Shown one piece after another: positions 1-44,821 of a DNA stretch of 44,821 nt. Within the stretch, counting starts at the first letter, position 1; every line of letters begins with the position of its first letter. The position numbers were made by a program, and so were the translations under genes. The notes beneath the pieces are model-generated. The model had not been told where the DNA came from. It worked only from the letters and a program-made list of their open reading frames with translations, and ran no database searches. The DNA is from Lachnospiraceae bacterium. GTDB taxonomy: Bacteria > Bacillota > Clostridia > Lachnospirales > Lachnospiraceae. The stretch is taken from assembly GCA_910575605.1 (NCBI GenBank), contig CAJTEW010000025.1, positions 1 to 44,821 of the forward strand, in the 5' to 3' direction.

Positions 1-33
1 TAGAAAACATTTAACATGTGTAGCATAAGAATA

Positions 34-83
34 CTGCCAACCACAAAAATGTGATTGGCAGCTAAAATTTTTATTTTTTCCAC
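34..83 (+). terminator. Intrinsic terminator of an upstream gene outside the window
   Basis: CTGCCAA (34-40) pairs perfectly with TTGGCAG (55-61), and CAC (42-44) pairs with GTG (51-53) across one mismatch. A T-rich tract follows. This is a Rho-independent terminator, so the gene it ends lies left of position 1. Confidence 0.75.
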
Positions 84-117
84 TGTCTACTTGACAGGGA
101 GCGGTTCATTACGAAAC

Positions 118-137
118 AGCCAGTCGGCTTTTTTTAT
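118..137 (+). terminator. Short hairpin with T-run before parA
   Basis: AGCC-AGTC-GGCT followed by seven T. The stem has only four pairs, so it is a weak terminator or attenuator. It sits just before the TTACATAG leader hairpin, the same order seen at 18930-18977. Confidence 0.4.
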
Positions 138-150
138 TGCCATGAATCCT

Positions 151-183
151 TTACATAGCCACCTTGACAAAGTGGCTAAATCT
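151..183 (+). promoter_or_regulatory. TTACATAG-type leader hairpin before parA
   Basis: TTACA is followed by the perfect 7-bp stem TAGCCAC (156-162) / GTGGCTA (172-178), loop of nine, then AATCT. The parA ribosome site starts 12 nt after the stem. The same constant flanks with a different but still complementary stem occur before the primase gene (19869-19915) and before mazF (41726-41755). The compensatory differences point to a selected structure. Function unknown: translational control, mRNA stability or a protein-binding site are all possible. Confidence 0.6.
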
Positions 184-205
184 ATGCGAAAGGAGGACGC
201 ACCCT

Positions 206-1033
206 ATGTCAAATTGCAAAGTAATCGCTTTAACCAACCAGAAAGGCGGCGTTGGAAAGACCACCACGGCGGTCAATCTGGGCGTGGCTCTGGCACAGCA
301 GGGCAAAAAAGTTCTGCTCATTGATGCCGATGCACAGGCAAATTTAACCATGTCGCTCGGTTACAGCCGACCAGACGACTTGCCCGACACGCTCTCGACC
401 ATCATGCAGGACATCATTGATGATAAATCCGTCGATGTTTCCAGAAGCATCCTGCACCATGACGAGGGCGTTGACCTGCTCCCATCCAACATTGAACTGT
501 CGGGACTGGAAGTAAGGCTGATTAACGCCATAAGCCGTGAAAGCGTACTGAAAACCTGCATCAACGAGGTAAAAAAGAATTATGATACTGTCCTCATTGA
601 TTGTATGCCGAGCTTGGGGATGCTGACAATCAATGCGCTTGCGGCTGCTGACAGCGTGGTTATCCCGACACAGCCCCATTATCTTTCCGCCAAAGGATTA
701 GAGCTGTTGCTTCGCTCCGTATCAAAAGTCAAACGGCAAATCAATCCGCATCTGCGGATTGACGGCATCCTTATGACGATGGTAATGCCACGCACGAACA
801 TCTCTAAGGAAATCACGGCAACGGTGAAAAGTGCCTACGGGCAGAGGATTAAAGTATTCGATACGCAGATACCCCACTCCATCCGAGCCGTGGAAGCTAC
901 CGCAGAGGGCAAGAGCATTTTTGCCTACGACAAGGGCGGCAAGGTAGCCGCCGCTTACGAGCAGTTCGGAAAGGAGGTGGCGGAGCTTGGCGAAAAACAG
1001 AGGAAGCAAAATCGAGCTGACCGCATACGATGA
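206..1033 (+). CDS. parA: ParA/Soj-type partition ATPase
   Basis: Predicted 275-residue ParA-family P-loop ATPase, expected to act on the nucleoid with the ParB encoded just downstream. The deviant Walker A, KGGVGKTTT, lies at residues 13-21, followed by an LLIDADAQAN Walker A'-like segment and a VLIDCMPSLGML Walker B region. The ATG at 206 is chosen over an upstream ATG at 164 because AGGAGG (191-196) precedes it at good spacing and the conserved domain begins immediately after. The 3' end overlaps parB by 47 nt, which suggests translational coupling. In ICEs such a pair is thought to stabilise the excised circular form or regulate it; that role here is inference. Confidence 0.93.
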   Translation: MSNCKVIALTNQKGGVGKTTTAVNLGVALAQQGKKVLLIDADAQANLTMSLGYSRPDDLPDTLSTIMQDIIDDKSVDVSRSILHHDEGVDLLPSNIELSGLEVRLINAISRESVLKTCINEVKKNYDTVLIDCMPSLGMLTINALAAADSVVIPTQPHYLSAKGLELLLRSVSKVKRQINPHLRIDGILMTMVMPRTNISKEITATVKSAYGQRIKVFDTQIPHSIRAVEATAEGKSIFAYDKGGKVAAAYEQFGKEVAELGEKQRKQNRADRIR

Positions 1034-1922
1034 CCTCTTTGAAACAGACGAGAGCCGTGCGGAAGCGAATCTAAGCAAAATAAGGGAAATCCCGATTGCG
1101 GAGATTGATGAGTTTCCAGACCACCCGTTCAAGGTCTTGATGGACGAGGACATGGAGCAGCTTGTGGACAGCGTAAGGCGGAGCGGCGTAATGACCCCTG
1201 CCACAGTCCGCCAGAAAGAGGACGGGCGGTATGAGCTTATCAGCGGTCACAGGAGAAAAAAGGCTTGCGAGGTTGCAGGGCTTGAAACGCTCAAATGCGA
1301 GGTTAAGGAGCTGACCCGTGACGAAGCGATTATTGTCATGGTTGAGAGTAATCTCCAAAGGACTACTATCTTGCCGAGTGAGAAAGCCTTTGCGTATAAG
1401 ATGCGGCTTGAAGCTATGAACAGGCAGGGGCAAAGAAGTGATTTAACTTCCTGCCCAATGGGCAATAAGTTGACAAGTGCTTCAGAAGTATCAAAAGAGG
1501 TTGGAGATAGTGAAAGGCAAATTTTTCGCTTTATCCGTCTGACAGAGCTTGTACCCGAAATCCTGCAAATGGTTGATGAACGCCAGATTGCGTTCCGCCC
1601 TGCGGTGGAAATCTCCTATCTTTCAGAGGAACAGCAGTACACCCTGCTTGAAGCGATGGGCTATAACGATGCCACGCCCTCTCTTGCACAGGCTATCAAG
1701 ATGAAGAAGTTCATGCAGGAGGGAAAGCTCACGGATGAGGTTATCCAGAGCATCATGCAGGAGGAAAAGCCGAACCAGAAAGAGAAACCCGCCTTTAAGG
1801 ACGAGCGGATAACCAAGCTCATACCGAAATCCATCCCCAGAGGGCAGGAAACGGATTTTGTCGTAAAGGCGTTGGAGTTCTACAACCGCCACTTGCAGCG
1901 GAGCAAGGCTCACGAGAGGTAA
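987..1922 (+). CDS. parB: ParB-like partition protein
   Basis: Predicted 311-residue ParB/Spo0J-family protein, partner of ParA. The ParBc nuclease/CTPase-like fold is visible in the first 110 residues (IPIAEIDEFPDHPF, then SGVMTPATVR and ISGHRRKKA). A central HTH region follows, and a basic C-terminus. The start is a TTG at 987 with AAGGAGG (971-977) nine bases upstream; an ATG start would lose the conserved N-terminus. The gene begins inside parA. About 215 bases of noncoding sequence follow it and contain the terminator at 2067-2091. Confidence 0.9.
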   Translation: MAKNRGSKIELTAYDDLFETDESRAEANLSKIREIPIAEIDEFPDHPFKVLMDEDMEQLVDSVRRSGVMTPATVRQKEDGRYELISGHRRKKACEVAGLETLKCEVKELTRDEAIIVMVESNLQRTTILPSEKAFAYKMRLEAMNRQGQRSDLTSCPMGNKLTSASEVSKEVGDSERQIFRFIRLTELVPEILQMVDERQIAFRPAVEISYLSEEQQYTLLEAMGYNDATPSLAQAIKMKKFMQEGKLTDEVIQSIMQEEKPNQKEKPAFKDERITKLIPKSIPRGQETDFVVKALEFYNRHLQRSKAHER

Positions 1923-2066
1923 GGCAGGAAAAATAGGGATTTTGGAGATGGACGCCGAGGGGAAAGTCTGCCCTTTGGGAAACAGAAAAAATTTTTTGAC
2001 TTCCCCCTCTCCACACCTCTCCCCCTAGATACTGCCAGTAACTATCCGAGAAAAGAAATATTAAAA

Positions 2067-2091
2067 GCTGTCCAGATGGGCGGCTTTTTTT
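2067..2091 (+). terminator. Intrinsic terminator after parAB
   Basis: GCTGTCC (2067-2073), loop AGAT, GGGCGGC (2078-2084), then seven T. The 7-bp stem includes two G-T wobbles. It separates parAB from the adhesin gene. The rest of 1923-2138 shows no gene. Confidence 0.65.
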
Positions 2092-2138
2092 CTGCCAGAA
2101 AGTCAGCTATCAACATGAGAACGAACAGGAGGTAATGA

Positions 2139-5100
2139 ATGAAGATATGTAAATTATTGAGGAGAGCTGCGGCGTTTGCTTTAGCTGCGGTCACGGCACT
2201 GTCCGCCGTCCCTGCCACGACAGCGTTTGCGGCAGGCGACATCGGCACGATTTCCTTTACCCACACTTACGACGGCGCAGGGAACGCAATCAGATATAAT
2301 TCCAGTGCGAACATCGGCGGTCATACCGCAGGAGGGACGGGCGAATATAAGTACCGCATGTATGTGGACGGGGAAACGGCGTTCTGCCTTCAGCCAGGAG
2401 TGCCGCTGAAAACAGGAAATACGCTTGCAAAAGCGTCTTCCAACGCTTGGAACTCCCTTTCCGCAGAACAGAAAAAGGCGGTGGGGCTTGCCCTGCTTTA
2501 CGGCTATCAGGGCAACAGCGGGAATCTGTCTGGAAGCGATGACGAGAAATGGCTTGCCACCCAGACCCTTGTATGGGAGTTCGTCACGGGATGCCGCAAT
2601 TCTGCAAGCCCGTACAGCCAGACAAGCACGACCGTTTACAGCCTGCACTTTGGCTCGAACTATGCCAACAGCGGGGCGAGGGCGGCTTACGACCAGATTG
2701 TATCATTCATGACAAGGCACAGCACAATTCCGAGTTTTATGTCAGCAGGCAAGAAAGACATTACAAAGGAGCTTGCCTATAAGGACGGGAAATACAGCCT
2801 GACGCTGACGGATAAAAATAATTCCCTCTCCGAGTATTCCTTTACCAGCTCCGACAGCAATGTGAAAGTTTCCAAGTCTGGGAACAAGCTCACCATCACG
2901 TCAAAGAAAGCCATTGACGGCAAGGCGAGGATTACGGCGACAAGAAATAATACGCCGACGGTCAGCAGCGGGGCGATGATGATTGCCTATGGCGACCCGA
3001 ACTTGCAGGATGTCATTACAGGCGTGGAGAACGTGGACACCATGACGGCGTATATCAACGTGGAAACGCCGACAGGGACGGTCGCACTGAAAAAGACTTC
3101 CGAGGACGGCGTTGTCAGCGGGATTTCCTTTACCATCAAAGGCGACGGCTTCAACAAGACCGTAAAGACAGATAAAGACGGAAATATCACGGTGGAGGGC
3201 TTATTCCCCGGCACTTACACCGTCACGGAGCAGTCCATCGACCGCTATGAGCCGCAGAAAACCCAGACCGTGACGATTATCGGGGGAAAGACTTCTACGG
3301 TCACATTCAGCAATACTTTGAAGCGTGGCAGTCTGGAAGTCGTCAAAACATCCGAGGACAATCTTGTGGAGGGCGTGAAGTTCCACCTTTACGGCACTTC
3401 TTTAAGCGGATTGGCGGTGGATGAATACGCCGTGACCGATAAGAACGGGCTGGCAAAGTTTGAGAATGTCCTTATCAGCGGCAGCACGCCGTACACCCTT
3501 GAGGAAGTGGACACGGCTATCCGCTACGTTGTCCCCGCATCCCAGACCGCCCCGATTGAGTGGAAAAAGGTCACAAAACGCAGTTTTACCAACATCTTAA
3601 AGAAATTCAATGTCACGGTATTAAAGACCGACATGGAAACGGGGAAGAAGCCGCAGGGCGACGCTTCCCTTGCAGGTGCGGTTTACGGCATCTATCAGGG
3701 CGAGGAATTAGTTGACACTTATACCACCGATGAAAACGGGCAGTTCACAACGAAGTATTATATCTGCGGGAACGATTGGAGCATCCGTGAGATTACCCCG
3801 TCCGAGGGCTATCTTTTAGATACTACAATCCACCATGTAGGGGCAGAGCCAGAGCTTTACACCGTGGAATATAACTCTGCCAAGAACGACGTAAACGAGC
3901 AGGTCATCAAGGGGAACATCGCCATCATCAAGCACACCGACAACGGCGAAACCCAGATTGAAACGCCAGAGGAGGGGGCTGTCTTTGAGGTGTATCTAAA
4001 ATCCGCAGGCAGCTTCGATGCGGCGGAGGAAACCGAGCGTGACACGCTTATCTGCGATGAAAACGGCTTTGCCCAGACAAAGGATATGCCGTATGGCATC
4101 TACACCGTACACCAGACCTCTGGATGGGACGGGCGGGAACTGATGAAAGACTTTGACGTGTTCATCTGCAAGGACAGCCAGACCTACCGCTACCTTATCA
4201 ACAACGCCAACTTTGAGAGCTATATCAAAATCGTTAAGAAAGACGTGGAAACGGGCAAGGTCATCCCCTATGCAGGCGCAGGCTTCCAGATTTACGACCC
4301 GAACGGCGAGCTTGTGACGATGACGTTCACTTATCCAGAAGTAACGGAGATTGACACGTTCTACACCACGGCGGACGGCGGGCTTATCACGCCGCAGACC
4401 TTAGAGTACGGCAAGGGATATTCGCTTGTGGAAGTGCAAGCCCCATACGGCTATGTTTTAGACTCCGAGCCAGTCTATTTTGACGTGGAGCAGGAAAACT
4501 CCGAGGAAGAAAGCGGCGTCACCATTGTAAAGGTGGAACGCTCCAACATGGCGCAGAAAGGGAAAATCACGGTAGCTAAGTCTGGCGAGGTGTTCAGCAG
4601 GGTATCGGGAAACAAGGGATTATACCAGCCAATTTTTGCCGTTGATAATTTAGAGGGTGCGGTCTATGAGATTACCGCAGCCGAGGACATCATCACAACC
4701 GATGGAACAGTTAGAGCAGAGAAAGACGAAGTCGTAGATACGCTTACCACTGGCGAGGATGGAACGGCAGAATCTAAGGAGCTTTATCTCGGAAAGTATG
4801 AGGTAAAGGAAGTGACTGCCCCGTATGGCATGGTATTAAACGGTGAAATCCATGCCGTGGAGCTTGTGTATGCAGGGCAGGAAATCGAAGTGACGGAAAC
4901 AGGCACGGAGTTTTACAATGAGCGTCAGCGTGTGGAAATCGACATCAATAAAACCCTTGAAGTGGATGAAGCATACGGCGTAGGAAACAACGGGGAAATT
5001 AAAGACGTTACGTTCGGTCTGTATGCCGCCGAGGAGCTGACCGCAGCCGACGGCTCTGTTATCCCTGCCGACGGACTGATTGAGGTTATTTTTCTTGACG

Positions 5101-6287
5101 AGAACGGTCACGGAAAGGCAATCAGTGATTTGCCGATGGGCAGCTATTATGTGCAAGAAATATCAACAAACGCCGCTTACCTTGTCAGCGACGAGAAATA
5201 CCCTGTTGACTTTGAGTACGCAGGGCAGGAAACCGCCGTTGTGAATATCACGGCAAATGAGGGCGGAGCCATTGAAAACGAACTGATTTACGGCTCTGTC
5301 AGCGGCAAAAAGTCCAATGAGGACGGCGAGGACTTGGGCGGTGCTTTAATCGGCATCTTCCAGACGGGGACAACGGAATATACAAAGGAAAATGCGATTG
5401 CAACTGCCACATCCGAGGATGACGGCAGTTTTTCTTTTGAGGAAGTTCCGTATGGCACATGGGTAATCCGTGAAATCGAAAGCCCGAAAGGATATGTACT
5501 CTCCGAGGAAGAAATCAGCGTGACAATCGGCGAAGTAGACGAAGTTGTGGAAATCGAGCTTGTAAATTATTTCATCAAAGGCAATCTCTCTCTGACTAAG
5601 GTAGACAAGGACTATCCAGACAACAAGCTCACAGGTGCGGTATTCGAGGTCTACTCTGATGCCAACGGCGACGGGAAACTGGACAAGAAAGACGAGCTGC
5701 TCGGCGAGATGGGCGAGGTGGAGAAAGGCGTATACCAGATGAACGACCTCAGATACGGCAAGTACCTTGTCCGTGAGAAAACCGCCCCGACAGGCTTCGT
5801 ACTGGATGAGAACGTCTATCCCGTATCCATCGAGGAAAACGGCAAGACCTACAACGTGGAAAATGAAGCGGGCAAAGGCTTCTTGAATGAAGCCCAGAAA
5901 GGCTCTCTTAAAATCGTCAAGACATCCTCTGACGGCAGGGTGGAGGGCTTCTCTTTCCGTGTCATCGGCAAGGATTACGACCAGACATTCAAGACGGACA
6001 AAAACGGCGAAATCATCATTGATGGCTTGCGTATCGGCGAATACACCGTGTCCGAGGTCAGTGACAAGGCATCCTATGGCTATATCCTGCCCGCCGACCA
6101 GAAAGTGACCATCAAGACGGACGAAACGGCAACCGTAACCATGCACAACGAGCTGCGTGACACACCGAAAACAGGCGATGATTTTAATCTCGGCTTGTGG
6201 GTGAGCCTTGCGGCGGCATTTACAGCCGGTGCGGGAATCTTCGGGTTTGCAGGCTACCAGTGCGGAAGAAAGAAAAAGGAGGACTAA
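2139..6287 (+). CDS. Giant thioester/CnaB-repeat cell-wall-anchored adhesin
   Basis: 1382 residues. A Sec signal peptide occupies residues 1-32 (basic start, hydrophobic core, cleavage near AFAA). An N-terminal thioester (TQXA-type) domain follows: FCLQPG gives Cys83 and TQTLVWEF gives Gln142, the residues expected to form an internal Cys-Gln thioester. About ten SpaA/CnaB repeats cover roughly residues 310-1340, each opening with a motif such as GSLEVVKTSED or GNLSLTKVDK. The C-terminus has a TPKTG sorting motif (1342-1346), a hydrophobic span and a KKK tail. Thioester adhesins bind surfaces covalently; in an ICE this probably assists mating contact (inference). AGGAGG (2127-2132) supports the ATG at 2139. 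The class B sortase at 30985 is the likely anchoring enzyme. Confidence 0.92.
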   Translation: MKICKLLRRAAAFALAAVTALSAVPATTAFAAGDIGTISFTHTYDGAGNAIRYNSSANIGGHTAGGTGEYKYRMYVDGETAFCLQPGVPLKTGNTLAKASSNAWNSLSAEQKKAVGLALLYGYQGNSGNLSGSDDEKWLATQTLVWEFVTGCRNSASPYSQTSTTVYSLHFGSNYANSGARAAYDQIVSFMTRHSTIPSFMSAGKKDITKELAYKDGKYSLTLTDKNNSLSEYSFTSSDSNVKVSKSGNKLTITSKKAIDGKARITATRNNTPTVSSGAMMIAYGDPNLQDVITGVENVDTMTAYINVETPTGTVALKKTSEDGVVSGISFTIKGDGFNKTVKTDKDGNITVEGLFPGTYTVTEQSIDRYEPQKTQTVTIIGGKTSTVTFSNTLKRGSLEVVKTSEDNLVEGVKFHLYGTSLSGLAVDEYAVTDKNGLAKFENVLISGSTPYTLEEVDTAIRYVVPASQTAPIEWKKVTKRSFTNILKKFNVTVLKTDMETGKKPQGDASLAGAVYGIYQGEELVDTYTTDENGQFTTKYYICGNDWSIREITPSEGYLLDTTIHHVGAEPELYTVEYNSAKNDVNEQVIKGNIAIIKHTDNGETQIETPEEGAVFEVYLKSAGSFDAAEETERDTLICDENGFAQTKDMPYGIYTVHQTSGWDGRELMKDFDVFICKDSQTYRYLINNANFESYIKIVKKDVETGKVIPYAGAGFQIYDPNGELVTMTFTYPEVTEIDTFYTTADGGLITPQTLEYGKGYSLVEVQAPYGYVLDSEPVYFDVEQENSEEESGVTIVKVERSNMAQKGKITVAKSGEVFSRVSGNKGLYQPIFAVDNLEGAVYEITAAEDIITTDGTVRAEKDEVVDTLTTGEDGTAESKELYLGKYEVKEVTAPYGMVLNGEIHAVELVYAGQEIEVTETGTEFYNERQRVEIDINKTLEVDEAYGVGNNGEIKDVTFGLYAAEELTAADGSVIPADGLIEVIFLDENGHGKAISDLPMGSYYVQEISTNAAYLVSDEKYPVDFEYAGQETAVVNITANEGGAIENELIYGSVSGKKSNEDGEDLGGALIGIFQTGTTEYTKENAIATATSEDDGSFSFEEVPYGTWVIREIESPKGYVLSEEEISVTIGEVDEVVEIELVNYFIKGNLSLTKVDKDYPDNKLTGAVFEVYSDANGDGKLDKKDELLGEMGEVEKGVYQMNDLRYGKYLVREKTAPTGFVLDENVYPVSIEENGKTYNVENEAGKGFLNEAQKGSLKIVKTSSDGRVEGFSFRVIGKDYDQTFKTDKNGEIIIDGLRIGEYTVSEVSDKASYGYILPADQKVTIKTDETATVTMHNELRDTPKTGDDFNLGLWVSLAAAFTAGAGIFGFAGYQCGRKKKED

Positions 6288-6292
6288 GCAGG

Positions 6293-6379
6293 ATGAGGGG
6301 AAAGACAATCATTGCCATTGTACTTGTGGCGTTTATCGGCGGTGCGGCTGCGTGGCTGCATCTCCGCAGGAAGAAATAA
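6293..6379 (+). CDS. 28-residue single-span membrane protein
   Basis: A short gene directly after the adhesin, with AAGGAGG at 6276-6282. The product is one hydrophobic helix (IIAIVLVAFIGGAAAW) between a basic N-terminus and a C-terminal RRKK. It may help place or sort the adhesin, but that is inferred only from position. No family recognised. Confidence 0.55.
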   Translation: MRGKTIIAIVLVAFIGGAAAWLHLRRKK

Positions 6380-6449
6380 ATCAAAGCAGATATTATGTGG
6401 ATTGGGGCGGTTCAGAATAACCGTCCTCTTTCCATGTATGGAGGTAATT

Positions 6450-6755
6450 ATGGACAGTCTGAAAACCATTGAGGGCAAAGTCAGAGCCGTCCTGCAAGAG
6501 AATGAGGACGCCAGAAATGACGACATGGTGCTGTATCTTGCCCTCTGCAACCTTTATTTGAAAGATGCGGGGGCTATGCCGCTTGCCCAGATACTTTTGA
6601 ACCATAAGGAGCTTGGCTTGCCGAGCTTTGAGAGCGTGGGCAGGACACGCCGAAAGTTGCAGGAGAAATGCCCAGAGCTTTTAGGGAGCGTGCGGATGCA
6701 GAAAATCAGAGCCAAAGGGGAAAAGGCATACCGCAGATATGCCAAAGAATCGTGA
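6450..6755 (+). CDS. Conserved ICE accessory protein, 101 aa
   Basis: I do not recognise a named function. The ATG at 6450 has GGAGG at 6440-6444 and opens the packed accessory operon. The protein is soluble, mostly helical and basic at its C-terminus (RRKLQEKCPELL, then KIRAKGEKAYRRYAK), which fits a nucleic-acid-binding or wHTH-like regulator, although no HTH is certain. Upstream, 6394-6424 has a wobble-rich hairpin (GGGGCGGTT / AACCGTCCT) of unclear role. Confidence 0.7.
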   Translation: MDSLKTIEGKVRAVLQENEDARNDDMVLYLALCNLYLKDAGAMPLAQILLNHKELGLPSFESVGRTRRKLQEKCPELLGSVRMQKIRAKGEKAYRRYAKES

Positions 6756-6763
6756 GGTGAAAG

Positions 6764-7084
6764 ATGCAGGATAAGTCTTTTGAATACGGCGGGCATCATT
6801 TTATCCCAGAGCGGCAGTTTACAAAGCGGGAAGATGATTTTTTTAAGATTACCCGCAGATTAAAGACAGATAGGGAACTTGGCTTTTTTGCCGCCGACTA
6901 TTACGGCAGGGGAAGCCAGAAATTCCCTTACTCTTACGATGATTTTTACGCTGCGTCCACGGACAGGAAGTGCGATATTTTCCGCTGCGTGGAGAACGGC
7001 AGGCTGTACGTCCCCTGCCAGTATGAATTGCAGCAGTATATGGACGAAAAACAAAAAGAGAGGAGGAACGCCTATGAACGGTGA
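6764..7084 (+). CDS. Hypothetical ICE protein, 106 aa
   Basis: A soluble protein of unknown function, nine bases after the previous gene, with a GAGGTG ribosome site. It is rich in aromatic residues (FGY and YDD clusters) and contains a DRKCDIFRC segment and a VPCQYELQQYMDEKQKERR tail. The gene order resembles accessory operons of Tn1549-like elements. Its end overlaps the next gene by 11 nt, consistent with coupling. Confidence 0.7.
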   Translation: MQDKSFEYGGHHFIPERQFTKREDDFFKITRRLKTDRELGFFAADYYGRGSQKFPYSYDDFYAASTDRKCDIFRCVENGRLYVPCQYELQQYMDEKQKERRNAYER

Positions 7085-7349
7085 AACACGCTCCAATCAG
7101 GGCTATGAAATCATAGAAAGCTGCACTATCGGGAACACGGAGCTTGTCATCGGGCATCACCCGAAAGCCCCGAACCCTTATGTATGCTGGTACTGCAAGG
7201 GCGGCGACAACTACTATTGGGGCTGCTACTGCAACACCCTTGAAGCGGCGAGGGATAAGCTGAACGAACGCTACCAGTCGGAGTGCCAGATGCCATATAA
7301 CCAACAGCACGATAAAAAGGCGAAGCAGCACGATGGGCGAGAGCGGTAA
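7074..7349 (+). CDS. Hypothetical Cys/Trp-rich protein, 91 aa
   Basis: The ATG at 7074 has AGGAGG just upstream. The N-terminus (GYEIIESCTIGNTELVIG) resembles that of the gene at 7481 (SYEVTQSIHIGKKEVVFG), so the two probably share a small module. The middle is Cys- and Trp-rich (YVCWYCKGGDNYYWGCYC). Function unknown. It overlaps both flanking genes. Confidence 0.7.
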   Translation: MNGETRSNQGYEIIESCTIGNTELVIGHHPKAPNPYVCWYCKGGDNYYWGCYCNTLEAARDKLNERYQSECQMPYNQQHDKKAKQHDGRER

Positions 7350-7491
7350 GGAAAAGAAATATGACTGCACGGACTGTCCTTACCCCCGATATAAGGACAG
7401 CCGTGTTATCTTCTGCGACGTCTGCATCCGAAAGGTTTTGGACTGGCAGAGGGAGAAAAAGCAAAGAAAGGAGAAGCCCGATGGAGAATGA
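7333..7491 (+). CDS. 52-residue Cys4 zinc-ribbon-like protein
   Basis: A short gene bridging its neighbours: it overlaps the previous gene by 17 nt and the next by 11 nt. The product has CTDC at residues 12-15 and CDVC at 28-31, spaced as in a small zinc-binding knuckle, followed by a basic helix (VLDWQREKKQRKEK). The ribosome site is weak, so expression would rely on coupling. It could bind nucleic acid, but the function is not known. Confidence 0.55.
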   Translation: MGESGKEKKYDCTDCPYPRYKDSRVIFCDVCIRKVLDWQREKKQRKEKPDGE

Positions 7492-8086
7492 AGAAAAACG
7501 GATGATTAGCTCCTACGAGGTCACGCAGAGCATCCACATCGGCAAAAAGGAAGTCGTGTTCGGCATAGATGAGAAAGAGGAATACCCGTATCTTGTCTGC
7601 TGCTGCACTTACGACAACCCGCTGTCCGCAGAATGGGTGACGGATGCGGTCGGCTCTGACGACTATCTGGAAGCCATGCAGATGTTTACCGACAGGGTGC
7701 AGGAACAGATAGGGAGTGTAAGAGCCGAGCAGGAACAGTTCAAGTTTGACATGACCCCGTTTACCATAGACGACTGCATCCCAGACGACAAATGCGGCAG
7801 CATTGTGGGAAAGGTCGTCGTCATCAATGCGGAGGTCAACCGCCATGAGTACAGGCATTCTGCCTACCAGCTTGTACTGGCAGACGGCGGTCATGGTGCT
7901 TTGGGCGGCAGGGGGCAGGCGGTGTTCGGCACTTCCCTTGCGGACGGCAAGCACGCCCGATGGGAAAGGTATGATGTGCTTGGGGAAATCAAGCCAGAGA
8001 AGATGCCCGACTGGGCAAAGGAAGCACTCGCAAAAATCCAGTCACAGGAAAAGGCGAAAAAATCAAAGAGCAGGGAGGAACGCTGA
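7481..8086 (+). CDS. Hypothetical conserved ICE protein, 201 aa
   Basis: The ATG at 7481 follows AAGGAGAAG. The N-terminal 70 residues resemble the 7074 product (a paralogous module). The C-terminal half has a GKVVVINAEVNRHEY segment, a Gly-rich GGHGALGGRGQAVFG stretch and a DVLGEIKPEKMPDWA segment, followed by a Lys-rich tail. No enzymatic motif is evident. Its stop overlaps the next start (TGATG). Confidence 0.7.
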   Translation: MENEEKRMISSYEVTQSIHIGKKEVVFGIDEKEEYPYLVCCCTYDNPLSAEWVTDAVGSDDYLEAMQMFTDRVQEQIGSVRAEQEQFKFDMTPFTIDDCIPDDKCGSIVGKVVVINAEVNRHEYRHSAYQLVLADGGHGALGGRGQAVFGTSLADGKHARWERYDVLGEIKPEKMPDWAKEALAKIQSQEKAKKSKSREER

Positions 8087-8634
8087 TGGAGATACGGGCT
8101 TTGACACAATCCGAACAGAAATACACCTATGCCCAGAGTATGCAGCTTGAGGGGCAGACGGGGTGCATCGGTCATCTCCGTGGGGACTTTGGCGGCTCTG
8201 GGAACGAGTTTCATACCGATTGGTCTGACACAAGGGAACAGTGGAAAACCGATGAATTTAAGGCAGGGCTTGCCGATGTAATCAACGCCCTGCGTGAAGA
8301 TAAGGGGCTTCTGCACAGCCGCCGTGATATGTCGTCGGCTGCAAGGCAATCCCCCGATGCCGCCTTTATGGGGAATTACTGTACTGAGTACGGCTTCCGT
8401 GTAGATACTGACAAACACGCTTTCCTGCTCCGCTGCAACCCGACAAAGGGCGACTATAACTTTTACTGCTACTGCTATGTGAAAGAATGGCTCGATAAGC
8501 ATATATCCAGAGCGGAACAGGGAATCCACTTTATAGATCCCCATTACAAAGAGCTGTTCCGCATCCCCGATGGCGGGAAAATCATCTATATCACAAAAAA
8601 GAATAAGTCCATAGCCTGTTTTGATTGGCTATAA
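8086..8634 (+). CDS. Hypothetical conserved ICE protein, 182 aa
   Basis: It starts within the preceding stop (TGATG). Visible features are an N-terminal TYAQSMQLEGQTGCIGHLRGDFG segment, a variable middle, and a Cys/Tyr-rich part (FLLRCNPTKGDYNFYCYCY). The protein is soluble with no signal peptide or membrane span. The N-terminal block is typical of Tn1549-like accessory genes as I remember them, but I cannot give it a function. Confidence 0.68.
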   Translation: MEIRALTQSEQKYTYAQSMQLEGQTGCIGHLRGDFGGSGNEFHTDWSDTREQWKTDEFKAGLADVINALREDKGLLHSRRDMSSAARQSPDAAFMGNYCTEYGFRVDTDKHAFLLRCNPTKGDYNFYCYCYVKEWLDKHISRAEQGIHFIDPHYKELFRIPDGGKIIYITKKNKSIACFDWL

Positions 8635-8660
8635 ACTTATTATACGAGGAGGTATGGGAT

Positions 8661-8867
8661 ATGGCAGTCAACCCAAAAGCCATAAGAACCTTAAACAAGG
8701 TTCTGGACGCAGGCTTTACCGAAGAAAAAGCCATCGCCGCCATGACGATGGACGACATTCTCTCCATGCAGGGCATCACAGTGGCGGACATCACGCTCAT
8801 CAACGAGCTGCAAAAGAGCATCAAGGGGAACAAGGTTATCTCCTTTCTGGGAGGTGGCATGGAATGA
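8661..8867 (+). CDS. Hypothetical helical protein, 68 aa
   Basis: The ATG at 8661 has GAGGAGG at 8646-8652. The product is predicted all-helical, with UBA-like spacing (NKVLDAGFTEEKAIAAMTMDDIL, then GITVADITLINELQKSI). It may be a small protein-interaction module. Its stop overlaps the next start (ATGA), so the two are co-translated. No named family is assigned. Confidence 0.68.
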   Translation: MAVNPKAIRTLNKVLDAGFTEEKAIAAMTMDDILSMQGITVADITLINELQKSIKGNKVISFLGGGME

Positions 8868-9088
8868 GCGCAGCAAGGCAGGTCTGCATGACGGACAGCA
8901 AAGGCAGGACGCTTTTTTCTGTTCCCGATGGCGGTATCATCCGTATGTTTTATGGGAACGGGGAGGATTATTTTGCCGTCTGCCGCTATCTGGACGAAAC
9001 CCATGCAGAGATTGACGGCGTAAGGTACGCCGTTCGGGAGTTCGCAAGGCGAATGGAAAGAAATAAAATCAACTATGCCCCTGCTTAA
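8864..9088 (+). CDS. Hypothetical protein, 74 aa
   Basis: It is coupled to the preceding gene by an ATGA overlap, with GGAGGTGG upstream inside that gene. It is a small soluble beta-rich protein (RTLFSVPDGGIIRMFYGNGEDYFAVCRYLDE) with a basic C-terminal helix. Function unknown. The VPDGGxI segment recalls IPDGGKIIY near the end of the 8086 product, which hints at a shared small fold. Confidence 0.65.
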   Translation: MSAARQVCMTDSKGRTLFSVPDGGIIRMFYGNGEDYFAVCRYLDETHAEIDGVRYAVREFARRMERNKINYAPA

Positions 9089-9124
9089 ATGTGGGGCATG
9101 GACAACAGGAGGATTGATATTTTT

Positions 9125-9163
9125 ATGGAACAGATTGTTTTGTCGGGCGGTGATAAAGAGTGA
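9125..9163 (+). CDS. Possible 12-residue leader peptide
   Basis: AGGAGG at 9107-9112 is followed by an ATG at 9125 reading 12 codons to a TGA that overlaps the GTG start of the next gene. The next gene has no good ribosome site of its own, so this mini-ORF may couple its translation. No homology is claimed. Confidence 0.3.
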   Translation: MEQIVLSGGDKE

Positions 9164-9618
9164 GTACCGAGTTAATCAACCGCATCACGGTAAAAAAAGA
9201 CGGCGTGTATGTATCTTCCCACAGCTCCAACGACACCTCGCCCTACCATTCATGGAGGTGCAAGGGCTTGTCGGAAATCTATGATGCCGAGGGTCAGAAA
9301 GGGCTTGACCGTGAGGTTATCCGTATGCTCTATGAGTATGCCGAGCTTCGTGGGACGCATAAGAGCCTTGCCCGTTACCGCTACGCAAAGGACGCCCCCG
9401 CTGCCCATGCCATTTATCAGAAATATATGGACAAAATAGACGACCGCTACGGGCAGATGGACGAAGCCGACCAGAACAGCGTCTGGTACAAGCCCACGGA
9501 AAAGGCAAAGGAGTACCGAGCCTATGAGCGGGACATGCGGGAAAAGATGTATTCCGAAATCGCTGAAAGATGCGGGGAATACGACAGGAAGCAGAAAAAC
9601 AAAGATTTGGAACGATAA
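9160..9618 (+). CDS. Hypothetical ICE protein, 152 aa
   Basis: The GTG start at 9160 overlaps the stop of a 12-codon mini-ORF, and translation is probably coupled to it. The N-terminus (INRITVKKDGVYVSSHSSND) is beta-rich. The rest is helical and strongly charged (DDRYGQMDEADQNS, KAKEYRAYERDMREKMYSE). No catalytic motif is seen. It is the last gene before the giant helicase, with a gap of only 14 nt. Confidence 0.7.
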   Translation: MSTELINRITVKKDGVYVSSHSSNDTSPYHSWRCKGLSEIYDAEGQKGLDREVIRMLYEYAELRGTHKSLARYRYAKDAPAAHAIYQKYMDKIDDRYGQMDEADQNSVWYKPTEKAKEYRAYERDMREKMYSEIAERCGEYDRKQKNKDLER

Positions 9619-9632
9619 GGAGGTGTGAGCCT

Positions 9633-12600
9633 ATGGCTGCAAAGTACCAGCTTATTACGGAGCTGTACCGCCGCACGGGAATGGCGGTCGCAAAGAACCC
9701 GCAGGCTTGGCAGGGCTTTTTATCCTCTGCCTGCCACAATTACAAGTGCCGCTTTGACGAGCAGCTCTTGATTTACGCCCAACGCCCCGATGCCACCGCC
9801 GTAGCCGAGATTGGCACATGGAACAGGCTCTTTAAGCGTTGGGTGAACAAGGACAGCAAGGGGATTGCGGTCTTTGACCCGAAAGGGCGCAGGAACACGC
9901 TGAAATACTATTTTGACGTTTCCGACACCCATGAGGGCTACTACGGCAGCCGAGCCGTCCCGATATGGCAGATGGATAAGCGGTATGAGCAGCCCGTCAT
10001 GGAACGGCTTGCGGACAGGTTCGGCGGCACGGAGGGCGGCGACCTTGCCACGTTTTTAATTCAGACAGCGGAGAACGCCGTGGAGGACAATTTACCCGAT
10101 TACCTCTCACAGCTAAAGGGCTGCACGAAAGACAGCTTTTTAGAGGAACTGGACGACTATAATATAGAAGTGATTTACAAACGGCTTGCCGCAAACAGCG
10201 TCGCCTATATGCTGTTAAGCCGCTGCGGTCTGGATGCGGGAGGATATTTTGAGCGTGAGGACTTTGCGGAGATTATAAATTTCAACACGCCCCAGACGCT
10301 GAACGCCATCGGCATCGCCACAAGCGACATCTCCGAGATGGCGTTGCGGGAAATCTCGGCGGCAGTCCGAAATGTGCAAATCGAAGCGAAACGGCAGAAC
10401 CGCACATTTGCAAGGGACACCGCAAGCCAGTATGATAAAGGCAGGAAACAACCCGAAAGGAGCGAAGAAAATGAGCGAAATCACTTACACGAGGCAGGCG
10501 GACTACCTTATACCCGACCTGACATTACCGACAGAGCCAGAGCTTCCGCTTGGCAGGTACGCTTTGATGCACAGGGATTATCTGGAAAACCACAAAAGAG
10601 TGACGTACCTCAACCTGCTGACAGCGGGCAGGCTGAACGAACACTTACACCAGACCGAGCAGACGGCGTTGCAGAGGTTGGAGCTTCTGACGAAGCAGCT
10701 CGCCAAAGAGCAGGAAGTGACGGAGGAGCTGAAAGAGAAAGCCCCGATGCAGTGGCTCGGCATGATGAACAATATCCGCAGCCAAGCGGAGGAAGCCATC
10801 TTGAGCGAACTGATTTACAATTAGGAAATTCAGAACCAGAGTCGCAGTCGGACGGCGGCAGGCAGGAAAAAAAAGCGGCTGCGGCACAGACAGCAGAGCC
10901 AGAGGGACAGACAGAAAAAGGCAGCGTTGCCAACGAGGAAGAAGTTGCCGCCAATCTCCCGACCATAGACGAACAGATTGAAAGGATAGCTGAAGCAGAG
11001 GATGAAAAAGTCTCTGCTTTTGCTGTTTCACAGGAGGATATTGACAGCGTACTCACGGAGGGAAGCGGATACCAAAACGGCAAGTACCGAATCTACCGCC
11101 AGTTCCAGAAGCGGGAGGATAAAAAGAGCAATATTGACTTCCTTAGAAACGAATACGGCACGGGCGGCGGCACACACACCTACCCAGATGGGACGGACGG
11201 TCATGAATGGCACGATGGAAAGGGAATCGCCATTGAAAAGCAAGGCTCATATACCAACCCAGATTTACTTCTTAGCTGGTCTAAAGTAGAAAAAAGGCTG
11301 CGTGAGCTGATTAAGGATAACCGTTATCTTAATGCAAAAGAAAAAGACCACTACGCCGACTATCTGGATGGCATATCTGCCCCGCAGTATGAAATCGACA
11401 CCCAGAGGAAACTGGCAAGGCAGCGTTTTATTGAGGAAAAAAGGGAGCTGCCCCCTGCGGACAAGCGGGACACGCTCGCCCTGCGTCTCTCCGACTTCAT
11501 CCGTGACTCGGACGGCTATGAAAAATCCCTGCTTGGAAACGTGGGGCGTGGCGACCTTGCCAACGTGACCGAGGGGCAGATGGAGCAGTTTTTCTCTGAC
11601 CCTGCCACCGTGCAGCAGCTCCTTGATTTTCTTAAACTTGTGCAGGACAAGACAGGCGACGTTTACAGCCGCAGCAATGCGTGGCGTTTTTCGCAGGAGC
11701 TTACGGAGCTGTACCCTCTCCGCTACCTCTACCACGAGGGCGACGTGGTGTATATCGGGGCGGACATATATGAGGTCACCGCCTTTGATGAGAACGCCGT
11801 TTCCCTGCGAAATGCGGAGTTCCCGTTGTTCGGAAAAGAGTTTAGCAGGGAGGATTTTGAGCAGAAATTAAAGGAGAACCCTGCGAACGACCATTTAAAA
11901 ACGGTCATTACCGAAAGCCAGAAAACAGAAACACTTGCCGAGGAAAAGCCCGACAGCATTACCCTTTCAATCGGCTTTTCCGAGCATCCCGCCTTTTATG
12001 ACAGGGAGCTGAACGACCGATTTACGGATTTGAGTTTTGCTCTTGGGAATAAGCTGCTCGGCATTCTGGACGAAAAACAGCATCGGGAAAGGGAGAATGA
12101 GGAGAACCATGTCGGCTGGTATCACAAGACCGATTTTGAAATCCATGCCGTCATCGGCGGCGAGGAATTTAACTACGAGGGGCGGTTTGACATCGGCGAC
12201 GGCGAGGGGGATTTAACCGCCCATATCCGAAATTTCTATGAATATTCCCTCTCCCCCGACTGCCCGTTTATCCCAGAATGGAAACGGCAGGGTGAAGATT
12301 ACTACCGAGAGAAAATGGAATCCCTGCGTCTTGGGCGTGACGTATTTATCCCATTCTTGGAGCGGAACACCGAGCTGACCCCAGAGGATGAAAAGCGGCT
12401 TGGCGAGATAATGGCTACTGAGGAGGACTGGTTTCACAGGAGGAAAGAACCCATCGAGGAAGAACTTCTGGAACAGGCGAAAGGCTGCATCGACGCATAC
12501 TGCGATGCCGAGTTTGGCGGCGACGCCGAAGTGGACTATACGGATTTATCCAACGTCAAGATTGCCTTTCGGAATACCGAGGACGGCTTGCACGGGATAC

Positions 12601-15600
12601 AGGCATCCGTCAACCTCTTGCAGTACCGCATGGAAACGTATGTGGACGGCGTTCTTGCAGAATATACGCAGTACAGCGACCTTGCCGACCTTATCCAGAA
12701 CGCACTTTCCAATCTGTACTACCACGATTTAGTGTCTTTGACGGAGGAACAGCTTGAGCCGTTCTATCGGGAAGAAAACGCAAAAGCGGCTGAAAACCCA
12801 AGCCCAGACATTATCTCCGATGAAACAGAACAGAAGCCCCATTACACGGTAGAGCAGACTTCCGATGCCTTTGCCGACCAGTTTATCATACGGAATAACG
12901 AAGCCCCAGAGGACAGTGCCGACCGATATTACGACGTAGGCGGCATCTACCAGACGTTTGAAAACGAGGAAGAAGCGCAGGAATACGCCGACACTTTAAA
13001 TCATGCGGAGCGTGAGGGACGGCAGAAATTAGAGCCTGCCCAGACTGGAACAGACAGGACGCAGGATAATTCTGACCTTATCGGCAAAGAGCTTATGATT
13101 GACAACCGCCGTTATCTTATCGAGAGCGTCGGGAAAATCAGCGGCGATGTTTCCATGCGTGACGTCACATTTCAGAATAGCGTAGGCTTCCCGATAAACC
13201 GTGTGGAGAAAGTGGGCTATGTCCGCAGGCTCTTGGAGCAGGAAAAAGAACAGAACCAACAGCAAAGACAGGCACAGAACGAAATACCGACCGAAGAAAA
13301 ATCAGAATCCCCCGCAAAGCCGACCACGGAAACCGTGGCGGAATACCCCGCCGTGGAGAATGGGCTTCCTTATGACATTGTGGTGGAGAAGATAAAATTT
13401 GACGAGCCAGAGCAGAAACCCCAGAGCCACAATCTGGCAAACACGCTCCGCTCCAAACTGGAAAAGGCAAAAGACAGTGCGGGACATGCCGCATTGGAAG
13501 AGGATATAAATACCCTTTTCATGGATAAGAACGGCGACAGCCTTGTGGGGATTGCTTCGGATGAGTGGCTGAAACAGCTTGCGGCAATGCCCGATGATGA
13601 GTTCCGCAGATATGCGGACAGTTACCAGAAAGGCACTCTGAACGCCTATAAGCTGCTCCCCCTCTCCGCCGACCGCCGTAACTACCGCATTACCGATGAT
13701 AATTTAGGCGTTGGCGGAGCAAAAGAGAAGTTCCGCAACAACATGTCCGCAATAAGGCTTCTCCATGACCTTCAGATAGAAAACCGCCTTGCCACGCCCG
13801 AAGAACAGGAAACCCTTGCAAAGTATGTCGGGTGGGGCGGTCTGTCGATGGCGTTTGACGGGAACAATGCGGCATGGGCAAATGAGTATAAGGAACTGAA
13901 AGTCGCACTCTCCGATGAGGAATACCATGCCGCTATGGAATCCACGCTGACCGCATTTTATACGCCGCCCGTCGTTATCAAGGCGATGTATGAAGCACTT
14001 GACCGTCTGGGATTTTCACAGGGAAACATCTTGGAGCCGTCCTGCGGCACGGGTAATTTCTTAGGGCTTCTGCCCGACAGCATGGAGAAATCAAAGCTGC
14101 ACGGCATTGAGATTGACCCGTTATCGGGCAGGATTGCAAAGCAGCTTTACCAGAAAGCCAGCATCGCCATTGAGGGATTTGAGGAAACGAAGCTCCCAGA
14201 CAATCATTTTGACGTGGTGCTTGGCAACATCCCGTTCGGGGAGTTCAAAGTCAACGACAGCCGCTATAATGCCCAGAAGTTCCTAATCCACGACTATTTT
14301 ATTGCAAAGGCTCTGGATAAAGTGCGGGCAGGCGGCGTTGTGATGTTCATCACCTCTAAGGGGACGATGGACAAGGCAAGCCCAGAGGTGCGGAAGTATA
14401 TTGCACAGAGAGCCGAGCTTTTAGGGGCGGTAAGGCTTCCCGACAATACGTTTCGGGCAAATGCAGGAACGGAGGTCACGAGCGACATCCTTATCCTGCA
14501 AAAGCGTGACAATATAATTGACATTGAGCCAGAGTGGGTACACCTTGACACAGATGCAAATGGAATCACGATGAACAGCTACTTTGTCCAGCATCCAGAG
14601 ATGGCACTTGGCGAGATGAGGATGGAAAGCACAAGGTTCGGCATGGACAGTGCCTGCAAAGCCTACCCAGACGTGCCGCTTGCGGGGCTTCTCCATGAAG
14701 CCATGCAGCGGATAGACGGCGAAATCACGGAGCAGGATGTTGGGATTGACGAAATATCCGATGAGAATGAGAAAGCCATCCCCGCCGACCCGAACGTGCG
14801 GAACTTCTCGTTTGCCCTTGTGGGCGGCAAAGTCTACTTCCGAGAGAATAACGAGATGACCCCTGCAAACGTGTCCATGACGGCGGAGAGCCGCATCAAG
14901 GGGCTGCTGGAAATCCGTGACTGCGTGAGGAAGCTCATCCAATACCAGACCGACGACTGCCCAGAGGAAATGATACAGACCGAGCAGGAAAACCTAAACC
15001 GATTATACGATGCCTTTACCAAAAAGTACGGCTTGATTAACAGCAGGGGGAACTACCTCGCTTTTGCGGCGGATGAAAGTTATTTCTTACTCTGTTCCCT
15101 TGAAGTGCTTGACGATGAGGGGAAATTCAAACGCAAGGCGGATATGTTCACGAAACGGACGATAAAGCCCCACCGAGAAGTGACCTTTGTGGAAACCGCC
15201 AGTGAAGCCCTCGCCCTCTCTATCGGGGAGAAAGCCCGTGTCGATTTAGAGTATATGGCACGGCTCACCTGCAGGTCAGAGGAAGAAATCATCAAGGAAT
15301 TGCAGGGTGTAATCTATAAAGTGCCGTCATCCGAGTCTGCAAGGTATGTGACCGCAGACGAGTATTTGTCGGGGAATGTGCGGGAGAAACTGAAAATTGC
15401 AGGGATAGCGGCAAAGTCAGACCCAGAGCTTACAGTCAACGTGGCGGCTCTGGAAAAGGTCATCCCAAAGGATTTGCCTGCAAGCGAAATCTCCGTCCGT
15501 CTCGGCACGACATGGATACCGCAGGAGGATATACAGCAGTTCATGATGGAGCTTTTAACGCCCTCAAGCTATGCGGCGGGCAGATTGAAAGTACGCTACA

Positions 15601-18503
15601 CGGCATATAACGGGGACTGGTTCATTGAGAATAAGAGTTCCGACATTGGGAATGTCAAGGCGGACAGCACTTACGGCACGAAGCGGGCAAGCGCATACCG
15701 CATCATGGAGGACACCTTAAATCTCCGTGACACCCGCATCTTTGACTATGTTTACGATGAACACAACAATAAAAAAGCGGTGCTGAACCATAAGGAAACC
15801 ACGGCGGCGCAGGCAAAGCAGGAGGTGATAAAGCAGGCGTTCCAAGACTGGATATGGAAAGACCCAGAGCGCAGGAACAGGCTTGTACGCTACTACAATG
15901 ACACATTCAATTCCATCCGCCCCCGTGAATATGACGGAAGCCATATCACGTTCGGCGGCATCAGCCCAGAAATCCAGCTAAGACCGCATCAAGTAAATGC
16001 GATTGCCCATATCCTCTACGGCGGCAACACGCTCCTTGCCCACAAGGTAGGTGCGGGGAAAACCTTTGAAATGGTAGCCGCCGCACAGGAAAGCAAACGG
16101 CTCGGCTTATGCCAGAAATCCATGTTTGTTGTGCCGAACCACCTTGTCGGGCAGTGGGCGTCGGAATATTTACGGCTCTACCCAAGTGCCAACATCCTTG
16201 TCACGACCAAGCGGGATTTTGAAACGGGAAACCGCAAGAAGTTCTGCGGCAGGATTGCGACGGGGGCGTATGATGCGGTGATTATCGGGCATAGTCAGTT
16301 CGAGAAAATCCCCATCAGCGAGGAACGCCAGAGGGAACAGCTCATGCGCCAGCTTGACGATATTGAGCGTGGCATTGACGACGTGCAGGCGTCCCGCGGG
16401 GAGCAGTTCACGGTCAAGCAGCTCATGAAAACAAGGAAAGCAATCAAGGCGAAGCTCGACAAACTGAACGACACCAAGCGGAAAGACAGCGTGATAAACT
16501 TTGAGGAATTGGGCATAGACAGGCTCTTTATAGATGAGAGCCATTTTTATAAGAACCTCTATTTATTTACCAAGATGCGGAACGTGGGCGGCATAGCCCA
16601 GACCGAAGCCCAGAAAAGCTCCGACCTCTTTATGAAATGCCGCTATCTGGACGAAATCACGGGCAACCGTGGCGTGGTTTTCGCAACGGGGACGCCCGTC
16701 TCAAACTCGATGGTCGAGATGTATTCCGTGCAGAGGTACTTGCAGTATGACACCCTCGCAAGGAACGGGTTGCAGCATTTTGACAGTTGGGCTTCCACGT
16801 TCGGCGAAACGGTCACGGCTCTGGAACTTGCCCCAGAGGGGACGAATTACCGAGCCAAGACGAGGTTTGCGAAGTTTTACAACCTGCCAGAATTGATGCA
16901 GATGTTCCGTGAGGTTGCGGACATCCAGACCGCCGATATGCTAAAGCTCCCCGTGCCAAAGGTCAATTACCACAACATCAAGACCAAGCCGAGCCAAATC
17001 CAGACGGAAATGGTGGCGGGGCTTGCGAAGCGGGCAGAGAAAATCCGTGCAAGGCTCGTCAAGCCCCAATTTGATAATATGCTCAAAGTGACAAACGATG
17101 GGCGGCAGCTTGCCTTAGACCAGAGGTTGATTGACCCGATGCTGCCAGACGACCCAAACAGCAAAGTCAACGCCTGCGTGGACAATATCTACCGCATCTG
17201 GGAAGAACACGCCGACACAAAGGCGGCACAACTCGTCTTTTGTGATTTATCGACACCTGCCAAGAAAAAGATAATAGAGATGCAGGAAGTCAGAGAAAAT
17301 GTCTTTGAGATGCTGCCCGACCAGTTTGAAAATGTTTATGATGACATGAGGAAAAAACTCATACAGCGTGGCATCCCTGCGGAGCAGGTGCGGTTTATCC
17401 ACGAAGCGAATACTGACGCACAGAAAAAAGAGATGTTTGCAAAGGTAAGGAGCGGCGAAGTGCGTGTATTGTTTGGCTCTACCCAGAAGATGGGTGCGGG
17501 TACAAATGTGCAGGACAGACTGATTGCCATCCATAATCTCGACTGCCCGTGGAAACCATCGTGTTTAGAACAACGCCAGGGGAGGATTGAACGTCAGGGA
17601 AATATGTTCCCAGAGGTTGAAGTTTACCGTTATGTAACGGAACAGACATTTGATGCGTACCTCTATCAGCTCGTCGAGGGAAAGCAGAAATTCATCTCCC
17701 AGATAATGACGAGCAAAAGCCCTGTGCGTTCTGCCGAGGACGTGGATGAGGTTGCCCTCTCCTTTGCGGAGGTAAAAATGCTGGCTACGGGCGATGAGCG
17801 TTTCAAGGAAAAAATGGATTTGGACATGCAGGTGGCGAAGCTGAAAGTCTTGAAGCAGAGCTACCTTTCCGAGCATTACGACCTTGAGGACAGGATACTG
17901 AAGCACTACCCGCAGGAGATTAAGGAGTATGGGGAACGCATTGTAGGATATGGGAATGATGCCAAAATTGCCAGCCAGCACATGCCGCAGGGCGAGGACA
18001 AGTTCTGCCCAATGACCTTAAACGGCGTGACCTACAAAGAAAAAGCGGACGCAGGCGAGATGCTGCTTGCCATCTGCAAGGAAAACCCGCTGTCACAGCC
18101 GATACAAATCGGCAACTACCGTGGCTTCCAGATGGAGGTTTTCTATGATACTGTCAACACCTGTTATTGCCTAAACTTATGTGGAATGAGAAAGTACAAG
18201 GTGGAATTAGGCGTGGACGCCCTCGGAAATCTGACCCGAATCGAGAATGAGATTGCCAAGCTTCCTGCCCGACTGGAAGCCGCCAAGACGAGAAAGGACG
18301 AAACCATCGCACAGCTTGAAACCGCGAAAAAGGAAGTGGAGAAGCCGTTTGCCTTTGAAAATGAGCTGAAAGAAAAGACGAAGCGGCTCAACGCACTCAA
18401 CATCGAATTGAATCTAAATGAAAAAGACAAGTCTGTTATTGACGATGAGCCAGAGCAGAACGATGAGCAGCCAGAGAAAAAATGCACGGACAGGGAGCGT
18501 TAA
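9633..18503 (+). CDS. Giant N6-adenine methylase / SNF2-like helicase protein
   Basis: 2956 residues from the ATG at 9633 (AAGGAGGTG upstream). The N-terminus looks LtrC/ArdC-like (WQGFLSSACHNYKCRFDEQLLIYAQRP). A Gln/Asp/Ala-rich linker at about residues 280-450 is followed by several uncharacterised domains. A class I methyltransferase core has LEPSCGTGNF (about 1467) and the N-[IV]-PF catalytic variant NIPFGEF (about 1532). A superfamily 2 helicase has Walker A GAGKT (2140-2144), DESH (2301-2304) and the motif VI sequence QRQGRIERQ (2647-2655). The C-terminus is coiled-coil. Proteins of this kind are standard in Tn1549-like elements and may protect or remodel incoming DNA (inference). Residues 280-397 are encoded by the same DNA as tnpV in another frame. 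Confidence 0.9.
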   Translation: MAAKYQLITELYRRTGMAVAKNPQAWQGFLSSACHNYKCRFDEQLLIYAQRPDATAVAEIGTWNRLFKRWVNKDSKGIAVFDPKGRRNTLKYYFDVSDTHEGYYGSRAVPIWQMDKRYEQPVMERLADRFGGTEGGDLATFLIQTAENAVEDNLPDYLSQLKGCTKDSFLEELDDYNIEVIYKRLAANSVAYMLLSRCGLDAGGYFEREDFAEIINFNTPQTLNAIGIATSDISEMALREISAAVRNVQIEAKRQNRTFARDTASQYDKGRKQPERSEENERNHLHEAGGLPYTRPDITDRARASAWQVRFDAQGLSGKPQKSDVPQPADSGQAERTLTPDRADGVAEVGASDEAARQRAGSDGGAERESPDAVARHDEQYPQPSGGSHLERTDLQLGNSEPESQSDGGRQEKKAAAAQTAEPEGQTEKGSVANEEEVAANLPTIDEQIERIAEAEDEKVSAFAVSQEDIDSVLTEGSGYQNGKYRIYRQFQKREDKKSNIDFLRNEYGTGGGTHTYPDGTDGHEWHDGKGIAIEKQGSYTNPDLLLSWSKVEKRLRELIKDNRYLNAKEKDHYADYLDGISAPQYEIDTQRKLARQRFIEEKRELPPADKRDTLALRLSDFIRDSDGYEKSLLGNVGRGDLANVTEGQMEQFFSDPATVQQLLDFLKLVQDKTGDVYSRSNAWRFSQELTELYPLRYLYHEGDVVYIGADIYEVTAFDENAVSLRNAEFPLFGKEFSREDFEQKLKENPANDHLKTVITESQKTETLAEEKPDSITLSIGFSEHPAFYDRELNDRFTDLSFALGNKLLGILDEKQHRERENEENHVGWYHKTDFEIHAVIGGEEFNYEGRFDIGDGEGDLTAHIRNFYEYSLSPDCPFIPEWKRQGEDYYREKMESLRLGRDVFIPFLERNTELTPEDEKRLGEIMATEEDWFHRRKEPIEEELLEQAKGCIDAYCDAEFGGDAEVDYTDLSNVKIAFRNTEDGLHGIQASVNLLQYRMETYVDGVLAEYTQYSDLADLIQNALSNLYYHDLVSLTEEQLEPFYREENAKAAENPSPDIISDETEQKPHYTVEQTSDAFADQFIIRNNEAPEDSADRYYDVGGIYQTFENEEEAQEYADTLNHAEREGRQKLEPAQTGTDRTQDNSDLIGKELMIDNRRYLIESVGKISGDVSMRDVTFQNSVGFPINRVEKVGYVRRLLEQEKEQNQQQRQAQNEIPTEEKSESPAKPTTETVAEYPAVENGLPYDIVVEKIKFDEPEQKPQSHNLANTLRSKLEKAKDSAGHAALEEDINTLFMDKNGDSLVGIASDEWLKQLAAMPDDEFRRYADSYQKGTLNAYKLLPLSADRRNYRITDDNLGVGGAKEKFRNNMSAIRLLHDLQIENRLATPEEQETLAKYVGWGGLSMAFDGNNAAWANEYKELKVALSDEEYHAAMESTLTAFYTPPVVIKAMYEALDRLGFSQGNILEPSCGTGNFLGLLPDSMEKSKLHGIEIDPLSGRIAKQLYQKASIAIEGFEETKLPDNHFDVVLGNIPFGEFKVNDSRYNAQKFLIHDYFIAKALDKVRAGGVVMFITSKGTMDKASPEVRKYIAQRAELLGAVRLPDNTFRANAGTEVTSDILILQKRDNIIDIEPEWVHLDTDANGITMNSYFVQHPEMALGEMRMESTRFGMDSACKAYPDVPLAGLLHEAMQRIDGEITEQDVGIDEISDENEKAIPADPNVRNFSFALVGGKVYFRENNEMTPANVSMTAESRIKGLLEIRDCVRKLIQYQTDDCPEEMIQTEQENLNRLYDAFTKKYGLINSRGNYLAFAADESYFLLCSLEVLDDEGKFKRKADMFTKRTIKPHREVTFVETASEALALSIGEKARVDLEYMARLTCRSEEEIIKELQGVIYKVPSSESARYVTADEYLSGNVREKLKIAGIAAKSDPELTVNVAALEKVIPKDLPASEISVRLGTTWIPQEDIQQFMMELLTPSSYAAGRLKVRYTAYNGDWFIENKSSDIGNVKADSTYGTKRASAYRIMEDTLNLRDTRIFDYVYDEHNNKKAVLNHKETTAAQAKQEVIKQAFQDWIWKDPERRNRLVRYYNDTFNSIRPREYDGSHITFGGISPEIQLRPHQVNAIAHILYGGNTLLAHKVGAGKTFEMVAAAQESKRLGLCQKSMFVVPNHLVGQWASEYLRLYPSANILVTTKRDFETGNRKKFCGRIATGAYDAVIIGHSQFEKIPISEERQREQLMRQLDDIERGIDDVQASRGEQFTVKQLMKTRKAIKAKLDKLNDTKRKDSVINFEELGIDRLFIDESHFYKNLYLFTKMRNVGGIAQTEAQKSSDLFMKCRYLDEITGNRGVVFATGTPVSNSMVEMYSVQRYLQYDTLARNGLQHFDSWASTFGETVTALELAPEGTNYRAKTRFAKFYNLPELMQMFREVADIQTADMLKLPVPKVNYHNIKTKPSQIQTEMVAGLAKRAEKIRARLVKPQFDNMLKVTNDGRQLALDQRLIDPMLPDDPNSKVNACVDNIYRIWEEHADTKAAQLVFCDLSTPAKKKIIEMQEVRENVFEMLPDQFENVYDDMRKKLIQRGIPAEQVRFIHEANTDAQKKEMFAKVRSGEVRVLFGSTQKMGAGTNVQDRLIAIHNLDCPWKPSCLEQRQGRIERQGNMFPEVEVYRYVTEQTFDAYLYQLVEGKQKFISQIMTSKSPVRSAEDVDEVALSFAEVKMLATGDERFKEKMDLDMQVAKLKVLKQSYLSEHYDLEDRILKHYPQEIKEYGERIVGYGNDAKIASQHMPQGEDKFCPMTLNGVTYKEKADAGEMLLAICKENPLSQPIQIGNYRGFQMEVFYDTVNTCYCLNLCGMRKYKVELGVDALGNLTRIENEIAKLPARLEAAKTRKDETIAQLETAKKEVEKPFAFENELKEKTKRLNALNIELNLNEKDKSVIDDEPEQNDEQPEKKCTDRER
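10471..10824 (+). CDS. tnpV: TnpV-like protein nested in another frame of the helicase gene
   Basis: A complete 117-residue gene lies wholly inside the giant helicase gene, in the +1 frame. GAAAGGAG (10455-10462) sits eight bases before its ATG. The product matches the TnpV transposon-protein pattern as I know it: an opening EITYTRQADYLIPDLTLP, then RYALMHRDYL, LNLLTAGRL, VTEELKEK and a closing MNNIRSQAEEAILSELIYN. TnpV function is unknown. The overlapping helicase residues form a low-complexity linker, as expected if that frame is the overprinted one. It could be expressed or simply a captured relic; the intact frame and ribosome site favour expression. Confidence 0.7.
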   Translation: MSEITYTRQADYLIPDLTLPTEPELPLGRYALMHRDYLENHKRVTYLNLLTAGRLNEHLHQTEQTALQRLELLTKQLAKEQEVTEELKEKAPMQWLGMMNNIRSQAEEAILSELIYN

Positions 18504-18518
18504 ATCCAGTTTGCACAT

Positions 18519-18547
18519 TTGTACTGCTGAATTTGGGGTATTATAAT
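18519..18547 (+). promoter_or_regulatory. Sigma-70-type promoter
   Basis: TTGTAC (18519-18524), 17-base spacer, TATAAT (18542-18547). It lies after the helicase stop and would drive the gene at 18583. Confidence 0.55.
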
Positions 18548-18582
18548 AAAGGACGATTAGAAAAAATCGGAGGTGAGGAAGA

Positions 18583-18912
18583 ATGTCTGATGCGTTCAGA
18601 TTTGAAACTTTTGTAGATGTTCATGACAATGTTTTTAATGAATATCTCGGCTCTGCCATCACAAAGTTGTCCAGAGAAAACGAGGAATACCGTGCCATAA
18701 GAGCCGAGATTGAGAGCCTTTATGAAAAATATCCGAAAGTTTTAGGCGTGTTTGACACGGAAACGGCGGTGGAACTGACCGAGGAAGAATGTGCCGCACT
18801 GATTAAAGTGATGGAGTTTAGGAACAAACTTACAGACATGGAGATGCAGTCGGTCTATTTCCGTGGATGTTATGACAGCGTGGGGTATCTGAAAAAGGCA
18901 GGGATTTTATAA
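18583..18912 (+). CDS. Conserved small ICE protein, 109 aa
   Basis: A single-gene unit with its own promoter (18519-18547), an AGGTGAGG ribosome site and a terminator (18930-18962). The protein is acidic and helical (RFETFVDVHDNVFNEYLGSAITKLSRENEEY), ending YFRGCYDSVGYLKKAGIL. I recall similar proteins following the giant helicase in Tn1549-like elements, annotated only as a domain of unknown function. Function unknown. Confidence 0.75.
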   Translation: MSDAFRFETFVDVHDNVFNEYLGSAITKLSRENEEYRAIRAEIESLYEKYPKVLGVFDTETAVELTEEECAALIKVMEFRNKLTDMEMQSVYFRGCYDSVGYLKKAGIL

Positions 18913-18929
18913 CGGACTGACCGAAAAAA

Positions 18930-18962
18930 GGCGGTGTCGGTGTGAAGCTGATGCCGTCTTTT
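18930..18962 (+). terminator. Intrinsic terminator
   Basis: GGCGGTGTCGG (18930-18940) pairs over 11 positions with CTGATGCCGTC (18948-18958), including four G-T wobbles, with a 7-nt loop. A-tract before, TTTT after. It ends the 18583 gene. Confidence 0.65.
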
Positions 18963-18977
18963 ACATAGCCGAGAGGT
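18961..18977 (+). repeat. Left 17-bp direct repeat of the protease cassette
   Basis: TTACATAGCCGAGAGGT, identical to 19869-19885. This copy carries only the left arm of the leader hairpin; the full hairpin follows the right copy. Confidence 0.85.
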
Positions 18978-18999
18978 GGAAAATTTTGTATTTATGTAG

Positions 19000-19005
19000 T
19001 ATAAT
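19000..19005 (+). promoter_or_regulatory. Likely -10 box for the protease gene
   Basis: TATAAT, 33 bases before the protease start. No convincing -35 is seen at 16-18 bases, so the call rests on the -10 and location only. Confidence 0.35.
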
Positions 19006-19038
19006 GAAAACAAATTTTTTAAGGAGACTAAGAAAGAT

Positions 19039-19851
19039 ATGAATAAGGTAATTACAGTTAATCCATACTCTATGGCATCATATTATGTAGATATGTTTTT
19101 TGATGATATAAAATTATCTAATGCTACTTGTTTTTTCACGAAAAGGAAAGATAAGATATATTTAGTAACGAATTGGCATGTGGTGAGTGGACGAAATGCT
19201 GACACTAAGAAATGTTTGAATGAAATGGGGAGTGTTCCTAATAAATTGCGTGTGTATGTGCCAAGAGAGGGGGAAAATTCTACTATAAGTTATGATGATG
19301 ATTTCTATATGGATGTTGATTTAATAGACAGAGATGGCAATGAATTGTGGTATGGAATGCAAAAAAATGGCAGAATGATTGATGTTGCTGTAATCCCTTT
19401 GCATGAAATGAAAGGTAGTTATATAACCGTAGAAGATGCAGAAGAACCATTTAATGAGCAAATTGATTTGGAAGTAGCATCCGAAATTTATATAATTGGA
19501 TTTCCTTTTGGAAAACAAACTGGATATATTCCAATCTGGAAAAGGGCGAGTGTTGCAAGCGAACCAGAATTAGATGTTGATGATTTACCATATTTTTTTG
19601 CAGATACTGCAACTAAATCAGGAATGTCTGGTTCGCCAGTAGTATTATACAAAGATAGACCTGCTACTATAATTAGCGAAAAAGAAAAAAGGGTCAGTAA
19701 GCACAAGACAAAACTTGTTGGAATATATTCTGGGAGGATTGGTGCAGATAGTGAAAATAAAGGTGATGCTCAATTAGGGCGAGTATGGAAATCACATATT
19801 ATTCAAGAGTTAATAGATAGTTATGAATCAGAAGTTTTAAAATTAGAATAA
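19039..19851 (+). CDS. Trypsin-like serine protease (cargo)
   Basis: 270 residues from the ATG at 19039 with AAGGAG at 19021-19026. A chymotrypsin-fold triad is visible: His47 in TNWHVVSG, Asp115 in MIDVAVIP and Ser197 in GMSGSP. The oxyanion-loop sequence SGMSGSPVVLY and a late LVGIYSGR strand complete the fold. There is no signal peptide or membrane span, so it is probably cytoplasmic. Stand-alone cytosolic trypsin-like proteases occur as effectors or cargo in phage-defence islands, which makes defence a reasonable guess, but nothing in the sequence proves a target. Base composition and flanking repeats mark it as acquired. Confidence 0.82.
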   Translation: MNKVITVNPYSMASYYVDMFFDDIKLSNATCFFTKRKDKIYLVTNWHVVSGRNADTKKCLNEMGSVPNKLRVYVPREGENSTISYDDDFYMDVDLIDRDGNELWYGMQKNGRMIDVAVIPLHEMKGSYITVEDAEEPFNEQIDLEVASEIYIIGFPFGKQTGYIPIWKRASVASEPELDVDDLPYFFADTATKSGMSGSPVVLYKDRPATIISEKEKRVSKHKTKLVGIYSGRIGADSENKGDAQLGRVWKSHIIQELIDSYESEVLKLE

Positions 19852-19868
19852 ATGTTTTGCTGAGAAAC

Positions 19869-19885
19869 TTACATAGCCGAGAGGT
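19869..19885 (+). repeat. Right 17-bp direct repeat of the protease cassette
   Basis: TTACATAGCCGAGAGGT, identical to 18961-18977, here forming the left arm of an intact leader hairpin. Confidence 0.85.
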
Positions 19886-19915
19886 TTTCACAACGAAAAT
19901 CCCTCGGCTAAATCT
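19869..19915 (+). promoter_or_regulatory. TTACATAG-type leader hairpin before the primase gene
   Basis: TTACA, then TAGCCGAG (19874-19881) pairing with CTCGGCTA (19903-19910). The stem continues inward through GG/CC and TTTTC/GAAAA with single-base bulges to loop ACAAC, about 15 pairs in all. AATCT follows, and the ribosome site GGAGG begins 11 nt after the stem. It shares constant flanks with the elements at 151 and 41726 while the stem bases differ in a compensatory way. It lacks a clean T-run, so a terminator is less likely than a translational or protein-binding element. Confidence 0.65.
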
Positions 19916-19940
19916 ATTTTTGGAGGTGATTTTTATTTGA

Positions 19941-20930
19941 ATGAGAGGTAACAGACCTTATGTGCAGATTGACCCCGACGTGCTTGAGCAGGCAAGGCAG
20001 ATAGATTTGTTGTCTTATCTTAGAGCCTACGAGCCGAGCAACCTTGTCAAAGTCAAAGGCACGACGAACGTCTATTGTACCGCCGAGCATGACAGCTTGA
20101 AGATTTCCAACGGCAAATGGTACTGGTGGTCGAGGGGCTTCGGCGGCTATTCTGCCCTCGACTATCTGATGAAAGTCAAAGAATACGGCTTCGTGGAAGC
20201 CGTGGAAACCCTCACGGGGCAGACAATGGCGGACTGGAAGCCGCCGCCCCCTGCCGTGAAGAAAGACGAGCCAAAGGTGCTTCTCCTGCCGCCGAAAAAT
20301 AAGGACTGCGGCAGAGTGATGGAGTATCTTTTCGGGCGTGGCATTGACTATCAGATTATCCAAGAGTGCATTGCCGAGGGGATTATTTTCGAGAGTGCCG
20401 ACTACCACAACGCCGTTTTTATTGGGAAAGATGAAAGCGGGACGCCAAAATACGCCGCCTGCCGTGGCACAATGGGGAACTTTAAGCGGGACGCATCAGG
20501 CAGCGACAAGCGGTATTCGTTTCGACTTCTGGCAAAAGAGCCGACCGACGCCGTGCATTTATTTGAGGCTGCCATTGATTTATTATCCTACGCCACCTAT
20601 TTAAAATGCGGGGGAAAGGATTATAAGACGGAGAATCTTCTCTCCCTGTCGGGCGTGTACCAGCCGAAGAAAGAGCTGAAAGAAAGCAAAATCCCCGTTG
20701 CCCTCACGACTTTTTTAAAAGCAAACCCACAAATCAAGACCATATTTCTGCATCTGGATAAGGACAGGGCAGGTCGGTTATGTACCGCCGCTTTGAAAGA
20801 ATTGTTGCAGAAAGACTACCGAATCGTTGATGAACCGCCGCCAATCGGAAAGGACTTCAACGATTTTTTAATGTCCTATCTGGGGATTGCAAGGCAGAAA
20901 CCGAGCCGTGAGAGGAGGGATGCCCGCTGA
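19941..20930 (+). CDS. DUF3991/Toprim primase-like protein
   Basis: 329 residues; ATG at 19941 with GGAGGTGAT upstream. The N-terminus (LSYLRAYEPSNLVKVKGTTNVYCTAEHDSLKIS) resembles the primase zinc/DUF3991 region. The C-terminal Toprim motif reads IFLHLDKDRAG with the DxD acidic pair, followed by GKDFNDFL. Such proteins are expected to prime synthesis of the transferred strand or of the excised circle. It is preceded by the structured leader at 19869, which may control it. The C-terminus is basic. Confidence 0.85.
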   Translation: MRGNRPYVQIDPDVLEQARQIDLLSYLRAYEPSNLVKVKGTTNVYCTAEHDSLKISNGKWYWWSRGFGGYSALDYLMKVKEYGFVEAVETLTGQTMADWKPPPPAVKKDEPKVLLLPPKNKDCGRVMEYLFGRGIDYQIIQECIAEGIIFESADYHNAVFIGKDESGTPKYAACRGTMGNFKRDASGSDKRYSFRLLAKEPTDAVHLFEAAIDLLSYATYLKCGGKDYKTENLLSLSGVYQPKKELKESKIPVALTTFLKANPQIKTIFLHLDKDRAGRLCTAALKELLQKDYRIVDEPPPIGKDFNDFLMSYLGIARQKPSRERRDAR

Positions 20931-21003
20931 CTGAATGAAGATTTTCAGCAAAAAATGACCGTAACCACAACAAAATTTCAGACTGAAAGGGAGGAAAGAC
21001 CGA

Positions 21004-21294
21004 TTGAAAAATTATGAAGTGACCCTCGTCGCCCACTATGCAAAGACCGTTTCCATCCATGCCGACAGCCCCGAACAGGCGGCGGAGAAGTTAAAGATTA
21101 TCCTGTTTGACACCGACCTTGTGAGGTTTTCCGACGGGGATTTTGTCTGCGGCGAAGCCGAGATTAACGACCCTATGGAGGACGCAGGGGAAGAAAGCGA
21201 ATCCGAGGGAGAGGATTTTGAGGACGATTGTTGTTCGGAATGTCCGTGCTTCAGAATGATGTGTAAAGGATGCTGTTGCGGGGGCGGGGATTAA
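21004..21294 (+). CDS. Small protein with acidic linker and Cys-rich tail, 96 aa
   Basis: The TTG start at 21004 has GGGAGG nine bases upstream. Residues 1-55 form a compact beta-alpha unit (YEVTLVAHYAKTVSIHADSPEQAAEKL) reminiscent of DpnD/PcfM-type small proteins (uncertain). An acidic stretch (DAGEESESEGEDFEDD) follows, then a tail with eight cysteines (CCSECPCFRMMCKGCCCGGGD) that could bind metal. Function unknown. It lies just before the candidate oriT. Confidence 0.7.
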   Translation: MKNYEVTLVAHYAKTVSIHADSPEQAAEKLKIILFDTDLVRFSDGDFVCGEAEINDPMEDAGEESESEGEDFEDDCCSECPCFRMMCKGCCCGGGD

Positions 21295-21300
21295 AGACAC

Positions 21301-21415
21301 GTCTTACCAAGCACTGAATTTGGTTATCCATCTGCCGATGGAAACAAAATTCGCTTGTTAGGGGAAAGCTCCCCTAATACCCCGTGGAAAAGACCGCCGC
21401 CAGAGTGCGGCAGGA
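21301..21415 (+). other. oriT: Candidate origin of transfer (oriT)
   Basis: A noncoding gap immediately upstream of mobC and the relaxase. It contains a perfect hairpin TTAGGGGA-AAGC-TCCCCTAA (21358-21377), a CTTGTTA-type sequence running into its left arm, and a second hairpin GCCGC/GCGGC (21396-21411). Position and structure fit a MOBP-type oriT with nic near the first stem. The exact nick cannot be read from sequence alone. Confidence 0.5.
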
Positions 21416-21433
21416 AGAAAGGAGTTTTTAAGG

Positions 21434-21598
21434 ATGAGAGATTTATTGTTCTTCGCCCTCGGCACAACGCTCGGAGGGATGTGCGGCGTGGCGTGTATGT
21501 GCGTGCTGCAGATTAACAGGCTCTCCGATGGAAAGGGGGATTTGGATGCGGAAACGAAACGTGCAGATACTGTTCCGACTGACCGAGGAAGAAGCTGA
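21434..21598 (+). CDS. Small DUF3789-like membrane peptide, 54 aa
   Basis: ATG at 21434 with AAAGGAG at 21418-21424. The first 28 residues (MRDLLFFALGTTLGG, then GVACMCVLQINR) form one membrane span and match the short DUF3789 pattern as I recall it. The usual family proteins end soon after; here the frame runs on into mobC, overlapping it by 53 nt. Function unknown. Confidence 0.6.
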   Translation: MRDLLFFALGTTLGGMCGVACMCVLQINRLSDGKGDLDAETKRADTVPTDRGRS

Positions 21599-21878
21599 AT
21601 ACCTCTGCTCCCTTGCGGATAGGGCGGGACACTCCAGACAAGCCCTGCTCCAGTCGATGGTTATGGGCTACCGCCTATGTGAGAAGCCAGACCCAGAATT
21701 TTATAAAATCATGCGGGAGCTGTCCGCCATCGGCAACCGCATCAACCAGCTTGCGGCAAAGGCGAACGCCTTGAACTTTGTGGACACGCCGATGCTCTAT
21801 GACGAAGCCAAGCGGTGGCGGGACTTCCGTCTGGACGTGGGCAGATGCTACCTTGTGCCGAGGAAGACGTCTGGCTGA
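21546..21878 (+). CDS. mobC: MobC-like relaxosome protein
   Basis: 110 residues from the ATG at 21546, chosen over the ATG at 21528 because AAAGGGGG sits six bases before it. A ribbon-helix-helix-like start (RNVQILFRLTEEEAEYLCSLADRAG) is followed by the MobC signature GNRINQLAAKANAL. It should bind oriT and help the relaxase open the nick site. The stop overlaps the relaxase start (TGATG), as is usual for this pair. Confidence 0.85.
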   Translation: MRKRNVQILFRLTEEEAEYLCSLADRAGHSRQALLQSMVMGYRLCEKPDPEFYKIMRELSAIGNRINQLAAKANALNFVDTPMLYDEAKRWRDFRLDVGRCYLVPRKTSG

Positions 21879-23290
21879 TGGCGGTCTGCGAGATATGGGA
21901 CGTGAAAGGCAGGCTCGACCACCCCATCGACTACGCCGAGAACCCAGAAAAAACCGCCAACCCAAAATACACGGATGCGGACTTGCAGGCGATGGGCGAC
22001 GTGATGAAGTACGCCACTAACGGCGACAAGACCGAGCGGCAGTTTTTCGTCACGGGCGTAAACTGCGACCCTGCCACTGCAAGGGACGAGATGATGATGG
22101 CAAAAGCCCAATGGAACGACCAGAGCGAGATTGTCTGCTACCACGGCTTTCAGAGTTTTAAAGCGGGCGAGGTCACGCCAGAGCAGGCACACGAGGTCGG
22201 CGTGAAGCTGGCGGAGAAGATGTGGGGCGGAAGGTTTCAAGTGATTGTGGCGACACATCTGAATACGGAGTGCCTGCATAACCACTTTGTCGTCAATTCC
22301 ATTTCTTATATTGACGGAAAGCATTACCACGACAACAAGAAGAACCTGCGTCTGCTCCGCCAGCGTTCGGACGAATTGTGCCGTGAGTATTCCTTATCGG
22401 TCATCGAACACCCAAGCGGCAGGAAGAAGCCCTATGTCCTCTGCCAAGCCGAGAAGAACGGCTTGCCTACGAGGGATGCCGTGGCACGGCAGGCGGTGGA
22501 CGAAGCAATCTCAAAATCGTTCACGCTGAAAGACTTCGACCGCCAGTTGTCGGAAATGGGATACCGCATCAATTTTGACCCCAACCGAAAATACTGGACG
22601 ATAATCGGGAAAGGATGGCAAAAACCGAAGCGGCTCTATAAGCTCGGCGAGGACTACACCAACGAGAGGATAACGGAACGCATCAAGGAAAATTCCTATG
22701 CGGTCAAATTCCAGAGCTTTTCCAAAGAGCAGCCACAGGTCAGAGTGATAAGGGTAAAAGGCACGTTAAAGGACGCCAAGAAAATCGGCGGCTTGCGTGG
22801 GCTGTATCTCCACTACTGCTACAAGCTCGGCATCCTGCCAAAGAAGAAACCGCAGAATTACGCAAGGCTTCACTATCTTCTGAAAGACGACTTGATGAAG
22901 ATGGAAGCCATCACCAACGAAACAAGGCTGCTTTGCCGCAACCATATCGACACGGCGGGGCAGCTTTTGTCTTATAAAGGTTCTCTGGAATCCGAGATGC
23001 AGGAGCTGACCGAACAGCGAAAGGGGCTTTACTCCCAATCCCGAAAATCTGTCGGGGAAGAAAAAGAAGCGGTCAAGGCTCGGCTGTCGGAAATCACGGG
23101 GCGCATGAAAACACTGCGGAGGGAGGTCAGATTATGCGACGGTGTGCTTGCCCGAAGCGATACCCTCAAAGAAAAATTAACTATCATACGGGCAGATGAA
23201 AAAGAACAGAAAGGAAAGGAGCTGATGAAGCATGAACACAGGCGGCGAAGCGGCGGAGCAAATCGTAAGGATGAGCTTGGAGGGATTTGA
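21878..23290 (+). CDS. MOBP-type relaxase
   Basis: 470 residues from the ATG at 21878 (TGATG overlap with mobC). The nuclease signature HLNTECLHNHFVVN puts metal-binding His at 127, 134 and 136. Tyrosines in the first 45 residues are candidates for the DNA-linked nucleophile. A long helical, charged C-terminus follows (EMQELTEQRKGLYSQSRKS). It nicks oriT and is carried with the single strand to the recipient. It ends 59 nt inside pcfB. Confidence 0.88.
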   Translation: MAVCEIWDVKGRLDHPIDYAENPEKTANPKYTDADLQAMGDVMKYATNGDKTERQFFVTGVNCDPATARDEMMMAKAQWNDQSEIVCYHGFQSFKAGEVTPEQAHEVGVKLAEKMWGGRFQVIVATHLNTECLHNHFVVNSISYIDGKHYHDNKKNLRLLRQRSDELCREYSLSVIEHPSGRKKPYVLCQAEKNGLPTRDAVARQAVDEAISKSFTLKDFDRQLSEMGYRINFDPNRKYWTIIGKGWQKPKRLYKLGEDYTNERITERIKENSYAVKFQSFSKEQPQVRVIRVKGTLKDAKKIGGLRGLYLHYCYKLGILPKKKPQNYARLHYLLKDDLMKMEAITNETRLLCRNHIDTAGQLLSYKGSLESEMQELTEQRKGLYSQSRKSVGEEKEAVKARLSEITGRMKTLRREVRLCDGVLARSDTLKEKLTIIRADEKEQKGKELMKHEHRRRSGGANRKDELGGI

Positions 23291-24098
23291 GGTCGCAGCC
23301 AGAATCACGGGGGCGGGTGCAAAGAACATCGCCATCCTGCTCTACTCCATTTTAAAAGAGGAACAGAAAACCAAAGGAAAGGCAAGGCTCACAAATATGC
23401 TCCGCTCTGGAAAGGAGCTGAAAGTCTTTACCGTAAAGAGCGGCGACTTGAAAAAGTTCACGCAGGAAGCGAAAAAATACGGCGTACTCTACTGCGTCCT
23501 CGCAGACCGTAAGAACAAAGACCCCGATGCGGAGGTGGATGTGATTGCGAGAGCCGAGGACGCATCGAAAATCAGCCGCATCGTGGAGCGGTTCAGCCTT
23601 GCTTCCGTAGATACCGCTTCCATCGTGACCGAAGCGGAGAAATCGAAAGGGGAAAAAGGAAGGGCGAAAGATGCCAAGACCGCAGATGCAAAAGACGCAG
23701 GGGCAAAGGACGGTCAGCCAGAGCCAGACGTCGGCGTGGAGGAAAAGGCGGAGAAAGACAGGCTCATGGACGCCCTTATGGGAAAGCCCGTGCAGAAGGA
23801 GGAAAACGCCCCAAACCCCTCGGTGGCAAAGACAGAAAAATCCCCTCTGTCCGAGCCTACCTCAAAGCAGCAAAGGAAGCCCGCAGAGGGGGCTACTATG
23901 GCTAAGACGGAGAAGCCGTCAGTCAGGGAGGAACTGCGGAAAATCAAGGAGAGCCGCAAGGAGCAGGAAGCGGACGCTTCCCCGAACCTTGACAAAGAGA
24001 AATCCCCCGACAGGGCGAAGAAGCCGCCCGCAGGAAAGACGGAGCATAAGCAGCCCCAGAAGCGGAAACGGAAACCAAAATCGAAAGGAGCAAGATAA
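23232..24098 (+). CDS. pcfB: PcfB family (DUF3801) transfer protein
   Basis: 288 residues; ATG at 23232 with AAGGAG at 23215-23220. The N-terminal 150 residues carry the DUF3801 pattern (GFEVAARITGAGAKNIAILLYSILKEEQKTKGK, KSGDLKKFTQEAKKYGVLYCVL). The rest is a low-complexity Lys/Glu/Pro-rich tail ending RKRKPKSKGAR. In pCF10, PcfB works with the coupling protein, so a relaxosome-to-VirD4 adaptor role is likely. It begins inside the relaxase gene. Confidence 0.85.
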   Translation: MNTGGEAAEQIVRMSLEGFEVAARITGAGAKNIAILLYSILKEEQKTKGKARLTNMLRSGKELKVFTVKSGDLKKFTQEAKKYGVLYCVLADRKNKDPDAEVDVIARAEDASKISRIVERFSLASVDTASIVTEAEKSKGEKGRAKDAKTADAKDAGAKDGQPEPDVGVEEKAEKDRLMDALMGKPVQKEENAPNPSVAKTEKSPLSEPTSKQQRKPAEGATMAKTEKPSVREELRKIKESRKEQEADASPNLDKEKSPDRAKKPPAGKTEHKQPQKRKRKPKSKGAR

Positions 24099-24100
24099 GC

Positions 24101-24964
24101 ATGAGCATTTATGACGTATTCAGCGGCGGCGGCAGACCTTTTAACAAAGAGGAATGGGCGGCGCAGAAACAGGAGCAGCGCAAAGCAGCCTATGAGCTGA
24201 TAGACACGACCTGCGAGAAAATGATGGCGGACGGAGGTGCGTTTCAGCAGTACCTTGACGTGCAGGGGCATTTTGACCGCTACTCCGTCAATAACGCCAT
24301 CTTAGTTTCGGCACAGATGCCCGAAGCGACGCAGCTTAAAGACTACGGCAGTTGGAAACAGAGCCGTGCCTATGTGGACAAGGACGCACAGAAAGTGACC
24401 ATCCTTGAGCCGGGGAAAGAGTACGAGCGGGAGGACGGCTCAAAGGCGGTCGGCTACAACGCTAAAGTGGTCTATGACATTTCCCAGACCTCGGCAAAGG
24501 ACAGGCAGCAGCCGCAGGAGCAGAAAACCATGCGGGAGCTTGTGTCGGCGATGATTGACGCAAGCCCCGTTTCCTTTGTGCCAGTGGACGACCTTGAGCT
24601 GCCTGCATTTTACGACAGCGCACAGCAGACCATCTTCATCAAGACGGGATTAAATGAGGAACAGCTCTTTGTCAGCATGGCAAAGGAAGTGTCGGCGGCG
24701 GTCTTTGACTTCAAGCACAAGGAGAGCCGTGACGTTTCAGAGTTCAAGTCGTTCTGCGTCGCCTATATGGTAAGCTCCCGCTACGGCGTGGACACGAGAG
24801 GTTTTAACTTTGACAATCTCCCGAAAGAGTTTGCGGGCATGGAAACGCAGGAATTTAAAGGGCAGCTTGGCTCGATGCGTGACGTACTCGGCGAAATCCA
24901 GTCGGACATGTATAAGAGCCTTGAAAAGAACAAGCCGCCCAAATCCAAAGAGCAGGAACGCTAA
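24101..24964 (+). CDS. ArdC-like DNA-binding protein with degenerate protease site
   Basis: 287 residues, two bases after pcfB. Residues 30-110 resemble the ArdC/LtrC ssDNA-binding N-domain (GHFDRYSVNNAILVSAQMP, DYGSWKQSRAYV). The region where ArdC proteins carry an HExxH zinc-protease helix reads SMAKEVSAAVF, so both His are replaced and catalysis is probably lost. It may coat or escort transferred DNA, or counter restriction (inference). Confidence 0.68.
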   Translation: MSIYDVFSGGGRPFNKEEWAAQKQEQRKAAYELIDTTCEKMMADGGAFQQYLDVQGHFDRYSVNNAILVSAQMPEATQLKDYGSWKQSRAYVDKDAQKVTILEPGKEYEREDGSKAVGYNAKVVYDISQTSAKDRQQPQEQKTMRELVSAMIDASPVSFVPVDDLELPAFYDSAQQTIFIKTGLNEEQLFVSMAKEVSAAVFDFKHKESRDVSEFKSFCVAYMVSSRYGVDTRGFNFDNLPKEFAGMETQEFKGQLGSMRDVLGEIQSDMYKSLEKNKPPKSKEQER

Positions 24965-24979
24965 TCGGAGGTGCAGACC

Positions 24980-25177
24980 ATGAAGGAAGAACGATACCAC
25001 TTGGCATTGGACAAATACGACAAGAACATCGTCCTCAATGCCCTCAACACCCTGCGGACGCAGCAGATACAGGAGGAACGCCCCACCGAGCCTGTTGACG
25101 AGCTGATAAGCAGGGTGGCATTCGCCCCGACCAAGAAAGTAAAGGTCGCCCCGTGCAAGTGCCATGAAGAACGGTGA
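24980..25177 (+). CDS. Small conserved ICE protein, 65 aa
   Basis: ATG at 24980 with GGAGG at 24967-24971. A soluble helical protein (YHLALDKYDKNIVLNALNTLRTQQIQ) ending in a CKCHEER tail. It overlaps the virD4 start by 14 nt, a regular position in these transfer modules. Function unknown. Confidence 0.7.
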   Translation: MKEERYHLALDKYDKNIVLNALNTLRTQQIQEERPTEPVDELISRVAFAPTKKVKVAPCKCHEER

Positions 25178-26957
25178 CGATTACAAAGTGAGCCTAATCC
25201 TTTCTCTGTTTGGCATCATCCCTGTCGTGTGGCTTGCCCTGCTGACTGCCCCTTATGTCAGCGGCGGCATCGTGGAGATAATTCAGAATTTATCCGTGGC
25301 AATGGAGAACCCGTTTTCCATAACGGTATGTGAGGATACTCCCAGAATTGTCCTTATTTTTCTGCTTGCCTACGGCATGGGAATCGGCGTTTATTTCTCC
25401 ACACGCAGGAATTACCGCAAGGGGGAGGAACACGGCTCTGCCAAATGGGGCAGCGCAGGTACTTTGAATAAAAAGTACCGAGATAAAAACGCATCGGAAA
25501 ACAAGCTGCTGACCCAGAACGTCCGCATCGGGCTTGACGGGAAGAAACACCGCAGGAATCTGAATATCCTCGTGGTGGGCGGCTCTGGCGCAGGAAAGAC
25601 CAGATTTTTTTGTAAACCGAACGTCATGCAGTGCAACACGTCAATGGTAATCTTAGACCCGAAAGGCGAGATTGTCCGTGACACAGGCGGGCTTCTGGAA
25701 AAGAAAGGCTATGAGGTGCGTGTGCTTGATTTAATCAATATGCACAAGAGCCACTGTTACAACCCGTTTGTCTATCTTCGGAACGACAACGACGTGCAGC
25801 GGCTTGTGACGAATCTCTTTAAGGCAACCACGCCAAAAGGAAGCCAGTCGCAAGACCCGTTCTGGGACACGGCGGCGAGTATGCTGCTTTTATCCCTCGT
25901 GTTCTATCTGAAATACGAAGCCCCGCCAGACGAGCAGAATTTCCCGATGGTGATGGAGCTGTTAAGGGCGGGCGAGGTACGGGAGGACGACGACGGCTAT
26001 GTAAGCCCCCTTGACGAACTGTTTGACCGTTTGGAGATGGTGAACCCAGAGCATATCGCATTAAAGTATTACAGAGATTATCATTCTGGTTCAGCCAAAA
26101 CGCTAAAGAGCATCCAGATAACCCTTGCCGCAAGGCTTGAGAAGTTCAATTTGGAAAGTCTTGCATCCTTGACCGCTACGGACGAACTGGATTTGCCGTC
26201 TTTGGGGGAGAAGAAAGTCGCACTGTTCGCACTGATACCAGACAACGACACCAGTTTTAATTTCCTTGTGTCGCTGTTATACACGCAGCTATTCCAACAG
26301 TTATTCTACCTTGCCGACCACAAGTACGGCGGGAGCCTGCCCGTCCACTGCCAGTTTATAATGGATGAATTTGCGAACGTCAGTTTGCCAGATGACTTTG
26401 ACAAGATACTGTCAGTTATGAGGTCAAGGGGCGTGTCCGTTTCGATTATCCTGCAAAATCTGGCACAGCTTAAAGCCCTGTTTGAGAAACAGTGGGAAAG
26501 CATCGTCGGGAACGCCGATGAGTTCCTCTATCTCGGCGGCAACGAGCAGAGTACCCATAAGTTTGTAAGTGAGCTTCTTGGAAAAGCGACGATAGACACA
26601 AACACCTACGGGAAAAGCTCTGGACGGAGCGGCAACTATTCCACTAACTACCAGATTTCGGGGCGTGAGCTTTTAACCCCAGACGAGGTGCGTATGCTTG
26701 ACAACCGCTACGCACTTCTTTTTGTGCGTGGGGAACGCCCCGTCATGGATTTGAAGTACGACATCCTGAAACACCCGAACGTGAAACTGACCGCCGACGG
26801 TGGGAAACCGCCGTATCTTCACGGTGAGCCGACGCAGGCGGTCGCAACATTTGTGTTTGGCGGGGATATTCCAAAAGACGCTGTTGCGCTTAACCCTGTC
26901 AGCACTTCCTATGAGCTTCTGTCCGATGAGGACTTGGAAGAAATATTCAATTTATAA
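25164..26957 (+). CDS. virD4: VirD4-like coupling protein (CD1115 type)
   Basis: 597 residues. Two N-terminal membrane spans (about 10-35 and 60-80) precede the ATPase. Walker A GGSGAGKT is at 139-146 and VILDPKGEIV follows. Walker B reads HCQFIMDEFANV, and the motor also shows SIILQNLAQLKALF. Coupling proteins dock the relaxosome onto the secretion channel and power DNA export. It is intact and of usual length. AAGAACG upstream is a poor ribosome site, so translation is probably coupled to the preceding gene. Confidence 0.92.
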   Translation: MKNGDDYKVSLILSLFGIIPVVWLALLTAPYVSGGIVEIIQNLSVAMENPFSITVCEDTPRIVLIFLLAYGMGIGVYFSTRRNYRKGEEHGSAKWGSAGTLNKKYRDKNASENKLLTQNVRIGLDGKKHRRNLNILVVGGSGAGKTRFFCKPNVMQCNTSMVILDPKGEIVRDTGGLLEKKGYEVRVLDLINMHKSHCYNPFVYLRNDNDVQRLVTNLFKATTPKGSQSQDPFWDTAASMLLLSLVFYLKYEAPPDEQNFPMVMELLRAGEVREDDDGYVSPLDELFDRLEMVNPEHIALKYYRDYHSGSAKTLKSIQITLAARLEKFNLESLASLTATDELDLPSLGEKKVALFALIPDNDTSFNFLVSLLYTQLFQQLFYLADHKYGGSLPVHCQFIMDEFANVSLPDDFDKILSVMRSRGVSVSIILQNLAQLKALFEKQWESIVGNADEFLYLGGNEQSTHKFVSELLGKATIDTNTYGKSSGRSGNYSTNYQISGRELLTPDEVRMLDNRYALLFVRGERPVMDLKYDILKHPNVKLTADGGKPPYLHGEPTQAVATFVFGGDIPKDAVALNPVSTSYELLSDEDLEEIFNL

Positions 26958-26971
26958 GGAGGATTTACCCT

Positions 26972-27328
26972 ATGAAACTTTTTAAGAAGAACGAGAAGAA
27001 AGCAACCCAGAAACTGCCGATGACAGGCAAGGTAAAAAGGGGCTTCCGCCATTACTGCGTGGCGGTGCTTGCCGTTATGATGGTATTTGGCACATCCATG
27101 ACCGCCTTTGCCGCCAATGACCCGATTGCTGTTGTCAACAACCTTTCCAATTTCATCTTCGGTCTGATACGGGCGGTCGGGATGATTATGCTTGGCTTCG
27201 GCATCGTGCAGGTCGGCTTGTCGTTGAAATCCCACGACCCGTCCCAGAGGGCGAACGGCTTCCTCACACTGGCGGGCGGCGTTGTGATTACCTTTGCGAA
27301 AGAGATTTTAACCCTCATCACGGGCTAA
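26972..27328 (+). CDS. Maff2-family pilin-like membrane protein
   Basis: 118 residues; ATG at 26972 after AAGGAGG. A basic N-terminus and a signal-like segment ending MTAFAAND are followed by two hydrophobic helices (LSNFIFGLIRAVGMIMLGFGIVQVGL and LAGGVVITFAKEI). This is the Maff2 layout found in Clostridial ICEs, and it resembles VirB2-like pilins in size and topology. The cleaved form would sit in the membrane as a channel subunit (inference). Confidence 0.82.
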   Translation: MKLFKKNEKKATQKLPMTGKVKRGFRHYCVAVLAVMMVFGTSMTAFAANDPIAVVNNLSNFIFGLIRAVGMIMLGFGIVQVGLSLKSHDPSQRANGFLTLAGGVVITFAKEILTLITG

Positions 27329-27433
27329 TCCAAAACAGACTGAAATAACAGACTGACACAAGACAAGATAACGGGGCAGATCCGCTCTGCGGGGCTTGCC
27401 CTGCTATCAAATTTTAAGAACGGAGGTGGTCGA

Positions 27434-28270
27434 ATGTCAGACAACTGGGTAGTCCAGAACTTGGAGAACGCCCTTGACACATGGAATGAAAAGTTAGCCG
27501 AGATATGGCAGCTCATCACCCAATCCCCCGAAACCTTTAAGGGCGGTGCGATATGGAAAGTCATCGTTGACATCCACGGGGCGTTGCAGGCTATCGGGCT
27601 TGCCCTGCTCGTGCTGTTCTTTGTCGTCGGCGTGATGCGTACCTGCGGCGACTTCGCAAGCGTGAAGAAGCCCGAACACGCTTTGAAGCTGTTCATCCGC
27701 TTCGCCCTTGCGAAAGGTGCGGTCACTTACGGCTTGGAGCTGATGATGGCTCTGTTTAAAATCGTGCAGGGCGTGATTTCCGCCATTATGAAAGCCGCAG
27801 GCTTCGGCTCCGCACAAAAAACGGTGCTGCCGACAGAGATTGTGACAGCCGTCGAGGACTGCGGCTTTTTCGAGAGCATCCCTCTATGGGCAGTCACGCT
27901 GATAGGCGGGCTGTTCATCACGGTATTGTCGTTTATTATGATAATGTCCGTGTACGGCAGATTTTTCAAGCTGTACCTTTACACCGCCATCGCCCCCGTG
28001 CCGCTGTCCTCGTTTGCGGGAGAGCCGAGCCAGAGCGTGGGAAAGAGCTTCATCAAGAGCTACTCCGCCGTCTGCCTTGAGGGGGCAATCATCGTGCTTG
28101 CCTGCATCATCTTCTCGGTGTTTGCGGCATCCCCGCCCGCAGTCAACCCCGATGCGGCGGCGGTCACGATGGTATGGGGCTATATCGGGGAATTGGTGTT
28201 CAATATGCTCGTCCTTGTCGGTGCGGTCAAGATGGCAGACCGTGTGGTAAGGGAAATGATGGGCTTGTAA
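27434..28270 (+). CDS. VirB6/TrbL-like conjugation membrane protein
   Basis: 278 residues; ATG at 27434 with GGAGGTGG upstream. Five or more hydrophobic spans (AIGLALLVLFFVVGV, WAVTLIGGLFITVLSFIMI, GAIIVLACIIFSVFA) surround a conserved YTAIAPVPLSSFAGE stretch. This is the VirB6-like channel component of Gram-positive transfer systems. The 105-bp gap before it has a GC-rich fold-prone stretch and no gene. Confidence 0.85.
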   Translation: MSDNWVVQNLENALDTWNEKLAEIWQLITQSPETFKGGAIWKVIVDIHGALQAIGLALLVLFFVVGVMRTCGDFASVKKPEHALKLFIRFALAKGAVTYGLELMMALFKIVQGVISAIMKAAGFGSAQKTVLPTEIVTAVEDCGFFESIPLWAVTLIGGLFITVLSFIMIMSVYGRFFKLYLYTAIAPVPLSSFAGEPSQSVGKSFIKSYSAVCLEGAIIVLACIIFSVFAASPPAVNPDAAAVTMVWGYIGELVFNMLVLVGAVKMADRVVREMMGL

Positions 28271-28296
28271 TTATCCAACAGGAAAGGAAAATTGAA

Positions 28297-28533
28297 ATGA
28301 AAAAAGAAACGAAGTATTGCCAGAATTATAATATCCATCTGTTAAATGGAGAAGTCATTGAGGCTTCCGAAGCCTATGACCTGCCTGCTGAAAAAGGGCT
28401 GGTCGGAAAATTTGGAAAAGCGGACGATAACGAGATATTTGAAATCGGGGATGCCATTTCTGGGTTTGCATATATCCCGAAACGCAGCATCCTCTTTATT
28501 TCGACGGGAGACGTCCGAGAGGGGCGGTGCTGA
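28297..28533 (+). CDS. Hypothetical protein, 78 aa
   Basis: ATG at 28297 after AGGAAAGG. A small soluble beta-rich protein (NYNIHLLNGEVIEASEAYDLPAEKG, ending PKRSILFISTGDVREG). No family recognised. It lies between virB6-like and prgI, one base before the latter start, so it belongs to the transfer operon. Confidence 0.65.
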   Translation: MKKETKYCQNYNIHLLNGEVIEASEAYDLPAEKGLVGKFGKADDNEIFEIGDAISGFAYIPKRSILFISTGDVREGRC

Positions 28534-28534
28534 T

Positions 28535-28999
28535 ATGGAAGTCAAGATAAATAAGGAAATCCGCAACTACACGGAATCCATGTTCTTCGGGCTGTCAATG
28601 CGGCAGTTCCTGTTTTCCGTGCTTGCCTGCGGCGTGGCGGTCGGCTTGTTCTTCCTGCTCCGTGGCAGGTTTGGGACGGAAACAGTAAGCTGGATGTGCA
28701 TCTTGGGGGCTTCCCCTTTTGCGGTCATGGGATTTGTAAGGTACAACGGCATGACCGCCGAGCAGTTTGTTTGGGCATGGGTAAAGTCGCAGTTTCTGAT
28801 GCCGAAGAAGATTTTATTTGTCCCAGAGAATTTATATTACGAAGCGGTGAAGCAGGCACTGGACGCACATGAGAGAGGCTTGCCCGTCGTGCAGGATAAG
28901 AAAAGGAGAAAGAGGAAACGCAGGAAAAAAAGAACAAAGACAGACAGGCGAAAGCAGCCTAAGAAATCAAGAAAGCGTAAGGAGGTAGACCATGATTAA
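28535..28999 (+). CDS. prgI: PrgI family (VirB3-like) membrane protein
   Basis: 154 residues from the ATG at 28535 (GAGGGG upstream). KINKEIRNYTESMFFGLSMRQF followed by two hydrophobic spans (FSVLACGVAVGLFFL, SWMCILGASPFAVMGF) and YNGMTAEQFVWAWV is the PrgI signature. The C-terminus is extremely basic (KKRRKRKRRKK). It should sit at the inner face of the channel with VirB4. Confidence 0.85.
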   Translation: MEVKINKEIRNYTESMFFGLSMRQFLFSVLACGVAVGLFFLLRGRFGTETVSWMCILGASPFAVMGFVRYNGMTAEQFVWAWVKSQFLMPKKILFVPENLYYEAVKQALDAHERGLPVVQDKKRRKRKRRKKRTKTDRRKQPKKSRKRKEVDHD

Positions 29000-30433
29000 G
29001 ACGCTGAAAACGCTGTTTAAGCAGGACAGGGAGAAATTCATTGTGCCGAAGTCGGTGCAGGCGGTCATCCCGTTAAAGACCATGTGGGAGGACGGCATTT
29101 TCCTTGTGGGTAGGAACAAATAGACACCAAAGAGCAGCTTGACAATGACACGGAAGCCCTGCTGACGACGGCAAGGAAGCATCTCTGCCAGTTTGCCGTG
29201 CTGAAGTACCAGCAGATGGACGGACTGAACACCGCCCTGCCGTTCGGCGTGAGGAAGATTGATGCGTTGAGGACGCTGACGACGGAGAGCCTTGCGGTGT
29301 TTATCCCTTTCCGTGTACAGGAAATCTACCATAAGGACGGCGTGTATTACGGGCAGAACGTCATTTCAAAGAACATGATTATCGCCAACCGCCGCCACCT
29401 GTTGAACGGAAATTCCTTTATCCTCGGCGTGTCTGGTGCGGGCAAGTCGTTCACGGCAAAGGAGGAAATGACGAACATCATTCTGACCGACCCCAACGCC
29501 GATGTCTTGGTAATAGACCCCGAACGAGAGTACGCCCCTCTTGTAAAGGCGATGCAGGGCGAGGTTATCCACATCTCGGCGACAAGCGACAACCACATCA
29601 ACGCAATGGACATGAACTCTGATTACGGCGACGGTGCAAACCCCGTCATCTTGAAATCAGAGTTTATTTTGTCTTTGTGCGAACAGCTCATTGGCGGGGC
29701 AAGCCTTGGTGCAAAGCAGAAGTCCATCATCGACCGATGCACGGCGAGCGTCTACCGTTACTACCAGCAGGGCAACTATATGGGTACGCCGCCGACCTTA
29801 CAGGACTTCCGTGAGGAGTTGCTCAAGCAGGACGAGCCAGAAGCGCAGGAAATCGCCCTTGCGATTGAGCTTTTCACGGACGGCTCTCTCAACACCTTTG
29901 CCAAGCATACGAACGTGGACACCCACAGCCGCCTTATCTGCTACGACATTCTGGATTTAGGCAAGCAGTTACAGCCTATCGGTATGCTTGTTGTCCTCGA
30001 CAGCATCTTAAACCGCATCACCCAGAACAGGGCGAAAGGCAGGAACACCTTTATTTTCATTGACGAGATTTACCTGCTCTTTCAGCACGAATACTCGGCA
30101 AACTTCCTTTTTACCCTCTGGAAGCGTGTGCGTAAGTATGGGGCGTACTGCACAGGAATCACGCAGAACGTGGACGACCTCTTGCAGAGCCATACGGCGA
30201 GGACGATGCTTGCCAACAGCGAGTTCATTATCATGCTGAACCAAGCGTCCACGGACAGAATCGAGCTTGCGAAGCTCCTTAACATTTCCGACCTTCAGAT
30301 GAGCTATATCACGAATGTCGGTGCGGGGCAGGGATTATTGAAAGTCGGCAGCTCCCTTGTGCCTTTCGTCAATAAATTCCCACGCAATACGGAACTGTAT
30401 AAACTGATGACGACGAAATTTGGGGAGTGCTAA
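28992..30433 (+). pseudogene. virB4: VirB4/TrbE-like ATPase with internal out-of-frame deletion
   Basis: A normal start (ATG 28992, GGAGG upstream) encodes the usual first 43 residues up to FLVGRNK and then meets TAG at 29121. From 29123, one frame over, the sequence resumes deep inside the family with DTKEQLDNDTEALLTTARKH and stays open for 436 codons. Walker A GVSGAGKS and a Walker B in FIFIDEIYLLF are present. Family members are about 780-800 residues, so roughly 300 codons of the N-terminal domain are missing. The ATPase half could restart from an internal codon, but full function is unlikely. An assembly collapse cannot be excluded. Confidence 0.8.
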
Positions 30434-30447
30434 AAGGAGGGATTTTT

Positions 30448-30852
30448 ATGTCAGAGATAAGGTTTCGCAACGCAGCCCACCGTGATTTTTTTCTGGAAAG
30501 CATGATGAAATGCAAGGTCAACGACTGCTACCACAGGGCATTTTTCTATGTGATGGGGATTGCGGGGGAAACAAGGCAGAACATCAACGCCATGTTCGAT
30601 TTTAAGACGGACTGCATCAAGCCAGAGGGGATGCACGCAGGATGGCAGACGAGCGGCACGGTCAAAGTCTGCCACCTTGCCTTTAACCTCTGGAACGGTT
30701 ACGCCGAGGAGGGGCGTGAGAAACTATTCACGCCAGAGGAATTGTTCTGCTGCGAGTTCGCCCCGTATTTCATGGAGGGCATCAAGGCACGGTATCCCGA
30801 ATATTGCAGGGATTTACCAACGCCCAAGAAGCAGGCAGAGCATACACGGTAG
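30448..30852 (+). CDS. DUF6075-like protein, 134 aa
   Basis: ATG at 30448 with AAAGGAGGG upstream. The pattern EIRFRNAAHRDFFLESMMKCK, FYVMGIAGETRQNI, DFKTDCIKPEGMHAGWQTSG, LFCCEFAPYFMEGIKARYPEYC matches what I recall as DUF6075, a family common in Firmicute mobile elements. It is soluble and of unknown function. Its own frame stops just before the tandem hairpin repeats. Confidence 0.72.
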   Translation: MSEIRFRNAAHRDFFLESMMKCKVNDCYHRAFFYVMGIAGETRQNINAMFDFKTDCIKPEGMHAGWQTSGTVKVCHLAFNLWNGYAEEGREKLFTPEELFCCEFAPYFMEGIKARYPEYCRDLPTPKKQAEHTR

Positions 30853-30875
30853 CTGAAAACAAGAAAAAAGGAAAT

Positions 30876-30975
30876 ACCCTGCGGGCATACCTCTATGCCC
30901 AAAAGCAGGGCAAGAACAAAGAAACACCCTGCGGGCATACCTTTATGCCCAGAAAGCAGGACAGAATAAAGAAAG
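30876..30975 (+). repeat. Two tandem 50-bp units, each a strong hairpin
   Basis: Units begin at 30876 and 30926. In the first, CCCTGC (30877-30882) pairs with GCAGGG (30905-30910) and GGGCATA (30883-30889) with TATGCCC (30894-30900), loop CCTC. The second unit repeats this (30927-30960) with loop CCTT and a one-base longer bulge. The 50-bp period is not a multiple of three, so a continuous repeat protein is not maintained. They sit between the DUF6075-like gene and the sortase gene. Confidence 0.75.
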
Positions 30976-30984
30976 GAATATTTT

Positions 30985-31770
30985 ATGAATCTGAAAAACT
31001 ATAAATGTATTCTCTGTATTACCGCCGCTGTTACATTTTTAGGAGCAGCGGTTTTTTGTGGCTTTAAGATTTATAGCCATTACCAGCAGATAGACGAGCA
31101 GACGGAAGCCTTTGCGGAGATTGCAAAGGTCGTGGAGAACGCCGAGCCAGAGGAAGAACTGCCCAGAGATAAGGATACGCCCGTCAGCGAGGGAGAGGAT
31201 ATTCTTGCAAAGTACAAGGAACTGTATTTGCAGAATGAGGATATGGTCGGGTGGATTGCCATAGACGGAACAAGCATCAACTACCCCGTCATGCAGAGCA
31301 GGAACAGCCCGAATTTCTATCTGAAGCACAGCTTTGAAAAGGAATACAGCGATTTGGGAGTGCCGTATATCCAAGAGGACTGCGACCTTGCGGCAAGTGA
31401 TAATCTGGTTATCTACGGACACCACATCAAAGGCGGCAGGATGTTCGGGGCGTTGGAAGATTATAAATCCAAGAGCTTTTATGAGAAACACAGGAATATC
31501 CAGTTTGACACCCTCACGGAGCAGGCAGAGTATGAAATTATTGCTGTTTTTAAGACCGTGGCGTACAGCTCGGAGGGCTACCGCTACTATGATTTTGTCA
31601 ATGCGGAGAATGAAAAAGAATTTAATGCCTTTGTCGGGAAGTGTAAGGAACTTGCCTTGTATGATACGGGCGTGACCGCTGAATATGGGGATAAGCTCAT
31701 TACCCTGTCCACCTGCGAATACTCCGCACAGAACGGCAGGCTTGCCGTGGTGGCGAAAAAAGCAGACTGA
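30985..31770 (+). CDS. Class B sortase
   Basis: 261 residues; ATG at 30985. One N-terminal membrane anchor (CILCITAAVTFLGAAVFCGF) precedes the catalytic domain. The His is in IYGHHIKGG (146), the Cys in TLSTCEYS (244) and the Arg in NGRLAVV (252). DMVGWIAIDGTSINYPV is the usual class B entry motif. It should cut the TPKTG motif of the adhesin encoded at 2139 and link it to peptidoglycan. The two tandem hairpins just upstream may control its transcript. Confidence 0.9.
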   Translation: MNLKNYKCILCITAAVTFLGAAVFCGFKIYSHYQQIDEQTEAFAEIAKVVENAEPEEELPRDKDTPVSEGEDILAKYKELYLQNEDMVGWIAIDGTSINYPVMQSRNSPNFYLKHSFEKEYSDLGVPYIQEDCDLAASDNLVIYGHHIKGGRMFGALEDYKSKSFYEKHRNIQFDTLTEQAEYEIIAVFKTVAYSSEGYRYYDFVNAENEKEFNAFVGKCKELALYDTGVTAEYGDKLITLSTCEYSAQNGRLAVVAKKAD

Positions 31771-31808
31771 CATGACCGCAAATCTTCTGGGAAAGGAGGT
31801 CGGATTTT

Positions 31809-33680
31809 ATGGCTGATATAAAGACCAGAGATGCGGTCAAAGGTACGATTAAAACTTTAGACAAAGCCGCCATAGCAGGCAGTCGAATGAAATCCGCTTA
31901 CGCTAAGACAAAGGACAAGGCGGAGCAGGGATATTATGCAGAGGAAAATTCCCCCACGGAATATGCCGCCGACAAGGTTTCCCATGCTTCGGGATGTATC
32001 AAGGACGAGGGCATCCACCAATTCAATAAGCAGGGACAGAAAAACGCCGAAGCCACAAGAGAGAATATCGGTAAAGTAAAGGATAAAATCGCCGACTTTA
32101 AGGCAAAGCGGGCGAAGAAAGCCGCAGAGCAGAAAACAATGCGGAATAAGGCAGGACAAAACGCCATGCGTACAATGGGACAGGACGGCTTGCAGGAGGT
32201 TCAAGGGACTGCAAGCCGTCCCGCTGTTTCTGCTACTCATTCTACTCCTGTCAAGACCGAAACGCCCCAGACGGCGGCAAACTCACTAATAAAGACCAGA
32301 CAACAGGGAAGCCCCCTGCGGGGATACCATGATGCCATTCGGCGGGGACAAGGAAAGCAGACGATAAAGACAACCGCCAGAAATGCGGAAAAGTCCGTCA
32401 AGACCACAGCAAAAGGGACGGTCAAGGCGACGGAAAAAGGCGTGAAAACTGCAAAGGCGACATCCAAGACAGCGATTAAGACCACGGAGCAGACTGCAAA
32501 GGCGGCGCAGAAAACGGCGAAAGCATCTGCCAAAGCCGCCCAGAAAGCGGCGCAGACAACGAAAGCCACTGCAAAGGCGACAGCCGAAGCGACGAAAGCC
32601 ACGGTCAAGGCTACCATTGCGGCGGTCAAGGCAATCATAGCGGGGACAAAAGCGTTGATTTCTGCCCTTATCGCGGGCGGCTGGATTGCCATTGTGATAA
32701 TCATTATCGTCGTCCTGCTTGGGTGCGCCGTTTCCCTGTTCGGGGGCGGCAGCGACAGCACTTCCTATACCCCTGTCAGTGCGGAAGTGGAAGCCTACAC
32801 GCCGCTGATACAAAAGTATGCGAAGCAGTACGGCATCCCCGAATATGTGGAGCTTATCAAGGCGGTGATGATGCAGGAAAGCGGTGGACGTGGACTTGAC
32901 CCGATGCAGGCGGCGGAGGGGAGCTTCAACAAGAGATACCCCCATGAGCCGAACGGCATCAAAGACCCAGAATATTCCATCGAGTGCGGCGTGCAGGAAC
33001 TGAAAGCCGCCCTTGTTTCAGCCGAGGTGGAGAACCCGATTGATATGGAGCGCATCAAGCTCGCCTTGCAGGGCTACAACTTCGGCAACGGGTATATTTC
33101 ATGGGCAAAGACCAACTACGGCGGCTATTCCTATGCAAATGCGGTGGAGTTTTCCGCTATGCAGGCACAGCGGCTCGGTTGGGAGAAATACGGCGACACG
33201 CAGTACCCCGCCCATGTGCTGCGCTACTATCCATACGGGAGGGCGTTTACAAGCGGAGGAAACCAAGCCATTGTGGAGGTTGCATTGACGCAGCTCGGCA
33301 ACGAGGGAGGTCAGCCTTATTGGAGCTGGTACGGCTTTGGCGGGCGTGTGGAATGGTGTGCATGTTTTGTGTCGTGGTGTGCCGACCAGTGCGGCTATCT
33401 GGAAAGCGGCATTATCCCGAAATTTTCCCTTTGCTCAGACGGCGTAAACTGGTTTAAGAGCAAAGGACAGTGGCAGGATAAGAACTATGAGCCGCAGGCA
33501 GGCGACCTTATTTTCTTTGATTGGGGGAGCGACGGTTCAATCGACCATGTGGGAATCGTGGAGAAATGCGAGAATGGAACGGTCTACACCGTGGAGGGCA
33601 ACTCTGGGGATGCCTGCAAACAGCGGAGCTATCCAGTCGGGAGCGGCTCAATATACGGCTACGGATGTCCAAACTATTAG
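31809..33680 (+). CDS. CD1108-type bifunctional cell-wall hydrolase
   Basis: 623 residues; ATG at 31809 with AAAGGAGG. Residues 1-280 are Lys/Ala/Thr-rich and coiled (repeated TAKAAQKTAKA-like segments). A membrane span (WIAIVIIIIVVLLGCAVSLF) lies near 295-315. A lysozyme-like domain follows, with its catalytic Glu in MMQESGGRG. A C-terminal CHAP/NlpC-type domain has Cys in EWCACFVSWCADQ and His in IDHVGIVEK. This VirB1-like enzyme opens the wall for the transfer channel. It is the last transfer gene here. Confidence 0.88.
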   Translation: MADIKTRDAVKGTIKTLDKAAIAGSRMKSAYAKTKDKAEQGYYAEENSPTEYAADKVSHASGCIKDEGIHQFNKQGQKNAEATRENIGKVKDKIADFKAKRAKKAAEQKTMRNKAGQNAMRTMGQDGLQEVQGTASRPAVSATHSTPVKTETPQTAANSLIKTRQQGSPLRGYHDAIRRGQGKQTIKTTARNAEKSVKTTAKGTVKATEKGVKTAKATSKTAIKTTEQTAKAAQKTAKASAKAAQKAAQTTKATAKATAEATKATVKATIAAVKAIIAGTKALISALIAGGWIAIVIIIIVVLLGCAVSLFGGGSDSTSYTPVSAEVEAYTPLIQKYAKQYGIPEYVELIKAVMMQESGGRGLDPMQAAEGSFNKRYPHEPNGIKDPEYSIECGVQELKAALVSAEVENPIDMERIKLALQGYNFGNGYISWAKTNYGGYSYANAVEFSAMQAQRLGWEKYGDTQYPAHVLRYYPYGRAFTSGGNQAIVEVALTQLGNEGGQPYWSWYGFGGRVEWCACFVSWCADQCGYLESGIIPKFSLCSDGVNWFKSKGQWQDKNYEPQAGDLIFFDWGSDGSIDHVGIVEKCENGTVYTVEGNSGDACKQRSYPVGSGSIYGYGCPNY

Positions 33681-33700
33681 TTGAACAAGGTAAAAGGAAA

Positions 33701-33719
33701 CCAGAGGTCAATCCTCTGG
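33701..33719. terminator. Bidirectional terminator between convergent genes
   Basis: CCAGAGG-TCAAT-CCTCTGG, a perfect 7-bp stem. On the plus strand CTGCTCTTTTG follows; on the minus strand TTTCCTTTTA follows. It separates the hydrolase gene from the reverse-strand HTH gene. Confidence 0.65.
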
Positions 33720-34064
33720 CTGCTCTTTTGCCTTACATATCCCCTGCGCCGTCCCTGCTATGATTGTCAGCTCTGAATCATCGAATGTGTCAAAGAGTGA
33801 GTCCAACTGTCGGCGGAGTGAAGATTTTTGTATGTGTTTATCGGAAAATATGTATTGGTCAGCCGAGATGTCAAACATTGTGATAAGTTGGATGAATAGC
33901 ATAAATCTTGGCTGCTGTCCCTCTTTTTCGATAGACTGGAGGTATCTTGGCGTAATGTCAAGCTGTTCGGCTAATTCCTCTCTTGTCAGACCATTTTTTT
34001 CACGGGCATCCTTGATTGCTTCTCCAAAAGGCATAAAGTCAAAAGTTTCTGGTACTTCATTCAT
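33708..34064 (-). CDS. XRE-family HTH regulator
   Basis: 118 residues on the minus strand, with GAGGTGAT before its ATG. The HTH covers about residues 12-66 (FGEAIKDAREKNGLTREELAEQLDITPRYLQSIEKEGQQPRF). The C-terminal region is helical (DSLFDTFDDSELTIIAGTAQGIC). Similar proteins are standard regulators in Tn1549-like elements. It diverges from vanR, so it is not VanU in the usual same-strand position. An inverted repeat at 34145-34177 could be its operator. Confidence 0.82.
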   Translation of the reverse strand: MNEVPETFDFMPFGEAIKDAREKNGLTREELAEQLDITPRYLQSIEKEGQQPRFMLFIQLITMFDISADQYIFSDKHIQKSSLRRQLDSLFDTFDDSELTIIAGTAQGICKAKEQPED

Positions 34065-34144
34065 AAAGTATCACCTCATTTTTCGTAAAAGTTCATACAG
34101 ATATTTTACGGAAATCAAAGTTCTTATGAAACGAGGTGACATTT

Positions 34145-34177
34145 CTACATATAGGATATATGATTTCCTATGTATAG
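34145..34177. promoter_or_regulatory. Imperfect palindrome, possible HTH operator
   Basis: CTACATATAGGA (34145-34156) and TCCTATGTATAG (34166-34177) are complementary at 10 of 12 positions around a 9-nt spacer. It lies between the divergent HTH and vanR genes. Operator function is inferred from position. Confidence 0.4.
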
Positions 34178-34220
34178 AAGCGAAAGAACTATCCCCTCTT
34201 TTTTATCCCCTTGCATAGAG

Positions 34221-34249
34221 TTGTTATTATTCTTTATAGCGTATATAAT
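34221..34249 (+). promoter_or_regulatory. Promoter candidate toward vanR
   Basis: TTGTTA (34221-34226), 17-base spacer, TATAAT (34244-34249). It would give a leader of about 145 nt for vanRS that includes the TCTTA box at 34319. Confidence 0.5.
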
Positions 34250-34318
34250 AATAATCGCAATCAAAATATGATACGGAAATTACAGAGATACCTTGAATCT
34301 ATACGGCGATTAGGAAAA

Positions 34319-34334
34319 TCTTAACAATTTCTTA
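34319..34334 (+). promoter_or_regulatory. Putative VanR box before vanR
   Basis: TCTTA-N6-TCTTA with 11-bp phasing (34319-34323 and 34330-34334), as expected for OmpR-class regulators binding one DNA face. The same phasing and similar bases recur at 36246-36261 before vanG. A weak TAAAAT (34369-34374) lies downstream. Confidence 0.5.
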
Positions 34335-34401
34335 TTGGAAAGTGCAGGATTGCTTATGTGCAATTTAGTAAAATAAAACAAAAGGAAAGGAATGGACTGA
34401 T

Positions 34402-35097
34402 ATGGAGAATAAAATACTGATTGTAGATGATGAACAGGAAATAGCAGACCTTGTTTCCCTTTATCTTGAAAATGAGAATTTTACTGTATATAAATTTTAT
34501 AATGCCAAAGATGCAATGGCTTGTATTGAAAGTGAAACCCTTGATTTGGCAATTTTGGATGTTATGCTGCCTGATATGAACGGTTTCCAAATATGCAAAA
34601 AGATAAGGGAGAAATATCGCTATCCAGTGATAATGCTCACGGCAAAGGGAGAGGAAATTGATAAAATAACGGGATTAACATTAGGGGCAGACGATTATAT
34701 TACGAAACCGTTTTTGCCTTTAGAATTGGTCGCTCGTGTGAAAGCCCAACTAAGGAGATATAAAAAATACAATGTGGGAAATGAGCCAGAGGAAGATATT
34801 TTGATTCATTCTGGTTTAGTTCTAAATGTGAAAACGCATGAGTGTACTTTAAATGAAAAGCCTCTTTCATTAACGCCTACGGAGTTTTCTATATTACGGA
34901 TTTTGTGTCAGCAGAAAGGAAATGTAGTCAGTTCGGAGGAACTTTTTCATCAAATATGGGGGGATGAATATTTCAGTAAAAGCAATAACACCATTACTGT
35001 TCATATTCGGCATCTTCGTGAGAAAATGGGAGATTCATTTGAAGAACCACAATATATAAAAACAGTCTGGGGGTGTGGATACAAAATTGAAAATTAA
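34402..35097 (+). CDS. vanR: VanR-type response regulator
   Basis: 231 residues, OmpR class. Receiver residues are visible: acidic pair D9/D10, phospho-acceptor Asp53 in LAILDVMLP, Thr in MLTAKG and Lys in TKPF. A C-terminal winged helix follows (LTPTEFSILRILCQQKGNVVS, TVHIRHLREKMG, TVWGCGYKI). With VanS it should activate the vanG operon when glycopeptide is sensed. AAGGAAAGGA precedes the ATG. The gene is AT-rich like the rest of the van cluster. Confidence 0.92.
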   Translation: MENKILIVDDEQEIADLVSLYLENENFTVYKFYNAKDAMACIESETLDLAILDVMLPDMNGFQICKKIREKYRYPVIMLTAKGEEIDKITGLTLGADDYITKPFLPLELVARVKAQLRRYKKYNVGNEPEEDILIHSGLVLNVKTHECTLNEKPLSLTPTEFSILRILCQQKGNVVSSEELFHQIWGDEYFSKSNNTITVHIRHLREKMGDSFEEPQYIKTVWGCGYKIEN

Positions 35098-36229
35098 GAT
35101 TTCAAAGACAACTACACTAATTGGCACTTGTATCCTCGGCATTGCTGCTTGTTTTGGATTGTATTATCTGGTAGATAAGGTTTGGAACGGCTTTTTTGTG
35201 GATTGGTTCACGGCTAAGTACATGAATACGCATGAGGTTTATTCTGCTGATGTGGGAAAAGATATTCTTGTTACAGAGCCTTTGTGGTCGGAGCTGAAAG
35301 TATTTATCTTGACAGTTCTGATTATAATCGTACTTATCTGCATTGCAATTACTTTTGCGGTTGCAAATTTACATGCAAAGGCAGAAGTGAGAAAATCCAT
35401 CACTGCGACTTCGGTGATGCTGCATGACTTTATGATAGAAGAAAAAGGAAATATAGATATTTTTCCAAAAGAGTATGCCGAAATTTCAGCCCAGATGTCC
35501 GAAATAAAATCCACGATGCAGCGGCATGAACAAATGTTAAAGGAAGAAGCAAGCAGAAAAAATGATTTGATTGCTTACCTTGCACATGATTTAAAGACAC
35601 CGCTTACCTCTGTTATCGGATATTTAGCATTATTGGATGAAGCACAGGATATGCCGATAGAACAAAAAACAAAATATGTAAATATTGCATTAAGCAAAGC
35701 ACTTCGTTTAGAAAAGCTTATCAACGAATTTTTTGATATAACAAGATATAATCTGCAACAAATTGATTTGGAAAAAGAATCTATAAACCTCTGTCATATG
35801 TTGGTTCAAATGACAGATGAATTTTACCCGCTGTTAAATGCTCATGGTAATCAAACAGAGGTATGTGTTGATGAAGAAGTAACGGTTTATGGGGATTCTA
35901 TGAAGTTAGCCAGAGTTTTCAATAACATTTTAAAAAATGCGATTTATTACAGTTACCCAGATACGATAATTAAAATATGGGCTGAAAGCACAGATACGGA
36001 TGTTTGGATTTATTTTTGCAATAAAGGAAAGACAATTCCTGCAGGTAAGTTAAATTCTATTTTTGAGAAGTTTTTCCGTATGGATGAAGCACGTTCGACG
36101 AATACGGGAGGTGCAGGATTGGGGCTGGCGATTGCAAAAGAAATCATAACACTGCATGGAGGTAAAATTACTGCCGAAAGTGAAAACGAATCAACAACTT
36201 TCCATATCTCTTTACCTATAACACATTAG
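35075..36229 (+). CDS. vanS: VanS-type sensor histidine kinase
   Basis: 384 residues; GTG start at 35075 overlapping vanR by 23 nt. Two membrane spans (about 12-33 and 76-98) flank a short outside loop. The H-box is LAHDLKTPLTSVIGY with His171. N-box (FNNILKNAIYYS), FF segment (FEKFFRMDEARS) and G-box (GGAGLGLAIAKEI) complete the kinase. It should phosphorylate VanR in response to glycopeptide or cell-wall damage. Confidence 0.9.
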   Translation: MDTKLKIKISKTTTLIGTCILGIAACFGLYYLVDKVWNGFFVDWFTAKYMNTHEVYSADVGKDILVTEPLWSELKVFILTVLIIIVLICIAITFAVANLHAKAEVRKSITATSVMLHDFMIEEKGNIDIFPKEYAEISAQMSEIKSTMQRHEQMLKEEASRKNDLIAYLAHDLKTPLTSVIGYLALLDEAQDMPIEQKTKYVNIALSKALRLEKLINEFFDITRYNLQQIDLEKESINLCHMLVQMTDEFYPLLNAHGNQTEVCVDEEVTVYGDSMKLARVFNNILKNAIYYSYPDTIIKIWAESTDTDVWIYFCNKGKTIPAGKLNSIFEKFFRMDEARSTNTGGAGLGLAIAKEIITLHGGKITAESENESTTFHISLPITH

Positions 36230-36245
36230 TAAAATATATAGGCTC

Positions 36246-36261
36246 TCTTAGCATTTTCTTA
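36246..36261 (+). promoter_or_regulatory. Putative VanR box before vanG
   Basis: TCTTA (36246-36250) and TCTTA (36257-36261), 11 bp apart, matching the box before vanR. Part of it, TAGCATTTTCTTA, is repeated at 40319-40331 after vanT. It suggests the resistance genes have their own VanR-driven promoter. Confidence 0.5.
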
Positions 36262-36291
36262 GGAATTAGAAAATTGAATATTAAAGTATGG

Positions 36292-36332
36292 ATAGCTTCT
36301 GTTCAGTAGAATGAATACTGAATAGAAGCTAT
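36292..36332 (+). promoter_or_regulatory. Leader hairpin before vanG
   Basis: ATAGCTTCT (36292-36300) pairs with AGAAGCTAT (36324-36332), and inside it TTCAGTA (36302-36308) pairs with TACTGAA (36316-36322), one mismatch, loop GAATGAA. Sixteen pairs in total. The following TTTGCTTTG is only partly T-rich, so it may terminate vanRS, act as an attenuator or stabilise the vanG mRNA. Confidence 0.55.
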
Positions 36333-36362
36333 TTGCTTTGTATGAAAAAGGAGGACTTCATA

Positions 36363-37424
36363 ATGAATCAACAAAAGAAAGTTGCTGTTTTTTTTGGCGG
36401 CTGCTCCACGGAATATGCAGTTTCGTTACAGTCGGCATATGCGGTAATTAAGTGTATTGACACAAAGAAATATGTACCAATCTTAATAGGCATTGCCCCT
36501 CACTCTGGCAAATGGTACTGGTATCAAGGGGAACTGGAAAAGATAAAGGAGGATAATTGGCAGTCAGAAGAAAACTGTACGCCAGTATTTCCGTCTTTTG
36601 ACAGAACAGTTCACGGGTTGTGTTATTTGGACAATCATCATTTAGAGATAATTTCATTCGATGCTGCATTGCCAGTTTTACATGGAAAGAACGGAGAAGA
36701 TGGAACAATTCAAGGGGTTCTGGATTTGATGGGGATTCCTGTTATCGGATGTGGTTTATTATCTTCCGCTTTATGTATGGATAAAGAACTGGCTCACCGT
36801 ATCGTAGAAATGAACGGAATAAAAGCTGCACGGTCTTTTACTATTAAGACAAATTATTCAGAGGAAATGGTTCAGAAAAAAGTCCTAGAGCTTGGTTATC
36901 CTTTATTCGTAAAGCCTGTACGGTCTGGTTCATCGTTTGGGATTTCAAAAGTCTTACATGAACAGGATTTGCTTTTAGCAATCGAGAGTGCCTTTGAGCA
37001 TGATTCTACCGTTATTCTGGAAGAAATGGTTGATGGTTTTGAGGTTGGATGTGCAGTTTTGGGGAACAAGGATTCCGATTTGATTGTGGGTGAAGTTGAT
37101 GAAATTGAATTGTCGGATGGATTTTTTGATTACACAGAGAAATATACATTGAAAACTTCCAGTATTCATGTACCTGCACGTATTTCTCCACAAAAGGCAA
37201 AAGAAATTAAAGAAACAGCTCTTGAAATTTACAAAGCATTAAGTTGCTGCTGTTTTGCAAGGGTGGATATGTTTTTGACTCCCGCAGGGGAAATTTATTT
37301 TAATGAAGTAAACACAATTCCCGGCTTTACGGAGCATAGCCGTTATCCCAATATGTTAAAAGAAGCAGGTCTGCCATTTGATGAAGTAATCGGACGCTTG
37401 ATTGAAATGGGGGTATCGAAGTGA
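36363..37424 (+). CDS. vanG: VanG-type D-alanine--D-serine ligase
   Basis: 353 residues from the ATG at 36363 (AAGGAGG eight bases upstream). It is an ATP-grasp Ddl-family ligase: GGCSTEYAVSLQSA at the start, PVLHGKNGEDGT, PVRSGSSFGI, and FFDYTEKYTLKTS with FNEVNTIPGFTEHSRYP at the end. EKYTLK and overall similarity match VanG as I remember it rather than VanA/B D-lactate ligases. It makes D-Ala-D-Ser, which lowers vancomycin affinity. Its stop overlaps vanXY (GTGA). Usual length is about 349. Confidence 0.92.
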   Translation: MNQQKKVAVFFGGCSTEYAVSLQSAYAVIKCIDTKKYVPILIGIAPHSGKWYWYQGELEKIKEDNWQSEENCTPVFPSFDRTVHGLCYLDNHHLEIISFDAALPVLHGKNGEDGTIQGVLDLMGIPVIGCGLLSSALCMDKELAHRIVEMNGIKAARSFTIKTNYSEEMVQKKVLELGYPLFVKPVRSGSSFGISKVLHEQDLLLAIESAFEHDSTVILEEMVDGFEVGCAVLGNKDSDLIVGEVDEIELSDGFFDYTEKYTLKTSSIHVPARISPQKAKEIKETALEIYKALSCCCFARVDMFLTPAGEIYFNEVNTIPGFTEHSRYPNMLKEAGLPFDEVIGRLIEMGVSK

Positions 37425-38194
37425 CACAGATTGAATTAACAAAAGACAACACTTATCATGGGAACTTAATACTTGTAACGCCAGATTATCCGCTTATGAA
37501 GTTCCCGTGTATGGAAGATATGCAGCCAGCAATTAAGGAACAGCCAGAAATACAGATGAATGAGCAGGCGGCTAATTTATTACAGCTAATATTAGCAAAA
37601 ATTCATTGCAAAAATGAAATTGTAGCTGTAAGCGGTTTCCGCACACAGGAAGAACAGGAAAAAATATGGAATGATACGTTAGCCAAAAGCGGTCTTGATT
37701 TCACAAAAAAATATGTGGCAGTACCCAGACATAGCGAGCATCAGACAGGACTTGCCATAGACCTTGCAGAGAACAAGGAACAGATTGACTTTATCTGCCC
37801 GCATTTTCCATATACGGGGATTTGCGGGGAGTTCAGAGCGACCGCTCCCCGATTCGGTTTTGTTGAGAGGTATGTGTCTGGGAAAGAACAGATAACAGGT
37901 ATTGGAGCAGAACCGTGGCATTTCCGCTATGTGGGTTATCCCCATTCTGTCATTATGGCAGAAAAGGATATGGCTTTAGAAGAATACATTTGCTTTTTAA
38001 AGGAAACTACCGATTTAAGGCATCCTTATATTTATAACAGTTCTAAAGCGGACAAAATCGAAATTTCGTATGTTTTTTTAGATGGCGGTCACTCTATAAA
38101 ACTTGATGTATCGGAGATGTCGCCGTATATGATTTCGGGTACAAACGAGGGAGGGGCTATTTTAAGTAGATGGAGGGAATATTATGCGTCATAA
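37421..38194 (+). CDS. vanXY: VanXY-type D,D-dipeptidase/carboxypeptidase
   Basis: 257 residues; GTG start overlapping vanG by 4 nt. The Zn-peptidase core has SGFRT (Arg74), HSEHQTGLAIDLA (ligands His107 and Asp114) and EPWHFRYVG (catalytic Glu164, ligand His167). It removes D-Ala-D-Ala and terminal D-Ala so that only D-Ser-ended precursors persist. There is no signal peptide, as expected for a cytoplasmic VanXY. Its end overlaps vanT-membrane by 11 nt. Confidence 0.9.
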   Translation: MTQIELTKDNTYHGNLILVTPDYPLMKFPCMEDMQPAIKEQPEIQMNEQAANLLQLILAKIHCKNEIVAVSGFRTQEEQEKIWNDTLAKSGLDFTKKYVAVPRHSEHQTGLAIDLAENKEQIDFICPHFPYTGICGEFRATAPRFGFVERYVSGKEQITGIGAEPWHFRYVGYPHSVIMAEKDMALEEYICFLKETTDLRHPYIYNSSKADKIEISYVFLDGGHSIKLDVSEMSPYMISGTNEGGAILSRWREYYAS

Positions 38195-39200
38195 AACATT
38201 TGCAGGAATAGATTATTTCCGCTTAATAGCTGCTTTCATGGTAATTGCAATTCATATATCGCCATTGTCAGTCTGGAGTGAGGGAATTGATTATTTAATT
38301 ACCTATTGTATTGGGAGAATTGCTGTTCCATTTTTCTTTATGACGACAGGATATTTTGTATTAGCTCCCTATGTGCTTAGCAATTTTAAAAAGAAATATC
38401 CTCTCCGTAAATACCTTGTTAAAAATATAAGGCTGTACCTCATTGTGACCGCTGTTTATATACCTATTTCAATATATTCTGGGAATATGCCAAAATCTAT
38501 CATGGAGTTTATAAAGCAGCTTCTTTTTGACGGCACGTTCTATCATTTGTGGTATTTTCCAGCGGCAATTATTGGGTGTGTTCTTCTTGCGTGTCTGACA
38601 AAAAAATCAGTTCAGACAGCAGTTTACTTTTCGCTCATTGCTTATGTGATAGGAGTATTTGGTGATTCTTATTATGGTCTTATAGAAAACGTGCCTTTAC
38701 TACGCACGTTATATACTGGCATTTTCTATGTCAGCAGTTATACAAGAAACGGTATTTTCTTTGCGCCAATTTATATCCTGCTCGGTATGCTGCTGGCTGT
38801 TCCCGAATTTCATTGTGGGGAACAGGTATGTAAATGGGGACTTGCATTAGCATCGTTACTTATGCTTTTAGAGGGATGGATTACTTATTCTTTCCATATC
38901 CAAAAGCATAATAGTATGTATTTCTTTTTGCTGCCAGTGATGTATTTTTTGTTTCAATTACTGCTTAAAGTTTCTGGGAAAGCTCCCGCTTGGATACGAA
39001 ATGGTTCAATGGTGCTGTATATTATTCATCCTGCGGTAATTGTTGCCCAACGGTTAATCGCTAAAGTGACAGGACTTACAAAAATACTTGTGGACAATTC
39101 TTTTTTACAATATATTTCGGTCTGTCTATTGTCATTGGCAGCCATGTTTATGATTCAAATGTTTTTTGAAAGGGGAGGTAGAAATGTATCAAAAAGGTAG
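38184..39200 (+). CDS. vanTm: VanT membrane domain (acyltransferase-3-like, L-Ser uptake)
   Basis: 338 residues with about ten membrane spans. GIDYFRLIAAFMVIAIHISP at the start is the acyltransferase-3 motif with its His. In VanT proteins this half is joined to the racemase and is thought to import L-serine. Here it ends at TAG 39198-39200, 17 nt into the racemase gene. The two halves total 712 residues, the length I recall for one-piece VanT of the VanG cluster. A separate membrane gene is also the arrangement in the VanL cluster. Confidence 0.88.
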   Translation: MRHKTFAGIDYFRLIAAFMVIAIHISPLSVWSEGIDYLITYCIGRIAVPFFFMTTGYFVLAPYVLSNFKKKYPLRKYLVKNIRLYLIVTAVYIPISIYSGNMPKSIMEFIKQLLFDGTFYHLWYFPAAIIGCVLLACLTKKSVQTAVYFSLIAYVIGVFGDSYYGLIENVPLLRTLYTGIFYVSSYTRNGIFFAPIYILLGMLLAVPEFHCGEQVCKWGLALASLLMLLEGWITYSFHIQKHNSMYFFLLPVMYFLFQLLLKVSGKAPAWIRNGSMVLYIIHPAVIVAQRLIAKVTGLTKILVDNSFLQYISVCLLSLAAMFMIQMFFERGGRNVSKR

Positions 39201-40308
39201 GGCGTGGATTGAACTGGATATAGACAATCTGGCTTACAATATAAGGCAATTCAGAAAAATACTTTCTCCTAAGTGTGCGATTATGCCCGCCGTTAAAGCA
39301 AATGCCTATGGACATGGTGCTGTCCTCATTGCAAAAGCATTGCAGGATTTGGAAATTAAAGATTTTTGCGTGGCATCAGTAAATGAAGCGGTTGAGCTTA
39401 GAAAAGCAGGGATTTTAGGGCAGATTTTGATTTTGGGATATACCTCGCCAAATCAGTTTTCTGATTTGGTGAAGTACAATCTTACACAAACGGTAGTTGA
39501 TTACCCCTACGCAAAATTGTTAAATGACTTTGGACAAGTCATCTTTGTCCATATTGGAATAGATACGGGTATGCATCGTTTAGGAGAAAGAAGCGAAAAC
39601 CTAAAGGAAGTTTATAAAATGTGGGAGTTTGAGAATCTGAAGATAACAGGCGTATATTCCCATTTATGTATGTCCGATGGGGCTAGTGATGCGGAACGGG
39701 ATATTACTCTGAAACAAATTGAGGAATTTAATATGGTAATAAACTCGCTGCATAGAAAAGGAATACATCATTTTAAAACGCACATACAAGGAAGTTATGG
39801 CGTACTGAATTACCCCGCTTTAAAGTTTGACTATGCACGATTAGGAATCGCACTTTATGGTGTATTAAGCTCTCCGAAAGATAGAATTATTTCTAAAACA
39901 AAATTGAAACCAGTTTTATCATTAAAAGCCAGAATTGCGTGTGTAAAGCAGTTACATAAAGGTGAAGCACTCGGTTATGGTCTGACTTATAAGGCTGGAA
40001 AAGAAATGCAGATTGCTACTGTTGCAGTCGGATATGCAGATGGGATTCCCCGTGAATTGTCAAATAAGGGATTTGCTTTGATAAACGGGCAGAAAGCAGC
40101 CATTGTCGGTCGTGTTTGTATGGATCAGTTAATGGTAGATGTGACAGATATTAAGGGCGTGTCTTGCGGGGATGAAGCCATATTTATTGGGAAAAGCGGA
40201 AACAGTGAAATCATGGCTGCCGACCTTGCAGATAGTATAAACACTATATCAAATGAGATTTTAAGCCAATTAGGAAGTCGTTTAGGCAGAGTATCAATAA
40301 AAAAGTAA
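39184..40308 (+). CDS. vanTr: VanT racemase domain (serine/alanine racemase)
   Basis: 374 residues. The start is ATG 39184 with GGGGAGG at 39172-39178, preferred over the TTG at 39166. It is a fold III PLP racemase: Lys38 in VKANAYGHG forms the Schiff base, and the opposing Tyr is in ALGYGLTYKAG. RLGIALYG and VGRVCMDQLMVDVTD are family signatures. It makes D-Ser for VanG. The T6, A3 and G4 runs just upstream would give a fused VanT if one base were absent, so either a frameshift or a true split is possible. Confidence 0.88.
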   Translation: MYQKGRAWIELDIDNLAYNIRQFRKILSPKCAIMPAVKANAYGHGAVLIAKALQDLEIKDFCVASVNEAVELRKAGILGQILILGYTSPNQFSDLVKYNLTQTVVDYPYAKLLNDFGQVIFVHIGIDTGMHRLGERSENLKEVYKMWEFENLKITGVYSHLCMSDGASDAERDITLKQIEEFNMVINSLHRKGIHHFKTHIQGSYGVLNYPALKFDYARLGIALYGVLSSPKDRIISKTKLKPVLSLKARIACVKQLHKGEALGYGLTYKAGKEMQIATVAVGYADGIPRELSNKGFALINGQKAAIVGRVCMDQLMVDVTDIKGVSCGDEAIFIGKSGNSEIMAADLADSINTISNEILSQLGSRLGRVSIKK

Positions 40309-40440
40309 TAGCAGAAGATAGCATTTTCTTATAGGCATAGCAGGAAGTTTAGAATAAGATTTTTGATTGGATTTATAACTCGTCAAATAAAAAAAACAGC
40401 GTTTTGGCGGGTTGTATTTTCATGCAAAAATAGTTTTTCT

Positions 40441-40473
40441 CTCCAAATCTGTTTCAAGTTTGGAGGGATTTTT
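40441..40473 (+). terminator. Terminator after the van cluster
   Basis: CTCCAAA (40441-40447) pairs with TTTGGAG (40459-40465), followed after GGGA by TTTTTATT. The surrounding 40309-40620 holds no clear gene. Confidence 0.5.
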
Positions 40474-40620
40474 ATTGCCTGCAAATAGCAAGTTCCATTT
40501 ACATATATCATATCGGGGATGGGTGGACAGCCTGTTAAAAAAATCCTTGTCAGTGCAAGGGGGATTTCTACCCAAGAAGTAGAAGTCAAATTTCTACATA
40601 TAAGAACTAAAATATCTATA

Positions 40621-40658
40621 AACCGTAAAGGTGTGACAGCCCTTACGGTTTTTTTTTT
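40621..40658 (+). terminator. Strong intrinsic terminator
   Basis: AACCGTAA (40621-40628) pairs with TTACGGTT (40643-40650), extended inward by GG/CC past one bulged A, followed by a run of ten T. Confidence 0.8.
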
Positions 40659-40721
40659 GTCGTTTTTTGTAATATCACGCCGCAAGGCTTTTCTGGGTGT
40701 GGGATGCCGCTCTCCGCCTTT

Positions 40722-40756
40722 CAATCTGGATTATACAAAAAAATTCAGATTGGAGG
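40722..40756 (+). promoter_or_regulatory. Hairpin abutting the ribosome site of the sigma-like gene
   Basis: CAATCTG (40722-40728) pairs with CAGATTG (40746-40752). The last stem base is the first G of the GGAGG ribosome site (40752-40756), so the stem could limit ribosome access. Confidence 0.45.
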
Positions 40757-40765
40757 TAACGGATT

Positions 40766-41194
40766 ATGGCGTACAACAAAGCCAGAGAAGAAAGAAAATG
40801 GCGGATATGGAAAGAAGCCGAGGAAAAGCAGCTTAGGAGCTTGGGTGTCAGCGAGGGCGATATTGAAAAGCTCCGTGTCCATGATTGGGCGATATTCAAT
40901 TCCGACAGACGGTACTATGAGAAATTGCAGGATGCGGGTACATATCTTGAGGAAGTGGCAGAGGACACGGCACAGCCCGAAGTAAAAACGGTTGAGGAAT
41001 TTTTGGACAGCATTGAAAATGCAGTGCTGTACCAAGAACTGCATCAGTTGGACAAGCTCACGCTCCAAGCGTTGCTGATGAGGACACAGGGCTTTTCAAT
41101 CACTGAAATTTCAGTGGAATTGAGTTTAAACAAGGAAGTCATTTACAAGCGTTTGAACAGGTTTAAGAAAAAAATTAAAAAACTTTTGGGATAG
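40766..41194 (+). CDS. Sigma-70-like small regulator
   Basis: 142 residues; ATG at 40766 with GGAGG nine bases upstream. The N-terminal half is charged and helical (REERKWRIWKEAEEKQLRSLG). The C-terminus has a sigma region 4-like HTH (LTLQALLMRTQGFSITEISVELSLNKEVIYKRLNRFKKKIKKLL). Such genes are common near the recombinase end of Tn916/Tn1549-like elements and probably control element genes. Region 2 is absent, so it is not a complete sigma factor. Confidence 0.75.
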   Translation: MAYNKAREERKWRIWKEAEEKQLRSLGVSEGDIEKLRVHDWAIFNSDRRYYEKLQDAGTYLEEVAEDTAQPEVKTVEEFLDSIENAVLYQELHQLDKLTLQALLMRTQGFSITEISVELSLNKEVIYKRLNRFKKKIKKLLG

Positions 41195-41233
41195 TGTCCA
41201 AAATCGCACTCTCCCATCGGCTACTGGGTGAGA

Positions 41234-41264
41234 GGGCAAAAACCTCTTGCCCAGTTTTCTTTTA
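41234..41264 (+). terminator. Terminator after the sigma-like gene
   Basis: GGGCAA (41234-41239) pairs with TTGCCC (41247-41252), followed by AGTTTTCTTTTA. An upstream segment (41224-41228, CTGGG) could pair alternatively with CCCAG at 41250-41254. Confidence 0.6.
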
Positions 41265-41269
41265 TATCG

Positions 41270-41723
41270 AAAACGGGACGGCTCTTTGACAACCGAATAC
41301 CCATTCACCAAATACATTCTCTTTGTGGCTGTAATAAGCGTAAGCGTGTGCAGCGGTACGCCATGACCCGCCGAAAGACGGCAAGCGAAAAATACCGACT
41401 GAAAATATCGGGCAGCTCCCGATTCCGCCAAGACCCACAAAGAGGACAATGATACTCCCGTCCAGCCACAGTCCGAGCGGTAACCAATCCGCCGCAGGCA
41501 ATGGGGGCGGCTCTGTCAGACCGACAGTTGGGGTGTAATTCCCGTGGCGTCAGTTCGCTGCTGACCGTTTGGTGACTTCCCTTGCGTTATCACGCATCAG
41601 CATTTTCGGGGTGTCGGGGACAAATAGAAAATGCCTTTTATCATAAAGCCAGATGCAGGGCGGTCTATTGGAACAGGGCTTGTTTTATGCTCTCCCGACC
41701 TTAAATACTTCCTTGCGTCTGGC
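41270..41723 (+). ncRNA. Candidate large structured noncoding RNA / leader
   Basis: About 450 bases with no convincing gene but many helices: 41319-41328 with 41435-41444 (10 bp); ATCGGG/CCCGAT at 41407-41423; CTGTC/GACAG near 41514-41528; GTCAG/CTGAC near 41549-41565; GCATTTTC/GAAAATGC at 41600-41634; and a 12-bp stem 41648-41659 with 41711-41723 (one wobble, one bulge). TGTGGCTG (41324-41331) can instead pair with CAGCCACA (41463-41470), which excludes the first helix. I do not recognise a named RNA class. It could be a regulatory leader for mazF or an independent RNA. Confidence 0.45.
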
Positions 41724-41725
41724 TG

Positions 41726-41755
41726 TTACATAGGCAGGGTATTCCTGCCTAAATC
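41726..41755 (+). promoter_or_regulatory. TTACATAG-type leader hairpin before mazF
   Basis: TTACA, then TAGGCAGG (41731-41738) / CCTGCCTA (41744-41751) with loop GTATT, then AATCC. The GGAGG of mazF begins nine bases after the stem. Third complete member of the element family seen at 151 and 19869. Confidence 0.6.
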
Positions 41756-41776
41756 CAGATGGAGGTTATAAAGAAT

Positions 41777-42160
41777 ATGGAAAGAACAATTAGGCGTGGC
41801 GACATCTACTACGCAGAGCTTAATCCCGTTGTCGGTTCGGAGCAGGGCGGCACACGACCCGTACTTATCATTTCCAATAATATAGGAAACAGGCACAGCC
41901 CGACGGTCATTATCGCAGCCATTACGAGCCGAGTGCAGACAAAAGCGAAACTGCCGACACATACCGCCGTGAAAGATTACAAAGGGCTTGATAAGGACTC
42001 CATTATCCTGCTTGAGCAGATAAGGACGATTGACAAACAGCGGTTAAAACAGCATATGGGGACAATGCCTACGGACATAATGGCAAGGGTTGACAAGGCT
42101 CTTGCCATTAGCTTATCCATGAAGCAGCAGAAAGCGGGGTGTGGCGATGGAGCAGAATAG
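41777..42160 (+). CDS. MazF/PemK-family endoribonuclease
   Basis: 127 residues from the ATG at 41777 (GGAGG at 41761-41765). [30 protein letters not shown] is the MazF/PemK core with the conserved Arg and the GSEQGGxRP loop. VIIAAITSR and a late [17 protein letters not shown] complete the fold. MazF toxins cut mRNA at short sites. No MazE-like antitoxin precedes it, so control may come from the structured leader or from the small gene that overlaps its end. Confidence 0.88.
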
Positions 42161-42305
42161 GGAGCAGGATTTTGTACATTACAGCATCCAATTCGCATGT
42201 TTGCAGAAGCTGAAAAAAAGAAGTTTAATTACGGTAGATGAATACGAAGCCATCAAGAAGCGGCTTATGAGAGATTACAATGTCGTTACGAACCTTGCGG
42301 CATGA
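42147..42305 (+). CDS. SHOCT-like small protein, 52 aa
   Basis: ATG at 42147, overlapping the end of mazF by 14 nt. The C-terminal half ([25 protein letters not shown]) has the SHOCT-type pattern. Overlap suggests coupled translation with mazF and co-transcription with the recombinase. It could be an antitoxin-like partner or recombination accessory, but neither is shown. Confidence 0.6.
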
Positions 42306-42338
42306 CATTCATCAATAAATATTTTGGAGGTAAATCAT

Positions 42339-44246
42339 ATGAGCGATGTGCAGGTAATCAAAGCAAACCGTAGTGAAAACCGTATCCGTGGCAGAAAGGT
42401 CGAAGTGTTAAGGGTAGCCGCTTATTGCCGTGTCAGCACGGACAGTGAAGACCAGCTCAACAGTTATAAGTCACAGGTCACATATTACACGGATTTGATT
42501 AAGAAGAAACACGAATGGACACTGGCGGACATATACGCTGACGAAGCCATAACAGGCACGCAGGTAGCGAAGCGAGAGGATTTCCAGAGAATGATTAACG
42601 ACTGTATGAATGGGGATATTGATATGGTAATTACAAAATCCATTTCAAGATTTGCCAGAAACACACTGGACACTCTGAAATATGTCCGTATGTTGAAAGA
42701 GAAAGGCATTGCCGTTTTCTTTGAAGATGAAAATATCAATACCTTAACGATGGACGGCGAGCTGCTGTTGGTGGTACTTAGCTCCGTTGCACAGCAGGAA
42801 GTGGAGAATATATCTTCCAATGTCAAAAAGGGATTGAAAATGAAGATGCAGAGGGGCGAGCTTGTAGGGTTTCAAGGCTGTCTGGGATATGACTACCATA
42901 AGGATACAAAAAGCATATCCGTAAATGAAAAGGAAGCTGAAATTGTACGGTATATTTTCAATCGTTATATTGAGGGCGCAGGCTGCACGGTCATCGGGAA
43001 CGAACTGGAAAACTTGGGATACAAGACAAAATACGGCAGTTCAAAATGGGTACAGTCCACAGTCATAGGAATTATCAAAAACGAGAAATACAAAGGTGAC
43101 CTGCTTTTAGGAAAGACATTCACGGTTGACCCGATTTCAAAAAGGCGGTTGGAAAATTTCGGGGAAGAAGATAAGTTTTATATCCGTGACCATCACGAAC
43201 CGATAATCAGCGAGGAAATTTTTGAGGAAGCACAGAAGATACTAGCGAAGCGGAACACAAACCGCAACGTGCATCAAGAGGGGCAGAAAAGGAACAAGTT
43301 CAGCAGGAAATATGCGTTTAGCTGCATGATAAAATGTGGATTTTGCGGCGGCACTCTGACACGGAGGAACTGGCACAGCAGCTCCGCATACACTAAGACA
43401 ATCTGGCAGTGCGTCACCGCTACAAAGAACGGGAAAAGACATTGCCCGCACTGTAAGGGAATCCCCGAAGAAGTGATTGAAAAAGCCTTTGTAAAGAGCT
43501 ATCAGCTTTTATGCACAGACCAGCAGGAGATTGTCGATGAGTTCCTGCAAAAAATTGAGGGAATCCTTAATGACGATACTTCTCTGAAGCGTCTTCCTAA
43601 GATTGAAAAGGAAATGGCTGACCTGCACAGGCGTAAGGAGAAGCTGCTTGATTTAAGGCTTGATAATAATATCGACAGAGACATTTACGAAAAGAAGAAC
43701 CAAGAGCTGTCCGAGCAGTTGAGGAAGCTCCAAGAGGAACAGGAGCGGTTGATGGAATTGAGCAGGAATCAGGATAACACCAGAACACGGTTGAGGGAGT
43801 TCAGAAAAGTATTAGGTTCTGGGGAGATACTGGAGAGTTTCGACAGGGTGGTTTTTGAAAGCGTGGTTGAAAAAATAGTCATCGGAGGTTATAATGATGA
43901 GGGAGTGGAGGAGCCTTTGAAGATAACCTTTGTGTATAAAACTGGTATCCACTCCAATTTTAATGGAAAGGATTTTAAGCCAAAGCGTAAAAACGCTGCG
44001 GCTGTACATAATGACGCAGAATTGTGTTCCTATACGAGTGACGAGGCTGAAAAATTGTGTTTACATAGTAGTTCCGACACATGTGGAGACGGTCTGTTTG
44101 CTGTCAAGAAAATAAAATCAAGTGCTGAAAAGCGGCGTATTTCCGGGCTTTTTGTAAGGTTGGTATCTCGTAAGAAGCCTTGCGGAAAGCTCGGTTTTCT
44201 TGTATGGAAACATATCTACTTTTCAGTCTGGCTGGAGAAAAAATGA
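42339..44246 (+). CDS. Large serine recombinase (element integrase)
   Basis: 635 residues from the ATG at 42339 (TTGGAGG nine bases upstream). The resolvase domain has AAYCRVSTDSEDQ with catalytic Ser33, and KSISRFARN. A recombinase domain (GFQGCLGYDYHKD, IIKNEKYKGDLLLGK) and a zinc ribbon (CMIKCGFCGGTL, CPHC) follow, then a coiled coil. It should excise and integrate the element. Residues after about 545 form an unusual Cys/Ser- then Lys/aromatic-rich tail that may be extra sequence read past the typical end. Confidence 0.9.
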   Translation: MSDVQVIKANRSENRIRGRKVEVLRVAAYCRVSTDSEDQLNSYKSQVTYYTDLIKKKHEWTLADIYADEAITGTQVAKREDFQRMINDCMNGDIDMVITKSISRFARNTLDTLKYVRMLKEKGIAVFFEDENINTLTMDGELLLVVLSSVAQQEVENISSNVKKGLKMKMQRGELVGFQGCLGYDYHKDTKSISVNEKEAEIVRYIFNRYIEGAGCTVIGNELENLGYKTKYGSSKWVQSTVIGIIKNEKYKGDLLLGKTFTVDPISKRRLENFGEEDKFYIRDHHEPIISEEIFEEAQKILAKRNTNRNVHQEGQKRNKFSRKYAFSCMIKCGFCGGTLTRRNWHSSSAYTKTIWQCVTATKNGKRHCPHCKGIPEEVIEKAFVKSYQLLCTDQQEIVDEFLQKIEGILNDDTSLKRLPKIEKEMADLHRRKEKLLDLRLDNNIDRDIYEKKNQELSEQLRKLQEEQERLMELSRNQDNTRTRLREFRKVLGSGEILESFDRVVFESVVEKIVIGGYNDEGVEEPLKITFVYKTGIHSNFNGKDFKPKRKNAAAVHNDAELCSYTSDEAEKLCLHSSSDTCGDGLFAVKKIKSSAEKRRISGLFVRLVSRKKPCGKLGFLVWKHIYFSVWLEKK

Positions 44247-44414
44247 GTAACCGGAGAATAGCGGTAGGGTTTAGGCTGTGGATTAGATGTCAGAGATTGT
44301 GGCACCAGGATTGTTGTCAGAGCCGACCACAGTTTAAGCCACTCGATACTAAGGGGCAGACTTGGCAGTGGAATAGATGACAGAAAAAATTACTGTATAA
44401 GTGGAGGATAAAAG

Positions 44415-44765
44415 ATGAGTAAGAATGCACAAATATTGTTAGAAAATTTAATTGAACAGGAATTTCAAAACAATGATAACTATAGCAGCATATCAGATTA
44501 TTTTGAATTTTTTTCAGCTAGTCAAATATTGAAAAATCAAGGATTAAGTGACGATGAAGTAGATAATGGTATTGTGGGAAAAGGATTGGATGGAGGATGC
44601 GATTCGATTTATTTGTTTTTGAATAATTTACTTATTACTCCAGATGTTGTTGAGCATATATCTGCTCCAAAAGATTCTATTCTGGAAGGTTCTTCCGTAA
44701 TTATCCGTTTTGTAGCTTCCTATATTATCAAATATGTAGTATACTTAACATATCAAACGAGATGA
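44415..44765 (+). pseudogene. Truncated AIPR-like (abortive phage infection) gene
   Basis: ATG at 44415 with TGGAGG upstream. Residues 1-90 resemble the N-terminus of AIPR-family proteins as I know them (SDYFEFFSASQILKNQGLSDDEV, GIVGKGLDGGCDSIYLFLNN). After about position 44685 (APKDS) the frame changes to an unrelated hydrophobic tail and stops at 116 residues, where the family normally continues for several hundred. The break is probably an insertion or deletion boundary. Confidence 0.55.
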
Positions 44766-44777
44766 GGAGGCTGTCAA

Positions 44778-44821
44778 ATGCCAGGTTCACACTGTACCTT
44801 ATGTATAGATAGTTTTTATCC
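44778..44821 (+). CDS. Start of an unidentified gene, cut by the window end
   Basis: AGGAGG at 44765-44770 precedes an ATG at 44778 that opens MPGSHCTLCIDSFY and runs off the window. Too short to identify. It may be the first gene outside, or the next unit of, the element. Confidence 0.35.
   Translation, partial: MPGSHCTLCIDSFY

Follow-up and report, generated by a model that had tools for sequence, protein, structure and literature searches.

Three genes of one mobile element, parA, a primase-like gene and mazF, are each preceded by a hairpin with the same flanking letters just before the ribosome site, and the question that this locus raises is which factor, if any, these hairpins have in common. 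The window, i.e., the whole stretch of 44,821 nucleotides that was analysed, is one contig from a genome of 3.8 Mb and covers the greater part of an integrative conjugative element (ICE). The ICE carries parA, parB, a gene for a SpaA-type surface protein, a gene whose very large product matches helicases and methyltransferases weakly, a primase gene (DUF3991/Toprim), NikA-like and relaxase genes, and genes for a VirD4-type coupling protein, PrgI and VirB4/TraG-like proteins, a sortase and a lysozyme/CHAP protein. In the right part of the window there follow a van-type-like cluster, a sigma-70 region-4-like protein, mazF/pemK and a large serine recombinase. The features on which the argument rests are these:

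151..183, + strand: leader hairpin of parA, with UACAU at 152-156, stem at 156-178 and GGAGG at 192-196
206..1033, + strand: parA (Pfam AAA_31, 7.8e-60, read from 209)
206..30852, + strand: ICE core, from parA to the DUF6075 gene, with 23 core genes that lack sense UACAU
18961..18977, + strand: half copy TTACATAGCCGAGAGGT of the primase hairpin, at the left edge of a cargo slot and left of the cargo gene 19039-19851
19869..19915, + strand: leader hairpin of the DUF3991/Toprim primase gene, with UACAU at 19870-19874, stem at 19874-19910 and GGAGG at 19922-19926
19941..20930, + strand: primase-like gene (DUF3991, Toprim_2)
41446..41547, + strand: Rfam pemK RNA RF02913 (45.5 bits, gathering cut-off 34.8), a known motif that is separate from the hairpin
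41726..41756, + strand: leader hairpin of mazF/pemK, with UACAU at 41727-41731, stem at 41731-41751 and GGAGG at 41761-41765
41759..42160, + strand: gene for a mazF/pemK-type mRNA interferase (first ATG at 41759; a second ATG, at 41777, follows the Shine-Dalgarno sequence)

The cargo slot extends from 18961 to 19868, between an ORF at 18583-18912 and the primase hairpin. Here it holds the gene of a trypsin-like protease that PADLOC assigns a match to its PDC-S45 model, in loci L036 and L043 it holds other genes, and its left edge retains GCCGTCTTTTACATAG in the window, L036 and L047. The VirB4/TraG-like ATPase gene (29198-30433) encodes 411 amino acids, compared with 778 in L036, L042 and L048, and looks truncated.

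The three stems are fully paired and different in sequence: TAGCCAC/GTGGCTA with 7 bp before parA, TAGCCGAG/CTCGGCTA with 8 bp and an inner stem before the primase gene, and TAGGCAGG/CCTGCCTA with 8 bp before mazF. Eight hairpins on the sense strand of the window have a mismatch-free stem of 6 bp or more that opens with TAG and closes with CTA. TTACA precedes and AATC follows exactly three of them, those of parA, primase and mazF. All three sites of the form TTACA-TAG...CTA-AATC in the preliminary description were thus recovered at their positions, and they do precede a GGAGG, at measured distances of 13, 11 and 9 nt (parA, primase, mazF) rather than the 9-12 nt that had been given. As bare motifs they fold with z values of -3.86 (parA), -7.70 (primase) and -4.54 (mazF), and 0 of 200 shuffles are as stable. 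When 72-91 nt of context is included the folds are weaker, i.e., z = -1.51 for parA (14 of 200 shuffles as stable), which is unremarkable, z = -2.88 for primase (2 of 200) and z = -3.26 for mazF (0 of 200). A search of Rfam 15 with E up to 10 gave no match to the hairpins at 151, 19869 and 41726, in agreement with the earlier remark that no described motif of this form is known. An intrinsic terminator has a stem followed by a run of U; the three window hairpins run into AATC instead, and some of their relatives do have a U run. A promoter reading of TTACATAG, with TACATA as a -10-like word, was rejected: by eye there is no -35 element conserved at a fixed distance, and the sequence 5' of the primase hairpin is unrelated among relatives.

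The leader hairpin family is real and its pairing is under selection, and this follows from the preservation of pairing across relatives and across mazF loci. The same genome contains a fourth exact copy 5' of parA (G000:C10) and a further mazF leader of hairpin type (G000:C29). The exact pattern with free loop was searched in 299 genomes of the family and gave 67 matches in 47 of them. A manual count put 22 of these matches down as paired leaders in ICEs, belonging to parA, primase or mazF. Of the other 45, two have a stem of at least 6 bp (G112:C42 and G102:C1:3071506) with no Shine-Dalgarno sequence or known gene start 3' of it, and these two were taken as chance. Distant ICEs were found via their primase, in 50 of 391 genomes of the class and, at a stricter limit, in 38 of 397 genomes of the family. 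Among these distant elements, hairpins occur in parA leaders of the G102, G005, G539, G175, G155, G688 and G296 types and in the primase leaders of G641, G545, G589 and G332, and also in G382. In the leaders of all three genes the stem foot carries TACAT time and again, also when the primase of the ICE is only about 47-55% identical.

That the stems differ and yet stay paired had been read as covariation, and compensatory changes in the relatives bear this out. In G382, TAG/CTA has become TGG/CCA while TTACA and AATC have stayed. Among 41 leaders, pair 4 is C-G, G-C, T-G or A-T, and pair 6 is A-T, G-C, C-G or G-T. Over 20 unique arm pairs 97.1% of the cells are paired, to be compared with a mean of 80.6% and a maximum of 87.9% when the 3' letters are dealt anew, in a count that uses 24 of the 41 leaders and L308, omits irregular leaders, ignores kinship and takes 3' arms that had been picked for best pairing. 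A covariance model (R1) with nine rows, one a duplicate and one the G112 copy that was later judged chance, finds the parA copies and the window's primase copy strongly and two other primase copies weakly (E = 0.075 and 0.084); no mazF leaders were recovered in the R1 search, because MAFFT misaligned the mazF arms. As a further observation, tandem hairpins, both starting TTACATAGCC, lie 5' of parA at L035 3550-3647 and at L045 16155-16071 (minus strand), with a terminator (CCAGTCGGCTTTTTT) first and the leader hairpin second.

The most constant part of the family is the TACAT at the 5' foot of the stem, while AATC and the first T vary. The flanks that had been described as constant are so in the three window copies; among wider relatives TTACA gives way to CTACAT or GTACAT, and AATC, which is kept near the window's lineage, is elsewhere replaced by TGAATTT, TTAAATT or TTTCTAT. 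In the 41 leaders and in the parA and primase leaders of the wider set, the constancy of TACAT is partly by construction, as these were collected via a TACAT search. Three views are unfiltered for TACAT, i.e., the primase relatives that include G382, a set of 20 mazF leaders and a set of 63 mazF loci. The 63 loci were fetched by protein, with TACAT disregarded, and in 58 of them a TACAT occurs at most 150 nt upstream of the mazF match; 53 of the 58 have a stem of at least five pairs at the TACAT foot, and the five loci without upstream TACAT are two truncated loci and three remote relatives. In the separate set of mazF leaders, 15 of 20 carry UACAU.

UACAU is the word cut by the MazF enzymes of B. 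subtilis and S. aureus, as described in parts of PMC4041440 and PMC8634880. The window's own MazF matches Pfam PF02452 (PemK_toxin, 1.2e-36) as a whole protein and over the whole profile (1-109 of 109), the NCBIfam MazF equivalogs match it far below their cut-offs (37.2 of 120 bits), and its closest solved relatives are of the B. subtilis and S. aureus type (E about 1e-38). When alignments are mapped by eye, the residues named for UACAU recognition and catalysis in the relevant parts of PMC4041440 and PMC8634880 are kept, except that Phe68 is Leu. By homology, the window's MazF would be specific for UACAU. Near-identical mazF genes occur in gut Lachnospiraceae and relatives.

A mazEF type II toxin-antitoxin system has a cognate antitoxin gene adjacent to the toxin gene, and on the sense strand of the window no such gene was found beside mazF. 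When all sense ORFs of at least 30 amino acids between the sigma-like gene and the recombinase, mazF excepted, were scanned in the window, none of the eight small ORFs (40519-42305) had an antitoxin-like Pfam match; the ORF that follows mazF is SHOCT-like. The pemK RNA RF02913 shares the upstream region of the same mazF gene and is a different RNA, which lies about 180 nt 5' of the mazF hairpin and about 200 nt 5' of the gene and does not include the leader hairpin; RF02913 is common in genomes with primase homologues (above cut-off in 16 of 19). Another mazF subfamily is extended at the C-terminus, and in it the start codon of mazF is overlapped or directly adjoined by UACAU (G446, G005, G138, G539 and G589:C78), which also suggests self-control; the mazF genes of G102, G271 and G038 have no UACAU at the start and two each within the gene.

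Consider now the occurrence of the same word in coding sequence. The idea that UACAU matters arose from the motif together with the mazF gene, and one raw count preceded the first codon-controlled test; the raw count of TACAT in the window is 22 sense and 34 antisense. Expected counts were obtained by shuffling synonymous codons within each gene, with 300 shuffles. In the 36 genes of the window TACAT occurs 13 times when 28.0 are expected (1 of 300 shuffles as low), and its reverse complement ATGTA is normal (30 versus 27.8). In the 23 core genes there is no TACAT, with 13.1 expected and 6 as the lowest value of the 300 shuffles, and ATGTA occurs 13 times with 10.8 expected; the genes to the right of the core have 13 TACAT with 14.1 expected, where the split between core and later genes and the right-hand limit of the core were set post hoc from the TACAT positions. 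Within 1-30852, sense TACAT is found only at 152, 18962 and 19870, i.e., in two hairpins and the half copy. Unlike the ICE core, the van-type cluster has about as many TACAT as expected (8 versus 9.2 over six genes), and five stretches elsewhere in the same genome are normal (e.g., 11 versus 11.4). The cluster, at 34402-40308, is like those for glycopeptide resistance and comprises a response regulator, a kinase, a D-Ala ligase-like protein, VanY, an acyltransferase and an alanine racemase.

Taken by itself, the window has 39 pentamers that do not occur in its core, most of them palindromes of restriction-like type, and in an ordering by z TACAT comes 40th of 990, which speaks against a role for MazF. 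An independent test is provided by other ICEs. Homologues of the core in G176, G152, G025 and the first stretch of G289 have zero TACAT. Among ICEs whose primase is about 50% identical, G539 (0 versus 20.8), G446 (0 versus 18.7) and G604 (0 versus 16.8) are purged, whereas G655 (18 versus 18.7) and G408 (18 versus 20.2) are normal. In a pool of eight purged ICEs TACAT occurs 0 times with 120.5 expected and ATGTA 150 times with 135.2 expected; TACAT is the only pentamer of 1024 that is absent at an expectation of at least 20, and its strand asymmetry is the strongest among the pentamers compared. Purged and unpurged pools were chosen by TACAT itself, so that the value of the unpurged pool is no test; the test lies in the association with mazF and in a registered prediction, both given below. 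Over 13 core spans there are 33 sense TACAT and 306 ATGTA, and a stem of at least 6 bp is found at 23 of the 33 and at 55 of the 306; the 10 sense sites that lack such a stem count against MazF. In six ICEs from two close lineages, the sole sense UACAU in a core span of 28-33 kb is that of the parA leader hairpin.

GATC is normal in G289 (129 versus 130.1) and in G702 (77 versus 71.6), each of which has 1 TACAT. Avoidance of GATC varies between ICEs independently of TACAT, and from this follows that the purge is separate from restriction-site avoidance. Palindromic restriction-like words are also missing from the window core (209-30852), e.g., CCGGA (0 versus 39.2), GGCCG (0 versus 41.4), GATCG (0 versus 35.5) and ACGCG (0 versus 30.7). 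The anti-Shine-Dalgarno-like word CCTCC is depleted on one strand only in the window core (0 versus 19.4), and it is depleted in several purged ICEs (G025, 0 versus 13.4; G176, 0 versus 15.3; G289, 0 versus 13.1) but not in all (G446, 11 versus 10.6).

The relation between the purge and the carriage of mazF was assessed with an ICE defined as purged when it has at most 1 TACAT, as partial when observed over expected is below 0.5, and as unpurged when it is at least 0.5. The purged class includes G102, G702 and G289 with 1 TACAT each, and G641, which rests on five genes (0 versus 2.8); G118:C10 is classed as unpurged at 3 versus 5.7. A mazF gene is linked when it lies downstream on the same contig and strand, and the search for mazF covered 19 and 35 genomes with an E limit of 1e-8; the class without mazF contains ICEs with at least 37 kb of contig to inspect. 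With a linked mazF, 19 of 21 ICEs are purged and two are partial, and without it 3 of 16 are purged and 13 are unpurged. Left out of these counts were G332, G382, G047 and the G000 elements C10 and C2b (fewer than three core genes), G000 C2a (three core genes, 3 versus 3.8), G688 and G214 (short contigs), G345 (mazF at a distance of 75 kb; 0 versus 14.3 in 40 kb and 3 versus 17.2 over 100 kb), and three ICEs whose contig ends 9-22 kb 3' of the primase gene, G351 (10 versus 10.6), G606 (6 versus 8.1) and G390 (16 versus 29.1).

From mazF linkage alone, 12 ICEs were predicted to be purged and 8 to be unpurged, and the prediction was registered before the counts were computed. Ten of the 12 have 0-1 TACAT and the other two are partial (G175, 5 versus 10.2; G155, 6 versus 15.5), and seven of the 8 are unpurged. 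The exception, G770 (0 versus 5.6), is a stretch without coupling-protein and DUF3801 matches, and its primase is almost identical to that of mazF-bearing relatives. In five genomes (G442, G138, G169, G152 and G077) the ICE that bears mazF is purged and a second ICE without mazF is unpurged. The primase tree shows the purge clustered, with five state changes, at least three of them forced by well-supported branches. With so few state changes, few independent events lie behind the association with mazF, and since most of the ICEs predicted to be unpurged belong to a more distant primase lineage, phylogeny is a confounder. A plasmid with similar transfer genes, pMG2200, has an annotated PemK/MazF gene of undefined word and is not purged (10 versus 15.4).

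In one group of ICEs the avoided word is longer. In G175, G155, G296 and G688, which form one clade with linked mazF in two members, and in G214, UACAUA occurs 0 times with 7.2 expected, the other TACATN words occur 24 times with 31.8 expected, and the leader sites 5' of parA and primase read TACATA. In this grouping, which was made post hoc, the avoided word and the leader word seem to change together. For the B. subtilis MazF, a change of specificity from UACAU to UACAUA upon replacement of arginines by canavanine is described in a part of PMC8634880.

A factor that is shared by the three leaders and acts on RNA, as had been suggested before, is probable. The sigma-like protein that had been put forward for this role has found no support. 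Within the constant flank lies UACAU, which MazF enzymes close to that of the third gene cut, and the core genes are emptied of UACAU; the most likely common factor of the three leaders is therefore the MazF that the element itself encodes, which probably cuts the UACAU-based leader hairpins while the coding mRNA of the core is immune. This is carried by the hairpins and their covariation, the site before the ribosome site, the strand-specific purge and the link to mazF, from which we infer cleavage in the cell and its effect on translation. The sigma-like gene itself (40766-41194) is richer in sense TACAT than expected (1 versus 0.3 in the window, 2 versus 0.4 in L046, 4 versus 0.9 in L048), and its message could be a preferred MazF target.

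The proposed leader has UACAU at the 5' foot of the stem, then the stem, an A/U-rich spacer, the Shine-Dalgarno sequence and the ORF, which in the window is free of UACAU. Active MazF would cut U^ACAU at the foot of the hairpin and thereby detach the message from upstream RNA, i.e., from cargo transcripts and host read-through. The product would be a trimmed mRNA headed by a hairpin, with its ribosome site kept and translatable. Because the core ORFs lack UACAU and the ribosome site is 3' of the cut, trimmed core mRNA would still be translated, so that core messages would survive when messages of the host and of unpurged cargo are cut. With UACAU in its own leader, mazF would be subject to adjustment by its product, as suits a gene that has no antitoxin gene next to it. 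A tentative extension of this scheme is that the antitoxin-less MazF may serve the conjugative element as a self-sparing shut-off nuclease: host and cargo messages would be cut and ribosomes handed to the element, whose UACAU-free core of about 30 kb would be cut only at leader hairpins that leave it translatable, and the enzyme would co-evolve both with the word shed from the core, UACAU or UACAUA, and with that of the leaders.

Several observations count against this role of MazF. Three purged ICEs (G604, G589:C23 and G770) have no mazF in reach, and G296 keeps TACATAG hairpins without linked mazF and without a pentamer purge. In 10 of 20 loci there are 1-2 TACAT within the mazF ORF, so that the message of mazF is in some cases unprotected. 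Among mazF leaders, those of G175, G155 and G077 carry UACAU with no clear hairpin, and others lack UACAU (G102, G271, G038, G262:C91 and G688:C47, also L135 and L146). The preliminary description had looked to further copies for preserved pairing, and many relatives keep it, but one leader (loci L345 and L346) has kept its flanks with a decayed stem. UACAU hairpins also exist as intrinsic terminators, in which CTTTTT replaces CTAAAT, and these the processing model leaves unexplained. MazF cuts single-stranded RNA. In the predicted fold UACAU has its final U base-paired, and in some parA leaders its C-A-U, and the hairpin might therefore gate or block the cutting.

If the purge were instead driven by MazF enzymes encoded elsewhere in the hosts, elements of broad host range would have shed UACAU to survive host stress, and the leaders would answer the host MazF. 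Most hosts do have MazF relatives outside the ICE, at least one MazF match being found in 18 of 19 and in 35 of 35 genomes, and the three purged ICEs that lack a mazF in reach would find their explanation here. The same hosts, however, harbour ICEs without mazF that are unpurged, as in the five genomes with both kinds, and in the window's own genome neither the van-type cluster nor the host genes are purged, which makes this explanation unlikely. Alternatively, the hairpin with UACAU at its foot could be an operator for another RNA-binding factor, which would coordinate parA, primase and mazF without cutting. The pairing of the last U agrees with this, as does the conservation near the window of a 3' flank, AAATC, which cutting alone does not need; a mere operator leaves unexplained why the same word is lost from one strand of about 28 kb of coding sequence, and it too is judged improbable.

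As a third alternative, the hairpins could be attenuators, relics of intrinsic terminators, or 5' hairpins that stabilise mRNA and insulate the core genes from upstream cargo. A terminator form (GGCTTTTTC) stands at the same place 5' of primase in G025, G545, G702 and G289, a UACAU-terminator lies 5' of the parA leader hairpin in G176, G289, G175, G155, G688 and G296, and the cargo carried just 5' of the primase hairpin differs between the window, G176 and G152. Neither UACAU at the foot of the stem nor its purge elsewhere is predicted in this case, and this reading is improbable. Finally, the hairpins could act as DNA, in recombination or insertion of cargo or as single-strand initiation sites during transfer; the half copy at 18961, on the left border of the cargo slot, and the break of upstream homology at the hairpin are of the kind expected. 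The fixed place just 5' of the ribosome site, the single orientation, the variable loops and the strand-specific purge all point to RNA, and a DNA role is very improbable.

Processing by the element's own MazF has partial counterparts in known systems. The mRNAs that are processed by MazF in E. coli are leaderless. In the stress-induced translation machinery of that organism, MazF processing selects messages (PMC5111409); there the word is ACA, whereas here a hairpin would stand in front of a retained ribosome site and a single mobile element would make up the regulon. The UACAU cutters EndoA of B. subtilis and MazF of S. aureus (PMC4041440 and PMC8634880) are the closest solved relatives by sequence, and their recognition residues are kept here as judged by eye; here, in contrast, mazF is on an ICE with no adjacent antitoxin-like ORF in the window, and the target word is purged from core coding sequence and kept in leader hairpins. 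RNA phages that face the E. coli MazF are likewise mobile genomes that shed the MazF word, ACA, according to parts of PMC12151602, but theirs is the MazF of the host, whereas here the enzyme is borne by the element, the avoidance in the core is complete and leader sites remain. In Myxococcus xanthus a solitary MazF, unlinked to an antitoxin, is wired into a programme with MrpC; it is chromosomal, and the parts of PMC4803016 that deal with it describe no leader hairpins or purge.

MazF, the avoidance of its sites by phages and MazF without antitoxin are thus known already, and among the open-licence PMC papers that were searched no description was found of the purge or of MazF, leader hairpin and purge in combination. 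The analysis yields a real family of leader RNAs without an Rfam entry and, going past the preliminary description, core genes from which the MazF word has vanished completely, on one strand only, in most of the mazF-bearing ICEs tested. If the proposed scheme is true, a MazF without adjacent antitoxin would have a concrete job, i.e., to regulate and protect the mRNAs of its own mobile element. The complete loss of a pentamer from one strand is a sharp genomic signature from which, given DNA sequence alone, an RNase's cleavage word may be predicted, and which could locate other pairs of nuclease and element. The scheme would also provide a testable mechanism by which the ICEs of gut Firmicutes, with their resistance genes and other cargo, favour their own expression.
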